Positions 1-64,000 of a DNA stretch of 64,000 nt are shown here, in pieces (position 1 is the first letter of the stretch; the number at the start of each line of letters is the position of its first letter). The stretch comes from Paraphysoderma sedebokerense (Eukaryota; Blastocladiomycota; Physodermatomycetes; Physodermatales; Physodermataceae), in contig JAHLJZ010000016.1 in assembly GCA_025602915.1 (NCBI GenBank), positions 351,394 to 415,393 of the forward strand, given 5' to 3'. A program made the position numbers and the translations under genes. The notes beneath the pieces are model-generated. The model had not been told where the DNA came from and made no database searches. It worked only from the letters and a program-made list of their open reading frames with translations.

Positions 1-251
1 CAATGAGCACGTTTCCTCAGAGTATATCGAAATAATTTCCGCAGCTTAAATTCTATTTTTAATGATCCATATTTTGATTGGCTCGAGTTAATGTCATCTA
101 TAACTATTGCGTCGCATCCGCGTCGGTTCCGTTGCCTGCTATAATCTGAGGGGAAGAAGTCGTTGTCGAAGACATAATCTCACATAACCTTAATAATTAT
201 AGCGTTGCTAAATACATTAATTTACTTTCTCTTGTTTTCCAGTCTCAGACG

Positions 252-259
252 TATAAATA
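252..259 (+). promoter_or_regulatory. TATA box of first peptidase-like gene
   Basis: TATAAATA lies 59 nt upstream of the ATG at 311 and is followed by CGCGG. The second, broken paralogue has a related element (CATAAATA then TGCG) 40 nt before its ATG, so the core promoter was duplicated with the gene. The rest of 1-251 shows no gene. Confidence 0.6.
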
Positions 260-310
260 CGCGGCGAGGATCAATGATCTAAGACATTAGCAAATACCAC
301 ATACTCAGAA

Positions 311-1507
311 ATGGTCATGTTTGTAACACTCAACACTTCAATTTACGTGATTCTGTCAATTCTGCTATCGAGTTTGAATGCTCAACAGATTGAGTGTCCC
401 AAAATTCAGCCAGCAACAGATGTGCCGGCGTCATATAACCTGAATACTTCATTCTATCAAAAATATCTACCCGGTCCAGGTGCTATGAAGAGTAAGTTAT
501 TCTTAACTTCCATGCATGCGTTACTTGGCGGATTGGTGTTTCGAACAGTTGAGCTAATAGTGTTGTATTTTGCTTTTTATTTAAAAAGACATTCCAATTG
601 TGGCGTCGTCAAAAGTCGAAGATGAGGCAATGTATAGAGCGTGGTATGTCCTACAAAAAATGGGGGAGACGATAGACCCTGCTGCCTGGGATGCCGTTGC
701 CAGCAAAAATATCAGAGTCGGTATTATGGGTATGTAATGTGGACAAATGATTTCAGTCCATCGCGATATCAATTTCTAACTTGCAAATCACCTTATTGAC
801 TCCTGATATTTTCCAGCCCGCACAGAGCAAACTCTAGACATTCCTGAACATTCCGATCTTCAGCAAGCATTCCCAAACACAGATTGGAATAGTCGTGCGC
901 GGGGATTAGGAGCCACCGAAATTCGACCGGCTACGACTGCTGGAGAAGAAAATCTCCTTTCCCTCCCTAGCGGCCAATTACCGAACGATAGATATTTCGG
1001 GTATTGCGTATTGGTACATGAATTTGCCCATACAATACACCAATTCGGAATGCGAATTAATGCTACGTTTGATGCAACCCTTCATCAAGTTTTCAATAAC
1101 AGTATTGCCATGGGTCGATGGAATGGGACGTATTCCACGACCAACCACGCCGAATATTGGGCTGAAGGTAACTTATATCTTTGCATTAAATCACAACGCT
1201 TTTTCAAAAAACAACTCTAACATGTGAATAATTTATTCCTGCCCAATCAGCTGTCCAGCGTTATTTTGATTGCAATAACCTTGCCGGCAGACCCAGCAAC
1301 ATCGACAACACCATCAATACCCGCGAAAAACTCCAAACCTATGATCCTGAGCTATACGCACTCATCAATTATGTCTTCAGGGATAACCCATGGCGCTATC
1401 AAATTCCTGCCGCAGGGACAAGCATTTGTAAGCCACCTGCCATTCCATCGGATACTATTGTAGAACAACCGGTATACTACAGAAGGCGTCGCAGAACTAG
1501 ATTCTAA
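311..1507 (+). CDS. secreted HExxH zinc-peptidase-like protein, copy 1
   Basis: Four exons (311-491, 589-729, 817-1167, 1251-1507) join to about 309 residues. An N-terminal signal peptide ends near LLSSLNAQQ. The hallmark is the motif VHEFAHTIHQFG, a HExxH zinc site, followed about 50 residues later by EYWAE, a likely third zinc-ligand Glu. This spacing resembles the ATLF/M34-type metallopeptidase fold, but that assignment is inference. The conserved C-terminal block (YFDCNN to DNPWRYQ, then SICK) is shared by all three copies and holds cysteines that may pair. The mature protein ends in a basic RRRRRTRF tail and lacks the GPI-type tail of copy 3. It is probably an extracellular or wall-associated hydrolase. 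The start is the first ATG after a TATA box, and the signal peptide supports it. Substrate unknown. Confidence 0.8.
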
Positions 1508-2546
1508 ACAGTACTTAGAGGGAGGGCCACTGTATAAATATGGAAAATGTAGAATAGAATCTGCTAAATATACAAAATACATAACTAAAATGCGTGTTTT
1601 CAGATTTTCTTAAATAATTCAATGTCACTTTTCATCACGGCAATTCATTAATTGTGTGAATAACAATTACACCGCAGGCAAACATAAAGATTGTACTGCC
1701 AATTTTAACATAAAAGCATTTATATGAATCAAAAAGACGTAAGAGCGAAAGAAGTCATAGCTAACTTTAACCATTAGGACAAAAAATTTAAAGGAAAGAA
1801 AATAAACAGAATCCCGGTTCCCACCAGTCCAAGTAAATCAAAAAAATCAAAGGATACGGAGTACGGACACAGCCGGAAAAGTCCAGAAACGTGCCTACGC
1901 AGGGAGAAAGAGACCAAAGTGGGAGCCTTACGAAATTGAGTTCACCGTAAATTTTTCTAATTCGTCATACATGTCCGTTAGTCCTCCGATTATTCTGTTA
2001 TCTTTCTCATTTCTGTTTATTTTTTCCGTTCTGTTGTTGGTTTCGTTTCTCAGTAAGAATTGTATTTGTACTACATACATAGAACTGAATATAACATTTT
2101 CACTATCACTATCGTATTTTTAATGTTGAGCATTCAAAGGGCCAATTCAATTTTAATGGAAGGTCTTAAACAAAGAAGCCAAATCACTTTTTGGATTGAT
2201 TACAAAATTCCTGTTTTCTATTCTACCAGGACAAAGATCATATTAGCTGGATATCATGAAATTATGGAGGTATTGTGCTTTTGAGTTTTAACTATGAATA
2301 GAATATTAAACGACATTCTTAAAGAACCTATGAGCTATGCAAGCTGTATTTGACAACAACAGGGTATCTTGAGAAGCTCAACAGATGGCGCGTTGGTCCT
2401 GGGGTCCACACCAATCGGCAGCAGCGCTGCGGGAATATCGATCACTAGCGTTGTGAGCAGATATTAAGTAAGCTTTTTGATAATACCAACACTATTATAA
2501 AGACGCTAGATATTATTTGGTCAAGCTACAACCCGCGTAAGCGCCC
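1508..2546. other. intergenic
   Basis: Mostly AT-rich non-coding sequence between peptidase-like copies 1 and 2. The only open frame of note (74 codons near 2060) has no recognisable domain or splice partner. I see no repeat or RNA gene. Confidence 0.5.
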
Positions 2547-2554
2547 CATAAATA
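2547..2554 (+). promoter_or_regulatory. TATA-like box of broken peptidase-like copy 2
   Basis: CATAAATA lies 40 nt before the ATG at 2587 and matches the TATA region of copy 1. The promoter looks intact although the gene behind it is broken. Confidence 0.45.
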
Positions 2555-2586
2555 TGCGTTAAACAGTACAACTCTGCATTCAGAAA

Positions 2587-3691
2587 ATGATCGCAGCAAC
2601 AATTAGTACATTCTACGCTCTTGCATTTTTGTTACTATCAAGTACAAATGCTCAACAAATTGAGTGCCCTAAAATTCAACCAGCAACTAATAATCTGAAC
2701 ACTTCATTTTATCAAAAGTATCTTCCCGGATCGGGTGCTATGAAAAGTACGTTATTCGTTACTTCCAGGAACTATATAGTGGATTGTGGTTCCGCAAATT
2801 AAGCTAATACTGCTTGCTTTGCTTTGTATTAAAAAAAGACATTCCGATCGTGGCGTCGTCCAAAGTTTCAGATGAAGCAATGTATAGAGTATGTCCTACA
2901 AAAAATGGGAGAGACAATAGACACCGCATCCTGGGATGGAATTGCGAGCAAACGTATCAGAATTGGCACTAACCCATGTACTTGCCGTCAATGATTTAAG
3001 CCCTTACCGAGATCAATTTCTTGAAGCAGATTACCGCGCCTTATTAACTCCTCCCTTGATGATGCTTCTAGCCCATACAGAGCAAACTCTCGATATTCCT
3101 GAACATTCTGATCTTCAGCAAGCATTCCCTGACACAGATTGGAATAATCGTGCTCGAGGATTTGCAGCCACCGAAGTTCGACCGGCTACGACTGTTGGAG
3201 AAGAGAATCTTCTTTCCCTACCGAACGATAGACATTTAGGATATTGTGTAATGGTACATGAATTCGCCCATACGATACACCAGTTCGGTATGTGAATCAA
3301 TGCTACGTTTGATGAAACCCTTCATAGGGTTTTCAATAGCAGTATTGCTATGGGTCGATGGAATGGGACGTATTCCGCGAAGAATCACGCCGAATATTGG
3401 GCCGGAGGTAACTTAATCTTATTGCATTGAATGACAAACCATTCTACCAAAATGCTAACACTTTAAAAAATGTTTTATTCCTATTCAGCTGTTCAGCGCT
3501 ATTTTGATTGCAACAACCTCGCCGGTAGAACCAACATCATCGACAACACCATCGGCATCAACACTCGCGAAAAACTCCAAACCTATGATCCCCAACTATA
3601 CGCTCTAATCAATTATGTCTTCAGAGATAACCCATGGTGCTATCAACTCCCTGCCGCAGGGCTTAGCATTTGTAAATCAAGCTCTGTTTAA
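2587..3691 (+). pseudogene. broken copy 2 of the HExxH peptidase-like gene
   Basis: The exon order and splice sites of copy 1 are preserved: a signal peptide exon ending in GAMK, the HEFAHTIHQFGM exon, and the YFDCNN to DNPW exon. Two lesions break it. Compared with copy 1, a 5-nt deletion near 2890 (after the DEAMYR codons) shifts the frame in exon 2. At 3293-3295 the Arg codon after HQFGM has become TGA by a single C-to-T change. The DVPASY codons after PAT are also missing in exon 1, and the SGQL segment before PNDR is missing. Similarity otherwise stays high through the stop near 3691, so inactivation looks recent. A sequencing error could explain one lesion but hardly both. Confidence 0.8.
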
Positions 3692-4078
3692 TCAGATAAC
3701 ACTGTACAAAGATTGGGATATTGCAGAAAGCATCGCAGAACTAGATTCTAATTTATACTTTGAGGGAAGGCAACATTATACATATTATAGATGTAGAATA
3801 GAACATTTTAAATATAAACATTACATAAGACGAATTTGTTTTCTTAGGTTTCTCCAAACATCATTGCCAGCTTTCCTCATAGCATTGTATCAATATCTGT
3901 AGTGTTTTGAATCCCGCATTTTTTATTCCGCGTTAACTCGTGATCTCAAATGTAACAACACTACACTGAAAGTCAAACTGAGTGACGATGTTTTATAGTA
4001 CATACACAGGAACATTTGAATCAAAATGTAAGAACACAAATGAAACATAATTAACTTCAACGACATAAAACTAACACA
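3692..4078. other. intergenic
   Basis: Non-coding sequence after the broken peptidase-like copy. It ends in the A-run that serves as the Pol III terminator of the tRNA on the opposite strand. Confidence 0.5.
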
Positions 4079-4087
4079 AAAAAAAAA
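4079..4087 (-). terminator. Pol III terminator of tRNA-Asp
   Basis: A run of A on the plus strand, read as a T tract on the minus strand, lies directly after the tRNA discriminator base. This is the standard RNA polymerase III stop. Confidence 0.75.
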
Positions 4088-4089
4088 GA

Positions 4090-4179
4090 CTCTCGAGCGG
4101 GGAATTGAACCCCGGTCTCCCGCGTACTTTGACATCAGCCAATGACAGGCGGGGATACTCACCACTATACTACTCGAGA
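4090..4179 (-). tRNA. tRNA-Asp(GTC) with an 18-nt intron
   Basis: Read on the minus strand, the acceptor stem TCTCGAG pairs perfectly with CTCGAGA. A D-arm box A (TAGTATAGTGG) and a T-arm box B (GGTTCAATTCC) are present. The anticodon stem CCCGC/GCGGG encloses loop CTGTCAC with anticodon GTC. An 18-nt insertion (TTGGCTGATGTCAAAGTA) splits the loop one base 3' of the anticodon, the canonical 37/38 intron position. Without it the tRNA is 72 nt including the discriminator G. Confidence 0.93.
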
Positions 4180-4875
4180 TATACTACGCAGCTTTTAATA
4201 AAATATATGAATTAATCCTCAACTGAAACACCTTAAAATTATATCAAGATGGGTGATCTTTGGGTAAATCTTCAGTTGAACTCTAGTTCAAATTACCAAT
4301 AGGAAGTGAAAACTGCAACATGTAAGGAGCAAAATAGTTAAGAGATGAACATATAAGTAGACGCTGACGCTAATATAGTTAATTATAGGGGCGAATTATT
4401 GTTCGACATTGCCATAGAATTTTCAATTTAAGTACCCTTTGCATCACCGACAATGAGAGGTAAAGAAATAAGAGGCCAAGTGATGGATAATAAGAAAGAA
4501 ATACTTGATTAGTGACGAAATTTGCTTGGAACGTGGGTACAGTGCGACGTTTTGATGTCGCATCTTCGCATTGGAATGGTATAGCGTAAAGTATAGACGC
4601 TTTTCGCGATGATTTGTCTCGGATAAACTAATTTGACTCTATTCCATTTACTTGATTAGGAGTTTTGGTATTTGCTTTCAAGACATCACTTAGTTTATTC
4701 CAAGGTATATGCAACTTCCTTCTAACAACGGTTTATGACAACTTTCTCAGAATGACAATAACTATACTGAAGCCAAAAAGGAGAAAACCATAACTGCATT
4801 TAAACATAAGAATGTAATGACCCCAATTCATATAGAATTTTGTTGCCTGCGGGTTGACTCCAGGTCTGTGATCAT
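4180..4875. other. intergenic
   Basis: Non-coding by inspection. The long plus-strand frame over 4817-5257 is antisense to the secreted peptide gene and has no domain. Confidence 0.45.
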
Positions 4876-5112
4876 TTATCCGGTCCTGAACATACCTCCT
4901 TTAAAGAAGGCGGTGCTTCTAGATGATCGGCCTAATTGTCTCTTTTCAAGGCGAGGCTCAGCGATGTCAATATTTTCAGCTGCAGCAGATTCTGCCTTGT
5001 TTTCAACTTCATCAGAAACCGGCGTTAAAGAGTTAACGACCGGTGTTCCTTTCGTTAGATTTATGTTTAGAAGCAGGAGCGTCAAAAGGAGTACAGTGAT
5101 AGTGACTTTCAT
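4876..5112 (-). CDS. small secreted peptide precursor with Lys-Arg site
   Basis: A single-exon 78-residue frame. It starts MKVTITVLLLTLLLLNINLT, a textbook signal peptide. An acidic pro-like stretch follows (DEVENKAESAAAENIDIAEP), then RLEKR and a 20-residue basic, Ser/Phe/Gly-containing tail beginning QLGRSSRS and ending GMFRTG. Cutting after Lys-Arg by a Kex2-type protease would free a C-terminal peptide with an N-terminal Gln. A TATA box lies 65-75 nt upstream. It could be a pheromone-like or effector peptide, but I recognise no family. The ORF is short, so expression evidence matters. Confidence 0.55.
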   Translation of the reverse strand: MKVTITVLLLTLLLLNINLTKGTPVVNSLTPVSDEVENKAESAAAENIDIAEPRLEKRQLGRSSRSTAFFKGGMFRTG

Positions 5113-5176
5113 GCTGAGTGATGACCGAGGACGTATGTTGCCAGTATGGTACAGGATAAATTTGGGAGGAGGTCCG

Positions 5177-5186
5177 ACTTATATAG
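5177..5186 (-). promoter_or_regulatory. TATA box of secreted peptide gene
   Basis: On the minus strand this reads CTATATAAGT, 65-75 nt before the ATG at 5112. It supports a real transcription unit. Confidence 0.5.
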
Positions 5187-5816
5187 TTTTTCCAGCAGAT
5201 GCTCAGAAATTTCTGTTCGAGTCAGGCGGACATAACTTATATAATAGGTTAAAATAGACTATTATTGTCAGGGTGGTCATTCTTCTGCCACAGTATTCAG
5301 GATTGGTGGCCATCGGCGTGCTAGCGGCAGCTAAGGGAATCTCGCGCGTGACTGATGTCCAGTCAGATATCACCAGGCAACATTTCGTGACAATTTTCAC
5401 AGTATGACGAGTGTTCATGGAAGGGTTTTTTTGTTGAAGAAGAATTTCTTTTTTGAACAACGGACATGGTCAGCGGAAGGTTTGTACTTTGACAATGGTC
5501 AAAATGTGTGGTATTCCAACAGTACAGACCGCCACACGATAAACTTACTTCATTCCAACGAATACAACTCACAAAGTAAGCTACAGGTTAAGTAAAAGTA
5601 TTATGTATTATGGAAGCCACCGAATGTTGGTGAATATATACAATTGGTTAATTAGAGGTAAATACGACAGCGGGATATGTTATAACGGATATCATGCCGG
5701 TAAAATATGTAGTGACCATTCTAACTTGTAACTTGGTTTTATTAAATTATTACTTTACATTTGCTTTGTTAACTATTTTACGGGTTACCGTTATCTGTTA
5801 AGCGAAATTTCAGGTC
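5187..5816. other. intergenic
   Basis: No convincing gene. Short open frames on both strands between 5200 and 5600 lack signal peptides, domains and coherent splice sites. Confidence 0.45.
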
Positions 5817-8011
5817 TCACAGAGTGAATAGATTCATACGAGATCCGGTTTCAGTAAAAGTAGCTGGTCTTTTGTTTGAGAGACGGCGCAACAAACGAGG
5901 ATAGGTATTGTGATACTAATAGATTTCATTCGTAAGTTTTCCGATATATAGAAAACTGAGAGAATGAAAAGAATGAACGTACCATTAATTGTATTATTTC
6001 CTTCTTTGCAGGTTCAAGTACTGTGGCCGATAATGGTTCTTCTGGGTTTTGAAGTTTGGAGAGAATTGATTTTCGAGCGGTAGACGATATGTTCAACTCG
6101 TATGGAGCTCCGCTAACGATAAAAGTATCTATGATGAATTTTATACGCTGGGGTGTACCATCTTCCTCTAAAAATGTGGAATGATGTCTGCTTCCCATGG
6201 CACTCGGTGTCCCATCTAGTAACATACACTCCTCAATAAATAAGGCATTTTCTAAACAAAAAATATATGTGAGCATACAGGCACCGATCGAAGATGCTTC
6301 AGAATGGTGGGCATACCAATCGAAAAGTCCTCGACCAAAACGTCTTTTAGGATCAAGAAAAGTGAAGGATCATTTAACACGCGATGAAAAGAGTCGATCG
6401 AGTTCTCTAGTAGAATTCTCTCATCTCCACCTTTGAGTATTGTGTATAAGGCAGGACATGTAATTGTAACAGTGTGCGTAATAGTTGCCAGTAGAAATAA
6501 CCAAAAGGTATAACCAAATGGAAACAGTTCCGAAACGGATTTGACAAAGTAAGTCAGGATGTAAAGAAGAAACAGCGGATAAAATGACGCGAGGGCAAAT
6601 GTGTGCTCAAGCTTTAGGTATATGGAGTCGTGTACATTTCTTGTCAAATGGAGAAAGTACGGCAGAGTAATTAAAAAGATTCCAACGCAAATGTATAGCG
6701 GCTAAAAGGAACAGAGAAGTTAAAAATATGCTTTTAGGTGCATGCAAAAAGTTCCACAGACATACCACCCATTCTTTACCATTGCCAGTGAACTCCGGAT
6801 CCATGAGTGTATGTATCGAAAATGCTTTGTTGTATCCCAAAACGATCAAGAATAAAATCACTTCTATGGTGGTAGAGACCGCCAAACACTTTAAAAGCTG
6901 AGGTAGTCCGATCCCTCGCTTGATGAGAATTGTACTGCCCGAACTCTCTCCCAACAGAGTAGTACTTGCGAACCGGCGAAATTTGTTGTCCTTTCTGTTG
7001 AACAATCGTTTTTGTACGCGGAAAATGAATTTTTCTGCCTTGTTCTGCATGCAGATTCATAATTGACGCTCATTCAGTACGTCTCATACTTTAGTCGAGA
7101 AATAAAAATATCTTACCAATGACAAATGTTGATAAACTGCTTCCTCTTTCTTTAATGCCGATTTTTTGAAGTTCGTACTCGCGGATTTGTTGGCATAGTA
7201 TTCATTCAAAAGCACCACCGTGCGGAAGAAATAACTGAACATCCAATTAATGTCGCACTACGTCAATTCAAAACACAAATAGAAGTCGTCATGTAATATA
7301 AGTAAGTAAGTAACAATTTGTATACGCAATGCTGTAGAATGTCGATTTGAAGGATACTTTACCATGTAGTTCAACGCGACGGAAACAATCCACGGGATGC
7401 TGTGGACGACTGCTGGCCAGCTACATATGTACAAAACAACATGCTTAGTGAGTTTCGTTCGCAATATAAGCCACGAAAATATTATATAGTATTTACAGTG
7501 TCGAGCGAGCTAACCACTGGTTTCCAACAGCGACCGAGAAGAAAACTTGAGTCATGCATGCCGGGACATTTCGTTTTCGAATAAAATCTTTCTTCCTCAA
7601 ACAGAAGAACAACACGCCAGTGAATATCATATAGAAATTCCATAGGCAAGCAGCTACAGTATAATTTCTGAATTGTGCTTCCGCTGTTTCTGCAACCATA
7701 GTTGTCTTTGGCGATTTTTGAGAGCCGCACCAATTCTGAATATGAGGCAACTGAGGGAGTGAGGGGTAATTTGTACTAAAACCGCGTTCGTTGACAGATG
7801 TGTCTCCCTTTGAACCTATGCAGTATGCACCGTTCGTCGGCAATGAGAATTGAGAAATGTGACGAAAAGAAGTTGATGGTGTAGTTACACAAAAAGAATT
7901 ACGAGCGACAGAAAGAAAGAGTTTAAAATTCGAACGGATAATAATTGGTGAGGTTCCAGGCGGTGAATCCAGAGGTTTTCCAGGGCTTCGACAGTGCTTG
8001 CACGGGCGCAT
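5817..8011 (-). CDS. seven-transmembrane receptor with C-terminal RGS domain (GPCR-RGS)
   Basis: At least seven exons join in frame. The N-terminal part (about 110 residues, polar, no clear signal peptide) leads to TM1 (TVAACLWNFYMIFTGVLFF) and a basic loop (CLRKKDFIRKR). Further TM blocks follow, such as SIPWIVSVALNYM, EVILFLIVLGY, YICVGIFLITLPYF, FYPLFLLYILTYF and TFWLFLLATITHTV. The C-terminal RGS domain runs from SIDSFHRVLNDPSLFLILK through VEDFSIENALFIEE and SGAPYELNISS to NTYPRLLRRL, the expected order of RGS helices. A 67-nt intron near 5980 splits the last RGS helix and recovers the true C-terminus ending NLFTL. This matches fungal class VI (GprK-like) receptors. The RGS part should speed GTP hydrolysis on a G-alpha partner at the plasma membrane. 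The start at 8011 is the least certain point. Confidence 0.85.
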
Positions 8012-8493
8012 TCATTCTCGTCCTGCTGTCAATACTGTTTGGATTGTTCATCCAACACCGACTAGTCTGGGCTCTGGAATCTCTGGAGTCTGGACAGTAG
8101 AGTAGACACTATTATTCACTGATAAATTGGACCTCTCTAGTATCTACATTGTCTATACTCTATACCCCGGTCGACTCCAGCTGCTGTGATCGGAGAATCG
8201 GAGGAAAATATCGGCGTCCTTATTCCTTTAGTGATACATACGCTAGTAGCAGTTGAGTGCGTACAGCGTATTCCCTAGATAGAAATGATATGATAGTTCG
8301 TTATAATCATGGTTTTAAATTGTAAGCATCTTTAAAAGGAGGCTGCATCTATAGTTTATTCATAATGTGACACTACTAGACAGTCACATCGTGGTAACAG
8401 CATAGACAGTGCATAGACGTCAACTTCCCACGATTAAATTACCCATACATCGACTGGTTTCACATATCATCCGATATTTACATCGAGGATAAA
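8012..8493. other. intergenic, probable GPCR-RGS 5' region
   Basis: Separates the GPCR-RGS start from the end of peptidase-like copy 3. It contains locally repetitive CTGGAGTCTGG-type sequence around 8070-8095. No gene seen. Confidence 0.4.
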
Positions 8494-9820
8494 TTAATTA
8501 TAAAGCATCATCAGTAGGGATACTATGACTGTAAATAGAGTTCCAAAGGATCTTTCCAACGGAAGAGAGCTACTTGAAATTTCAGTTGGAGGGGGATTCG
8601 GGTAGGTACTCGAACTCGGGCTAGGATTTGGATTGGGATTAGGGTTCGGGCCATTTGTCGGAGTCACTGATGGTGGAGAATTGGTAGGAGAGACGGTGGA
8701 AGTACCAGTAGGCGCACTGGTAGTGCTGTCGCTTTTTTTGCATATGCTTGTTTCTGGTGGAATCACCTGGTATTTCCATGGGTTATCTTTGAATACGGAA
8801 TTGATCAAGTTGAACATCTCGGGATCATAGCTTCTTAATTTGTCTCTGGTGGTGATATCGTTATGAATGCCATCGGGTACGCCTGAAAATTGATTGCAGT
8901 CAAAATAACTTTGAACGGCTGTCGAAAAACAAGTAGAATGATTAGGATAGAAGAAAAAGGTTTACAACGTATTCTAATAGTTACCTTCAGCCCAATATTC
9001 TAACTCATTTGTTGCGGCATAAGTCTGGTTCCAAAGACCCTTGGCCGTACTTCTTTCAAATATTTGGCGTAATTCAGCCTCGAACGCAGGGTTGATCCGC
9101 ATGCCAAATTGCTGAACGGTGTGTGCAAATTCATGAACCAAGATGCATTCTCCCTGGTACCTATCATTGGGCAAATCGCCTCTCGGAAGCCCAAGTAAGT
9201 TTTCTTCACCGACCGATGTAGCAGGTCGACTTTCTGTGGCACCCAATCCTCTTGATCGGCTATTCCAAAAATCAGCGGGAGTGAGATCGGAGTGTTCAGG
9301 AACATCGACTGTGACTTCTGTACGAGCTGCATAGATACCATACATAAGTTAGCGCATTCTTGGGCAAGACAGACAACAAGAGGAACTCTTTGCGTACCCA
9401 TTACGGCAACCCTGATTTTGTGTTCGGCAAGCTTATCCCAAGCTCTTGGGTCTACTGTTTCGCACATTCTTTTCAGTATGTACCACGCACGATAGAGAGC
9501 TTCGTCTGCGACTTTTCCGGACGAAACAATTGGGATATCTGCAAAGTATTAGTGCAACAAGTCAGTCCAACATCAAATCACTCATTTTCACGACACAGCG
9601 AATCGAGTTAAGACACTGGTAAAAGTCGTAAGACTGCAGTAAAGAAAAACCTCATACCTTTCATTGGCCCTGGTCCAGGGATATATTTGTTGTAAAATCC
9701 GGTATTGAGGTTGTACGATGCAGGTACATCGGTGGCAGGTTGAATCCTCGGGCAGATAATGTCTTGAGCCGATGCGCATTGCAAGACGATTAGAATAGCA
9801 CTGAGGGATATCCACAACAT
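8494..9820 (-). CDS. HExxH zinc-peptidase-like protein, copy 3, GPI-anchored form
   Basis: Four exons (9820-9658, 9538-9398, 9326-8985, 8918-8494) give 356 residues, with the same intron positions as copy 1. A signal peptide ends at QCASAQ. The zinc motif is VHEFAHTVQQFG, with EYWAE downstream. After the shared DNPWKYQ/SICK block there is a Ser/Thr/Pro-rich stalk with NPNPNPNP, then a hydrophobic C-terminus (FGTLFTVIVSLLMMLYN). That is the layout of a GPI-anchor signal, so this paralogue is probably held at the cell surface or wall while copy 1 is released. It lies in inverted orientation to copies 1 and 2 across the GPCR-RGS gene. Catalytic activity is inferred from the motif only. Confidence 0.82.
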
Positions 9821-10871
9821 CTGTGCCGGAAAGAGAGTATTATGCTGCTTAATGGTTTATTGCTTCGGAAACGAAATATCTTTGTCGTCGGAAACATTGA
9901 CAGAGGCATCTTGTCTTTAATTTTCCTCTCCCTGTTTCGACTGCGCAATGACACGGCCGCTTCCGTGTGGATGACGAGAGATGCAAAAACTGCATGAATG
10001 CGAAGCGGGTCAATCAATTCTGGGGTACAAAGTCAATTTAAATTACGAAATTACCAATCGGATCTGCTGACTTGCTCCTCATTGCAATAGTTAATGTGAG
10101 GAAAAGAAACGGCATCATCTTCTTATGATGCTTGATCTACAATGAACATGTACAATGGTTCGCAGGACGGCACCAATCAGGTGTTTGTATGGGTTTCAGG
10201 CAATTTTCAGTTTATTAATAGTTGGGATATGAACAAGCTTTACTCGATGGTCTACAACAAGGCTGAGAAATCGCATTTTTTAAGAAGAATTTATGCAGAA
10301 ATCAAAAAACGTACAAGCTCCGTTTCACCAAATTAATTACCCCGCGTATTCATATCCAAAGGCGATTCGAATTTGGGCACATAACCGATTATTTGATAAA
10401 TAAATTCTTACATATCACTTTTACAACCATTAATTCATATCGAAAATATGACATGCTTTACATGGGTCCACATGGCGGTCACATTGTTCTGCAATTATAA
10501 CCAAGTACCCAAATTGTCGGAAGCTTAATTCCCTTCCTCTCTGGCAATCACAGATTCCAATCGCCTCAACGGCCACTATGCCTTTAATATGAGCTTTAAT
10601 TCATTCTTTTCTTCCTTTTATTTCAAATAATAATCTTTTCAATTGAAATTGTCGACTTAATTAAAGCGAATGAGACCACGTGGACGCTGTGAACACAAAA
10701 ATTTCGCTAAGTCCCAAAACATCAATTTTTCCGTCACCACCTTTTTTCTCATCATTATATCGACGGTTCTCATCGTTTCTTGGTTCTGCCTTTCCCTTTG
10801 AAGCATCACAAGTTCAATCTTCACAAATCCCAATTCATTCTCTTCAAATTCTTGCCTCAGTGGCCGGCACT
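9821..10871. other. intergenic, TOP1 upstream region
   Basis: A 64-codon ORF at 10142-10336 (starts MNMYNGSQDG) has no recognisable domain and may be chance. From about 10600 the sequence is T/C-rich, typical of a fungal promoter, and leads into TOP1. The open frame continues upstream of 10872 without an ATG. Confidence 0.4.
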
Positions 10872-13800
10872 ATGTCCTCTTCTGACGTGTCAATAGACTC
10901 TCGCAATCATTCCAACGGCACCGGGATTGCTGCATCCTCGTCGGACGCTACTGGATCCATTATATCGGCTATAAGTGATAGCGACGCCATGTCCTCTGTG
11001 AGCACTGCCAATGGCAAGGGACAGTCTCAACCCGCTCCAATGGATATTTGGTGAGTGATTCGTTTCGTTCATGGTGACGGATCAGATTGAAAGAGTGAAT
11101 GCCTTCATAACAAGTCTATGTGGATACATAATTCTCTTTTGGACGTAGTTGATCTTGTCATGCTAGAGAGTAATACTTAAACCTTTTCTTGAGGTTCAAG
11201 CAGATTCTACTTCCCCTCAATTGCATTTTAACAGTTGAGCTATGTTCAATTCTAAAAGCGACCACTAGCAAATTCGTTTTTAACGTACTTTTGAATCTCT
11301 TTAACATTCGCATTCTCTTTTATTTTGTATACACAGTGAAGATTCAGAGGACGATAAGCCCCTCTCCGCATCAAAGCCTCGGGCTGCGAATAAGAGGAAC
11401 AAGTCGCAGAAAAAAGTAGCCAACGATGCGAGTGACGATGAAAATGATTCATCAAGCGACGACAATGATAATGAAGACGACGATTACGAAGATAAACCAC
11501 TCTCGTCGCGAAAGAACTCGTCTAGCAAGAAGGTCGTCGTAAAGGATGAAAGCGATTCGGACGACGAACCTCTGTCGAAGCGCAAAGTTGTGAAGGATGA
11601 AAGCGACTCGGACGATGAGCCTATATCGAAAAAGAAATCGTCTAAGAAAAAGAACTTGTCTACCGTAAAGATAACTGGAAAACGAAAAACACCAGAACCG
11701 AGTGATGCCAGTGATGAAGATGACGAGCCCTTGGTAGAGCCATTTTCTCTTTGCCAGATTACAATATAAACAAAACGAGGCGGCTCACATTTCTTTTATT
11801 TAACAAGTCAAAACGAGTCAAGACAGCGAACGGTAAATCCAAACCTAAATCGAATGGTAAAGTAAAAGATGAAGTCAAAGTCAAAGTTGAAAGCAATGGG
11901 AAGACAAAGTGTTCAGACGACGCGGCGTCAAAGAAAGCAGCCAAACGAGCAAAGAAAATCAAAGAGGAGCCGACTTCTTCTCCGGCTAAAAAAGCGGATA
12001 ACGACGAAGAGGAGGACGACGAGTTTGCATGGTGGAAAAACTATAACCCCAATGAGGACAATGGTATCAAATGGAATACTCTAGAACACAATGGCGTTTA
12101 TTTTCCCCCTCCCTACGTTCCGCACGGCATCCCGCTAAAATACGAGGGCAAAGAGATAAAGCTGGAACCGGATGCCGAAGAAATAGCTACCTTCTTCGCC
12201 GCATGTCTGGGTACTCCGCACGCCGAGAACCCTACTTTCTGTGCAAACTTCTTCAGCGATTTCTTGGAAGTTTTGGCAGAATGTAAACAGGTAACCTGAT
12301 TGTCAGTTGTTTTGTGTTGTTAGTTTATTATTCCTGATTGATGTTTGGTAGAAATATCCTATCAAAGATTTTTCCAAATGCAATTTCACTGCTATCGCGG
12401 ATCATTTGAACGTGGAAAAGGAACGCAAGAAGCAGATGACAAAAGAGGAAAAAGAAGTTTGTGTCGTCTCATTTCTCCGACCTCTTACTCGATTGTGATA
12501 CTAATTCATTGTACTTTATGTTTAATAGAAAATAAAGCAAGATAAGAAGGCAATCGATGATAAATACGGTTGGGCCCTAGTTGACGGTCGAAAAGAAAAA
12601 GTTGGCAATTTCAGAATCGAACCCCCAGGTCTGTTTAGAGGCCGTGGTGAGCATCCTAGGACAGGTCACCTTAAGGTAACTTTTTATTTTCTATTTTGTC
12701 ATCTTTGTAGCTTGCTCGATGAAGTCCTAATTTATTTCAAATAGAAACGAGTGCAACCAGAACAAGTCACAATAAACATCGGCAAAGATGCCCCTATTCC
12801 TAAACCGCCTGAAGGTCACAAGTGGAAGTCTGTGATACATGACAACACGGTTACCTGGTTGGCTACTTGGCAAGAGAATGTGAATAATAACACGAAATAT
12901 GTGTTTTTGGCAGCAAATAGTAGCTGGAAAGGTATGAGTGATTTCAAAAAGTTTGAAAAGGCGAGGGAGTTGAAGGTTTGTTCTCTCCGTTCTCTCCGTT
13001 TTCTGTCTGTTGTGTTGCGCCCGATAAGCTTATTATTCAAATTTTCGCGGTATTCTGCAGAAACACGTCCACCGTATTCGTAAGGATTACACAGAAGCGT
13101 TGACTTCTAAAGTTATGGAAGAGAGACAGCGTGCTACCGCTTTGTATCTTATTGACCGATTCGCATTAAGAGCTGGTAACGAGAAAGGAGATGACGAAGC
13201 CGACACTGTCGGTTGCTGTTCACTGCGATTTGAGCACGTTACGCTAGAGCCACCGCATAAAGTTATATTTGATTTCTTGGGTAAAGACAGTATTAGATAT
13301 TATAATGAAGTGGAGGTTGATCCTCAAGTATTTAAAAATCTGCGGCTATTCAAAAAGTCCCCGAAGGAAGAAGGTGACATGCTGTTTGACCGTTTATCGG
13401 TATGTAATGCATTAACTTTCAGTTTATAATCCATTACAATTTCTATTGTCGTTATACTTGGTACTGACACTTGTTATCTGCCCCAAATTAGACCACGACT
13501 CTGAATAAGCATCTCAACACCATCATGCCTGGGTTAACCGCAAAAGTTTTTCGCACATATAATGCGTCATTTACTTTCCAAAAGGAACTTGTAAAGACCC
13601 CGGAAGATGGGTCTGTACAAGAAAAAGTATTGGCTTATAATCGTGCAAACAGAGAGGTGGCCATCCTTTGTAACCATCAAAGGACGGTGACAAAGGGTCA
13701 TGCGGCATCAATGGCCAAGTTAGGTGATAAGGTATTTTGTGGTTTCCGTTTGATTGTTGTCTTTGTATTTGATGTAGAGCCGTTATTGACTAGTACTTCT

Positions 13801-14524
13801 GTGACAATATGAAATAGATTCGAGCAGTCAAATACCAAAAACGTCAGGTACGGGAGCAAATTCTGGATGCCGAACCAAAGCTGGCCAAGAAACGACCAGA
13901 GCTAGTGGAAGAGGAATCTGATTTGGACGACGATTGGGTCAAAGAGTATCTAGTACTTTGTGAACAGAAAGAGGAAGAAAAGCGGAAAAAGCAACTAGAA
14001 AAGCTGAATGAGAAGCGAAAAGAAGAAGGTTTGAAAGAGTTGAAAGAGTTACCCGAAAAAGACAGAGAGAAAGTGAAGAAGGAGAAGCCGCTGGAGAAAT
14101 TGGAAGCTGAATTGGAAAAATTGGACGGAAGGATTAAAGCACTGAAGACTCAGCTGATTGATAAGGTTTCTATTTTAATTTCACTCATTTGTCTGCAGAG
14201 ACCTCGTCGTCAATTCTCTGGGTGACTGACACTGTCGGTTCTTTTGGTTGAATTGAACCATTAGGATGAGAACAAAACGACTGCACTGGGAACATCTAAA
14301 ATCAATTATATCGATCCCCGAATTACGGCAGCATGGTGTAAAAAATATGAAGTTCCTGTTGAAAAAATGTTTACCAAGACATTGAGAGAAAAGTTTAAAT
14401 GGGCTATGGACGTCGAAGCTGAATGGGTTCGTTATTGATTTATTGTTTTTACTTTGAGGTGGATGAGTTACCGATTGAATGTTTTATTAACATATATTTG
14501 CTTTTGATTCATTAGGAATTTTAA
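10872..14524 (+). CDS. TOP1: DNA topoisomerase I (type IB)
   Basis: About eleven exons encode roughly 880 residues. The N-terminal third is a charged nuclear region with repeated [10 protein letters not shown] blocks and Lys/Arg clusters. The core starts at [24 protein letters not shown]. Catalytic features are LRAGNEK (active-site Arg), [11 protein letters not shown], and the C-terminal SKINYIDPR holding the nucleophilic Tyr that bonds the DNA 3' end. A Lys/Glu-rich coiled-coil linker ([19 protein letters not shown]) separates core and tail. The last exon is tiny: after EAEW an intron leads to EF and TAA. The start is the ATG at 10872, the first in the frame. It relaxes supercoils in replication and transcription. 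Confidence 0.96.
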
Positions 14525-15230
14525 GAAACTGCGGTAGAGCGAAGGCAGCGTAAACAATATAGAGTTGAGCAGTGTGTAGTTGATGCGTGAAGGCGGTATG
14601 ACGAACCCAAGATACCAATTGAAAAATCCATAGTATTTGTTCGAATTACTTTACTTTCGGTTGTTTTTGTAGATAGATAAGAGAGAGTATCTAGTCAATT
14701 TATATATTTGTTTTCCCGTTGTTGGAAGATTGATATTGCCTTTACGCGAGGAAATAAATCTCATTTGATTTGTGTGTAACTGAATTGAGAATCAAAAGCT
14801 TTTGCAGGAAGAATGAAATTTCTTGAGATGAATTTCACGGTTGTGAATTGGGTGAACGATTGCGCTTGATTTTTATTTCATTAGAATTTGGTGACGGCGC
14901 AACATGGCAATCTAGTCATTCTTGAATCAATATACGATACTGTAGAATATCAACTGTATGTTGCTATATATATGCTAAGCATGTCTAAGCTTTTTGATTC
15001 TTTCCCACGACCGCGTTCCATTCCTCATTCTTGGCACACAATGATGCGAGTTTTGCAATGCTCAAAGTTTGAATGCCATTCCCTTTCTGTATTTGTTTAC
15101 GTGTCAATCTTTGAATCCAAACATCTGTAAGAACTATTCGGATACATTTGCAATATTTCCCATTTATCTCATGAAATACCGGCAAAGTTGTTTGTATTAT
15201 CCTCGCCATCCGGTACCACGAGCAGACTAG
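14525..15230. other. intergenic between TOP1 and DOT1
   Basis: AT-rich, non-coding by inspection. An 80-codon frame at 14888 has no domain. It probably carries the TOP1 3' end and the DOT1 promoter. Confidence 0.45.
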
Positions 15231-18000
15231 ATGTCTACACCGATAAAGAACTCAAACCGACAGACAACAGCATCTGTAACTGAACAATCTGAATCCGTCT
15301 CTGAAACTATACATAAATCGTCACCTAGAAAACACCATCATCGTATTTATTCCGGTTCAAGTGAGAGTTTAACAAAAGGTAGTGAAAAGGGAGTACAGAA
15401 AAGGATCGGAGAAGAAGAAAAGGAATCAAAGAGGGTTAAACGAGAACAAGAGGAAGACGAAGAAGATCCGTTCGCATTCTATTTAAATCCAACTTTAGCG
15501 GTGAATAAAGAAAGTAGAAGCAAGAGTAACGATAAAGTGAATTCGTCTGTACAAGAACAACAGCAACAACAACAGTCTCATACTCGTAATCATTCGAATA
15601 CAACGTTGAAATCAAAACCGTCGGCCTCGCATTTGCATTCATCACCTGAAAGTACCAATCAATCAAAATCATCCCCACTTTCATCTCCTCCTACTATGTC
15701 TTCTAATTCCGTTTCAACAAATCCGTCACCAAAAGGGAAAAGATCACGACCCAATGAAGAGTCAAATTCTGAAATAGTGGGTACCGTGGAGCTCGGCACT
15801 GGGATTCCGAAAAAACTTAAGACGGAAGGCCAAGTTGATACATTGAGTGACCGCTCACAGAGTGTAGTAAAGTCTAAGCCCGCTACTGATGCAACGAAGA
15901 AACCCGTGGAAAGAGAAGAAAGGTTATTAGTCCGACAAGATACCCAGTCATCTATTACTTCTGCGCAGTCGTTGTCGTCTATGCAATTTGATGACACAAC
16001 ATCCCAGATGTCGGGTACGAGCTCCATGATTGATTTAGATGTTGTCTCGGTGTCAGAGAGTGTGACGGAGGAAGGAAAAAGTGTGGATGGACAAAAGAAA
16101 AAGAAAAGTAGTAATAGCGGTAAAGATGAAAAACATCACGACAAAGAGAGGCGAAAAGATAACGCTAACAAAGATGGAATAACACATTCGGAGCATATCG
16201 TCAGACAAACAAAGAAAGCGTATGGGAAATGTATAATCTGGATGCCCTTTTGTCGCTCCATTCTTCTTCCAATGGTATTAACAGAGTTTCTTTCTAGATT
16301 TTATTTTCAAATCTTCCAAGGGGAAAGACTCGGAATCCGACGGGACAGAATCTATGAGTTCTTCTGTTAGTTCATTGACTGGAAAACAGTCTATGGACAG
16401 TAAACTGAGTCGAACGGACGAAGTAAAAGAATCCGAAGAAAGTGAACCGACGACGGTTGACATAGTTTATGCTTTCAAGCAGTCCCGGGAACGGTAATTC
16501 TCTTATTTGATTTTAGGGGGATAGAAGCTTGTGTTGTTAGTGACACTGGATTGTATTCTTTTCACTTTATAGGTTTTCATTGTTACGACCCAAGTCACTT
16601 ATTGACACATCATTGTCAAAATTATCGACAAGCATGACATCCAGTGTTAGCTCCAGTTCTGCCACCATTACATCCAAATTATCAACCTCTACATCCTCAA
16701 CCACATCCGAATACGATCCGATTCAAGACCTGATATCTACCATCCACCATTTAATCAATCATACACTGCTATTGTACCCATCCGAAATTCAATCCATGTT
16801 TGGCGATAACACGACAGGTTTAATCCGAAGAATCATAAAATCAAGGAATCGAAGGAACGGGACCGAATTCGTGAAAGCGATTAAAGAGTTTAACGAGTTG
16901 TACAGAAATTGCAAGAAAGCTGGTAACGTGGTTGGGTGGGCCAGAAAGAGAATAGAGAATGAAGCGGACGGAGAACGCAAAAAATTTATGAGGAAGAAGT
17001 GTGCAGAGACGCCAAAGTTTGAGTTGATTCAACATGTGCTTTGGCAGAGTTATACTAGAGTTGTTGCGTCACATGCAGACGCTTTGAAGAATTATAAAGG
17101 TAGGTTGTGGGCTTGTCAGGTCTTTAGTGGTGCATACTCACCTTTTTCTTAATTGTTGTCGACGGTCGCAGCATTTTCAAATGAGGTGTATGGCGAAGTC
17201 AATCCGATTTTTGTTAAAGAGTTGGTAGAGAAGACTGGTATAACGAGAGACAGTGTATTTGTTGATCTCGGCAGGTACTGTAGTTGTCTGTCTTTCACCT
17301 GGTTGCCATTCTATTGTATGGAAGCGGCGAGGAGAGAGCATAGAGTAAAACTAACTGTGCTTTTATGTATTCTGGACCATTTCTCAACAGTGGTATTGGC
17401 AATGTGGTACTGCAAGTTGCGGCACAGACTGGGTGTGAGGCTCATGGGATTGAGATTATGGAGAAACCTGCTCAGTTGGGCATTCAGCAGCAAAAGGAAT
17501 TTGAAGCTCGAATGAAGTAAGTTGACGATTTTTTCCACCGCGTACGTTTTAAAAGGCTACATGATATTGACCTTGGGATTCATTCTTGTAGATTCTTCAA
17601 CAAGCCTTTCGGTAAGATACATTTGTATCAAGGTGACATGACTCAGTCTGGTGCGATAGACCGAGTGCTGTCTCGTTGTGATGTCATTTTTGTAAACAAC
17701 TATGTCTTTTCACCGACATTGAATCAACAGTTATTGCATAAATTTTTGGATCTAAAAGAGGGATCGAAGATCGTATCTTTAAAGAGTTTTGTACCAGTGG
17801 ATCATAAGATAACGATCAGGAATGTAGACGCGGTAGAAAATATACTGGTTGTGAAGGAAGAAATGTATTATGAGGAATGGGTGAGTTGGTCTGCGGAAGG
17901 TGGGAAATGGTATATTCATACTGTGGATCGGAGTCGGTTGAAAGCTTTTCTGGAAGAGATGAGCGGCAGCGGAGGGAGGAGTAGTCGGCGGGGCGGTTAA
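15231..18000 (+). CDS. DOT1: histone H3 lysine-79 methyltransferase
   Basis: About six exons. The N-terminal half is low complexity (Ser-, Gln- and Lys-rich, with SSPLSSPP and KKKKSS runs) and probably binds DNA or nucleosomes. The catalytic part begins near DLISTIHHLINHTLLLYP and continues to NEVYGEVNPIFVKELVEKTG. The SAM-binding loop is VFVDLGSGIGNVVLQVAAQ, created by splicing at 17275/17391. It is followed by EIMEKPAQLG, the NNYVFSP motif and SLKSFVPVDHKI. This order is diagnostic for DOT1 (non-SET) H3K79 methylases. The C-terminus ends in a basic Gly-rich tail (GSGGRSSRRGG). The start is an ATG shortly after an AT-rich region. Role: chromatin methylation in transcription and silencing control. 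Confidence 0.95.
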
Positions 18001-18839
18001 AGGAACCTGGTGATGACGCAGATCTAGTTTTGAAGAATGAATTGTACATATTTATAATCCAATACCTGCATCAATTTGCTGACAAAATTGCTAATTGACG
18101 GAAACAAGATTTAAACTATTAATTGTGCGCATCGGATTTGAGGCTTGCGGGTGTGTCTCGCGGAATGTAATGCGCGGACAAAGGGAAAATTCAGAGGGAG
18201 GGAATGAAGGGGAAATAGCAGGAAGCGGACATTAGATTATTGCAGATTATTGGATTTATTCCCAAAATATTTATATTACTGTGTGCCAAAAGACAAACCG
18301 CCCATTCAACAGGTTTGTTCTCATTTCATTGCGTTTATTTTTGAGAATTTAAATTTAATTTTGGCATTACTAACCTTCCTCGTTCGCATTCATTATTTTG
18401 ACTCTTTCATCTGTCTTGCATCGTCCGTGGGGGATTACTTTGCAACTGCAACAACATTATTACCGCCGTCGTTATTGTCGTTTATCATTCACCTTTCTTA
18501 TTGTACATCTATTTCATAATTAGAAGTGTCGCTTAACCAATTACTAGAACAACACCATTTCGCAGACACCGTACTAGAACCAATTCTCGGAAAAGAACCA
18601 GACTTATCTAAACAATTACCTTTCATTGCTTTCTCCGAATGTATATCTAATCCCCTCAATTAGTGTCTCACAACTTTCACATATTCCTTGAATTTGTATT
18701 TATCCAAAGCCGTATTGCCCGCAGACATCTCCATTCAACATTCGGCTTTGGAAGTTAACCTTAAACGACGGATAAATAGATAAAGTAATTTACAGTTTAA
18801 CCGAAACAATTCACTCTACAATCTATCGTCGATACGAAA
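18001..18839. other. intergenic with possible gene remnant
   Basis: Two protein-like stretches occur: about 18253-18312 (DLFPKYLYYCVPKDKPPIQQ) and 18526-18663 (EVSLNQLLEQHHFADTVLEP, continuing to a stop). A GT/AG pair lies between them, but the joined frames do not match and no ATG precedes them. They may be a decayed gene or a mis-seen exon pair. I recognise no family. Confidence 0.3.
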
Positions 18840-21800
18840 ATGTCGCAGTCGTCTTCTTCCTCAATATCATCTTCGAATACTCACAACTCATTTACATCTT
18901 CCCGCCGCAACTCCATTAACGGTCCCCCACTACGACGTCCCTCTCTAACCTCTGTTGCCAACTCCTCACAATACCTCACCCATTCCACTCACCGCAGAGG
19001 TTCAATGTCATATGGAACAGGGGGAATAACGACACCGTCGGCACAGCGACAATTAAATAACGAATCGCCAACTAACTCTTCCTCTATATCGTCGTCACTG
19101 GCCCCTTCAGTTTCCTCAATTTCGTCCGGTATGGGGACTAGTAGAAGAAATAGTATTACTTCAATGTTATCCGGTTCGAATAGTGGTGTGGATTTTAAAG
19201 ATATTAGTCCAACAGATCCGATATTTCACAAGTATTTCGCTTCAAAGTTGAGCATTACTGCTGGTGAAATAAAAGTGTTGTTGGTGGACGACGACTTAAA
19301 GGATAGAGCTCTTATGACTAATCAATTGACAAAGTCTGGGTACCCTGGTAAGTGCTTGTCATAATTGTTTTTTCTGTGGACAGGAGATTATCTCGTCTCG
19401 TCTACACCATTTCCTGAATGTGGCTTCCTTTTGCCTCGTTCATACTTTTCATGGCCTGACTCTACCTCGATATGTTTCTAAACGACATATTTATTTCAGT
19501 CGAAACTGCCAATAACGGAATACAGGCGCTTCAGATATTACAAAATTCAATGATCACAGCTCCCTTGAACCCTGTAACACCATTCAACGCCCCTGTCGTA
19601 TCCCCATTCTCTCGAACCGAAAGCGGCACAAATATACCCTCGCCCTCTCTCAACTCATCATCTGCACAATCTAATATACCCCCAATTACACCATCATCTG
19701 CCTCACCTAACCCGTCTCCATCTCAATCATATTCTCATTCACCATCGCAACCTCATACTTCACAACTCCCTTCACCTTTATCCCGAATGTCCACTGATTC
19801 TTCCATAAATTCCGATGCGTCCATGTCATCCCATATAGGCACTGAAGGAAATTTTACTCTAACTAGCGAATTCAGTATCGTGATAACAGATATTTCTATG
19901 CCTGGACAGAATGCTGATGGAATAGAACTATTGAAACGGATAAGGGCTGACGAAAAGTTGATGCATTTGCCCGTGATAGGTTTGTTTTCTTTTTCATTTG
20001 GCTTTATTTGCCAACTTTATGTATGTGTGTTGATCTAGTTCTCGTCAATTGTAGTGATGGCCTCCCCGGATGAAATGGAATTAGTGTATTCATGTTTAAG
20101 AGCCGGTGCAGATGATTATTTAATAAAACCTATTCGGACTGACGCTATTAGAGGTGTGTGGCGAAGTGTATGGAGAAAGCGAAAAGAGAAAAAAGTAAGA
20201 TTTGTACTTTCTTCCTGTAGAGCGAATCGTAGGCATTCATACTGACTCGATTGAACAGGTATTTCAGCTCCTCGAGGAAGAACGTGCCAAACGACGCACA
20301 CTTGAAGTGACAGTTGACCGGTTACAAGATCAAGTCTCTGCTGCGATTGACACACCGTTGAATTTAATCACTAAAACCGTTGGAACGTTATTACAAAGTG
20401 AAGGAATGAGTGAAGAGTCTAAATTGGCGTTGGGTAGTATATTGCACAGTTTGAAAAGTAGTAATCTCTATCGACCTGCTTTTGAAAAGCTGTTGGTGAA
20501 CGAGACACTGGTGAGTGTTGTATTTCGGTAGATTTGACAAAACAAGTTTTTGCTGATATTTTTTTAATTTCAGGATGCCGAAACAAAAGCTTGGCTCGCT
20601 TCAGAAGTTCTGCGGGAAAGCAATACCGATAATTTCTCATTGCCAGAACAAATCCGTTTGCGCAAACTTTCTAATTCTAGTAAGGAAAATCGACTCGCTC
20701 AGAGTACTATTAAATCAAGTAAACATTTGTCAGCTTATCCCTATCGACGGACTTCATCCTTAGAAGGTCTAAAGACTTCCTCTGCCCAACCGTGGTCGAA
20801 ATCAGATGCGGCCAAAGAGTTGAAAAATCAAGAAAATAGAAGGTCGAGCCGTGAAACAAACTTGGATTCTGTCGGTATACCAGATGTGGTTATTAACCGA
20901 TCACTTAATGTAAGTAATGGCATAAGCGAACCGCACTTGCCGATATCGGATGATCTAAATTCAAAAGAACGAGGAAATTCGAAATCAACGTCGAACCTAT
21001 TACCAGCTCCGCTAGGTCCTCATCGACGGCCATCTGTTGGAACGTTGGGAGGAAAGGTGGTATCGATCTCATCGTCTTCGGTTTTACAACCAACGACGTC
21101 AGAGTTATCGACGGTTTCATTGGATTCAGGGCTACAGACGATAGATTCTGCTACATTGAATGGTATTCAAGACCCCAAGACAGCGCCGTCTATCAATATG
21201 AATTTTAGGAAATTATCACCCATTGCTACCGCTAATAATTCTCCCACTGATTCACTGCAATTTGACCTTCAACAACCCTCCATCGAACCCGCGTCTTTGA
21301 AACTTCCGACCTTCCCATCAGCATCTCAAAGCGCCATTATCGAAGACAAAACAGAAGGAGAAGATGAAATACCTCCCGACACTGACAATGAAACTCAGCC
21401 TGCCACGTCTTCGCCCGATTCAGATCAACCCAGTTCAATCATTTACTTGCCGCCTCAAATTCCGGATATCTCGCATCTAGAATTGCTTCATTCTTGGTCG
21501 TTCGATGTGTGGAATTACACTCATGGAGAGTTGATGCTGTTTTTGGTGGACATGTTTGCCGCAATGGGCGCACTGGATACGTGTATGGTTCATCCGGAAA
21601 ATTTTCTGGATTTCTTGGGAGATGTGGAAAAACTTTACAGTGTTCATGGGAATGCTTACCATAATTTTAGACACGCCTTTGTAAGTTTCTGTTTCGCAAT
21701 AGTCCTTCTCATGATCTCTTTCATTGACTGTTCTGCTGTCGAATAATTTAGGATGTGACTCAAGCTGGATATTTATTTCTACGAAACTGCTGTGACGTTA

Positions 21801-22806
21801 ATTCATTACCATCAACTTCACTCGCACCGACACCACCGCCCAATACTCCCATCACGCCCACATTAGCCGATTCAAATCTATCATACCACCGACCCAATGT
21901 TATATTCACCCCGAATGAACAGTTAGCTTTCCTACTTGCCTGCACATGCCACGATCTCGGACACGACGGTCGCACCAATAACTTCCACATACAGACATCT
22001 TCCCCCCTTGCCCTACTTTACAATGATCAATCCCCTCTCGAGAATTACCATTGTCATCAGACGTTTTTACTGTTAAACAAACACAACATATTTATCAATT
22101 TACCAAAAAGTCAACAAATGGAAATTAGAAATTTAATTATTAGGTGTATTCTTGCAACGGATCTGGTTAAACACGTAGAAGTTTTGGCTAGGTTTAATGA
22201 AATTACGGGGTTAAATGGATGCGAATGGAAGGTAGAGGATAAAGAACATAGAGCTAGGTGTATGGAAATGTTGATGAAATGTGCCGATGTTAGTAATGTC
22301 ATACGACCTCTGCATTTGGCTAAAGGTAACGTTTTCATTCACAGTTGAGCTGTTTCGTTTCCTCAAACATTGGCTAATATTTTCTTTCGTTAATGTTAAT
22401 TCCAATAGGCTGGTCGGATTGTATACAAGAAGAAATGTTCAACCAAGGAGATACCGAACGATCATTAAAACTGTCTATTTCGCCTTTCATGGATCGCACG
22501 AATCCATCACAGGCGAGGTTAGGTCTGAGTTTCAACGATTATATGTGTACCCCATTATTCAAGACGATCGCAAAAGTGTTGCCGAAAATGGAAGACTTTG
22601 TGGGACCGTTAAGAGGAACGAGGGAGTATTGGATGGGAATTCTGAGTTCACAGGAGAAAGAAAAGGAAAGAGAAAAAGAAAATGGAGTTAAAACCGTGGA
22701 GGATGCAAAGAAAGATGACAGTTCAACTGGATCTGGTAACGAGAATGAAAATCAGACGGTAAAAGTGAATGTTGTTGTGGGACAAGAAGAACCAGAGGAA
22801 CGGTAG
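18840..22806 (+). CDS. response-regulator receiver fused to cyclic-nucleotide phosphodiesterase (RegA-like)
   Basis: Seven or more exons, about 1,150 residues. After a Ser-rich N-terminus comes a receiver domain: KVLLVDDDLKDRALM (acidic pocket), then a Ser/Pro-rich insertion of about 110 residues, then FSIVITDISMP with the phospho-acceptor Asp, then DDYLIKPI with the conserved Lys. A coiled coil (LLEEERAKRRTLEVTVDRLQ) and a long disordered linker follow. The C-terminal class I PDE domain has YHNFRHAFDVTQ, CHDLGHDGRTN, ENYHCHQTF and KCADVSN, the metal-binding His/Asp set. Receiver-PDE fusion is the layout of Dictyostelium RegA, where phosphorelay controls cAMP hydrolysis. By analogy, a histidine kinase/HPt pathway may control this enzyme. 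Substrate (cAMP or cGMP) is not readable here. The stop is TAG at 22804. Confidence 0.92.
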
Positions 22807-23438
22807 ACATTTCCTGATCTGTTTCTTATTCCTGTGGATTACACTTTTGATAATCAGCTTCAAAACAATGGAGACTTGCGAGGTTAAATGGCAGCAATGA
22901 ATGAAACACTCGATCAAGCAATTGTATTTCAATTTTCAATTATTTTTCAAAAGGATGTAATATAGAGCCGATTTTTCTTTGTTATCTTGTAATTCTTCCC
23001 TTTCCGTTCTTTGCTTCCACCTTTCAGTTGAAGCTAATGTCAACTTTGGTTGGATTGGATTTTAATTTAAACCCGTGTACAAAAGAATAAATAGCCTTTG
23101 ATACAAAATCAAACAATGAACATGGATTTCATTCAGTAAAACCATTTTTACACTCAAACCTTTCGAAACAGGACCAACCCATGTTTTATGCTTTGTCTCT
23201 TGGAAAGAGGGGTTTTGTGTAAAAAAAATCTGTTTATTGTAATCTTTCTCTTTCCGGTCCAGACTACCTCTCCCTTCTCTAGTTACCGATTCCCTTCCTT
23301 CTCTTGTATAATCTATTATCATCAGCTATCTCTGAACCGGACTCGACTCACTAAATAGTAGTTTTGACGAAACATTTATATCAGAATATAATTTTATTAA
23401 TGTACGGATTAGTCTTGTAAACTGTTTGTGCAAGCAGA
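22807..23438. other. convergent intergenic region
   Basis: 3' regions of the PDE gene and of the GMF gene on the other strand. AT-rich, no gene seen. Confidence 0.45.
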
Positions 23439-24215
23439 TTACTGTCTTTTTCCATTCAACCTATCAATCAACCATTGTTCTGTCAATTCTGCCGGGTTTC
23501 GGATTTCGTAAACCTAAAAATTCAACAAATGACATCAGTAAGATAACCTGTACAAAACGGCGCTGGAGGGGGCGAGAATCGGAAAGAGGGGCACCTTTGA
23601 ATTTAGGTCAACGGCTTGTTGTAGTTGCAGTTTTGCGGAGGCATAAAGCATATGTTGTTCGGGCTTTGTGCTATTAAACGAATAACAAAGTGAACAAAGA
23701 TGTCAGCATATATTCGTATCTTTGGAACACTCCCCACACAGTCAGAGAAAGAAACCAAAATAAGAAACCTTAATGGACTCCAATACAAAAACACAAGAGG
23801 ATAACTTTTCCTTCCATCATTGTGAGTCCATTCGTAACTGATGATGACGTATCTCGGTATGTTTTCGGGTAACTCTTCTACTATTTCATCAATAGTGGTT
23901 TTGGGTAGTTCCTGGTCAACGGAGATTAAAAGATTGTTGCGATCAATTTTGACTGTTGTTCGTTTTCGCATATTTTTTGTTTCGCGATACGAGTAATGAG
24001 TGAATACAGAAATTTTGCATGGAAAGAAGAACGAGATCAGCACATTGTAATATCTAAGTTTATAAACGAAGAATAAACAAGAGAGATATAATGAAATTGA
24101 ACAACAAACTTATCACCGCTCTTGTATCTTTAGATTTCGCGAACCTAAAATCTTTCAGCGTTTGAATTAAACCTTCATCAATGTCACAAGTTTTTGAAGT
24201 CTTTGAAGTTTCCAT
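23439..24215 (-). CDS. glia maturation factor (ADF-H family, Arp2/3 debranching)
   Basis: Four exons (24215-24110, 23952-23769, 23670-23595, 23513-23439) give exactly 147 codons including stop, 146 residues, the usual GMF size. Key blocks are CDIDEGLIQTLKDFRFAKSK, IIKIDRNNLLISVDQELP, EELPENIPRYVIISYEWTH, DGRKSYPLVFLYWSP, TKPEQQHMLYASAKLQLQQA and VYEIRNPAELTEQWLIDRL. They match GMF rather than cofilin, especially KPEQQ-MLYAS and the C-terminal LTEQWL. GMF binds Arp2/3 and removes actin branches. The true reading frame only appears after splicing; the unspliced frame misreads the C-terminal half. Confidence 0.93.
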
Positions 24216-24852
24216 AGTTATATCAATTGTTTTCGATAAATTTAATTGGTTTGGGTATGGTTTGTCCAATTAGCGCAATCATTCGGTTAAATTGAAAAAA
24301 GCGTACCGTACGTTAATTTGATGATGGGGGTCGAAGTATATCATAATTCAACATACAGGCGGAAGAAAAGCAAACAAATGGTAAGAATAGAGTTAATAGT
24401 TAATATAATGACTAATGTTATAAAAACTTTCCAGGGCAGTCAGGGACAAGGTTGAACAAACGTATCCCCCAGTTGAACTAATTAACTAGACAACAGAGAA
24501 GGAAGGACGAACAAGAAAATGACGGTACCATTTTAGTATTATCAAATAAACACTGTTACAGCTATATTGTGCGCTGGATGTTATAAAATAAACCGATAAT
24601 GGTCTTTCGTTTTTAATGTCAACAACGAAAAAGCTAATTTTGTTCAGATGAACACCAAACTGGTAAACGGGAAAAACGCGAGTTGACTATGCTCTGAATT
24701 ATCAGAATTGGGACATTCTTTAATGACCATGAATTTACGCAAGTTAAGAAGATACAGCTACTGGTATGCTACATCTACCACATTCATACTATATAATTAA
24801 AAAATACTATGCTGATCTACCCGATGGTTCGTTAAGAAGTGAGGACCGGTGT
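24216..24852. other. intergenic
   Basis: Between the GMF start and the 3' end of the helicase gene. AT-rich, nothing recognised. Confidence 0.45.
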
Positions 24853-27800
24853 TCAAAATGCTGATCCTCTATTGGCTAGAGCTAATCAAAAGAAATTGAA
24901 TCAGCCGATACCCGCAGAAAGCAAAGTAGGAAAAATTTAAAGTTACCATTTAATTCTGCGCTTGCAGAATTCCCTTGTGTCAATGAATGACTAGCCCCGC
25001 CTATCGTAGCACCACATTCAGGGCACGTAGATGTTTGCATGGCGCCTCCACATTCCCCGATCGCATACTACAAAAATGAATATTAACAAGGGTCCAAATT
25101 CGATTTACAGGAAACGAAGAGAAGCAACATGATGTTTAACTCACAGGATGGCCATTCGGACAACGATACCAATGAGTTCCGCCCCAACTTCCCAAGTCAT
25201 CTTTCATTGCGGAAACTATTTGCTTCAACTCCACTTCCGTGATTCCGTTTTGTACATTTTCTTCCAACTTCAGCAATTGAGTGATTACATTTTCAATGAT
25301 CAATACCAGATCACGGAAGTTTAGACCATTCTTCAATAGCTGTCGCAATTTCTCCACTTCTGCTAAACATCGATCCTTGATACTTTTAACTAACTCGGGC
25401 GTATTAATAGAACTGTCGATCATGGCTAATTTCCACTCAAATTCAAGTGATGAGAGTTTATATTGGGCGAGAACCACTGAAGTATCCATGTAAGAACGTT
25501 TATCAGTGGACTCATCCAATACGTCAAGAGCTTCAATCATGAATTCGAAAACTTTGTCGTAATTTCTACGGGTATAGGCACTATAGCAGCGAAGAAGAGT
25601 TTGTTTATACTTGTTTGAGCTACCAAGACTGGCTTCAACTTTATATGTGATATCCTTCAATAATAAAGTTTCTTTAAAACATATTTCAGCTTTTAGACGA
25701 AGACACTCATTTTCAAATCGCTTGTAAGGTTTAGGTATCGGTATATCAACGCTGACATCGGATTGATGACTTTTTATGGTGGCGACAGAAGATTCGTAGA
25801 CATGTTGATTAGGAGATCGACGAATGAATTTTAAAACATCATTGGTGGCTTTACGTGTTCGATCGAATCTCGAAATGACGTCCTGCCTGATGCCATCCAG
25901 CTGTGATTTTGGTATCTTGCATGAAGTTAAGTCTTTCTCGGACGGCGCTTCGCCTTTGGGAGTCCCAAACGTTTGTACGAGTCGAACGAGCTTCGCGGTG
26001 AAATCGTCATCCAACGAGACCGATAAATTTGCCATTTCTTCTTCCAATGCATGGATTTTGTCGCTCGACATCTTGATGAACTTCTTCTCGGCCACATCCA
26101 GTAGAGCTTTTTTTATCATTCTCCCATATCTTCGGACATTTTTAATGGGTGCCCGACATTCAGGGCATGTTGGGATGTTCGAAAAGTCTTCGGGGAGAGG
26201 TGGCAAAGTAGGGTCCCAGCCTGCAGAAGTTCCTTTTGTATAATAGTTTGACAATGATAGCAACCCGTCCATTGTCTCAGCAGTGAAGAAATGAGCACAG
26301 GGTAGAAAAATGATTGGCGTTTCGTCGGCATTGATTTCTGAATACTTCGAAAACATAATCATATCTACGATTTGATCTTTAATTTCGGCTGAGCAGTGAA
26401 CAGGGCATAGATTGCTTGGCGGGCATATTTCACCGCATATTCCGGGACAGCTGGAAAGGGATATTTAATCAGCTCCAAGAATATATGGATTGACATTCCT
26501 ATTTGAAAGAGTATACTTGCCGACAGCCACAATCCAACTGTCTTGAACAACGTTCGTCACACGGTAAACGAGTGCAGGGAGCTCCACAAGGCAATGGACA
26601 ACTTCCCCGATGCTCACATTCCCATGGACAAGGCTCTACGCATGCGGCACAAGGCTCTGAACACTTGTGTCGGCAGGAGGAATGTTCGCAAGCCATGATA
26701 GTGCACAACTGTTCGCATTTTGGGCATTCCTTCGTCTCAGGGTGACATGACGCAGCGCAGTTATGTTGGCAATAACTAAGAGCACGACCACATGGAATTT
26801 TACATGCTTTGTGAGTTGCTTCGAGGAATGGCGAATCAGTCGGCAATTGGATACCGTTCATTTCGTGTTGTTGAATCGTTAATTTTATACATTCTCCACA
26901 TTTGCTTGCGCAATTGTGACCGCATGTAAGTGCTTTTCCGCAGATTGCATCACAGAACACCTCTGATGGATCGTCAACGCACCGTACCAACCTTTCGTGA
27001 CCACACATAGGGATAATCTTCTGAACCACCTCCTTACATTTTAGCTTATTTTCGGTGACCTCATGACATAGCGGCTTTTGATAAATGTGGCCACATTCCA
27101 GTGTGATAGGGTCGACCACTTCGTCACACTTACCACAATCTTGATAACAAATCTTCCTACACGGGTGTTTGCAAGGGTGCAAGCGTGCGCAAGGCTTAAG
27201 ACAGCTGATAGCATTGTGGGAAGGATTGTAGGGATGGCATTTCAGAGAGCACTAATAGGAGCAGCATCAATCAAGTGATATCGCAATATTCGAAGAAATG
27301 GAGCTCACCGTATGTCCACACTTGGGCAATTTGACGTCACATTGAAGATTACAACCACCTGGATGAGGTTTCGATTAGCGTACTATCGAGACAAGAATAA
27401 GAACTTGCTTCCTAATCCTTACCATCTGGGGCGTGAATTTGAAATTCCTCTGGCGACTTAACTTCACGAATGGTTTCAGGGTGACGTTGACAAAATATTG
27501 AAAATGAATTCTGAATAGCTGATCTTCCTTGAAGTATATCACGAACTTCCTTCCACATAGTCGATTTGGAACTGAGGAGATTAGCATCTCCAAGTAAATA
27601 CATTCCATGTTTGGCACGGGAGAGTAGAACATTAATTCGATTAGATGTTGCGAGGAACCCAATTTTTTCACCCCCGTTTCTGACAAGAGAGATGAGTACG
27701 ACGGTGGATTCTTCGCCTATTCATGGAAACTTCAGTAAGTTAGCTGATTAACATCTGTAATCAGCCGTAACGTGTCACCAATTTCAAAAGCTTGATAATT

Positions 27801-30800
27801 AACATTACCCTGATAATTGTCAATGGTGGCAACTCTAATACAGCGGCTTAAGCCTTTGTTTTCGACAGTAAAAGTACTTGATGTCGTATTTGCACCCACT
27901 TTTTCAGCATCCTCCTTTTCATCTTCGCTATCTTCTAACTCATTCACTTGCTCGGCATCTCTTTCATCAATGAAGATCATGTACTCTTTTTTCAAGGCGT
28001 CTCGAATCTTAATTAGCTGACCAACATATCTACGAAAGCAGATCAGTAACAGAATAAGATTGAAAGAATTCTATTTCAACGGCATCAACTACTTACGGTG
28101 TTAATATAACCACGTCATCAGATTTGTAACCTTGATTCAAGACGTATTTAAGCAACCCAACTATCATTTTCACTTCAAAATCATTCGAATGACTTTTCAT
28201 GGATACAAAACGTGCTTTCTTCGATCCTTTGTCTTCGCGGTTCTGGTGATGAAAGAACACAACGTTGCCCTTGATGCCGGGAACGGATGGGTACTCAGTG
28301 GTATTGGGATTGTCGATCAAATTTGGATAAAGTGTGTTACGAACTAAGTCAGCTATTTCTGGACGCATACGTCGTTGAATTGAAAGGGTGTGCAGCGGAA
28401 ACTTGTATTCGGGCAGTTGAAGACGTTCGAATAGAGACATATCAAAGCGAAATCGCTTTCCTGATTGACTGTCACACGACAATTCGTACAATGCCACTCG
28501 AGGCCTTAGTTGAAGGTGATCACTAAAACAAAAATTATGATTAGCAGAAGAAAAATTCATGTAGGGAAACATAACAACAGCGGCAGAATGCCGGAAGTTA
28601 CCCAATCAGTACGACATGTTGAGTATCCGGGTGCAGACAGCTTAGTATATGTGCTTCCAATACTTCTCCAGCTTCTTCGCAGATGAGTATCCTTGGTCCA
28701 ACTTTTTCCAGTATATGACGAAATTTCGCGGCCCCGGTTGAAGTAATGCCAATAATATCTTGCTGCCGTAAAAATTCGATTTTCTGATGATCGTATATTT
28801 GGTTGATTTGGGTGATGAGCTGCCGAGCTTTTTCTGCCTCGTCAATAAACTCGTTACGGTATGTGTCAATAATTTTGCAAACCCAGTCATCATAAAGGCA
28901 CCGCCTTTCATGTTTGGATAAACTCCAAACATCAGTAATTGCCTGCAGCTCTTCAAGTGGACGCCTGGAATTTGGGATGATGATTGATTGTATCTGGGTT
29001 TCGATAGTGGGGTCGATATTTTCATTTTGTACAACCGTAGAATTTTCAACTTGCTCTTCCGCTAATACTGCAAACACATTTTCCGTTTTTCCTTTCTTCC
29101 TAATGGGCTCCTTTCTTGCTTTCTCGAGTCTCTTACGCATTGATATCTTCTCATCGATGTCCTTCCCCTGGATCCAACGATCGATAATAGAGTACTTTTT
29201 CTTGCCTTTTTTCGCGACTTCAAAACCGTCATCGCTGTCGTCAGAATTCGAGTCAAGGAACGAATCATGCTGATACGGGTTAACCAACAGTAAATGATCG
29301 AATAATTCTTGGTCGTCAATCTTTCGGTTTGCTATTTTGTCGCTTAAGTTTTTGATATCTCCCGCTATCCTTTCTAGACCCTTTCTGTACTCGGCCACTT
29401 GACTTATACCAGCCGGTTTGATACCCTGAAGACGATGATTGAGCTGAAATGGTCGTATTTTTTCATCGCTCGTTCGGCTTCCTATACGGACAAGCTTATT
29501 GATACCGAGCTCAAGTAAGTGAGTCAAGAACTGATCAAGAGCATGGTTGGTATAGCAAACGACGAGAATCGGACCGAGATCAATTTTGGATTTATTGCGT
29601 ACTAATGTTTCTACGATTTTCGTACCAACATAAGATTTACCAGTACCGGGAGGGCTGATTTCATCTAAGAATCAGTTTTAATTCGCCCAAAGCAAATGAA
29701 AATTAAATTCATACGTACCCTTGAATACAGCACAGTTCCGACGTCAATGCAGCCACCAAAGACTCACTTTGACCGTCGTCTAAACTGGATTTCTCTTTCA
29801 ACGTGGTAACGGCTCGTTTCCTTGAAGGTTCAGAATCCGGAAATAATTCTAAAGATTCACCATCCACCAACCAGGACAGATCATAACTGAACTCGGGGGC
29901 CCTGGCGAAAATTGGAGGATCGACTGCAACTTTAGATGTAGGTAAAGAGGTAGGTGCGATGTACTTGTGAAACGGTAGCGTCGGAGGTGAGATTTGTTGA
30001 AGAGACTCGAGAACGGGCCGATATGCTTCGAATAAAATTTTGTTTGCTTCAACAAGAAAAATCCGGTACTTTCTATTGGCAGAACATTGATCACGGAATA
30101 TTTGAAATACATCGACCGGTACTGCGTCTTCAACAAATGTAATGAGGATAGACGGCTGAGATTCTGCAGCTAGTTTCTTTATATCTCGATCTGCGATCAC
30201 TCCAAATATAAGTTTGACTTCGGTATCACAGTCTACATTAACTAACAAGCAGACTAATCCACCAAATTGAAGTCTCGAACTTCTCTCCCAAAATAATTCT
30301 CGCTCGCTAGGTTTCTTGATATTCTTCATAGTCGGTGGATTAAAAGATAGCCTTGCCACGACACCTTCCCCCTTTGTTACTTCAAATTTGACAATCTTAA
30401 CGTTTTCATACACAAGCAAATCAACATCTTGAGATGAAAACGGTTGAAGGGGGATTCCGTTTTGTGTGGGAACATGTAGATCTGTTTCTTGATTTCTGAA
30501 TCGTCCGTTAATAATATTTGTCTTTGAATCAGACATAAGTTTATTCACGAAGCTTGAAATACCATTGCGAAGTGGCGCGATCATGTCTTCACGCAACAAA
30601 CGGAAGTGTGTATCAAGAAGCCGACGAGGACCGTGTGGTAACCAATGACGGGCACGAAAGTTATTGAAGGGTACGGCTGGCGTTTTCCGACAGAGAATTT
30701 CATTATGAGTTGGAATAATCTTGATTTGAGTGTATTCAAAGGGATCATTATCGTGTCTGCCACCGGGTGGAGTCACATCTTGAGGGGGTGGATAATATTT

Positions 30801-32171
30801 GGTTTGAGTGGACGAGGACTTCGCAGATGTACTGCTAAATTGCAGCTCCGTGTTTGAATCCACAAGTATATCTTTCAAACGACTTAAGTTGCGATCAATG
30901 ATTTCAAGACCAAACGATTCACCATCTTTGTTCGAATCCTCTTTTTCCATGTTGAGTCGCCATTCCGGAAAATGTTCGTTCAACTGCACCACAGCGGAGA
31001 AAACAGTATCACTATACGCAGCTTCTTTTCGACGTGTGACGATTTCATAGAGAAGTGACAATAGAGGATAGAATATTTGGGTGAATGCGCCTGGCACAAA
31101 GATGAAAGTTTCGTTTTTATTGTTCACGAGAGAATCGGACGAAGCTTTTGGGTCGTCTATGGACGGTATAAAATTATCAATAACGGTAAAAGACGATAGC
31201 TTTGTATCTACGTACCGAGTGTTCCAGATTCTAATAGTTGAGTTAAACACTCAAGGGTATTTGGCAACCACTGCTCAATTTCAAGCCAGAATATATTCAA
31301 AATTTTGTTGATTTGTTCCTGTAATCCCGACTTACTCAATCGGAGAGTAAGAATGAGTAAAGGAACAAACAACTACGGAGAGATTAGAAGAAAACATAAA
31401 GAATGAACAATTGCAGTTGCGCCGATTTATCAAAAGTGTTATCAAAAATCATACCCGTTGGAAGGAATATTTTTCCTTCGCGTCTCCGGCATCAGTCTTA
31501 TATTGTATCCTGATTACTTTCCTCACAACTTCTAAACCGGATGTTTCACCGGTATGATCAGCCAATTTCCTCAATACAAGTTGTTCTTCCCCGCACATCG
31601 CATCAACCAAGCAACTCAGAATGAATTTTCTAGCTGTCCGCTGCGATGTAAAGACTTGGTCGATTTTATTCGGATTCAAGCTGAACCTCCAAAATCTCCT
31701 GAAGTTGTCGTCCTCTTTGACTGATTCCGGTATACTGATTAAGGCATCGACTCCACGGATTGCTAGGGCAGACGATGTCGCGGACGTCCGACTTTGTCGA
31801 ATACTTTGTTTCTTGATAGACGTTGAATCATCCAAAGAAACTGTCTCTGCGTCAGGAGCTGCATGAGAATACTTGCAATTCTCTGCGAATCTACACCACT
31901 CATTTGTAGAAAAGAATTGACAAACTTTTTGCCGTTTAGAGCTAGAAGGAGGTGACGGGGAATCTGGTGGATTGTCGTGACTGAATTTGCACTTGTCGGC
32001 GAATTTACAGTGTCCATTTTTCATGAAGAAATTACAAACACTTTGTTCATTACGACTGGAAGAACTCGATGCAGACGTAGAGCCAGAACTTTGCGGAGTT
32101 TCGTGACTATATTTGCATTTGGCGCCATATTTGCAGTTTCCCTTTAGGAAATCTCGACACGGTTTCTGCAT
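24853..32171 (-). CDS. ZNFX1/Hrr1-type RNA helicase with CCCH, NFX1 and RZ zinc fingers
   Basis: A multi-exon gene of 7.3 kb, about 2,000 residues. The N-terminus carries three CCCH fingers: CRDFLKGNCKYGAKCKYSH, CNFFMKNGHCKFADKCKFSH and CQFFSTNEWCRFAENCKYSH. A ZNFX1-like N-terminal region follows, then an SF1 helicase: Walker A GPPGTGKSYVG, VVCYTNHALDQF, Walker B-like ILICEEAGE, VVLIGDHLQLRP, QRRMRPEIADL, and the last motifs VATIDNYQGEES and LLSRAKHGMYLLGD. The C-terminal part has a Cys/His NFX1-type array (CGHNCASKCGEC, CQHNCAASCHPETKECPKC) and an RZ-type finger (WYRCPNGHPYAIGECGGAMQ, then CPECGATIGG). The last exons extend to TGA at 24853. Relatives act in small-RNA silencing (Hrr1, ZNFX-1) or antiviral RNA sensing (human ZNFX1). 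The start at 32171 is the ATG just before the first finger. Confidence 0.93.
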
Positions 32172-33060
32172 AATGCTAAATCCGGAACCTTCAACCAAAA
32201 GAAAGAAGCACAAATTGGAAAGAAGAATAATTCTGCTCAGGCTATGATATCCGTGTGATACCTCGCTTTCTTGTGCTGGTCGAATTATCAAAATGAGACA
32301 TTGATTGAGATATCGGACAGGGCGCGCGGTGTCCACAGTGTGTCCGGATTTTGTCCTATTTTGTCCACCAAATGTCTCCTGAAAACCACAATAGTTTTGG
32401 CGTCGGCCATGATACGTTTCGGAATTTTCGAATCAACCTGAATGTTGGATTCGGTCGGCTGTGTGTTCTGGAAACCTTCTGGCTTCTAAGTCCAGAAGGA
32501 AAGCAGAATAGAGGCAAAACCAGGATTGTCAGATGTGGGCTTATAGGTCCCATACTAATCAATTGTAAGCTTGAATATTCCATCAAAGATGAAAATATAA
32601 TACATGTGATTCCCTGCGTCCCCGAAATTGTATGCCACCAAAGGAAAACGAATGATTAAAAATTAAACCGACGTTTAGCATATTCCATTTGTAGTTTGCA
32701 GAAATCATTCAATTTTAGGAACTAGCGAAATTTCGGATCTGCGGAATAACGGAAAGAGATAGGTTCATATTCTTTCCGAGCTTGGACATAATTCGGACAA
32801 TAATAGAGCAGAATGCAGAAATACAGATTGCACCCAGATACATACAAAAATCAACCAAATTTTAATCATTTTACGTTACAAACAGACTAGTGATGGCTTA
32901 ACCCCAATAAGAAAGCAAACGAGAAGGAAGAATACAATGCGTCGGAAAAGTAAGGAGTTTACCCAAGTCATAACACAAAGAGAAAGAAAAAAGAATATAA
33001 CAATCACTTGATAAACCAAGAGTAAATCATTTAATATTTGTTTTCGACTTTAATCCAACT
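32172..33060. other. intergenic
   Basis: Upstream of the helicase and downstream of PRP19. A 102-codon plus-strand frame at 32351 has no ATG-supported or domain evidence. Nothing else seen. Confidence 0.4.
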
Positions 33061-35201
33061 TTACTCTTGCATCGCATCTCCTTCTCCCTGATTACCACTA
33101 ACACCCAAAACTTTAACCTCGCTATCATTATTCTTGCCTTCAGAGAAAACACCTACAAATATAGAATCACCGTTTGAACTCCATTCCACCCCTGTGACTT
33201 GTTGACCAGCATCGGTTTGGGCGGCTTTCTTGGATTTAGTTCGGCGAGAGGAAGAAGAGGGTGAGGCGGAAGCAGTAAGTGATGGGGAAGTGTAGATGTG
33301 GGCGAATGGTTTTATCGTGTAGACACTGAATTATGGCGGATTAAAGGTTAGAGAAATACAAGCGACGAGTAACGGAAAAACGCCGAGTCGAGAATATACA
33401 AAACATACCAGACAACACCTGCGCCTTCGACCGCCAAAAATCCACCGAAATCATCAAACTTGACGCTACCAACTCCTTTACTCTGATCATCTTCTCCTTT
33501 CAAACCTTCAATATGTTCGGCGGCGTCGATTTCTCTGGCACAATTAAGTTTTCTTAAATCCCACAGTTTTACGACGGTAGAGTTGGTAGATGATGAAGCG
33601 ACATAGTAACCGTTTTCGGAAAATGCAATACATTTGATGACATCCGCTGTTGAGGAAGACGGAGCATGAACAAAAGTGGCAACAACTTCTAATTGTTTAA
33701 TATCATACACTCTAACTTGGAGTTCGGTGTCTGTAGTGACACCGACGCCGAAAAGTAAGCCATCGGGGTGGATTGATGAAGTTGAAATTGGGTCGGACGA
33801 ATCAAGAGTAGCGAGAGAGGACTGGGAGGACAAAGAGATGATTGCGATATTGGTTGTTGAGGTGACGAGAAGGTAGGACTGAGTTGGGTGTGTAGAGATA
33901 GCTGTTATGGCACTAGAAAGAGAGTTGGTGAAGGAGTGGACGATTTTGTCTAAATAGAAATGGAAATGGGGTACGAGAGTTAGTATGAAGAGACCTATTA
34001 GATACAGAACACAGAAACAAACCTGCTTGAACTTGATAAACCATAACAGAACCATTCGAAGTTCCAACTGCGATAAACTCACTGTAGTCATCTTTGTAAG
34101 CATATGATACTGCAGTGGGTTTTTCATTTCTGGCCAGCCCGCTTATCGAGCCAGAGGCGACTTCAGCTTTTGCTTGACTATCATAAAGGGTGATTTGACT
34201 CTTATTGACACCCACAAGCTTGTTGGCTTGAGCGTGATGAAAGATCGCAGACGACGGTAAAGACAGGGATGGGAGTTCAGCCAATGAAGAGACGGCCTCA
34301 GCGGACGTATAGGTCTCGGGCGCCTTTCGTTTGCGTCGGGTTTTGGAGAGACTTTATTATTGTTCCGAATGGGTAAAGAGAAAGAGAGAGAAACGGCAAA
34401 TAGTATCAGACCACAGCCGGAATGAAATAAGGATCCGATAAAGAATACATACGCTGTAGACACTTGAGTCATCTCATCGATCGCTTCCTGAGGCAACAAT
34501 CCAGCTTTCGAAGCTTGAGGTTGCTCCACTTCCATAGCTGCAGCACCGTTCGCAGATGGTGCATTGCCACCAGCGGCGGCAGCAGCAGCGAATTGAGCTT
34601 TAACATGTCTCAACCCTTCTCTTGCTTCATCTCTTTCTCGAACCAACCTGGCAACAACTCTCTTGGCAGCGTCCAATTCGTACAGAGATCTCGAGAGTTC
34701 TTGTCTTAGCTGTAGATTTTGAGTTTTGAGAGAATGCGTCTCCAACATTAAAGAATCCCATTCCGATTGTAACGTAGACAACAAGGAGGGGATACTGGTG
34801 TGCGTTGTCAATCGGGGAGTGACAAGTTTAGAGGACGGGGCAACGCCGTTTGTTTCTCCATTTTGTGCAGCCGCCGAGGGGGTAACTTTCAGGGTAATGA
34901 GGTCGTCTTCGGAAAGAGGTTGTCCAGTGACGGGATCTGTGCCCTCAGTTTGAAGATGCTTGCGGATGAGTCTGCTTTCGTAGATATGGCCTGAAGGTGT
35001 GGCGACCGGATTCTCGCAAGCCGTTCCTGATACTAAAATAGGCCAATCGAATGGCAAAAGCAACATCAAGCAGTAGTAGACAAAGAGTTAACAAATGAAT
35101 GAGGTGACGATGCTGGCCAAAATTGCGACAGGCGATATCCACTCTCCAGCGAGATGCTAAACACAGACAGATCAAAGAGACGACATACGGGCACAAAACA
35201 T
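33061..35201 (-). CDS. PRP19: pre-mRNA-processing factor 19 (U-box E3 ligase, spliceosome)
   Basis: The first exon is only 13 nt (MFCA plus one base) at 35201-35189. A long intron leads to LSGTACENPVATPSGHIYES, the U-box start. Next come HLQTEGTDPVTGQPLSEDDL, the TSIPSLLSTLQSEWDSLMLE block and the coiled-coil tetramer region RQELSRSLYELDAAKRVVAR. A short Ala-rich linker, the KTRRKRK basic stretch and a WD40 propeller follow (SLAELPSLSLPSSAIFHHAQ, KIVHSF, VKLWDLRKLN, GVEWSSNGDSIFVGVFSEG). The stop is TAA at 33061-33063. This is the core of the NineTeen complex that remodels the spliceosome. The tiny first exon is easy to miss; a frame-only model would start wrongly within the intron. Confidence 0.95.
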
Positions 35202-35999
35202 GATTGCTCAATAAAATGAATAAAGGTAACGGGGGACTAATCAACAGACGAACGGGTGGAAAGACGAAAAGGAAAGAGCTACGATGCGGGATGTGGATGT
35301 GGATGCGATGAAAAGAGGGAACAAGAAAGAGGGAATTGTTTGTTTATTTGGCGGAACGCGGATTCGACTTTGATACCGCACTCAGAATATAAGAACTACA
35401 TTATAAATTATATTTTTAAAGCATTTTATGACATATTGCTGCCACATATTATAATACAATAATGCCATTAAAGTGCCGCTCATTGAGGGCACGATTTTGG
35501 GAGCACTGCTGATCGGTCCACACTCCGATGTTTGCCTCTACTCCGTAAAAGCATTCCAAAGTCATAGTCTATCGCCTACTCTTTGTTTAGATCAGTTATT
35601 AGTATGATGCCGTCTTCGCTACAATTTCATTTATTGTGACCAACAAAAATATATTTAAAACTAGCTGTAGTCACGTGTCGCCAACGTTTTTACTTTCTGC
35701 ACATTCCTTTGATCCAATACACCATAAAATTCATTTCTCAACTGCAGAATTGCTAGAGACGCTCAATCTATTTTTCGTAATCTCAGTACATTAAGCAAGA
35801 AATCTTTGAATAGTTTAGGACACAAACAGCAGTCTGACGGCTATGTCTATACTTTATTATTGTAATAAATAATCGATTATCCTATGTGCCCCGATGATTG
35901 AATAAGCACTCTAAATAGTCTGGAGCGAACAAATTATATTACTTCATTTAAATATTCTCTCTAATCGAGCATTTATCTCACGTCATGAATTGATTACTT
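35202..35999. other. intergenic
   Basis: PRP19 promoter side and RhoGDI 3' side. No gene or RNA seen; a 68-codon frame at 35256 looks like chance. Confidence 0.45.
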
Positions 36000-37578
36000 C
36001 TAGCTCCAATCCCTGCTTATTCGGACTTGCCATGAAAATTCTAGATGCGTTGCTTTGTCGTCATCGAAAAATTTGGAATTGATTTGATAAATGCCATAAT
36101 TCTCAGGCCCAGATGGAACAGAGTTCATGGAGATCTATGCAGAGTGTCCGCAAATGAATTATAATAATAAAGAAATGAAAAGTGGGTTTAGATTTTATGT
36201 GTTCCATTCGTGTGATAATTAAAGTAATGTTTTTACTTACTGTGAAATTGTAAGGTTGACTCCGTGGGGCATAACTTCCAATCATCTGTTCCATAGTGTC
36301 GACTGTATATAGTACATAGATGAATAAATAAACAATATAAATCACATAAGCACAGATGTCAGAATATTAATGATGAATGGGGACGGTCATATGATGTAAT
36401 AAATTGAGATTAGAATATACCTTGTTCACCATCTTTCTGAATGATTTGATTATATTGCAGACCGAGGGCGATGTCATGTTGAATTCTGCATGAATATAAA
36501 TATCAGTCATGAATGGTAACAACCCAAACGCAAGAAAAAGTTGAAGAGCGAAAGAACCAGAAAACGTTTATCACTAAGAACTATATAAGCGCTCAGAGGA
36601 GCATACAGACATACCTGAAATTAATCTTCAAATCATAATTGATTCCCTCTTTCACTACAATTACCCGATTCTTCAGGCTCTCAATTTTTTCTACAGTAAT
36701 TTACGATTGTCAATGAAGCAAACCGAAGCAGGGATCAATGAGCATCAAGACCCACAGGATACCTTTAGATGAAATATCCAAAACAGTATCCGGCTTTCCG
36801 TGAACTGCAATGGCGAATGAAGTGATTACCACCTTTTGTGGTTCGCCTTTTGGACCGGCTGGAACTACGACGATGGCATATTTTAACATGATCAGTTCAT
36901 TATGTGGACAATTATGGGAATAGGAGATAACTGATAATATGGCCGTCAGAACATAAAGGGACTAACCGGTCATAATTCCTAGTGATTGTTTCCATTTTTT
37001 CAAAGATTCATCATTCGCATCTAGGTTACGCAGTTCGTCAATTGTCTTTTTGGGAGGTACCTATTTGTGGAGTATTTCGGGATCCATAAAGTAGAAAGGA
37101 GTATGAAGTACAATTTGGTTAAATATCAGCCCATAACATCGCCATTCTGTCCTGCCGCTAACGCAGAAAAAAATCCACTAACCTTGTAGTCCACTTTAAT
37201 CCGTTCTTTATAAGGATCTGACGGCGGCTCATTTACATCGGCAGACACATTTGGATTTTCCGCATAATCATTTGTATCATTGCTTACAAAAGGTCTGCTG
37301 TATATAGTACGAGGAGGGTTTTGTTTGCCATTCAAAATTTGGGCTGAATGAGTGGCAATCGTCCATCCGAGTGTTAATAGGAACACGAATGCTATGAACA
37401 ACAATTTCGGGTGCATTGAACTCGGTGTTTTTGGTGGCATACGGGGCCGTTTAATGCCATTGTATATAGGAGATGAGAACATTATCGAATTTGTTGGTAA
37501 TGTTTGCAAGAATCGTCGACCCAAGGAAAGGAAAAAAGACTTGCAACGGATTTTCGGGTGGGGTTGATTCGGTTTCAT
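36000..37578 (-). CDS. Rho GDP-dissociation inhibitor
   Basis: Six or seven short exons. Diagnostic blocks: VPPKKTIDELRNLDANDESF (N-terminal switch-binding arm), FKKWKQSLGI, PQKVVITSFAIAV, TVLDISSKGEKIESLKNRVI, VVKEGINYDLKINFR, VDTMEQMIGSYAPRSQPYNF and the C-terminal INSKFFDDDKATHLEFSWQV followed by RISRDWS. These form the immunoglobulin-like fold that holds prenylated Rho/Rac/Cdc42 in the cytosol. The first exon as read from the ATG at 37578 adds about 130 residues with a hydrophobic stretch (LLFIAFVFLLTLGW) that normal RhoGDIs lack. That segment may instead be intronic: an ATG inside it (MALNGP) is followed by a GTATG donor. The core is certain, the N-terminus is not. Confidence 0.88.
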
Positions 37579-38221
37579 GTCGGGACAATAACTTCCCGCG
37601 TATGCTAATGATACCCTAAGGATTCGGTCTTAAAGTCGAATGGTTAGGCAGAGCGTATACGAGAGTACCATTAGACAAAAATAGTCTAGGGAAGGAATAG
37701 CAAGAAATCTTGATTTGATATTTTGTGCCAAAAAATGTATCAGCGCTCCGAAATATAATTATACATTGATGGGTACATATAATCGTCTAATAATTACCCA
37801 CCAGGATATGCCAATTACGTAAATTCGCCATTAAATTGTGAAATTAAGTTATAATAATATTAATATACTTGAACTTTGCAAGCAGAAGTCGTCCAATATG
37901 CCGCCAAACCAGTTCTATAAATGTCGATTTTATTGCAGTTTCGCATGAATTAAATTATCATCAATATGGCATCAATTATTTGAATATCTGATACTCGATT
38001 ATTTGTGATGTTCAGTGCTGCAATCTCCCCGGCTTTAACAATTATTAAATAAACATTAATACAATGAGTGAAATCCAAGTCACGTGATTGTAACATTTTT
38101 TCCTTCCTCTTCCAATTCCCATTCTTTCTATCCGACGATATCTATTACCCTCCCTTTTAATCACATTATTCCCGTACATATCTTTTTGTTATCATCCATC
38201 AATTAAGCGTACTAGTCCAAG
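37579..38221. promoter_or_regulatory. divergent promoter region, RhoGDI and DRG1
   Basis: A 640-nt AT-rich interval between two outward-pointing genes. It includes a CACGTG palindrome near 38082 and a pyrimidine-rich stretch just before the DRG1 ATG. Confidence 0.4.
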
Positions 38222-40021
38222 ATGTCTATGGTAGAAAAGATAAAGGAAATCGAGGCCGAAATGGCTCGAACCCAGAGAAACAAGGCCACCGCCCATCACT
38301 TGGGTTTGTTGAAGGCCAAATTGGCTAAACTCAAGAGAGAGCTGTTGACTCCTCAAGGCGGCGGTGGTGGTGGTGCCGGTGTGGGTTTCGATGTTGCGAA
38401 AACGTATGTATTCGCTGGTTGCTTGCGGCTCTAATTTGGTAAGAAATATAAAACTTACAAGTTCAATGAATATCTCCGGTCTGCAGTGGTGTCGCTCGAG
38501 TTGGATTCATTGGATTTCCGTCAGTTGGCAAGTCGACACTCATGACAAAACTTACCGGAACCCACTCCGAAGTCGGAGCCTACGAATTTACCACTTTGAC
38601 GACTGTACCCGGTGTCATCCATTATAAAGGTGCCAAAATTCAGGTGAGTTAAAGATTCGAAATTTTGCTTTTTAATCGTAGATAGCGACCAGTGGGGTAT
38701 TGAATTTTCCACTTTCATTGTTGGATTGATGAACACTATATTGGATGCTCGGGCGGCCATACCTGCTTTTGGTAAAAATGTCTGACTGACCTTTGTTTTA
38801 CCATCTTGATTAGATTCTTGATCTTCCCGGTATTATCGAAGGTGCCAAGGATGGTAAAGGTCGAGGTCGCCAAGTCATTGCCGTCGCTCGAACATGTTCA
38901 CTCATTTTCATTGTACTCGACGTCTTAAAACCACTCACACATAGACGCCTGATTGAGCGGGAATTGGAAGGATTCGGTATCAGATTAAACAAAGAACCAC
39001 CAAATATTAGTTTTAAGAAGAAGGAAAAGGGTGGAATCAGTGTTAGTAGTACGGTGACGTTGACCAACTTGGAGAATGATACGATTAAAAGTATTCTGAA
39101 TGAGTACAAGATCCACAATGCCGATATCAGGTTTTCATGTGATGCTACAGCGGATGATTTGATTGACGTTATTGGTAAGGCTTTTGAAACTTAATTACCG
39201 CCATCAACACCACTTCTCTAACTGATTTTCTCTTTCTTCCATTATTACTGGGTCTTTGTTGGATCTACAGAGGGAAACAGAATTTATATGTGGGTATAAA
39301 ATCTCTTCGTTCCACTGCATCTGCCATTCACTAATCTCTTGTAATTGCTCTACATCACAGTCCCGGTATATATGTGCTTAACAAAATTGATCAGATCTCA
39401 ATTGAAGAGTTGGACATTGTCTCGAAGATTCCACATTGTGTGCCGATTTGTGCCCATCATGAATGGTAAATATCGATTCTGTTATCAGACTATCTTAAAA
39501 CTATATCCGTTTCCCCTGTCTTATCGTCCTTTCGTCCTTTTCCCTTGCTACTTCTATAGGAATTTTGACGAACTCATGGAAAAAATGTGGGATTATCTGG
39601 CGCTTAACAGAATTTACACAAAACCAAAAGGCTTGCTGCCCGATTATTCTGCACCTGTGGTACTAAGACGAAGTGCCAGTACGGTAGAAGATTTCTGTAA
39701 CAGTATTCACAAGGGTTCGTTTCTCTTCTTTTAATTGCTTTGTTGCATCTTGTTGTCTGTGATCACCTTTTCGCAATATATTAACCCCACGTTCTGTTCT
39801 GTAAATTAAGCCATTCTCAAAGACTTCAAATATGCTCTTGTTTGGGGTACAAGTGTGAAACATAATCCGCAGATTGTAGGTAAAGATCACGTATTAGCCG
39901 ATGAAGACGTCGTACAAATCATAAAGTACGTTCCTTGTCCGTGTCTGCTCTGAAATGTGTAAACTGAGATAGCTGACATCGCTTTTGATTCATTTCTTGT
40001 CTGTCTTTTATCAGAAAATAA
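38222..40021 (+). CDS. RBG1: developmentally regulated GTP-binding protein (DRG1/Rbg1)
   Basis: Exons join to a full DRG. The N-terminus [20 protein letters not shown] is the DFRP-binding helix region. The G1 motif is [12 protein letters not shown]3 is [20 protein letters not shown], and G4 is NKID in [14 protein letters not shown]. The inserted S5D2L-like segment, [20 protein letters not shown], is typical of the family. The C-terminal TGS domain contains [20 protein letters not shown] and ends [10 protein letters not shown]. The last two codons lie in a tiny final exon. A 19-nt internal micro-exon (39271-39289, encoding GNRIY) is required for the frame. It is a translation GTPase that binds ribosomes. 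Confidence 0.96.
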
Positions 40022-40976
40022 TCCATCATTGTCTTCGTTGGATATTAATTGCCGTAATTGCAAAATACTCTTTGTCGTGGTAGAAATGATGGTGAATTAG
40101 GGTTCAATGCATGTTGATAGCAAATAAAAACCAAAAAACAAACAAATCTATATAAAATGATCAAATAAATAGTGGAGAAATTCCAAATTCCTATACTCGT
40201 GGTAGCCCACGCACAGGAATTTCATGGAATAAAGTCATTGCAAATTCAGGCATTTTAGTAGAAGCTTCGCATATCTTATGTAAAACGATATCCAGATAGA
40301 TACGAGTTTTAGAATATCGCCATGTTCAAATCAAGCTTCTAAGAATATTTAATCGTTCTTGATTAGTCGAATCTGTTGATTTGAAATTATAAGGACATCG
40401 TGATTTTCTCGCGTATCGCTACGACAGCATACGTCTGGTGTAAAACATACTGAATTCGTCTGAAAGTCTGACTCATTAATTTCTCTAAGTTCGCTGAGTG
40501 TTGATGAAGAATTAAAAATTAAATACATTGTATTGGAGTTTTAAGGAACCCCAGGATTGAACTGAACAAAAATCAAGGATGGACAACAAGATTTTCAACC
40601 ACGTTCTTAATGCAAAACGTATTTCATACGACCTCGGAATATAACCTCATACAAACGAAACTCGCCACAACATCATGATTGAAAATTATATTCCAGTTAA
40701 AAAGACCCATGAGAACATAAGATACCAAAATGGCAACAGAATGATTTTCTCACCACACCCTCGCAAATTTGGCCCAGAAACACCTTCCACACCACCACGC
40801 AACTCCCGACAGAGTGACCCTGAGGCCATATCCACGCCACTATCGTCTATAAAATCCCCTTCGTTGTCCTGCTTTCATCAAATCCTCTGTAATCCAGGTT
40901 GTAAGTTGCAAGGCATAGGTATACCGGTAGCAAAAGACAAGGATACAATTCACCAGCGAAAACGCGAACCATCGAA
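40022..40976. other. intergenic with upstream open frame
   Basis: No clear gene. A 101-codon plus-strand frame (40675-40980) overlaps the ATG of the next gene by 4 nt and has Pro/Ser-rich low-complexity content. It is probably 5' leader. Confidence 0.4.
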
Positions 40977-42391
40977 ATGAAATCCAAAGTGATTCTTACC
41001 CTCTTTTTCTTCACACTCCTTACCGTCACTTTTGCGGTTCCAGTCGAAGAAGGAACCGACGTTGATTCGGAAGACGTTATCATCGGACTAGAAGATGACG
41101 ACCCATCTCTTGCCAGTGAAGATGTAACCGGTGCAGGTGCTCCACCCGTTGCGGTTGCGACAACGAATCCAACAACCAAGAAGAAGAAAAATGCTTGTAC
41201 TAGATTGTTGACTAGAACGAGATATAGACAATTTTTTAATGGCAATAGACCGGAATACTATTCCCATTTACTGAGAGCATTGACAAAAGCTAAATGGTGT
41301 ACTGCTGAAAAGTAAGGATTTTTTTTACTTCATCTCCCTTTGCATTTTATCATCCATTTTATCCGCGATGTGGACGCGGGGTGGAGAATGGATGGGACGG
41401 GCCAAAGTGGTCTTGGAACAGTGCCAATCATTACTATTGTTTTATCTTGCATATTATTATTATTCTTATCGTTTTTATCCTGTTGTTATCGTGCTAACTA
41501 GAATACTTTAATGTATTTTCGTTTCTTTATTGTCGTTTAGAATGGCTGCATTCCTTGGAACAGTGAAACACGAAACTGCTTCCATGTCTATTTTCTTTCA
41601 ACCAAGTTTGTATATCCCATCCTCTTTCTATTGTTCAGAAGTTAAGAAGAACTTAACACAATTTCAATTATCTTTGATTGCTGTAATAATTTAATTATAA
41701 TTAGTCGATAATGGTGCTGGGTAAGTTTCACAATTCCATCGTTGCTTGTGTGACGATAAACTCGAACTGACAAAACTTGACAATATTATCAATTCATTAC
41801 ACGGAATCCAGTATCCTCCACATGATCCCACCCAACTGGCGCTTTGCCTTCAACGGTATCTCAGACCTTCGTAGAGCACTAGGATCAAGCAACCAAAACC
41901 TCATCAATTCTCCCACCTTTGACCAACCACGATTTAGAATCATGACAGACCCACGCTACATGTTCACAGTTGGAACTTGGTGGTTCAAGCGAGGTGCTGG
42001 CGAAATTCTCAATCGTGGTTGTATGACCGTCGAAAGCGATATGCAGAATTGGGTAAAATCAGAACAATCAATGACGATGCTCAAGAACTGCGTTTTCGGA
42101 TTCGCCGCTGACCCTGGTGACTGGCAACGTAGAGGATTCATTAGAGAAGCTTACAACTTGTTGAAATATCGAAGGACAGCTTCGGTATCTTCTGCTGGAG
42201 TTGAAGCCGCCGGTGCTAGCGTCGTTGAAAATGATATCGACGTTCAATTCGATGAAGATGAAACGTTGGTCTTTGTTGATGCTGAAACTAACAAAACTGT
42301 TTCTACCTCTGTCCCTACCATGACTGGCAACGTTGTGCCAACTGCTACCGCTACCATCATTTTAGCCGCTCCTCACCAAGATGGCGCTTAA
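40977..42391 (+). CDS. secreted lysozyme/chitinase-like protein
   Basis: Four exons. A signal peptide (MKSKVILTLFFFTLLTVTFA) is followed by an acidic pro-region and a KKKK patch. The domain has TRTRYRQFFNGNRPEYYSHL, AEKMAAFLGTVKHETASMSI and the join QPIDNGAGILHMIPPNWRF. HET followed by D-NGAG-LHM-P-NW resembles the lysozyme/GH19-like fold, where the Glu after the His is the usual catalytic acid. That family call is tentative. The C-terminus runs through TVGTWWFKRGAGEIL to a Thr/Val-rich hydrophobic end (ATATIILAAP) that may be a weak anchor. A role in cell-wall polymer turnover is inference. Exon 3 is very short (about 16 nt). Confidence 0.7.
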
Positions 42392-42655
42392 ATATACCAA
42401 TTATAAATAATTTCATTCCTAAAAACTTAATTAAATCTTTGTACGATTTGTAAGATAACCCGTAAATAATTGAATTCAGATTCCATGTACAGCAACGAAA
42501 TTGAGTAAATAAATTTCAAGAGAATGAGGACTTTCGTATAAATTGAATCTTTGATGCTCATCCTTGTACAATTTCGTGTTTAGGTTTCTCCGTACGGTAT
42601 CCGAACTTTATTATCTTTCTTACACATATTGGCCGTTTCTGACCAATGAAGCAGA

Positions 42656-42823
42656 CTAAGGATAAGTAACATATCCATCCTTCTTTACAAATTTAACACG
42701 ATATGTTATCGGCCATTCATCACCAGCCTCAGAGACATAGGTATCCGTGAAATTGGTTTCTGTACATATCAACGGTAGCAATCCAGACGAACAAGAAATG
42801 AGGAAAAAGAAAAATCGAATCAT
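42656..42823 (-). CDS. small secreted protein, 55 residues
   Basis: Starts MIRFFFFLISCSSGLLPLIC, a likely signal peptide, then a short mature part with a YRVKFVKKDGYVTYP end. An in-frame upstream start extends it by 19 residues without improving it. No family recognised. It lies just downstream of the BTB gene on the same strand. It could be a chance ORF. Confidence 0.35.
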   Translation of the reverse strand: MIRFFFFLISCSSGLLPLICTETNFTDTYVSEAGDEWPITYRVKFVKKDGYVTYP

Positions 42824-42952
42824 AGCTGACTGAGCTTGGTGAAACATAGAAGAGTCGAAACACACGTCACACACATGCACGACAATCGTAACATCTCCAT
42901 TCTCTACGGACTAATCTAAATTGAACTTTCACTTTCAAATTGGTCCTTATAT

Positions 42953-44537
42953 CTATCCATCAATTTTCCATACTTTCTTCACGATACTACTCTTCCCATT
43001 CATGCCTCGTTTGATCAATGTTACTCTACCACCATCGCTATTTGAATTCAAATAGCTTGGGGGCATCAATTTTGCACCCTCTCCCTTACCAGTATTGCTA
43101 CTAGTTCCACTTGAGGTGCCACCAAATGTCAATACCACACTTTCGTCCCCCTTCTGAAGAACGTGAAACAATCTAGCGGAAGGAGAAGTCATCTGAAGAC
43201 CCAAAGAGACAACTATTTCCTCGTAAAGCGTTGCTCCTGAGATTAAACTCGAACTTGTCTGTGTATTGAGTGAATTAGATGAGTTGGAGCGACTTTGCGG
43301 TTGGCTGTGAGGTTGGCTGCAATTGAGTAGTGGACTTGGTGTAGAGCAGGGGGGAATGGGCGATGAAGAATATGACGGAGAAGAGTGAGAGGGTGACATA
43401 GGATTTGTCGATCGAAGGACGTCACGTCGTTTAATGACGTCCTTCGCAAATAAGAATCGGGTCCTTTTACTTGGAAACGGGGACGCATCCGACTCTAGAA
43501 CGGATTTAAGTAATTGAAAAGGAAGAAGAGAGAATATATCAACCAGAGTCTCGTACGAAACTGGAGAAGCGGCTACGGTGTTACTGTGGAGCGGAATATT
43601 CTCGGCGGGAGAGCTAGAAGAAGAAGCAAAAAAGGAAATAGACGATTCTGAGCTCCAGTTCGTGCACATAAGAGGGAGATTTGTGACATATTCTTGTACG
43701 ATATTCTTGAGCCTTTCAATAACAGGGAGTCGATCGTCCAGTTCCTGCGAACTTTCTGGAACGAGACAAAGGGACAAGTAGCGTTGAATCGTAGTCGGCG
43801 AAATGTCGGATTGTATAAAGTCGAGGACAAGGTGAGTCAGGGAGGGCAGTCCAAATATGAGAGAGGCCGCTAGAATTTCAAGACTGTTTTCCGTGGAAAA
43901 ATGATAAGGGGCGATGGGAGCGTACAAGTGACCTGGAATCAAAATAAATCATTCACCTGTTGCGTTTCGGCGGAGAGTGTGCTTAGTATAACATACCAAT
44001 TGCGATCGAAAAGCTCTCTTCACTGATTCCTTCCGGAAGATCAACCGTAATTTCTCGATTATATCGCCTATCATCGACGCCTACGTGGTTATCGGTCCCA
44101 CTTTCTGTATGAGAGTTCTTATGATCGCATTCGGCCAGTGTCCTGACCCAGAAGGAGCTCTGTGACAAGATCAAAGCATGAAACCCGAATGTCTTGCCAA
44201 ATAAAGGGATATGAACTGCAGTATCGGCGAATGAAGAGTTCAGATAGGCGTTATACAGATGTTGGATGATATTGTGAGTGTGTTGATGGGCGAATGACGG
44301 ATGAACGAAAGACAAAGGTTGTGGAGGGGGTTTTGCAGCGACACTTTGTTGCAGATTAGGGACGTAATTAGCTGTCGGAGGATTCAATTCCAACTTCAGA
44401 GGTTGATTAGGTTCAGCATGGATCACGCCATTAGTAGCGCTAATGACAGGATGTTCGGTGTGAAAAGCGGATTGTTGGGGCAGTTGAGTCTGATTTGGAA
44501 TGGTAAATCGTTGAGACAGACCGTTTGTAGACAACAT
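42953..44537 (-). CDS. BTB/POZ domain protein
   Basis: Two exons. After a Gln/Pro-rich N-terminus, the BTB fold reads HLYNAYLNSSFADTAVHIPL, then FGFHALILSQSSFWVRTLAE, an acidic insert, ITVDLPEGISEESFSIAIG and, across the intron, LYAPIAPYHFSTENSLEILA. Helical BACK-like sequence follows (FGLPSLTHLVLDFIQSDI, then RYLSLCLVPE), then a long Ser/Pro-rich tail and VVKKVWKIDG. The start is the ATG at 44537; the frame is open further upstream without an ATG. Function unknown; BTB proteins often act as adaptors for Cullin-3 or in transcription. Confidence 0.8.
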
Positions 44538-44717
44538 TTTGCGGAAGGATATGATTTCAAATGATACAAGGTTGATATGATGGAATTCGAATTCTAGTTG
44601 GAATCGGTGTCGATGGGAATCCTGGAATGACCGTTGTATTACCCCGGCAACGGTCACGTGTACAATAAAAACAGGCCACGTCTTACGATGGAATGATACG
44701 AATTCCGTACCGGAGGG
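44538..44717. promoter_or_regulatory. bidirectional promoter, BTB and AFG2-type genes
   Basis: Only 180 nt separate the two divergent start codons, so both genes must share this region. A CACGTG palindrome (near 44656) lies in the middle. Confidence 0.6.
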
Positions 44718-47700
44718 ATGCGGTCAATGAAACTACACATCGATTCGGACAATCAGACCGCTCCGATATCATGTGTCTTGCCTACAGACATTTTTCGTCG
44801 GTTATCCTCGGAGCTGAATCAGTGGGTGCAAATTTTAACGACCACCAACGTGAGTCTTCCCATTGCGTAACTTCCGTGAATGATTGTGAAGTTAATGATT
44901 GACATTGATGAAGGTTTATTACAGTAAAGCTCTACCTGCACTATCAAGTCATCAGACTTTTGTTAGTCTTCGCGGCCCATTGATTTCTCGCGCGATTCAC
45001 TCGTCGGATAACCTGTCGCTTCAATTGCGCGACTTGGGGGAGAATGAATGTAAGGACTGTCATATTTCCAACGATCTCCTCATCCCTAAATCTAGTGCGC
45101 TAATTCTAGATTTTGAATTCCGTTGGTCCAATTCCAGGCATCGTCCAGACGATTTCATGCCCTCTTCCCCGAGCACTGACCGTCTGCTATTCGATCAAGT
45201 CGAGCAATAAGCAGGATGAGTCTTTCACGATACCTGGTAAGATTCCGTTTGCCCCCAAGGTAACTAAATTCTGTACATCCTGTTCTGCTTGTATCCGAAA
45301 TTCATCAAGCTGTTTATCTTGACACCGACGATAACCTTAAAAGTTGATCCAATCTCTGATACGAGATTACGTACTTTTTCCTGGGGCAAGGATATTACAT
45401 CCTTGGTTTGAGATAGAGGTACATTATTCCTCCCGCTGCTGATCTGATGGTTATGCTGAGGCCAATTCCCGATCCAGGTTTCCACAATAGAACCAACGAC
45501 CCCTTGCCTACCCTCCTTTTCCACTAGATTTACTTGTCAAACGAGCAATGAAATAAACGATATACCCGAGCTCAAAACCTATTCATCTTCAGCGTCGTCG
45601 ATCCCTGGATTGGAAGCTGTATCGGCACAGTTGTTAGAGTTGGTAAAATATCCGTTATTGTTTCCGGATTTGTTTGATTTAGCGCGGGTTCAGGCTCCCC
45701 GTGGAGTATTGCTTCATGGACCTCCTGGCGTTGGTAAAACTCTTGTAGTGAGCCACTTGGCTCAATGGTGCAATGCAGAATTGGTATGTTAGTGGTGGAA
45801 CTGACCGAGGTACAGATATAAACATGTCAGCTCAAGTAGAATTGTATACAGATTACGATACATCCGCCAACTGTTCTTTCACCGTTCCTGGGACAGTCCG
45901 AAAAAAATCTACGACAAAAGTTTGAGAAAGCTCAAGAATTGGCCTCGCAAATTGTCACCACGTCCGACGGCACCATAACGACGCGGCCTGTTATTGTGTT
46001 TATCGATGAATTCGACGCTATTGCACCATCCCGAAACTCAGCAGCATCATCGCAAACAACCAGACTCGTGACTCAGCTATTGACATTGATGGACGGAATC
46101 AGCACCAAGCATAGTATGGATCGCAATTCAAATAAAAGTCTACAGCCGCGAATTGTAATTATCGCATCCACGAACCGCCCGCATACTCTGGATCCCGCCC
46201 TGCGTCGCCCAGGAAGATTCGACAGAGAGATTCAAATTATGCCCCCAGATGTTGACACCCGCGCCAGGATTCTAGAAAATCTTCTTTCGTTCGCTAACCC
46301 CAGCAGCCAACACATTTCGAAAGTCAATCTCAGATTGTCGAATGATGTAGATATTCAAGAATTGGCGAAATGGAGTAACGGCTTTGTTGGTGCAGATTTA
46401 GCGATGTGGGTTCGAGAAGTCTGCTCCCGGTTCGCAAAACGAGCAATGAACCGTACCACCGAGTTGTCCAACTTATCTGATTCAACTTCTGTTTCCGATT
46501 CCGCAACACCGCCCGTTGATGTGATCCGTAGATCCGATTTCTTCGACGCCTTTAAACAAATGACACCAAGTTTAACGCGTGGACATACGATTGACATCTC
46601 AACTCCTCTCACCTGGTATGATGTCGGTGGTCTTCCGTCCGTCAAACAGGTTTTGCAGCAGTCTATTACATGGCCATTGATACATTCCGAGACATTCATA
46701 CGACTGGGAATTGCACCAACAAGAGGTGTGTTGTTATATGGTCCACCCGGTTGTTCTAAAACGACGTTAGCCAAGATACTAGCAAGACAAAGCGGATTTA
46801 CGTTCTTGAGCATCAATGGAGCTCAAGTATTTTCACCTTACGTCGGGGATTCTGAAAGTATTAGTACGTCGTTTGGATTTGTTTCCCTCTGTTACATTAC
46901 CATTTGCCTGACGAAATCATATTTTGTTTCAGTTCGTTCGACGTTCCACCTCGCGAGACTGTCTTCTCCGACCATTATATTCGTAGACGAAATAGACGCC
47001 ATCGTTTCTTCTCGCTTCGACTCACAACAAAGTGGAACCTCGGATTCCGTGCAATCTAGAGTGTTGAGCACTTTACTCAATGAAATGGATGGCATCGAAA
47101 ATGCCACTGGGGTGGTTGTCGTGGTATCTTGCCTCATTATTATATTCCCCCACTTCATTTGAATCTAAATGCAAAATCTTTTCTTCATATACAACAGGCC
47201 GCAACTAACCGTCCCAATGTTCTTGATCCCGCACTTCTCCGACCGGGACGATTCGACAAGCTTGTCTACGTTCCTCCGCCTGATAAATCAGCGCGAAAAG
47301 AAATATTTAAAATATATACGAAAAACTTGCCATTGGGAGAGAGTATAGATTGGGAAAAAGTGTTGGAAGAACTGAGTGATTTGGTAAGTTTTAACTCCTG
47401 CTGTCTTCGATGTATATGGAACATGAGTTAACACAATTTTAATATCAGACTGGAGATTGTACAGGAGCAGATATTGAAAATCTTTGTAGGGAAGCGGCAT
47501 TATTAGCTTTACGAAGGTCGTTGAGTTTGCCAAACCCTTCGAAGGGTTCAGTGGTAGGTTTCTGCGCTTGATAACGAGGTTCATCTTGGCCGCAATTTGC
47601 TGACTCTACACGGTTCTTGGCTTCTCTGAATACAGGTTGTGCAAGATTTTATGGACGCTTTAAATCTAATAAGACCAACTTTGACTGCCGAAATGATGGC

Positions 47701-47734
47701 GATGTACGAGAGCTTAAGTGAGAAATTCTTGTAG
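44718..47734 (+). CDS. double AAA ATPase of the AFG2/SPATA5L1 family
   Basis: The first exon starts [20 protein letters not shown] and ends ILTTTN before a GTGAGT donor. Then [14 protein letters not shown] begins the substrate-binding N domain; the middle joins (45100-45540) are provisional. D1 has Walker [11 protein letters not shown], Walker [11 protein letters not shown] and [21 protein letters not shown]2 has [12 protein letters not shown] (the Ser-Lys form is typical of the AFG2 group), IIFVDEIDA and [40 protein letters not shown] and [16 protein letters not shown] close it. AFG2 ATPases strip Rlp24 and related factors from pre-60S ribosomes. The C-terminal [10 protein letters not shown] supports the SPATA5L1-like branch. 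Stop TAG at 47732. Confidence 0.93.
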
Positions 47735-47881
47735 GAACGTAGCATTGTAAGTATTTTTTACAAATGAATGTATTCGATAGACCATGTATCAAATCAAATA
47801 AGATTTCAAATTCTCAGATAATTACACCATCAACTTCATGCAGCAAATCAAATGCTTAGTTTATTGTAACAATCCTTCAAT
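47735..47881. other. convergent 3' interval
   Basis: A short AT-rich gap between tail-to-tail genes, probably holding both poly(A) sites. Confidence 0.4.
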
Positions 47882-49896
47882 TTACTTCTGTTGAAATTTT
47901 GATGACAGTAACTTAGCAATAGTTTGAAGTTGAATATTTGATGTGCCTTCGTAAATCGCACCAATTTTGGCGTCACTACATCCAATAATGATTAGTTCAA
48001 GACGAAACATGCAAGGTTGCGAGGAGTTTGTCGTGACAATAAACAAACCGATAGAATTTTTCAGCAGGGTAGTCTCGTGTGAAACCGACGCCACCCATCC
48101 ACTCTATAGCCTTGCTGGCAGCTTTTTCCGCAACTTGTGAAGAATAGAGCTTGGCCATCGCAGCTTCCTTGACAAAATTCTTGCCTTGCTCCTTCATCCT
48201 GGCGGCGTTGTAGGTTAATAGACGGGCTGCTTCAATTTCGGTGGCGACCTGAGCATATTGATGTTGCATTCCCTGAATAACATTTGTTGATAAGAAAGAA
48301 ATGTACGGTGAAACAAACGCAAGCCAAAGAGACAGCGTACCTGGAATGTACCAATCTCTTGGCCAAATTGCTTTCTCTGGAACATATATTCCATGGCATT
48401 ATCGAATGCACCTTGAGCCAATCCAATCATCTGTGCGGCAATACCGATACGTCCTTCATTTAGAATCTCGATAGAATATTTGTACCCCTTTCCGACTTCA
48501 CCGAGGACATTAGAGGCCGGAACTTTCACATCATCGAAGTTCAGAGCGCATGTTGAAGAAGCTCGGATTCCCAGCTAAGGAAAACTCGTCAGATTAACCG
48601 CTATAAATAATATATAGATATTCATTCATACCTTGCTCTCTTTCTTGGCAATCTGGACGCCCATATCTTTTTCCACAATGAAGCAAGTGATACCTTTGTA
48701 TCCCTTGCTTGGATCGACGTTGGCAAATACCAAGAAGATATCAGCTTCTCCTGAATTGGTAATCCAGAGTTTTGAACCGTTAAGAACGTAGTAATCTCCC
48801 TTCTTCTCGGCTCTGGTCTTGAGGGCAAATGCATCCGATCCACTTCCGGCTTCAGACAAGCCAAAACAACCGACCTAGAGTGGTAGGCCATCAGAAAACG
48901 GACCTGAATGTGAACTTTCGAGGCTATCTTAAATGAGCAAATCCATTTCTTACTTTGTCCGTCGCAAGAGCAGTCAGATATTTTTCCTTCTGGGCATCAG
49001 TTCCGTATTGGCGGAACAATGTATTGACAAGGGTGTTCTATAAAGAGAAATTGTAAGATATAGAATGAGACGCAAGCGTTACTTGAGGGCTTGACAATGC
49101 TACCAACCTGAACGTCACATACGACAGAAACAGACGGGTCCACTTTAGCCAGTTCTGAAGAATGCCAGAAAAGTTATAATTTAAATGGTCTGATGCGAAC
49201 GTGTTCTCAAACAATTAAATATTACCTTCAACAGCCAAGATAGCAGAGGTGAAGGAGCTTTCAGCACCACCAAAATCCGAAGGAGTTTCAATGCCCATCA
49301 ACTGTACGCGAAGTTGTCAACAAAAGATTCCAAGGTTCTTATATGATTAATTTGTCAGATATTCGTACCCCTTGTTCGAACAGTTCTTTCAGCACATCTT
49401 TATCCAAAGTTTCAGTTTCATCCATCTGAGATACTTTGGGTTTGATACGTTCCTGTGCGAACCTTGCAACTATTTTTAAGCGAAATTGATGACGATTTCA
49501 GTATATAAGTGTCCAGTAGAGTATTATTCGCAACCCAAACACCATAAAAGACAGCAAGTTGATAAAATACGGAGATAAAATTAGAAAGAAAGTTATTCGC
49601 TTGTTTAACTGAAATTGGACATTGTCAGTCAACTGAAAGTAGTCGTACCAGATTCTTGCAACATTTTTTCTTCATCAGTTAAAGTGTAGAGGGACGGAAT
49701 GCCAGTGTGGGCACCATTTAAACTAGTTGAGGTAGATAATAATCTAAAACCCACCCCCAAATGAGAGTCAACGTCAGTACGGAGTGGAAGGACACGACTG
49801 AGCACTAACAAATACCCACCTTTGGGATGTAACAGCAGGGGCGGCGACAGCACGCAAATTCTTTGAAATAAGTCTGGACGTCAATCTAAGAGCCAT
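47882..49896 (-). CDS. short/branched-chain acyl-CoA dehydrogenase, mitochondrial
   Basis: Nine or so exons. The N-terminus [20 protein letters not shown] is basic and Ser/Leu-rich, a likely mitochondrial import signal. Blocks: [52 protein letters not shown] (typical of ACADSB), [14 protein letters not shown] (FAD/substrate site), [17 protein letters not shown], and [60 protein letters not shown] and [20 protein letters not shown] follow, the last with the catalytic Glu in YEGTSNIQ. It oxidises acyl-CoA in isoleucine or short-chain fatty acid breakdown, passing electrons to ETF. Confidence 0.94.
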
Positions 49897-50329
49897 ATCT
49901 ACGACGAAATTCCTTACAATATACGGATAGCAGATGGGTAGAATGATGACAAAAAGTTGGAATTGCTAATTTGCGGTGGATTGAAAACGGCCATCCAAAA
50001 CGTAACGGAACGGGGCCGATCTTTTCAGACTGGTCACGTGATCGGCCAAACTCCGTCCCGTGAATTTCAAAGTGATTTCAAATGGGACGACATCTGATAT
50101 TTACGGTTGTAATGCAGAATTTTATCAGAATTTTATCATAATAATATTTACACTCCTTGTCTAAGGGTATGATCTCAGGCTTTGCGATGATAATTCTGTT
50201 TGCATGCGAAATGTATTGCAAACCATTGCTCGAAAATACAAAAATACAGAACAACCCGTCAACATCCCTTAACCAAAATTCCCGAATAGACTAATAACTA
50301 TAAACAAGTATACAGAGACAATTTTATTC
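49897..50329. other. intergenic
   Basis: Promoter side of the acyl-CoA dehydrogenase, then AT-rich sequence up to the end of the first array gene. No gene seen. Confidence 0.45.
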
Positions 50330-51133
50330 TTATCTTGTTTCTCTGCTTGCCTTTGTTGTTGAAATAGTCGTTGATTCCTCCTTGCCGGCAGCAACGATAG
50401 CGACAAATTTACTCGATAAGAATAAACTGATTAGTTCACACAAAATGGCGATATTGTTAAACTCAAAAATATCGTTTCGGACGTTCAAAGTCAAAAACGA
50501 AATGGCCATTGTAAGTCCAGTAATGACAACCAGCGCAAAGTAAATCGCGAAGATCAGCACGCATAATTTGATTTTTGATGTTTTCCCACTTGGATTGTTA
50601 ACCCCTGACGGGACACTCCCAGAATTAACTTTCATCGTATCCAGCAACAATTTAACGATCATTCCGGTCAATCCAGCATTGATTATGGTGTGGTAGATTG
50701 AAACGGACGCGTATAACTGAAGAAATGATGGGATAAGAGCTGGATTGGCGAGGATGCCGACATACCATAAGGCAATGGCGATCGCCCAAAGTAAATATTC
50801 AATTCCCACGAGAATATACATGTACATGTGATATTGATGAATACTGCGGGAGAGAAGCTTATAACGCATACCGACATAAGTTGTCACAGTGGGAATTGTA
50901 AGCATTGTGAACGAACCAACAGCATTGTACGCCCCAGCATCGATAATACTCGAAGAGTTTACGGATATGCCTCCAAGAAGCATTGATATTCCAAAGAATG
51001 CGAGCGCAGCCATGTAGACAATTTTATAGCTTGAGAGAGATTGAGCGCTATCTGCCAGCATGGCAATTAACAACCCGAAGCAGACACCAGAGATGATGGC
51101 AGAAGACTTCCCAATGCGTTCGAATGGGTCCAT
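50330..51133 (-). CDS. intronless seven-TM protein, array copy 1
   Basis: A single 267-residue frame with no introns. Seven hydrophobic segments: IISGVCFGLLIAMLADSAQ, YKIVYMAALAFFGISMLL, FTMLTIPTVTTYVGMRYKLL, ILVGIEYLLWAIAIALWYVG, SIYHTIINAGLTGMIVKLLL, KLCVLIFAIYFALVVITGLT and IAILCELISLFLSSKFVAIV. The basic GMRYKLLSRSIH after TM3 sits where a cytoplasmic loop is expected. There is no signal peptide, and the C-terminus is short and Ser/Thr-rich. I recognise no named family. Receptor or membrane scaffold are both possible. It is the most downstream of four tandem paralogues. Confidence 0.8.
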   Translation of the reverse strand: MDPFERIGKSSAIISGVCFGLLIAMLADSAQSLSSYKIVYMAALAFFGISMLLGGISVNSSSIIDAGAYNAVGSFTMLTIPTVTTYVGMRYKLLSRSIHQYHMYMYILVGIEYLLWAIAIALWYVGILANPALIPSFLQLYASVSIYHTIINAGLTGMIVKLLLDTMKVNSGSVPSGVNNPSGKTSKIKLCVLIFAIYFALVVITGLTMAISFLTLNVRNDIFEFNNIAILCELISLFLSSKFVAIVAAGKEESTTISTTKASRETR

Positions 51134-52165
51134 TTTGCTGCAAATAGTTGGTTTAGAGATTTTGGGAAGATGAATGAGCTAATTAGCACTGAAATCGACA
51201 ACTGAGAACAAAGTATTTGGAGATATTGAAATTTGAAGAATGAAGGACAATTGGAGAATTTTCCCTCAGGGGTAAGATAGTGTGTCGAAACGAAGAGTAG
51301 GGGATAACAGAGAAAAGGGGCTCCATCTATATACTGCTCAATGTGCCGAAAGGTCTAGATGTGTAGCACCTGTAGCACGAGACCGATGACAATGAAATAA
51401 AAATGAAAGCCGTCATTGAGTGAGCCGAAACGGACTCAATGACTTCTCATCTTTGTGCCCTCTTGAGCCCTATTTATCCGTCACAACGGGTGTATCGTGA
51501 TGACGACATCCTTTATCTGTGCTGTTAATGCTTTTATGATGACAAAGAAAAAAACAACGCCCTTCAGCTGGTGGCAAATTTTCTTGAGAATTCCAGAAGT
51601 CTAGAACCTCGGAACGGGAAATTGGAACCGGTTTTCTCGGAATGCTGAAGAGCTCGCCTGACTTGCACGAAATTAAAACACCGTTTCTAATAACAACAAA
51701 TTAGTGAATTACCCCCACTGTTTTTCTTCCACAGAGGAGTGAAAATTGTCGAAATCGTTCATGCAAGTTTAGCGGTCAAATGGTGGCAAACTATATACTG
51801 AATTATACAGCCTGCTATATAGGCCGTTAAATAAATTGCCAAGTCATAACTTATCACCATCTTACCTTACAATATGTCCAGAAATCCGAGCCGGTCTGCT
51901 GATATATGAAATAAGTATAGCTCTAAAACTCGACCATTAATCTGGAAGTTCGAATCCAAACTATTAAAGGAAATATTCTTCATCAGATGTATTCCCATTT
52001 AGTTCTCTCTTTGCTGGTGCTGAGACATCATTACCACACTGATGACGGACATTCATTGTGAGACGTTGCTTAAAATCTGCATTTTCGATATGACCACATC
52101 AGTGGTCAACTAAAGCAACTACATCAAATAAAATTACATGGTAAAAAATACAAGACTTATACATT
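51134..52165. promoter_or_regulatory. upstream region of array copy 1
   Basis: A TATA-like CTATATAC at 51327-51334 lies about 195 nt before the ATG, and a TCAGGGGTA element at 51266-51274. Beyond 51500 the sequence is non-coding; no gene seen. Confidence 0.4.
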
Positions 52166-52969
52166 TTATTTATGCTCTCTACTAATTGTCTTTGTATTTG
52201 AAACCGTCGTTGATTCCTCCTTGCCAGTCGCGACGATGGCGACAAATTTACTTGATAAGAATAAACTTATGAGCTCACATACGATAGCAATGTTGTTGAA
52301 GAGAAAAACATCATTTTGGACATTCAGTGTCAAGAATGAAATTGCCATCATCAGACCAGTGACTATGACTAGCGCAAAATAAATACCGAAGATGAGCACA
52401 CATAATTTGATTCGGTTCGAACCGTGCCCATTGCCACTTGATGACACGCCTCCAGGAGTAGCTTTCATTGTATCCAAAAGCAACTTAACAATCATTCCGG
52501 TTAATGCAGCATTGATGATAGTATGGTAGATTGAAATTGACGCGTATAGCTGCGAAAATGAGAGGAAGAGAGCAGGATTCACCAGGGTCGCGACATACCA
52601 AATGACAATTGCGATCCCCCAAAGGAAATATTCTATGCCGACGAGAGCGTACATATATGTATGATACCTATGGACACTACGGGAGAGAAGTTTATAGCGC
52701 ATTCCGACGTAAGTCGTGATGGTTGGAAGTGTAAGCATTGTGAACGAACCAACAGCATTGTACGCCCCAGCATCGATAATACTCGAAGAGTTTACGGATA
52801 TGCCTCCAAATAGCATTGAGATTCCAAAAAATGTCAACGCAGCCATATATACGATTTTATAGCTCGACAGAGATTGAGAGCTATCTGCCAGCATGGCGAT
52901 TAACAACCCGAAGCAGACGCCAGAAATGATGGCAGAAGCCTTGCCAATGCGTTCGAATGACATGTCCAT
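52166..52969 (-). CDS. intronless seven-TM protein, array copy 2
   Basis: 267 residues, no introns, very close to copy 1 in TM1-TM3 (MADSSQSLSSYKIVYMAALT type N-half) and less close in the loops and C-terminus. It shares the NSSSIIDAGAYNAVGSFTML block at nucleotide level with copy 1 (79 identical nt). Differences cluster in the TM4-TM5 loop (VATLVNPALFLSFSQLYA) and the TM5-TM6 loop (ATPGGVSSSGNGHGSNRIK). The start MDMSFERIGK is the conserved family start. Function unknown. Confidence 0.8.
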   Translation of the reverse strand: MDMSFERIGKASAIISGVCFGLLIAMLADSSQSLSSYKIVYMAALTFFGISMLFGGISVNSSSIIDAGAYNAVGSFTMLTLPTITTYVGMRYKLLSRSVHRYHTYMYALVGIEYFLWGIAIVIWYVATLVNPALFLSFSQLYASISIYHTIINAALTGMIVKLLLDTMKATPGGVSSSGNGHGSNRIKLCVLIFGIYFALVIVTGLMMAISFLTLNVQNDVFLFNNIAIVCELISLFLSSKFVAIVATGKEESTTVSNTKTISREHK

Positions 52970-53629
52970 TTTTAGCAGATACGATGGCTTCTAGTGAAAG
53001 TTTAAACTCATGCGTATTTATCTTGTAGGACTGAAGGTAGTATTTATACAGATCTATACCCCGATTCGTTAAACGATTTGCACAGACCTGCCCAGACTTC
53101 AATGAATCAGCGATTTCGATTGAATCCAGGCCTCAGGGGTACGAAAGTGTTTGTGGAAAGCGAAGATGTATCGGCAATACAGTGGCTAGGGAGCAGGGGT
53201 ATTATCTGTGCTAGCTTTTATATTTGTTCATGTGGCAGATTTCTGCCGTGCTGTGATGATGAATAGGATGTGTCGCGCCTGACACGGATGACATTGGTTG
53301 CCTGTGCCATTGTCAGGGCGGAAGTGGAAATGCTCCGTGAGTGACTCGACACGGACTCGATAAATCTTCATTTTGACGGGCTTGAATGGAACTCTCCGGA
53401 CAACATAACGTTTTCTCCGACCTGTTACTAATGGCAGGACAAAAGATATATGTCCGCTCTTTAGATGTGGCAAATTGCCTTCTGAACTGTGGTAGGCGAA
53501 ATTAAAATGGAAAGTAGAACTGGTTGTCTGCCTGCCCTCGCCACAAATGGTGAAAAACTAATATATGAGAATCAAGGATTAATTATAATTATAGTCATTC
53601 AAGTTATGGAGTCGACAAAAGTCGTCGAC
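52970..53629. promoter_or_regulatory. upstream region of array copy 2
   Basis: GTATAAATAC on the minus strand (53040-53049) is a good TATA box 71 nt before the ATG. TCAGGGGTA at 53133-53141 and GCAGGGGTATT at 53193-53203 lie further up. No other gene. Confidence 0.5.
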
Positions 53630-53940
53630 TCAGTTGGGCGACCCGTTGCCACTTTCGCAACAAATTGACTCGACAAACATTCTATAACCACATTTACTTC
53701 CAATTTCAATGCCGGTGGACACATATATCTCAGATTCAACCTCGAGGCTCAAAAATGAAATTACCATGGTCAGGCCCCCAATTATAACCGACGCAAAGTA
53801 AATGGCGAAAATCAGAATATCGATTTTGCTGCATCGGACCACTAGCTACTGGGGCAACTCGTAGAAGCACAGAATGAAGCCCCCATTTTTTCCATTAATA
53901 ATTTGGACCAGAGCGGAGTAATGAAGCCTTTCTATGCAAA
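53630..53940 (-). pseudogene. relic of a fifth array copy
   Basis: A truncated minus-strand frame matches TM6-TM7 of the array genes: SKIDILIFAIYFASVIIGGL then TMVISFLSLEVESEIYVS, where intact copies have KLCILIFAVYFALVIVTGLT and FNVQTDIFVFNN. After this the frame shifts, so the expected CELISLFLSSKFVA end appears only as broken pieces in other frames. A KLLMEKM-like remnant of the TM5 end is seen near 53900. TM1-TM4 are gone. Confidence 0.7.
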
Positions 53941-54250
53941 AGTCGTTGGTCTTCATTAGAAATCTAGGCTGAAAAGTTACACTGGTGTATTCGAAAACAC
54001 TGTCCATATCCTAGCAATGGCAAAATCAGATGGCTCATAAACTTAAACTGATATCTCCGCTGGTGAGACATGAACTGGACTTTACATTTCCCTAATTTCG
54101 TGCATAATTTACTGTGTATGGAACATTGAGTGGGTTAATATTTAAAATATGTATACAAGAATGATACATTACAGGAGTTGATACATCTTTGAAGTTAGCA
54201 ATGTTAAACTTATGTTATACGAATAATTTATAATTACAACGGCGTTTTCT
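53941..54250. other. intergenic
   Basis: Non-coding gap between the relic and array copy 3. Nothing recognised. Confidence 0.4.
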
Positions 54251-55042
54251 CTACTTGGATCTCGCTGATGCCAATACGGTAGCTGAATCCTGATGACCAG
54301 CCGCTGCCACGATAGCAACAAACTTGCTCGACAAGAACAAACTAATCAATTCACTCATAATAGCGATGTTGTTAAACACAAATATATCAGTTTGGACGTT
54401 AAAAGTCAAAAATGAAATTGTCATTGTGAGCCCAGTCACAATCACCAAGGCGAAATAAACTGCGAAAATGAGAATGCACATTTTTATCTTTGACGCGTTG
54501 GTGTTGTTATTGTGGCCACCCGTCCCCGCAGACGAATTTTTCATTGTTCCCAAAAGCAGTTTAATTATTGTTCCGGTCAACACGGTGTTAATTATCGTAT
54601 GGTAGATTGATATGGCGGCGTACAATCGTAAGAAGGGAGGGACGAGCGTGGCATCGACCATGTTACCTACATACCAAATGACAATAGCGACAACCCACAG
54701 AAGATATTCAATACCGATGAGAGCGTACAAGTAATTATGATACGAGTGTATGGTGCGAGAAAGAAGTTTGTATCGCATGCCGCCGTAAGCCGTGACAGTT
54801 GGAAGTGTCAACATCGTGAACAAACCAACCGCAATGTACAAATCCGGGGCAGTCACACTGCTAGAATTGACAGATATCCCAGCCAGAAGCATACCCGTAC
54901 CGAAAATGGCGACGGAAAGCATGTAGACAATTTTGTAGCTGGTGAGAGACTGGGCACTGTCAGCTAACATAGCAATTAATAGACCATAACAAATTCCGGA
55001 AATGATGGAAGAAGATTTTCCGTAGCGTTCAAACGTGTCCAT
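54251..55042 (-). CDS. intronless seven-TM protein, array copy 3
   Basis: 263 residues, no introns. It forms a closer pair with copy 4: both start MDTFERYGKSSSII and share NSSSVTAPDLYIAVGLFTML, VGIEYL-type TM4 and FNVQTDIFVFNNIAIMSELI. The TM5-TM6 loop (NSSAGTGGHNNNTNASK) is Asn/Gly-rich and differs in length from copy 4. The basic MRYKLLSRTIH after TM3 is kept. Function unknown. Confidence 0.8.
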   Translation of the reverse strand: MDTFERYGKSSSIISGICYGLLIAMLADSAQSLTSYKIVYMLSVAIFGTGMLLAGISVNSSSVTAPDLYIAVGLFTMLTLPTVTAYGGMRYKLLSRTIHSYHNYLYALIGIEYLLWVVAIVIWYVGNMVDATLVPPFLRLYAAISIYHTIINTVLTGTIIKLLLGTMKNSSAGTGGHNNNTNASKIKMCILIFAVYFALVIVTGLTMTISFLTFNVQTDIFVFNNIAIMSELISLFLSSKFVAIVAAAGHQDSATVLASARSK

Positions 55043-55747
55043 AGTATTCTCTTAGTCGTCGCGAAGGCGATATTACTTTAATTTCGGTTGCTTAGAGGTA
55101 TATAGCAGTTCAACGGCTCTCTTTCTTTCGAGGAGATGTTTTTGAGAATATGAAAAGGAGGGGTGAGATGAGGTCTGATACTGTCTTATACAACGGATTT
55201 TGCCCCTAAGTTGAAATTACAATAACCCATGTGACGCACTGTTTGCTGTCCAAATATTCTCATATCGCCCCTGGCATCCAGGCATTTATTGCATGTCAAC
55301 TATCAAGAGCTCGGTAACGTGATACGTTAGGGGTATTATTGAATCAGTTATAACGGACACAGGACGGACAATTTTGTATAATGTCATTTGAGTTTTGATG
55401 CAGCCAGTGTGAGATAGCACTTTTTCGCAGTGTAATACTAATAATCAAATATATGTGTTCAACATCGCCTTATCGTTCCTTAAGCAAATTTTGCTCAATT
55501 GCGTCATGTATGTGTAAGTAGTATCGTCGGGACACGACGAGAACGCACATCTCTTCTCGCCCAGATAAATCAGGGGTATTCGGATGCCCCTATTTATATT
55601 GCACCGCTGAGCCAAAGAATTCGAGGACAAGACGTGACTCATGGTGGTCACCGGAACTGATTTTGTAGAGTCAATGGAATTTGTTAAGAATAGTTTCTAG
55701 TGTGGCTGCACGCGAGAATCAACTTTACTGTTGTCGGATATTCAAGG
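55043..55747. promoter_or_regulatory. upstream region of array copy 3
   Basis: A TATA-like GTATATAG (55098-55105) lies about 56 nt before the ATG. AGGGGTATT occurs at 55329-55337, and a 20-nt element (ATCAGGGGTATTCGGATGCC) at 55569-55588 recurs exactly upstream of copy 4. Confidence 0.5.
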
Positions 55748-55930
55748 ATATATAAGCCGGGAATTGACTTTACACAACTCAGCATTTCAGTATTGCGTTA
55801 GAATATATAGTGCGCTTTCAGGCTTATTAACATGCTAGTATTTCAATGTATATATATAATGGTGTTCCCGTTAATAATAGAATCATTCAATCACTTCAAC
55901 ACCACTGTGCTATTGGACCTTAAATCTTAG
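55748..55930 (+). other. orphan promoter with 32-codon ORF
   Basis: GATATATAAGCC near 55748 is a good plus-strand TATA box. An ATG at 55832 opens a 32-residue frame starting MLVFQCIYIMVFPLIIESFN, partly hydrophobic, closing at 55930. It may be a small peptide gene, a non-coding transcript or the first exon of something lost. No family. Confidence 0.25.
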
Positions 55931-56579
55931 CAGAATTGAACATTTGTCCTTCTCGTCCCTCATCGTTCCTCCGCCATCCTGTCTATGACTTATCTTTGAA
56001 AAGGTGATACTTGAAAACCCTGGTTTTAACCTGCGGTTAAGAATTCAAACATATTCAAGAAATTTTGGGAACTTCGCAATTCGCATCCGACTCAAGGCCG
56101 CAAGTTTCAACTGTGATTACAACGCATGTGACTTTTGTTATCCTGCATGTGGTAAAATTGTTAAGGAACGAAAAAAAAAACTTTTTTCTGATTTTACGCT
56201 GCATGCATCTTTCGGACTTTACAGACTGAGCTACAATTAAGGATATTTGTTCAGCTGTATCTATACTAAAGAATTATTCAAGTAAAATAAACTAGAATTC
56301 ACTCATAACGCCAGTGTGGACATATAAGCCTTTTTCAAGGACTTAGATATCTGCGATGTTATCCTCAGTTAAATAAAAAGTATATCTAATTGTATTATAA
56401 TGACATTCACATAAACAGCACTGCGAAAATTGGTTGCTACAAATAGAATTTCGGATATTTCAACCCACATTTTTGATACAGTTAAAGACGTACAGCGAGT
56501 TATCTTGCATCATGAATTATAAATACATATACTTAGGCTCGTATCATTGTTATAGACACTTCGCTATATAATACATGCA
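55931..56579. other. intergenic
   Basis: AT-rich. A 78-codon plus-strand frame at 56004 has no domain. No gene recognised. Confidence 0.4.
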
Positions 56580-57377
56580 CTAACGGCTCGTTTCTGACTT
56601 AAATTTCGGAGTCAGAACGGACGTCGATTCATGAGTACCAGCAGCTGCTACAACGGCAACAAATTTACTAGATAAAAATAAACTAATCAATTCACTCATA
56701 ATGGCGATGTTGTTAAACACGAAGATCTCAGTTTGGACATTGAATGTCAAGAATGAAATTGTCATAGTAAGCCCGGTAACGATCACTAAGGCGAAATAAA
56801 CTGCGAAAATGAGAATGCACAATTTGATTTTTGAAGCGTTCGAATTGTGGCCACCTGTTGCCCCTGATGTACCATTCATAGTTGCCAAAAGCAGCTTGAT
56901 AATCATTCCGGTCAGCACAGTGTTAATTATAGTATGGTAGATTGATATGGCGGCGTACAGTCGTAAGAAAGGAGGAATGAGTGTGGCATCGACCATGTTA
57001 CCTGCGTACCAAATGATAATCGCGACAACCCACATAAGATATTCAATACCGATGAGAGCGTACAAGTAATTATGATACGAATGAATGCTGCGAGAAAGAA
57101 GTTTGTATCGCATGCCAACATAAGCCGTGACAGTTGGAAGCGTCAACATTGTGAACAAACCAACCGCAATGTACAAATCCGGCGCAGTAACACTGCTAGA
57201 ATTGACAGATATCCCAGCCAAAAGCATACCAGTGCCGAACAGGGCAACTGCACTCATGTAGACAATTTTGTAGCTTGTCAAGGATTGAGCGCTATCCGCC
57301 ATTATAGCAATTATCAGGCCATAGCAAATACCGGCAATAATAGAGGAAGATTTTCCGTAGCGTTCAAATGTGTCCAT
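56580..57377 (-). CDS. intronless seven-TM protein, array copy 4
   Basis: 265 residues from MDTFERYGKSSSIIAGICYG, the start conserved with copy 3. The frame is open 35 codons further up, but that extension has no match in the other copies. It has seven TM segments, the GMRYKLLSRSIHSYHNYLYA loop, a NGTSGATGGHNSNASK loop between TM5 and TM6, and a Ser/Thr-rich tail. No introns. The pair 3/4 and the pair 1/2 suggest at least two rounds of tandem duplication. Function unknown. Confidence 0.8.
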   Translation of the reverse strand: MDTFERYGKSSSIIAGICYGLIIAIMADSAQSLTSYKIVYMSAVALFGTGMLLAGISVNSSSVTAPDLYIAVGLFTMLTLPTVTAYVGMRYKLLSRSIHSYHNYLYALIGIEYLMWVVAIIIWYAGNMVDATLIPPFLRLYAAISIYHTIINTVLTGMIIKLLLATMNGTSGATGGHNSNASKIKLCILIFAVYFALVIVTGLTMTISFLTFNVQTEIFVFNNIAIMSELISLFLSSKFVAVVAAAGTHESTSVLTPKFKSETSR

Positions 57378-58150
57378 AATTCCCTCTTCGTTGTCGTTAT
57401 AAACTAGATAAATTTCAAATTTTTCGCGAACTAACGTGTTGTAAGCTTTGAAGAGGTACAAACGCATCATAGGATGGGGCAATGCCTTTTATCAGTAACG
57501 CAGTGCACTCACTTTCAAATGTACAATAAGCCATATGATGGGCCGATTATATATACAGGAATGTTCCTTCCTTCTGTTACTCCTCCGCATTTCCTTTTGC
57601 CCCTCCTGATAACGTGACTTCACCTGACTTCACCAACGGCAGATACAACGTGTCCCATGTCTGGGCCATTGTGATTCCTGTCAAACGGACAATTGTAATA
57701 TCCGTAACATTTGACTTCGAGGTATCCCCGTCATCTTCTAATTAATAGAATAGTAAAAGGCAACGATAATTAAGGCGGAGCTGTTGAGTCAATAAGTTGC
57801 AACTATATTGCAACGCCTATTTTTGAAACAGTTTTGCGCCATAAGGAATCTGCAAATTGGGGTTTCCCTGCGGACTTTGAGCAGCTCACATGATGACATC
57901 AGGGGTATTCGGATGCCACCGTTGTTTGCATCTTGGCCCGCCCGCCTCAAGCAACCAAACTCATGTGATGAATTCACGAATGTCTGACAACAACTGACCA
58001 CTGCGTCCAAGAACAACGGGTAAGAACAATTTCGAAAAACGAATGGATGATGTGATAAAAGATTTCTCTTGAATAATAATGACATAGCAGCGGTGGATTA
58101 TTTGCAGACAGGACTGCCGCCGCTTGTAAGTTTTCTAATTTTAGAAAAGA
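57378..58150. promoter_or_regulatory. upstream region of array copy 4
   Basis: TATATATA at 57548-57555 is about 170 nt before the ATG. The 20-nt element shared with copy 3 is at 57898-57917, at nearly the same distance from the start codon (521 versus 527 nt). Confidence 0.5.
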
Positions 58151-58389
58151 TGGACTTACTAGTTACTATATCTTCGGATATTATAAGTAACATCGGGCAT
58201 TCACTAGACAACAATTTGACCACGTATAAGTTTTCAGCTCGTCCAAATGTACCACCCAGTTTTACATCCGCTGACCGGCTTCGCGTCGAATGTCAGACTG
58301 CGATACTTCAAATTCATGCCGCTCCGGGTAAAACATGTACGGCTCCGCAAATTTTTCTTTGTCAATTACTTCAGATAACTGCTAACTAA
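58151..58389 (+). CDS. possible truncated first exon, unknown family
   Basis: An ATG-initiated frame starting MDLLVTISSDIISNIGHSLD and running through SADRLRVECQTAILQIHAAP. A GTAAAAC donor-like site follows APG. The composition looks protein-like and is reminiscent of the N-terminal helical region of some fungal O-methyltransferases, but no second exon is visible before the CSN3 gene. It may be a decayed gene fragment. Confidence 0.3.
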
Positions 58390-58746
58390 CCCAGAAGATA
58401 GCCAACACTCAAGGTTACCCGCATAATTTGAACAGCGGCATGTAGACAATCCTGGCAAAAGCTTACAATTGCCCTGCCATTGGAGCTGAGAAGTTTCATG
58501 CCGAATAAACGGAAGAAAAGTGGTTGATAAGTCCGTTCACACGGGGCAATTTTATCACAACAGTTTACAGTTTGTATATATCAACACTTGAGAGACACGG
58601 CAGATTTTTGTTTCAGCATTAGAGAGCCAATAACTTTCGATACTTAAAGCAAAGTTCAGTGATAGCTCTACAGGATGTGAGAAATTGGTCAACACCTCAA
58701 AAATTGTGAATTAAAACATGGTAATAAGATAAACTGACCTGTTTTT
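58390..58746. other. intergenic
   Basis: Non-coding gap before the CSN3 stop codon. Nothing recognised. Confidence 0.4.
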
Positions 58747-60775
58747 TTATTGGTCTACCATGAAATCCATTTCATCTAGTTCTTTCGCGGATGAGCGGTC
58801 GTAATGAGATCCTTGTAGTGACTTTAAAGATACAAAAATAAAAATTAAATCCAGGAAACCTCAAATGATTTATTCTTCTCTTTCCCTGACCCCAGAAAAT
58901 TAAATAGACACCAACCTTACTCAAAAATTCCTTTGATGATGCTACTGAAGCATCTTTATTTCGTACGTAATCATTTAGTTCCATTAACAGTTTCATGGAA
59001 CTATTCAATTTTTCTTTCGCTTCATCGTCATCATATTTTTCAGGATCGTCGAAGAATTGAACCATCAAGTCTTTTTCGTGAGAGATATTTGCACTGATCT
59101 TGTTCTGAGCGATAATTTTTAAAAGCAGCGACTCTGTGGACTGACAAACTGTGTCCGTTGAGATGGCTGGACTACTTTGAGACCCAGAAGAAAGACCGGC
59201 GTGGGTAGCAATATCATGAACCGAGAGTGTGAGGTACGTGTGTGTCAGGTTAATGATCTTATACTCGTTAAGACTGGAAATTAATTGCTTGGCTAAACCC
59301 AGATTATTATCAGATTGGAGCTGGGAAGTGTATTTCGTAATCGCGGACTGTAGACGACCGGAGTTGTGAGACTCGTAGGCAGACTGTAGGTCGAGGTAAC
59401 AAAGGCAGGCATTCTTTAACACACGGCCAACAGCTGGGGAAGTCTGCTTCGGCAACTGAGGTACCTGTTTTTCGGTTGGGTAAAACATCATCAGTGAAAA
59501 ATTCCAGTGTAAGCAAAATGCCAAACAAGAATATTAACCTTGCCGTCGACCAAAAGTGAGACCAGAATGTACTTCTTATAACTTTCAACCTGAATCTGGC
59601 TACATACTTGAGCCGGCGCTGAAATAGCCTAGATGGAAAGGTCAGACCTGAAAGGGATTAAACTGTTACCATCTCTGCACTCACCAGCATGAACATTTCT
59701 TGTGCTTTCACAAAGTCTTTCAAGCCGGTATAAATCATACCCCCGTAATACATGTACGTGAGAAAATCCTGAATTTTGACGTCCATGGTCTAATGTTGTA
59801 TACGACGTCAGATCGCGCACTCCTACACTTCCTTGTGCGGAATTACCGAACTAACTTACTTGAGAGTCAATTTCAGTTATAAAATTCTCTAAAATTGATA
59901 GTGGGGCCTTAAATACCCTTGCTAGGAGACATTGCTGTCGGATAAATGCAAAGTTACCACTAATTCATCACCAAAAGAATCAATCTTTAAACCGACAAGT
60001 TACCTTCATCGTTATGGAATGTAAACTTGACAGATGATTTGGAGATAGACTGAAGCGAGTCGTGGCTATTATTAGAGGTTTGATGGTAATGATGGGCTAG
60101 ATAAATGAAGTTATTTCGCATTAGACTGCGATAGCCTCGGTGTGACTTTGATTACGATAGCGTCAACACATACTCGTTGCAGAACATAACCGAACCGACA
60201 AATCGTATTGCCTATTAACGTGACTAATAAATAATACATTGTATCAGCTAATTTGTACTTCAGTCTGCCTGAAAACACAAGGGATGGCTACTTTTCGCGG
60301 GGGCCAGTCGTATATGATCAGGGTTACAAGTCTGAACGAATGTCGTTAAAAGAGTGTACATCTTTTGGAGCTGTTGAAATTGCTCAGGGGTTTTTGGCTG
60401 GTTTGACAGTTTTGCAAAACATCGGATCGGTCTAAGCACAATTTGTTTGTATAAATTTCCTCAAATCAGTTACCGAAAGCACGACATTCAGGTACGTTGA
60501 GTTCATATACGTCCGTCCAACACAACTTAGAAAGCAGATAAAACATGAGCCAAGAATAAAGCATACAGGAAGTGTGCTAATGGAAGAGTATTCTTTGCGC
60601 AATCTGCCATTAAAATGTCGAGGGGATCCGCCCCATTGGAAGTAGACTCTTGAGCAAAGACAGAATCCGGAGTTGCTTTCAACGTGGGCAGAAGAGTCTC
60701 CTTGAGGAACTCGATATCCCCAGGGCTGTTCTGAATGGTGGATAATAGGGCATCGACGCTTGTGGATACGGTCAT
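58747..60775 (-). CDS. CSN3: COP9 signalosome subunit 3
   Basis: About eight exons. Exon 1 starts MTVSTSVDALLSTIQNSPGD. Later exons carry EQFQQLQKMYTLLTTFVQTC, QCLLARVFKAPLSILENFIT, KIQDFLTYMYYGGMIYTGLK and SQIQVESYKKYILVSLLVDG. The PCI part is KVPQLPKQTSPAVGRVLKNA, DNNLGLAKQLISSLNEYKII and NLTHTYLTLSVHDIATHAGL, then KDLMVQFFDDPEKYDDDEAK. The C-terminal exon ends SLQGSHYDRSSAKELDEMDF and stops at 58747. Order and content match CSN3, a scaffold of the complex that removes NEDD8 from cullins. The exon near 60050-60110 is provisional. Confidence 0.9.
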
Positions 60776-61342
60776 CTTGGAATTCTTTGTGGATATGTTG
60801 GAAATGATGTGGACGGTCAATGATGTGGATTACCGACAATACGGCCAAATTGAGGACGGAGGAAGAGGGACAGCGCTTCGTGTGACCACTGTATTCACGA
60901 ATTGTAAATTATAATGATATAACAGTGGGAACTAATTCATACATGATATGTGAGCCTTACAATTGGCTCGAAAGCTATGAAATAATTTTTTAGTTCCATC
61001 ACATACACAAACGCTGTCTGATCCAGCAAGGACTGCTCACCACTTTTGTCGTCTAGTTTGTTCAACCTTCCGCACTGATGGCTTTCTAAAGTAGAGGTGG
61101 AATGAAATAACTTAAGATAAGATCCATATCAGTCTAAATTGTGCTGTTAAAGCTTAATCAGATATTCATGTATACGAGTCGCTTGTATAACAAACATCAT
61201 TAATTATTCTTAATCCAATCTTGCACAAAATACAAATTATGGGAACCACTGACTGCCTCGTAATTTTCCAACGCATGACCAAGTCCCATTACTAGTCTTT
61301 CCATAATCTGTTTTGGGAGTGACAACATCTAAAGCAGATCAT
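60776..61342. other. intergenic, 3' half duplicated near the window end
   Basis: No gene. The stretch from about 61140 onward recurs, diverged, at about 63615 onward as part of the duplication that includes the next gene. Confidence 0.5.
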
Positions 61343-62375
61343 CTATATTCTAACTAGTCCCGGCTGAATGGTCGACTTCGAGGGAGATTGATGCATTTTT
61401 GACGCATTACTTATTCGAGTTTTGACAATACCATCGAATATGATACATATATGCAAGAAAACCGAGCTTAAGAACGAGTTGATGGCGATGCCGAGAGAGT
61501 GAGGTATCACGCTCAGGGAAAGAACTGAAACTATGAAATTGATGAGAGTGAAGGCAACCAACATGGCGACAATGTACTTGTGAGAGTTGAATAGATTTGC
61601 CACGGATTTCAGAGTCGTTTTAGCTGCCATTTCTGACTGCGTTGTACGGGTAGCTTGGTTGTTCCCTAAATTTCTGCGTTGTCAGACGAAGCTATCATTT
61701 CGGTGGACTTATAGAACTAACATAAAAATACACACCTTTGTCTGATTCCAGAGAACTATTGAAATTTGAATTATTTGTTTGCGTTAACATTTCCCGGTTC
61801 TTCACGAAAATAATGATCTTGTAGACGTATATCAATTGCACCGCGCATACAAATACCGCATAAATCACATTGCCTGACAGATTCATGATATAAGATGCTA
61901 TTCCTGCGGGAGAGTACAAAGCGTATATTGGCACCGCTAATTGTGCCGCAGAAATATACGAAAAGCATATCGACGTCAACGTTAAAACAATTTTGGCAGC
62001 GGCAACTGAACCTGCAAACAATAGAGCGACTTTTTTCGCGTAATGTCGGAGTAGTAAAATATTGAGTTTATGAGTGAGAAGTACTACCATGGCAACTAGG
62101 ACAAAGAAGCATGAAGCAAAGAGAAATCCTATAGTTTGTAATTGAAATGTTCCTAGAACGGCCTTCCGTGCGATAACTACAATTCCAAAAATGGCATGAA
62201 GGATGAGAGCTACAGCTGCTATGAGTTCGGCCCACGGGATTTTTGTAAATGTGGAGGTAGATAACTTAATTTTTCGAATAGTTATTGCAGTCAGGAAGAC
62301 ATTGTAAGCGATACATAAGCCAAAAAAGACGAGTGTTGCAATATTTCGGTTGAGTACGGCTGAGTAATAGTTCAT
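61343..62375 (-). CDS. two-exon seven-TM protein, unrelated to the array
   Basis: Starts MNYYSAVLNRNIATLVFFGL. TM segments: ATLVFFGLCIAYNVFLTAIT, ELIAAVALILHAIFGIVVIA, LFASCFFVLVAMVVLLTHKL, LFAGSVAAAKIVLTLTSICF, GNVIYAVFVCAVQLIYVYKI, then after one intron YIVAMLVAFTLINFIVSVLS and INSFLSSVFLHICIIFDGIV. The join runs SLESDK to GNNQATRTTQSEMAAK, using the second of two possible acceptors because the first gives an immediate stop. It ends SPSKSTIQPGLVRI. About 320 residues. No named family recognised; the layout is receptor-like. Confidence 0.75.
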
Positions 62376-63614
62376 TGTAAACACTAAAAAATAAAATATC
62401 TAGTTGGAAGACTCGTGCGGAAAAAGAAAACGGCGAAGGAGCAGCTTTTTGAATGAAAGTGCGGAATTGCATTTTATAAATTTAATTAGACACTGAGCCA
62501 GCGGCAAAACTGTCGGTGTTCGAGACCGGGGAGAATCTCGATATCGACCGTTCTCGAATCTTAAGGCCCTTCACTAATTGTTGATATTTGAATATGGCCG
62601 CTAGTTCATCAGAATAATCGAATGATGGAGTGATGACGTATAGATATTGGATGACGGACCGACGGACATTGCTTCTTTCATCTCTACATGTTGTTGCGCA
62701 GCGTGTCTTCAAAATTTGAGTTGCAAAATTTGACCTCAATCTTCCTCAAAAAATTTAGGGAAAATCAAAACACAACACAAATTGTGCCTGAACTCGCACT
62801 AATCGAAGATGACACTAATGTCGTACAGTATAATACAGAACTACGAGCTAAGGATGATAAGATACTAAACAATTGTAATTCACAGTAAGTGGAGCAACTA
62901 AGATAACCAGCTTCTTTTTCAGTTGCCTGGGCCTTACGTGAGCCTTCTCAATTATCGAAATTTGAACTGAATTAGAGAGTGAAAATTGCGGGAAAACTAA
63001 TTCTTCCGGTCTTCTCTAGTCTAGAACTCAAATTTCGAGAGTTGCTTCTCCATGGGAATTGTTAGAATCGTTACTTTCTTGCGTCTTGGAAAATCTTGAC
63101 AAATCTGCATAGCATGAGAGGAAGGATAATTCCTAAACATTTATATTGAGATAATTGAGGCAGACCGCACTTACCTCAGCATTCAGCTACTTGTGTCGTA
63201 TGCTTTTCATTTAAAGTTCACCAAGGTGGAGGATGCGACTAACGCACGGGTTAGTTTACAACTGAGACTGGCGTGTAAGCCATACATCAGACTAATACTA
63301 GTCTCATTCTTTACCAAGCACTTATACCAGAGATTTCAAGATGATTTAATTTGAACGGAAATATTAACAGTATTTTGCATTGATTTTTGAAACCTTTTAG
63401 TTACATCATACGAACTAATGTAGCAACATCATTTCATTCATCGCCGGATGCTATGTTACCAATTTCAGTTATTATAACACATACATTAAAACGTATCTCA
63501 AGATAATTGAATGTACAAATTGCTAAACTAGCATAAACACAATCTTAGCCGAGAATCATCATATAAGCTCATTTGCGTTCAAATGTATGATAACATCAAT
63601 ATCATCATTTATTG
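62376..63614. other. intergenic with a possible minus-strand exon
   Basis: A minus-strand frame at 62482-62739 ends DELAAIFKYQQLVKGLKIRE then RSISRFSPVSNTDSFAAGSV. It looks protein-like and could be the last exon of an unseen gene, but I find no upstream exons. The rest shows nothing. Confidence 0.3.
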
Positions 63615-64000
63615 TGCTATTAATGCTTAATCAGGTATTCGTATTACGATTCGTTTGTATACCAAACTTCATTAACTATTCTGAATCCAATCTTGCATAA
63701 AATACGAAAAATAGGAACCAATCACAATTTCCCAACGCATGACCAAATATCTATTACTCGTCCTTCAATAACCTGTATTGAGAGTGACACCATCTAAAGC
63801 AGTTCATCTATATTCTAACTACTCCCGGCTGCATGGTCATGTTCGAGGGAGATAGATGCATTTTTGACGCATTACTTATTCGAGTTTTAACAATACCATC
63901 GAATATGATACATATATGCAAGAAAACCGAGCTTAAGAACGAGTGACAATACCATCGAATATGATACATATATGCAAGAAAACCGAGCTTAAGAACGAGT
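63615..64000 (-). pseudogene. partial, diverged duplicate of the two-exon seven-TM gene
   Basis: Matches 61140-61480 along its length. The coding end is intact to the stop at 63808 (HLSPSNMTMQPGVVRI versus HQSPSKSTIQPGLVRI in the first copy). Further up, a 56-bp segment is duplicated in tandem up to the window edge; 56 is not a multiple of three, so the frame is shifted. The rest of the gene lies outside the window, so whether it is dead cannot be settled. Confidence 0.6.
63889..64000. repeat. 56-bp tandem duplication at the window edge
   Basis: Unit 1 is 63889-63944 and unit 2 is 63945-64000, differing only at the second base of the unit (A/G). The single-copy counterpart is about 61424-61479. 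More units may lie beyond the window. Confidence 0.85.

What the first reader, a model, noticed from the sequence alone, without database searches (positions are those of the whole stretch)
50330..57377. Tandem array of intronless seven-TM genes of no recognised family
Four minus-strand paralogues of 263-267 residues, each with seven hydrophobic segments and a conserved GMRYKLLSR loop after TM3, lie in 7 kb. Almost every other gene in the window is split by several introns, yet none of these is. That suggests an intron-free founder (retrocopy or transfer) followed by local expansion. Array expansion of a 7-TM family fits environment sensing or mating recognition, which is inference.
Basis: partly seen in the sequence, partly recalled or inferred. 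Interest (0 to 1): 0.85.

Follow-up and report, generated by a model that had tools for sequence, protein, structure and literature searches.

The report
Tandem array of orphan 7-TM genes
A eukaryote, possibly a fungus, carries a cluster of four intact copies and one decayed copy of an undescribed gene for a membrane protein that seems to cross the membrane seven times and may be a small cell-surface sensor; orphan proteins of this sort are common and its function is unproven.

Summary
Four minus-strand ORFs of 263-267 aa (63-88% identical) lie in 7 kb, need no coding intron and are under purifying selection (dN/dS 0.11-0.17 within pairs). Seven helices are likely but predicted only. No convincing hit in Pfam, NCBIfam, PHROGs or PDB sequences; no eukaryote set could be searched. 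Bacterial or viral transfer is not supported; a retrocopy founder is untestable here. Charge bias favours N-terminus outside. The two gene pairs differ more in outer loops 1 and 2 than in inner loops 1 and 2 (grouped after looking). One of two low-confidence models draws mostly GPCRs as top, non-significant, fold matches; the other does not. Best reading: a lineage-specific, possibly co-regulated tandem family of receptor-like proteins; GPCR function is plausible, not shown. A 2025 survey left 141,666 seven-helix fungal proteins unclassified, so an orphan 7-TM family is ordinary.

The parts
50330..51133 (-). Gene A, 267 aa, predicted 7-TM, coding part intronless
52166..52969 (-). Gene B, 267 aa, closest to A (81%)
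53602..53827 (-). Decayed fifth copy: TM6, TM7 and tail region only, in two reading frames, no 5' part found
   Evidence: tblastn E 4.2e-10 to 1.4e-9 with the four queries; 67-nt repeat copy at 53749-53815; three frames
54251..55042 (-). Gene C, 263 aa
56580..57377 (-). Gene D, 265 aa from the conserved ATG, closest to C (87-88%); the frame is open back to a TTG at 57482
51266..51274 (-). TACCCCTGA upstream of A
53133..53141 (-). TACCCCTGA upstream of B
55570..55578 (-). TACCCCTGA upstream of C, inside a 20-nt block identical to one upstream of D
57899..57907 (-). TACCCCTGA upstream of D, inside a 20-nt block identical to one upstream of C
61343..62375 (-). Gene F: separate multi-TM gene (7-TM by my reading; 8 hydropathy peaks), 320 aa if a 70-nt intron (61666-61735), placed by eye, is removed; no sequence relation to A-D detected
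63586..64000 (-). Partial second copy of F's last exon and 3' flank, running to the window's end
   Evidence: blastn 85.7% over 370 nt and 100% over 57 nt

Best explanation
A lineage-specific family of small 7-TM receptor-like proteins grew by tandem DNA duplication, with decay of at least one copy. Each protein most likely sits with its N-terminus outside and its C-terminus inside (predicted). The conserved inner loops 1 and 2, above all GMRYKLLSR after TM3, would contact a common intracellular partner, most simply a heterotrimeric G protein (inference), while outer loops 1 and 2, which separate the A/B pair from the C/D pair, would tune what is sensed (inference). A shared upstream 9-mer with a CCCCT core would switch the genes on together (inference from position and rarity). 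Shown here: the array, coding constraint, the decayed copy and the shared 9-mer. Predicted: the topology. Inferred: receptor function, G-protein coupling and co-regulation.
For: Array and constraint. Decayed copy. K+R in loops 37 inside against 9 outside, D+E 11 against 19, summed over four proteins with a layout set by eye. Sites fixed between A/B and C/D: outer loops 1 and 2, 11 of 22; inner loops 1 and 2, 1 of 21; Fisher p 0.0015, loops chosen after looking. N-S-S sequon in outer loop 1 in 4 of 4. TACCCCTGA: 4 matches in 64 kb, expected 0.30, 0 of 100 shuffles with 4; the only 9-mer shared by the four 700-nt upstream stretches, while 0.2% of 2000 random quadruples share any 9-mer. Fold search of model 2: 15 of the top 20 rows are GPCR entries by title, best of them E 0.23, probability 0.82; none significant.
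Against: Both models have mean pLDDT about 47. No match has E at or under 0.001 in either search. In one search the highest probability and TM-score among the leading rows (0.95, 0.48) belong to a designed helical filament, not a GPCR. Model 1 has only 2 GPCR entries in its top 20. No GPCR profile hit. The test of outer against inner halves, TM halves included, is not significant (50 of 122 against 32 of 101 variable, p 0.17). Inner loop 3 and the C-tail, cytoplasmic in this layout, are the most variable parts (21 of 24 and 16 of 20), and C and D carry sequons in inner loop 3 too. No acid before RY, no NPxxY, no loop cysteines.
Confidence: 0.45

Rival explanations
1. A stress-induced multi-TM membrane protein that is not a receptor, for example a lipid exporter or membrane-stabilising protein of the general kind of RTA1/Rsb1 or Hsp30 (names recalled).
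For: The shared upstream CCCCT core resembles the yeast stress response element (the element is recalled, and named in abstract starts listed). Size and short loops fit. Inner loop 3 and C-tail are poorly conserved.
Against: No RTA1 or other convincing Pfam hit. Fold search of model 2 leans to GPCRs, without significance. I did not look for a transporter-like pattern of charged residues.
Confidence: 0.35
2. The founder was a retrocopy or a transferred gene, hence the lack of introns (not exclusive with the other readings).
For: No intron in four coding parts against 9 predicted introns in 1,275 nt of the flanking acyl-CoA dehydrogenase; at that density the Poisson chance of none in 804 nt is 0.003, for one founder.
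Against: No prokaryotic or viral relative confirmed; GC3 near that of one host gene and no A-run; the nearby gene F has a single predicted intron in 963 coding nt, so low intron content may be usual for such genes here.
Confidence: 0.15
3. A 7-TM ligand-gated ion channel of the insect odorant/gustatory receptor superfamily.
For: Relatives of that superfamily are reported in unicellular eukaryotes (PMC9998090, abstract start in a listing; PMC7746228, abstract start in a listing); one gustatory receptor entry stands at rank 27.
Against: Predicted N-out layout is opposite to theirs (recalled); that match has E 2.4.
Confidence: 0.05

Closest known systems
Unclassified fungal seven-helix clusters, including the DUF6534 candidates (PMC12842992)
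   Same: Seven-helix proteins outside the known GPCR classes; some of the ten largest clusters mostly lack a Pfam domain
   Different: No DUF6534 hit here; whether this family is one of the 1,969 clusters could not be checked
Rhodopsin-like and cAMP-receptor-like GPCRs of early-diverging fungi (PMC3251606)
   Same: Predicted N-out 7-TM layout; R-Y at the end of TM3 (GMRY)
   Different: No D/E before RY, no NxY at the TM3 end, no NPxxY or NSxxY in TM7, no loop cysteines, no profile hit
Class VI fungal GPCRs with RGS domain (PMC13308352)
   Same: 7-TM layout
   Different: The array proteins end about 20 residues after TM7 and have no RGS domain. A separate RGS-domain ORF lies in this window at 5929-6276
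RTA1-like fungal 7-TM proteins (recalled)
   Same: Fungal, 7-TM, similar size (recalled)
   Different: No Pfam hit

Membership tests
Class A (rhodopsin-like) GPCR | 7tm_1 profile match | tested here: not met
   hmmscan of four proteins (three without their first Met) against Pfam-A at E up to 10, where HMMER's filters drop most matches above about 0.1: only SAT, E 0.088, in one protein
Class A (rhodopsin-like) GPCR | D/ERY at the TM3 end | tested here: not met
   Invariant G-M-R-Y: R and Y present, acid absent
Class A (rhodopsin-like) GPCR | NPxxY in TM7 | tested here: not met
   TM7 reads ELISLFLSSKFVA in 4 of 4
Class A (rhodopsin-like) GPCR | TM3-ECL2 disulfide cysteines | tested here: not met
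   Two or three cysteines per protein, all in predicted TM segments 1, 6 and 7
Class A (rhodopsin-like) GPCR | Seven TM helices, N-terminus outside | tested here: inconclusive
   Charge bias favours N-out; hydropathy gives 5 to 8 peaks by copy and cut-off
GPCR in the functional sense | Couples to a heterotrimeric G protein | not testable with these tools
   Needs a binding or signalling assay
GPCR in the structural sense | GPCR fold | tested here: inconclusive
   Best GPCR entry E 0.23, TM-score 0.40, on a model of pLDDT 46.9; model 1 shows no such lean
cAMP-receptor-like (Dicty_CAR) | Profile match and NxY at the TM3 end | tested here: not met
   No Pfam hit; MRY instead; NxY as given in PMC3251606 (passages)
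Class VI RGS GPCR | RGS domain after the 7 TM | tested here: not met
   About 20 residues after TM7 and no Pfam hit
RTA1-like, PAQR, PQ-loop, Git3, DUF6534 | Pfam profile match | tested here: not met
   None reported for four proteins at E up to 10, with the filter caveat above
Insect-type 7-TM ion channels | N-terminus inside (recalled) | tested here: inconclusive
   Charge bias points the other way, as a prediction only
Same family as neighbour gene F | Sequence homology | tested here: not met
   hhalign probability 0.1; score 13.3, reached or exceeded by 36 of 60 class-preserving shuffles

The most novel reading that the evidence does not exclude
The array is a new, lineage-restricted class of chemosensory GPCR: proteins that share an inner face with a degenerate GMRY motif, have diversified in outer loops 1 and 2, and are switched on together through one upstream element, with a second, unrelated multi-TM tandem family (F) beside it, making the locus a small receptor cluster.
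Probability: 0.2. Interest if true: 0.65.

Novelty: new member of a known kind. Interest (0 to 1): 0.33.

Why it matters
If the family is a receptor class, the array gives a compact, testable set of candidates for environmental or partner sensing. For aquatic chytrid fungi, for example, a 2025 paper states that the mechanisms of chemotaxis are poorly understood (PMC12115818, passages); that this organism is a chytrid is not established. As an orphan 7-TM family alone it is one of very many.

Tried and rejected
Bacterial or viral origin: two pattern scans each of viral contigs (32 and 146 pattern matches, none confirmed by tblastn) and genome contigs (5 and 210, none confirmed), and tblastn of gene A against phages (no match). 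Each scan uses two short peptide patterns, so only close relatives are excluded. CSC1-like ERD4 as a relative: profile search E 0.034 over profile positions 86-216, not taken as significant. Other weak hits, each in a single protein and treated as chance: SAT in Pfam (E 0.088), three PHROGs (best E 0.39), one PADLOC family (E 0.033), interleukin-12 alpha in PDB sequences (E 1.7). Weak tblastn matches elsewhere in the window, at 32371-32610 (gene C, E 0.019) and 6235-6698 (genes C and D, E 0.093 to 0.30), were treated as chance and not followed. Homology of F to the array: not supported. A selenocysteine tRNA at 4090-4179: rejected; the sequence reads better as an intron-bearing tRNA-Asp (my reading and of the Rfam tRNA alignment). 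Papers: seven searches showed no description of this family in their listings; that is no proof that none is in print.
Full report
WHAT IS THERE. Four ORFs lie on the minus strand at 50330-51133 (A), 52166-52969 (B), 54251-55042 (C) and 56580-57377 (D), encoding 267, 267, 263 and 265 residues from a conserved start. A and B are 81% identical, C and D 87-88%, and members of different pairs 63-68%. Differences at codon positions 1, 2 and 3 are 37, 25 and 98 for A/B and 25, 14 and 86 for C/D; dN/dS by three methods is 0.13-0.17 and 0.11-0.13; between pairs synonymous sites are near or at saturation, and several estimates failed. The array is therefore old and maintained, not an assembly artefact of near-identical copies.

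A FIFTH COPY. tblastn with each of the four proteins finds a fragment at 53602-53827, between B and C, matching TM6, TM7 and part of the tail in two frames (E 4.2e-10 to 1.4e-9; with C the second piece alone has E 4.7). Its TM6 part is also a copy of repeat D4. Nothing matching the first two thirds was found. The family has gained and lost copies.

INTRONS. No coding intron is needed in A-D; in-frame stops lie 48, 24, 12 and 114 nt upstream of the four starts. D has two in-frame ATGs further upstream; the repeat shared with the other copies begins at the conserved ATG. Introns in the 5' leaders cannot be excluded. In the flanking acyl-CoA dehydrogenase I place nine introns by eye in 1,275 coding nt; the spliced product matches the three acyl-CoA dehydrogenase domains. 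At that density a gene of 804 nt would lack introns with probability 0.003, as a single founder event. But gene F (62375-61343) has one predicted intron in 963 coding nt, so lineage-specific genes may be intron-poor here. I did not model the other genes of the window.

SHARED UPSTREAM ELEMENT. The upstream stretches are largely diverged apart from short blocks (A/B: 36 nt at 83% and a few weaker ones; C/D: 20 nt identical). TACCCCTGA occurs four times in the 64 kb, both strands searched, once in the 700 nt upstream of each gene and always in the gene's orientation, its CCCCT core at -139, -170, -534 and -528. Shuffles predict 0.30 matches and 0 of 100 reach four. It is the only 9-mer common to the four 700-nt stretches; 0.2% of 2000 random quadruples from positions 1-49000 share any 9-mer. 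Common descent explains part of this, and the random quadruples are not related to each other. Gene F lacks it. CCCCT is the core of the yeast stress response element (recalled; papers in the listing); whether this organism uses it so is unknown.

TOPOLOGY. Hydropathy gives 7, 6, 8 and 8 peaks for A, B, C and D at one cut-off and 5, 6, 6 and 7 at a stricter one. Model 2 of AlphaFold has seven helices; model 1 has eight pieces, TM3 being broken in two; mean pLDDT is 46.9 and 46.6. With a seven-helix layout that I set by eye, K+R in loops is 37 inside and 9 outside over the four proteins with the N-terminus outside, and acids are 11 and 19. An N-S-S sequon stands in outer loop 1 in 4 of 4; C and D also have sequons in inner loop 3, which this layout puts in the cytoplasm.

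WHERE THE COPIES DIFFER. Sites fixed between A/B and C/D: outer loop 1, 6 of 11; outer loop 2, 5 of 11; outer loop 3, 2 of 12; N-terminus, 1 of 10; inner loop 1, 1 of 6; inner loop 2, 0 of 15; inner loop 3, 2 of 24; C-tail, 1 of 20. Outer loops 1 and 2 against inner loops 1 and 2: p 0.0015; all outer parts against inner loops 1 and 2: p 0.025. These groupings were made after seeing the alignment. The broader test of outer against inner halves is not significant (p 0.17); it leaves out inner loop 3 and the C-tail, which are the most variable parts (21 of 24 and 16 of 20). Relaxed constraint explains the pattern as well as selection does.

RELATIVES. Pfam-A gives only a weak SAT match in one of four proteins, NCBIfam nothing, PHROGs three weak hits in single members, PADLOC one. 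PDB sequences give nothing significant; best CSC1-like ERD4, E 0.034. No relative was confirmed in viral contigs or prokaryote genomes or phages. No eukaryote collection was available, nor the window's own genome.

FOLD. Foldseek of model 1: 145 matches at E up to 10, none at 0.001, 2 GPCR entries in the first 20 rows. Foldseek of model 2: 180 matches, none at 0.001; 15 of the first 20 rows are GPCR entries by title, led by MRGPRX1 (E 0.23, probability 0.82) and TAS2R14 (E 0.34, 0.80); row 4, a designed helical filament, has a higher probability (0.95) and TM-score (0.48) than these. GPCRs dominate solved 7-TM structures (recalled) and no control model was run, so this is a lean, not a result.

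NEIGHBOUR F. A multi-TM protein of 320 aa, 8 hydropathy peaks at a lenient cut-off, seven helices by my reading, with its predicted intron in the TM5-TM6 loop; no Pfam hit at E up to 1 and no detectable relation to A-D. A partial copy of its last exon and 3' flank at 63586-64000 runs to the window's edge, so F is probably part of a second tandem family.

COMPARISON WITH WHAT IS KNOWN. PMC12842992 (abstract, sections 3.2 and 3.5, passages) classifies 28,294 GPCRs of 1,357 fungal species and leaves 141,666 further seven-helix proteins in 1,969 clusters; of the ten largest, some mostly lack a Pfam domain. PMC3251606 (passages) gives ERY and NPXXX for fungal rhodopsin-like and N(S)XY and NS(A)XXY for cAMP-receptor-like proteins; the array has MRY and neither TM7 motif. 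PMC13308352 (passages) says that most fungal GPCRs are orphans. So an orphan 7-TM family is of a known kind.

VERDICT. The receptor reading is the best of several, at 0.45. Transfer is unsupported and retrocopy untested. The organism is a eukaryote with spliceosomal introns; that it is an early-diverging fungus is my impression, not a result.

Noticed in passing
5926-8011 (-): ORF pieces with hydrophobic stretches (by eye) followed by an RGS domain (Pfam RGS, E 8.3e-07, on 5929-6276): possibly an intron-split 7-TM-RGS (class VI-like) gene; no single piece reached three strong TM peaks, so the 7 TM is not shown.
   Followed up: partly
19472-22345 (+): Response regulator receiver match (E 4e-06, below Pfam's cut-off) and class I cyclic nucleotide phosphodiesterase (E 1.7e-49) in nearby ORFs on one strand; if one gene, a RegA-like layout (recalled).
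   Followed up: partly
61343-62375 and 63586-64000 (-): Second, unrelated multi-TM gene with one predicted intron and a partial duplicate that repeats a 57-nt piece.
   Followed up: yes
4090-4179 (-): ARAGORN calls tRNA-SeC, but the sequence reads as tRNA-Asp with an intron after the anticodon.
   Followed up: partly
2936-3295 (+) and 8974-9345 (-): Two ORFs that look alike by eye and hold a VHEFAHT zinc-metalloprotease-like motif; no Pfam hit for the first at E up to 0.1, three sub-threshold ones for the second (best E 0.019).
   Followed up: no
25136-31250 (-): ORFs with a ZNFX1 domain (E 1.2e-12) and an RZ-type finger match below Pfam's cut-off, perhaps one NFX1-type gene.
   Followed up: no
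58772-59524 (-): PCI-domain ORF (E 3e-06) flanking the array on its other side; perhaps COP9 signalosome subunit 3 (my reading).
   Followed up: no
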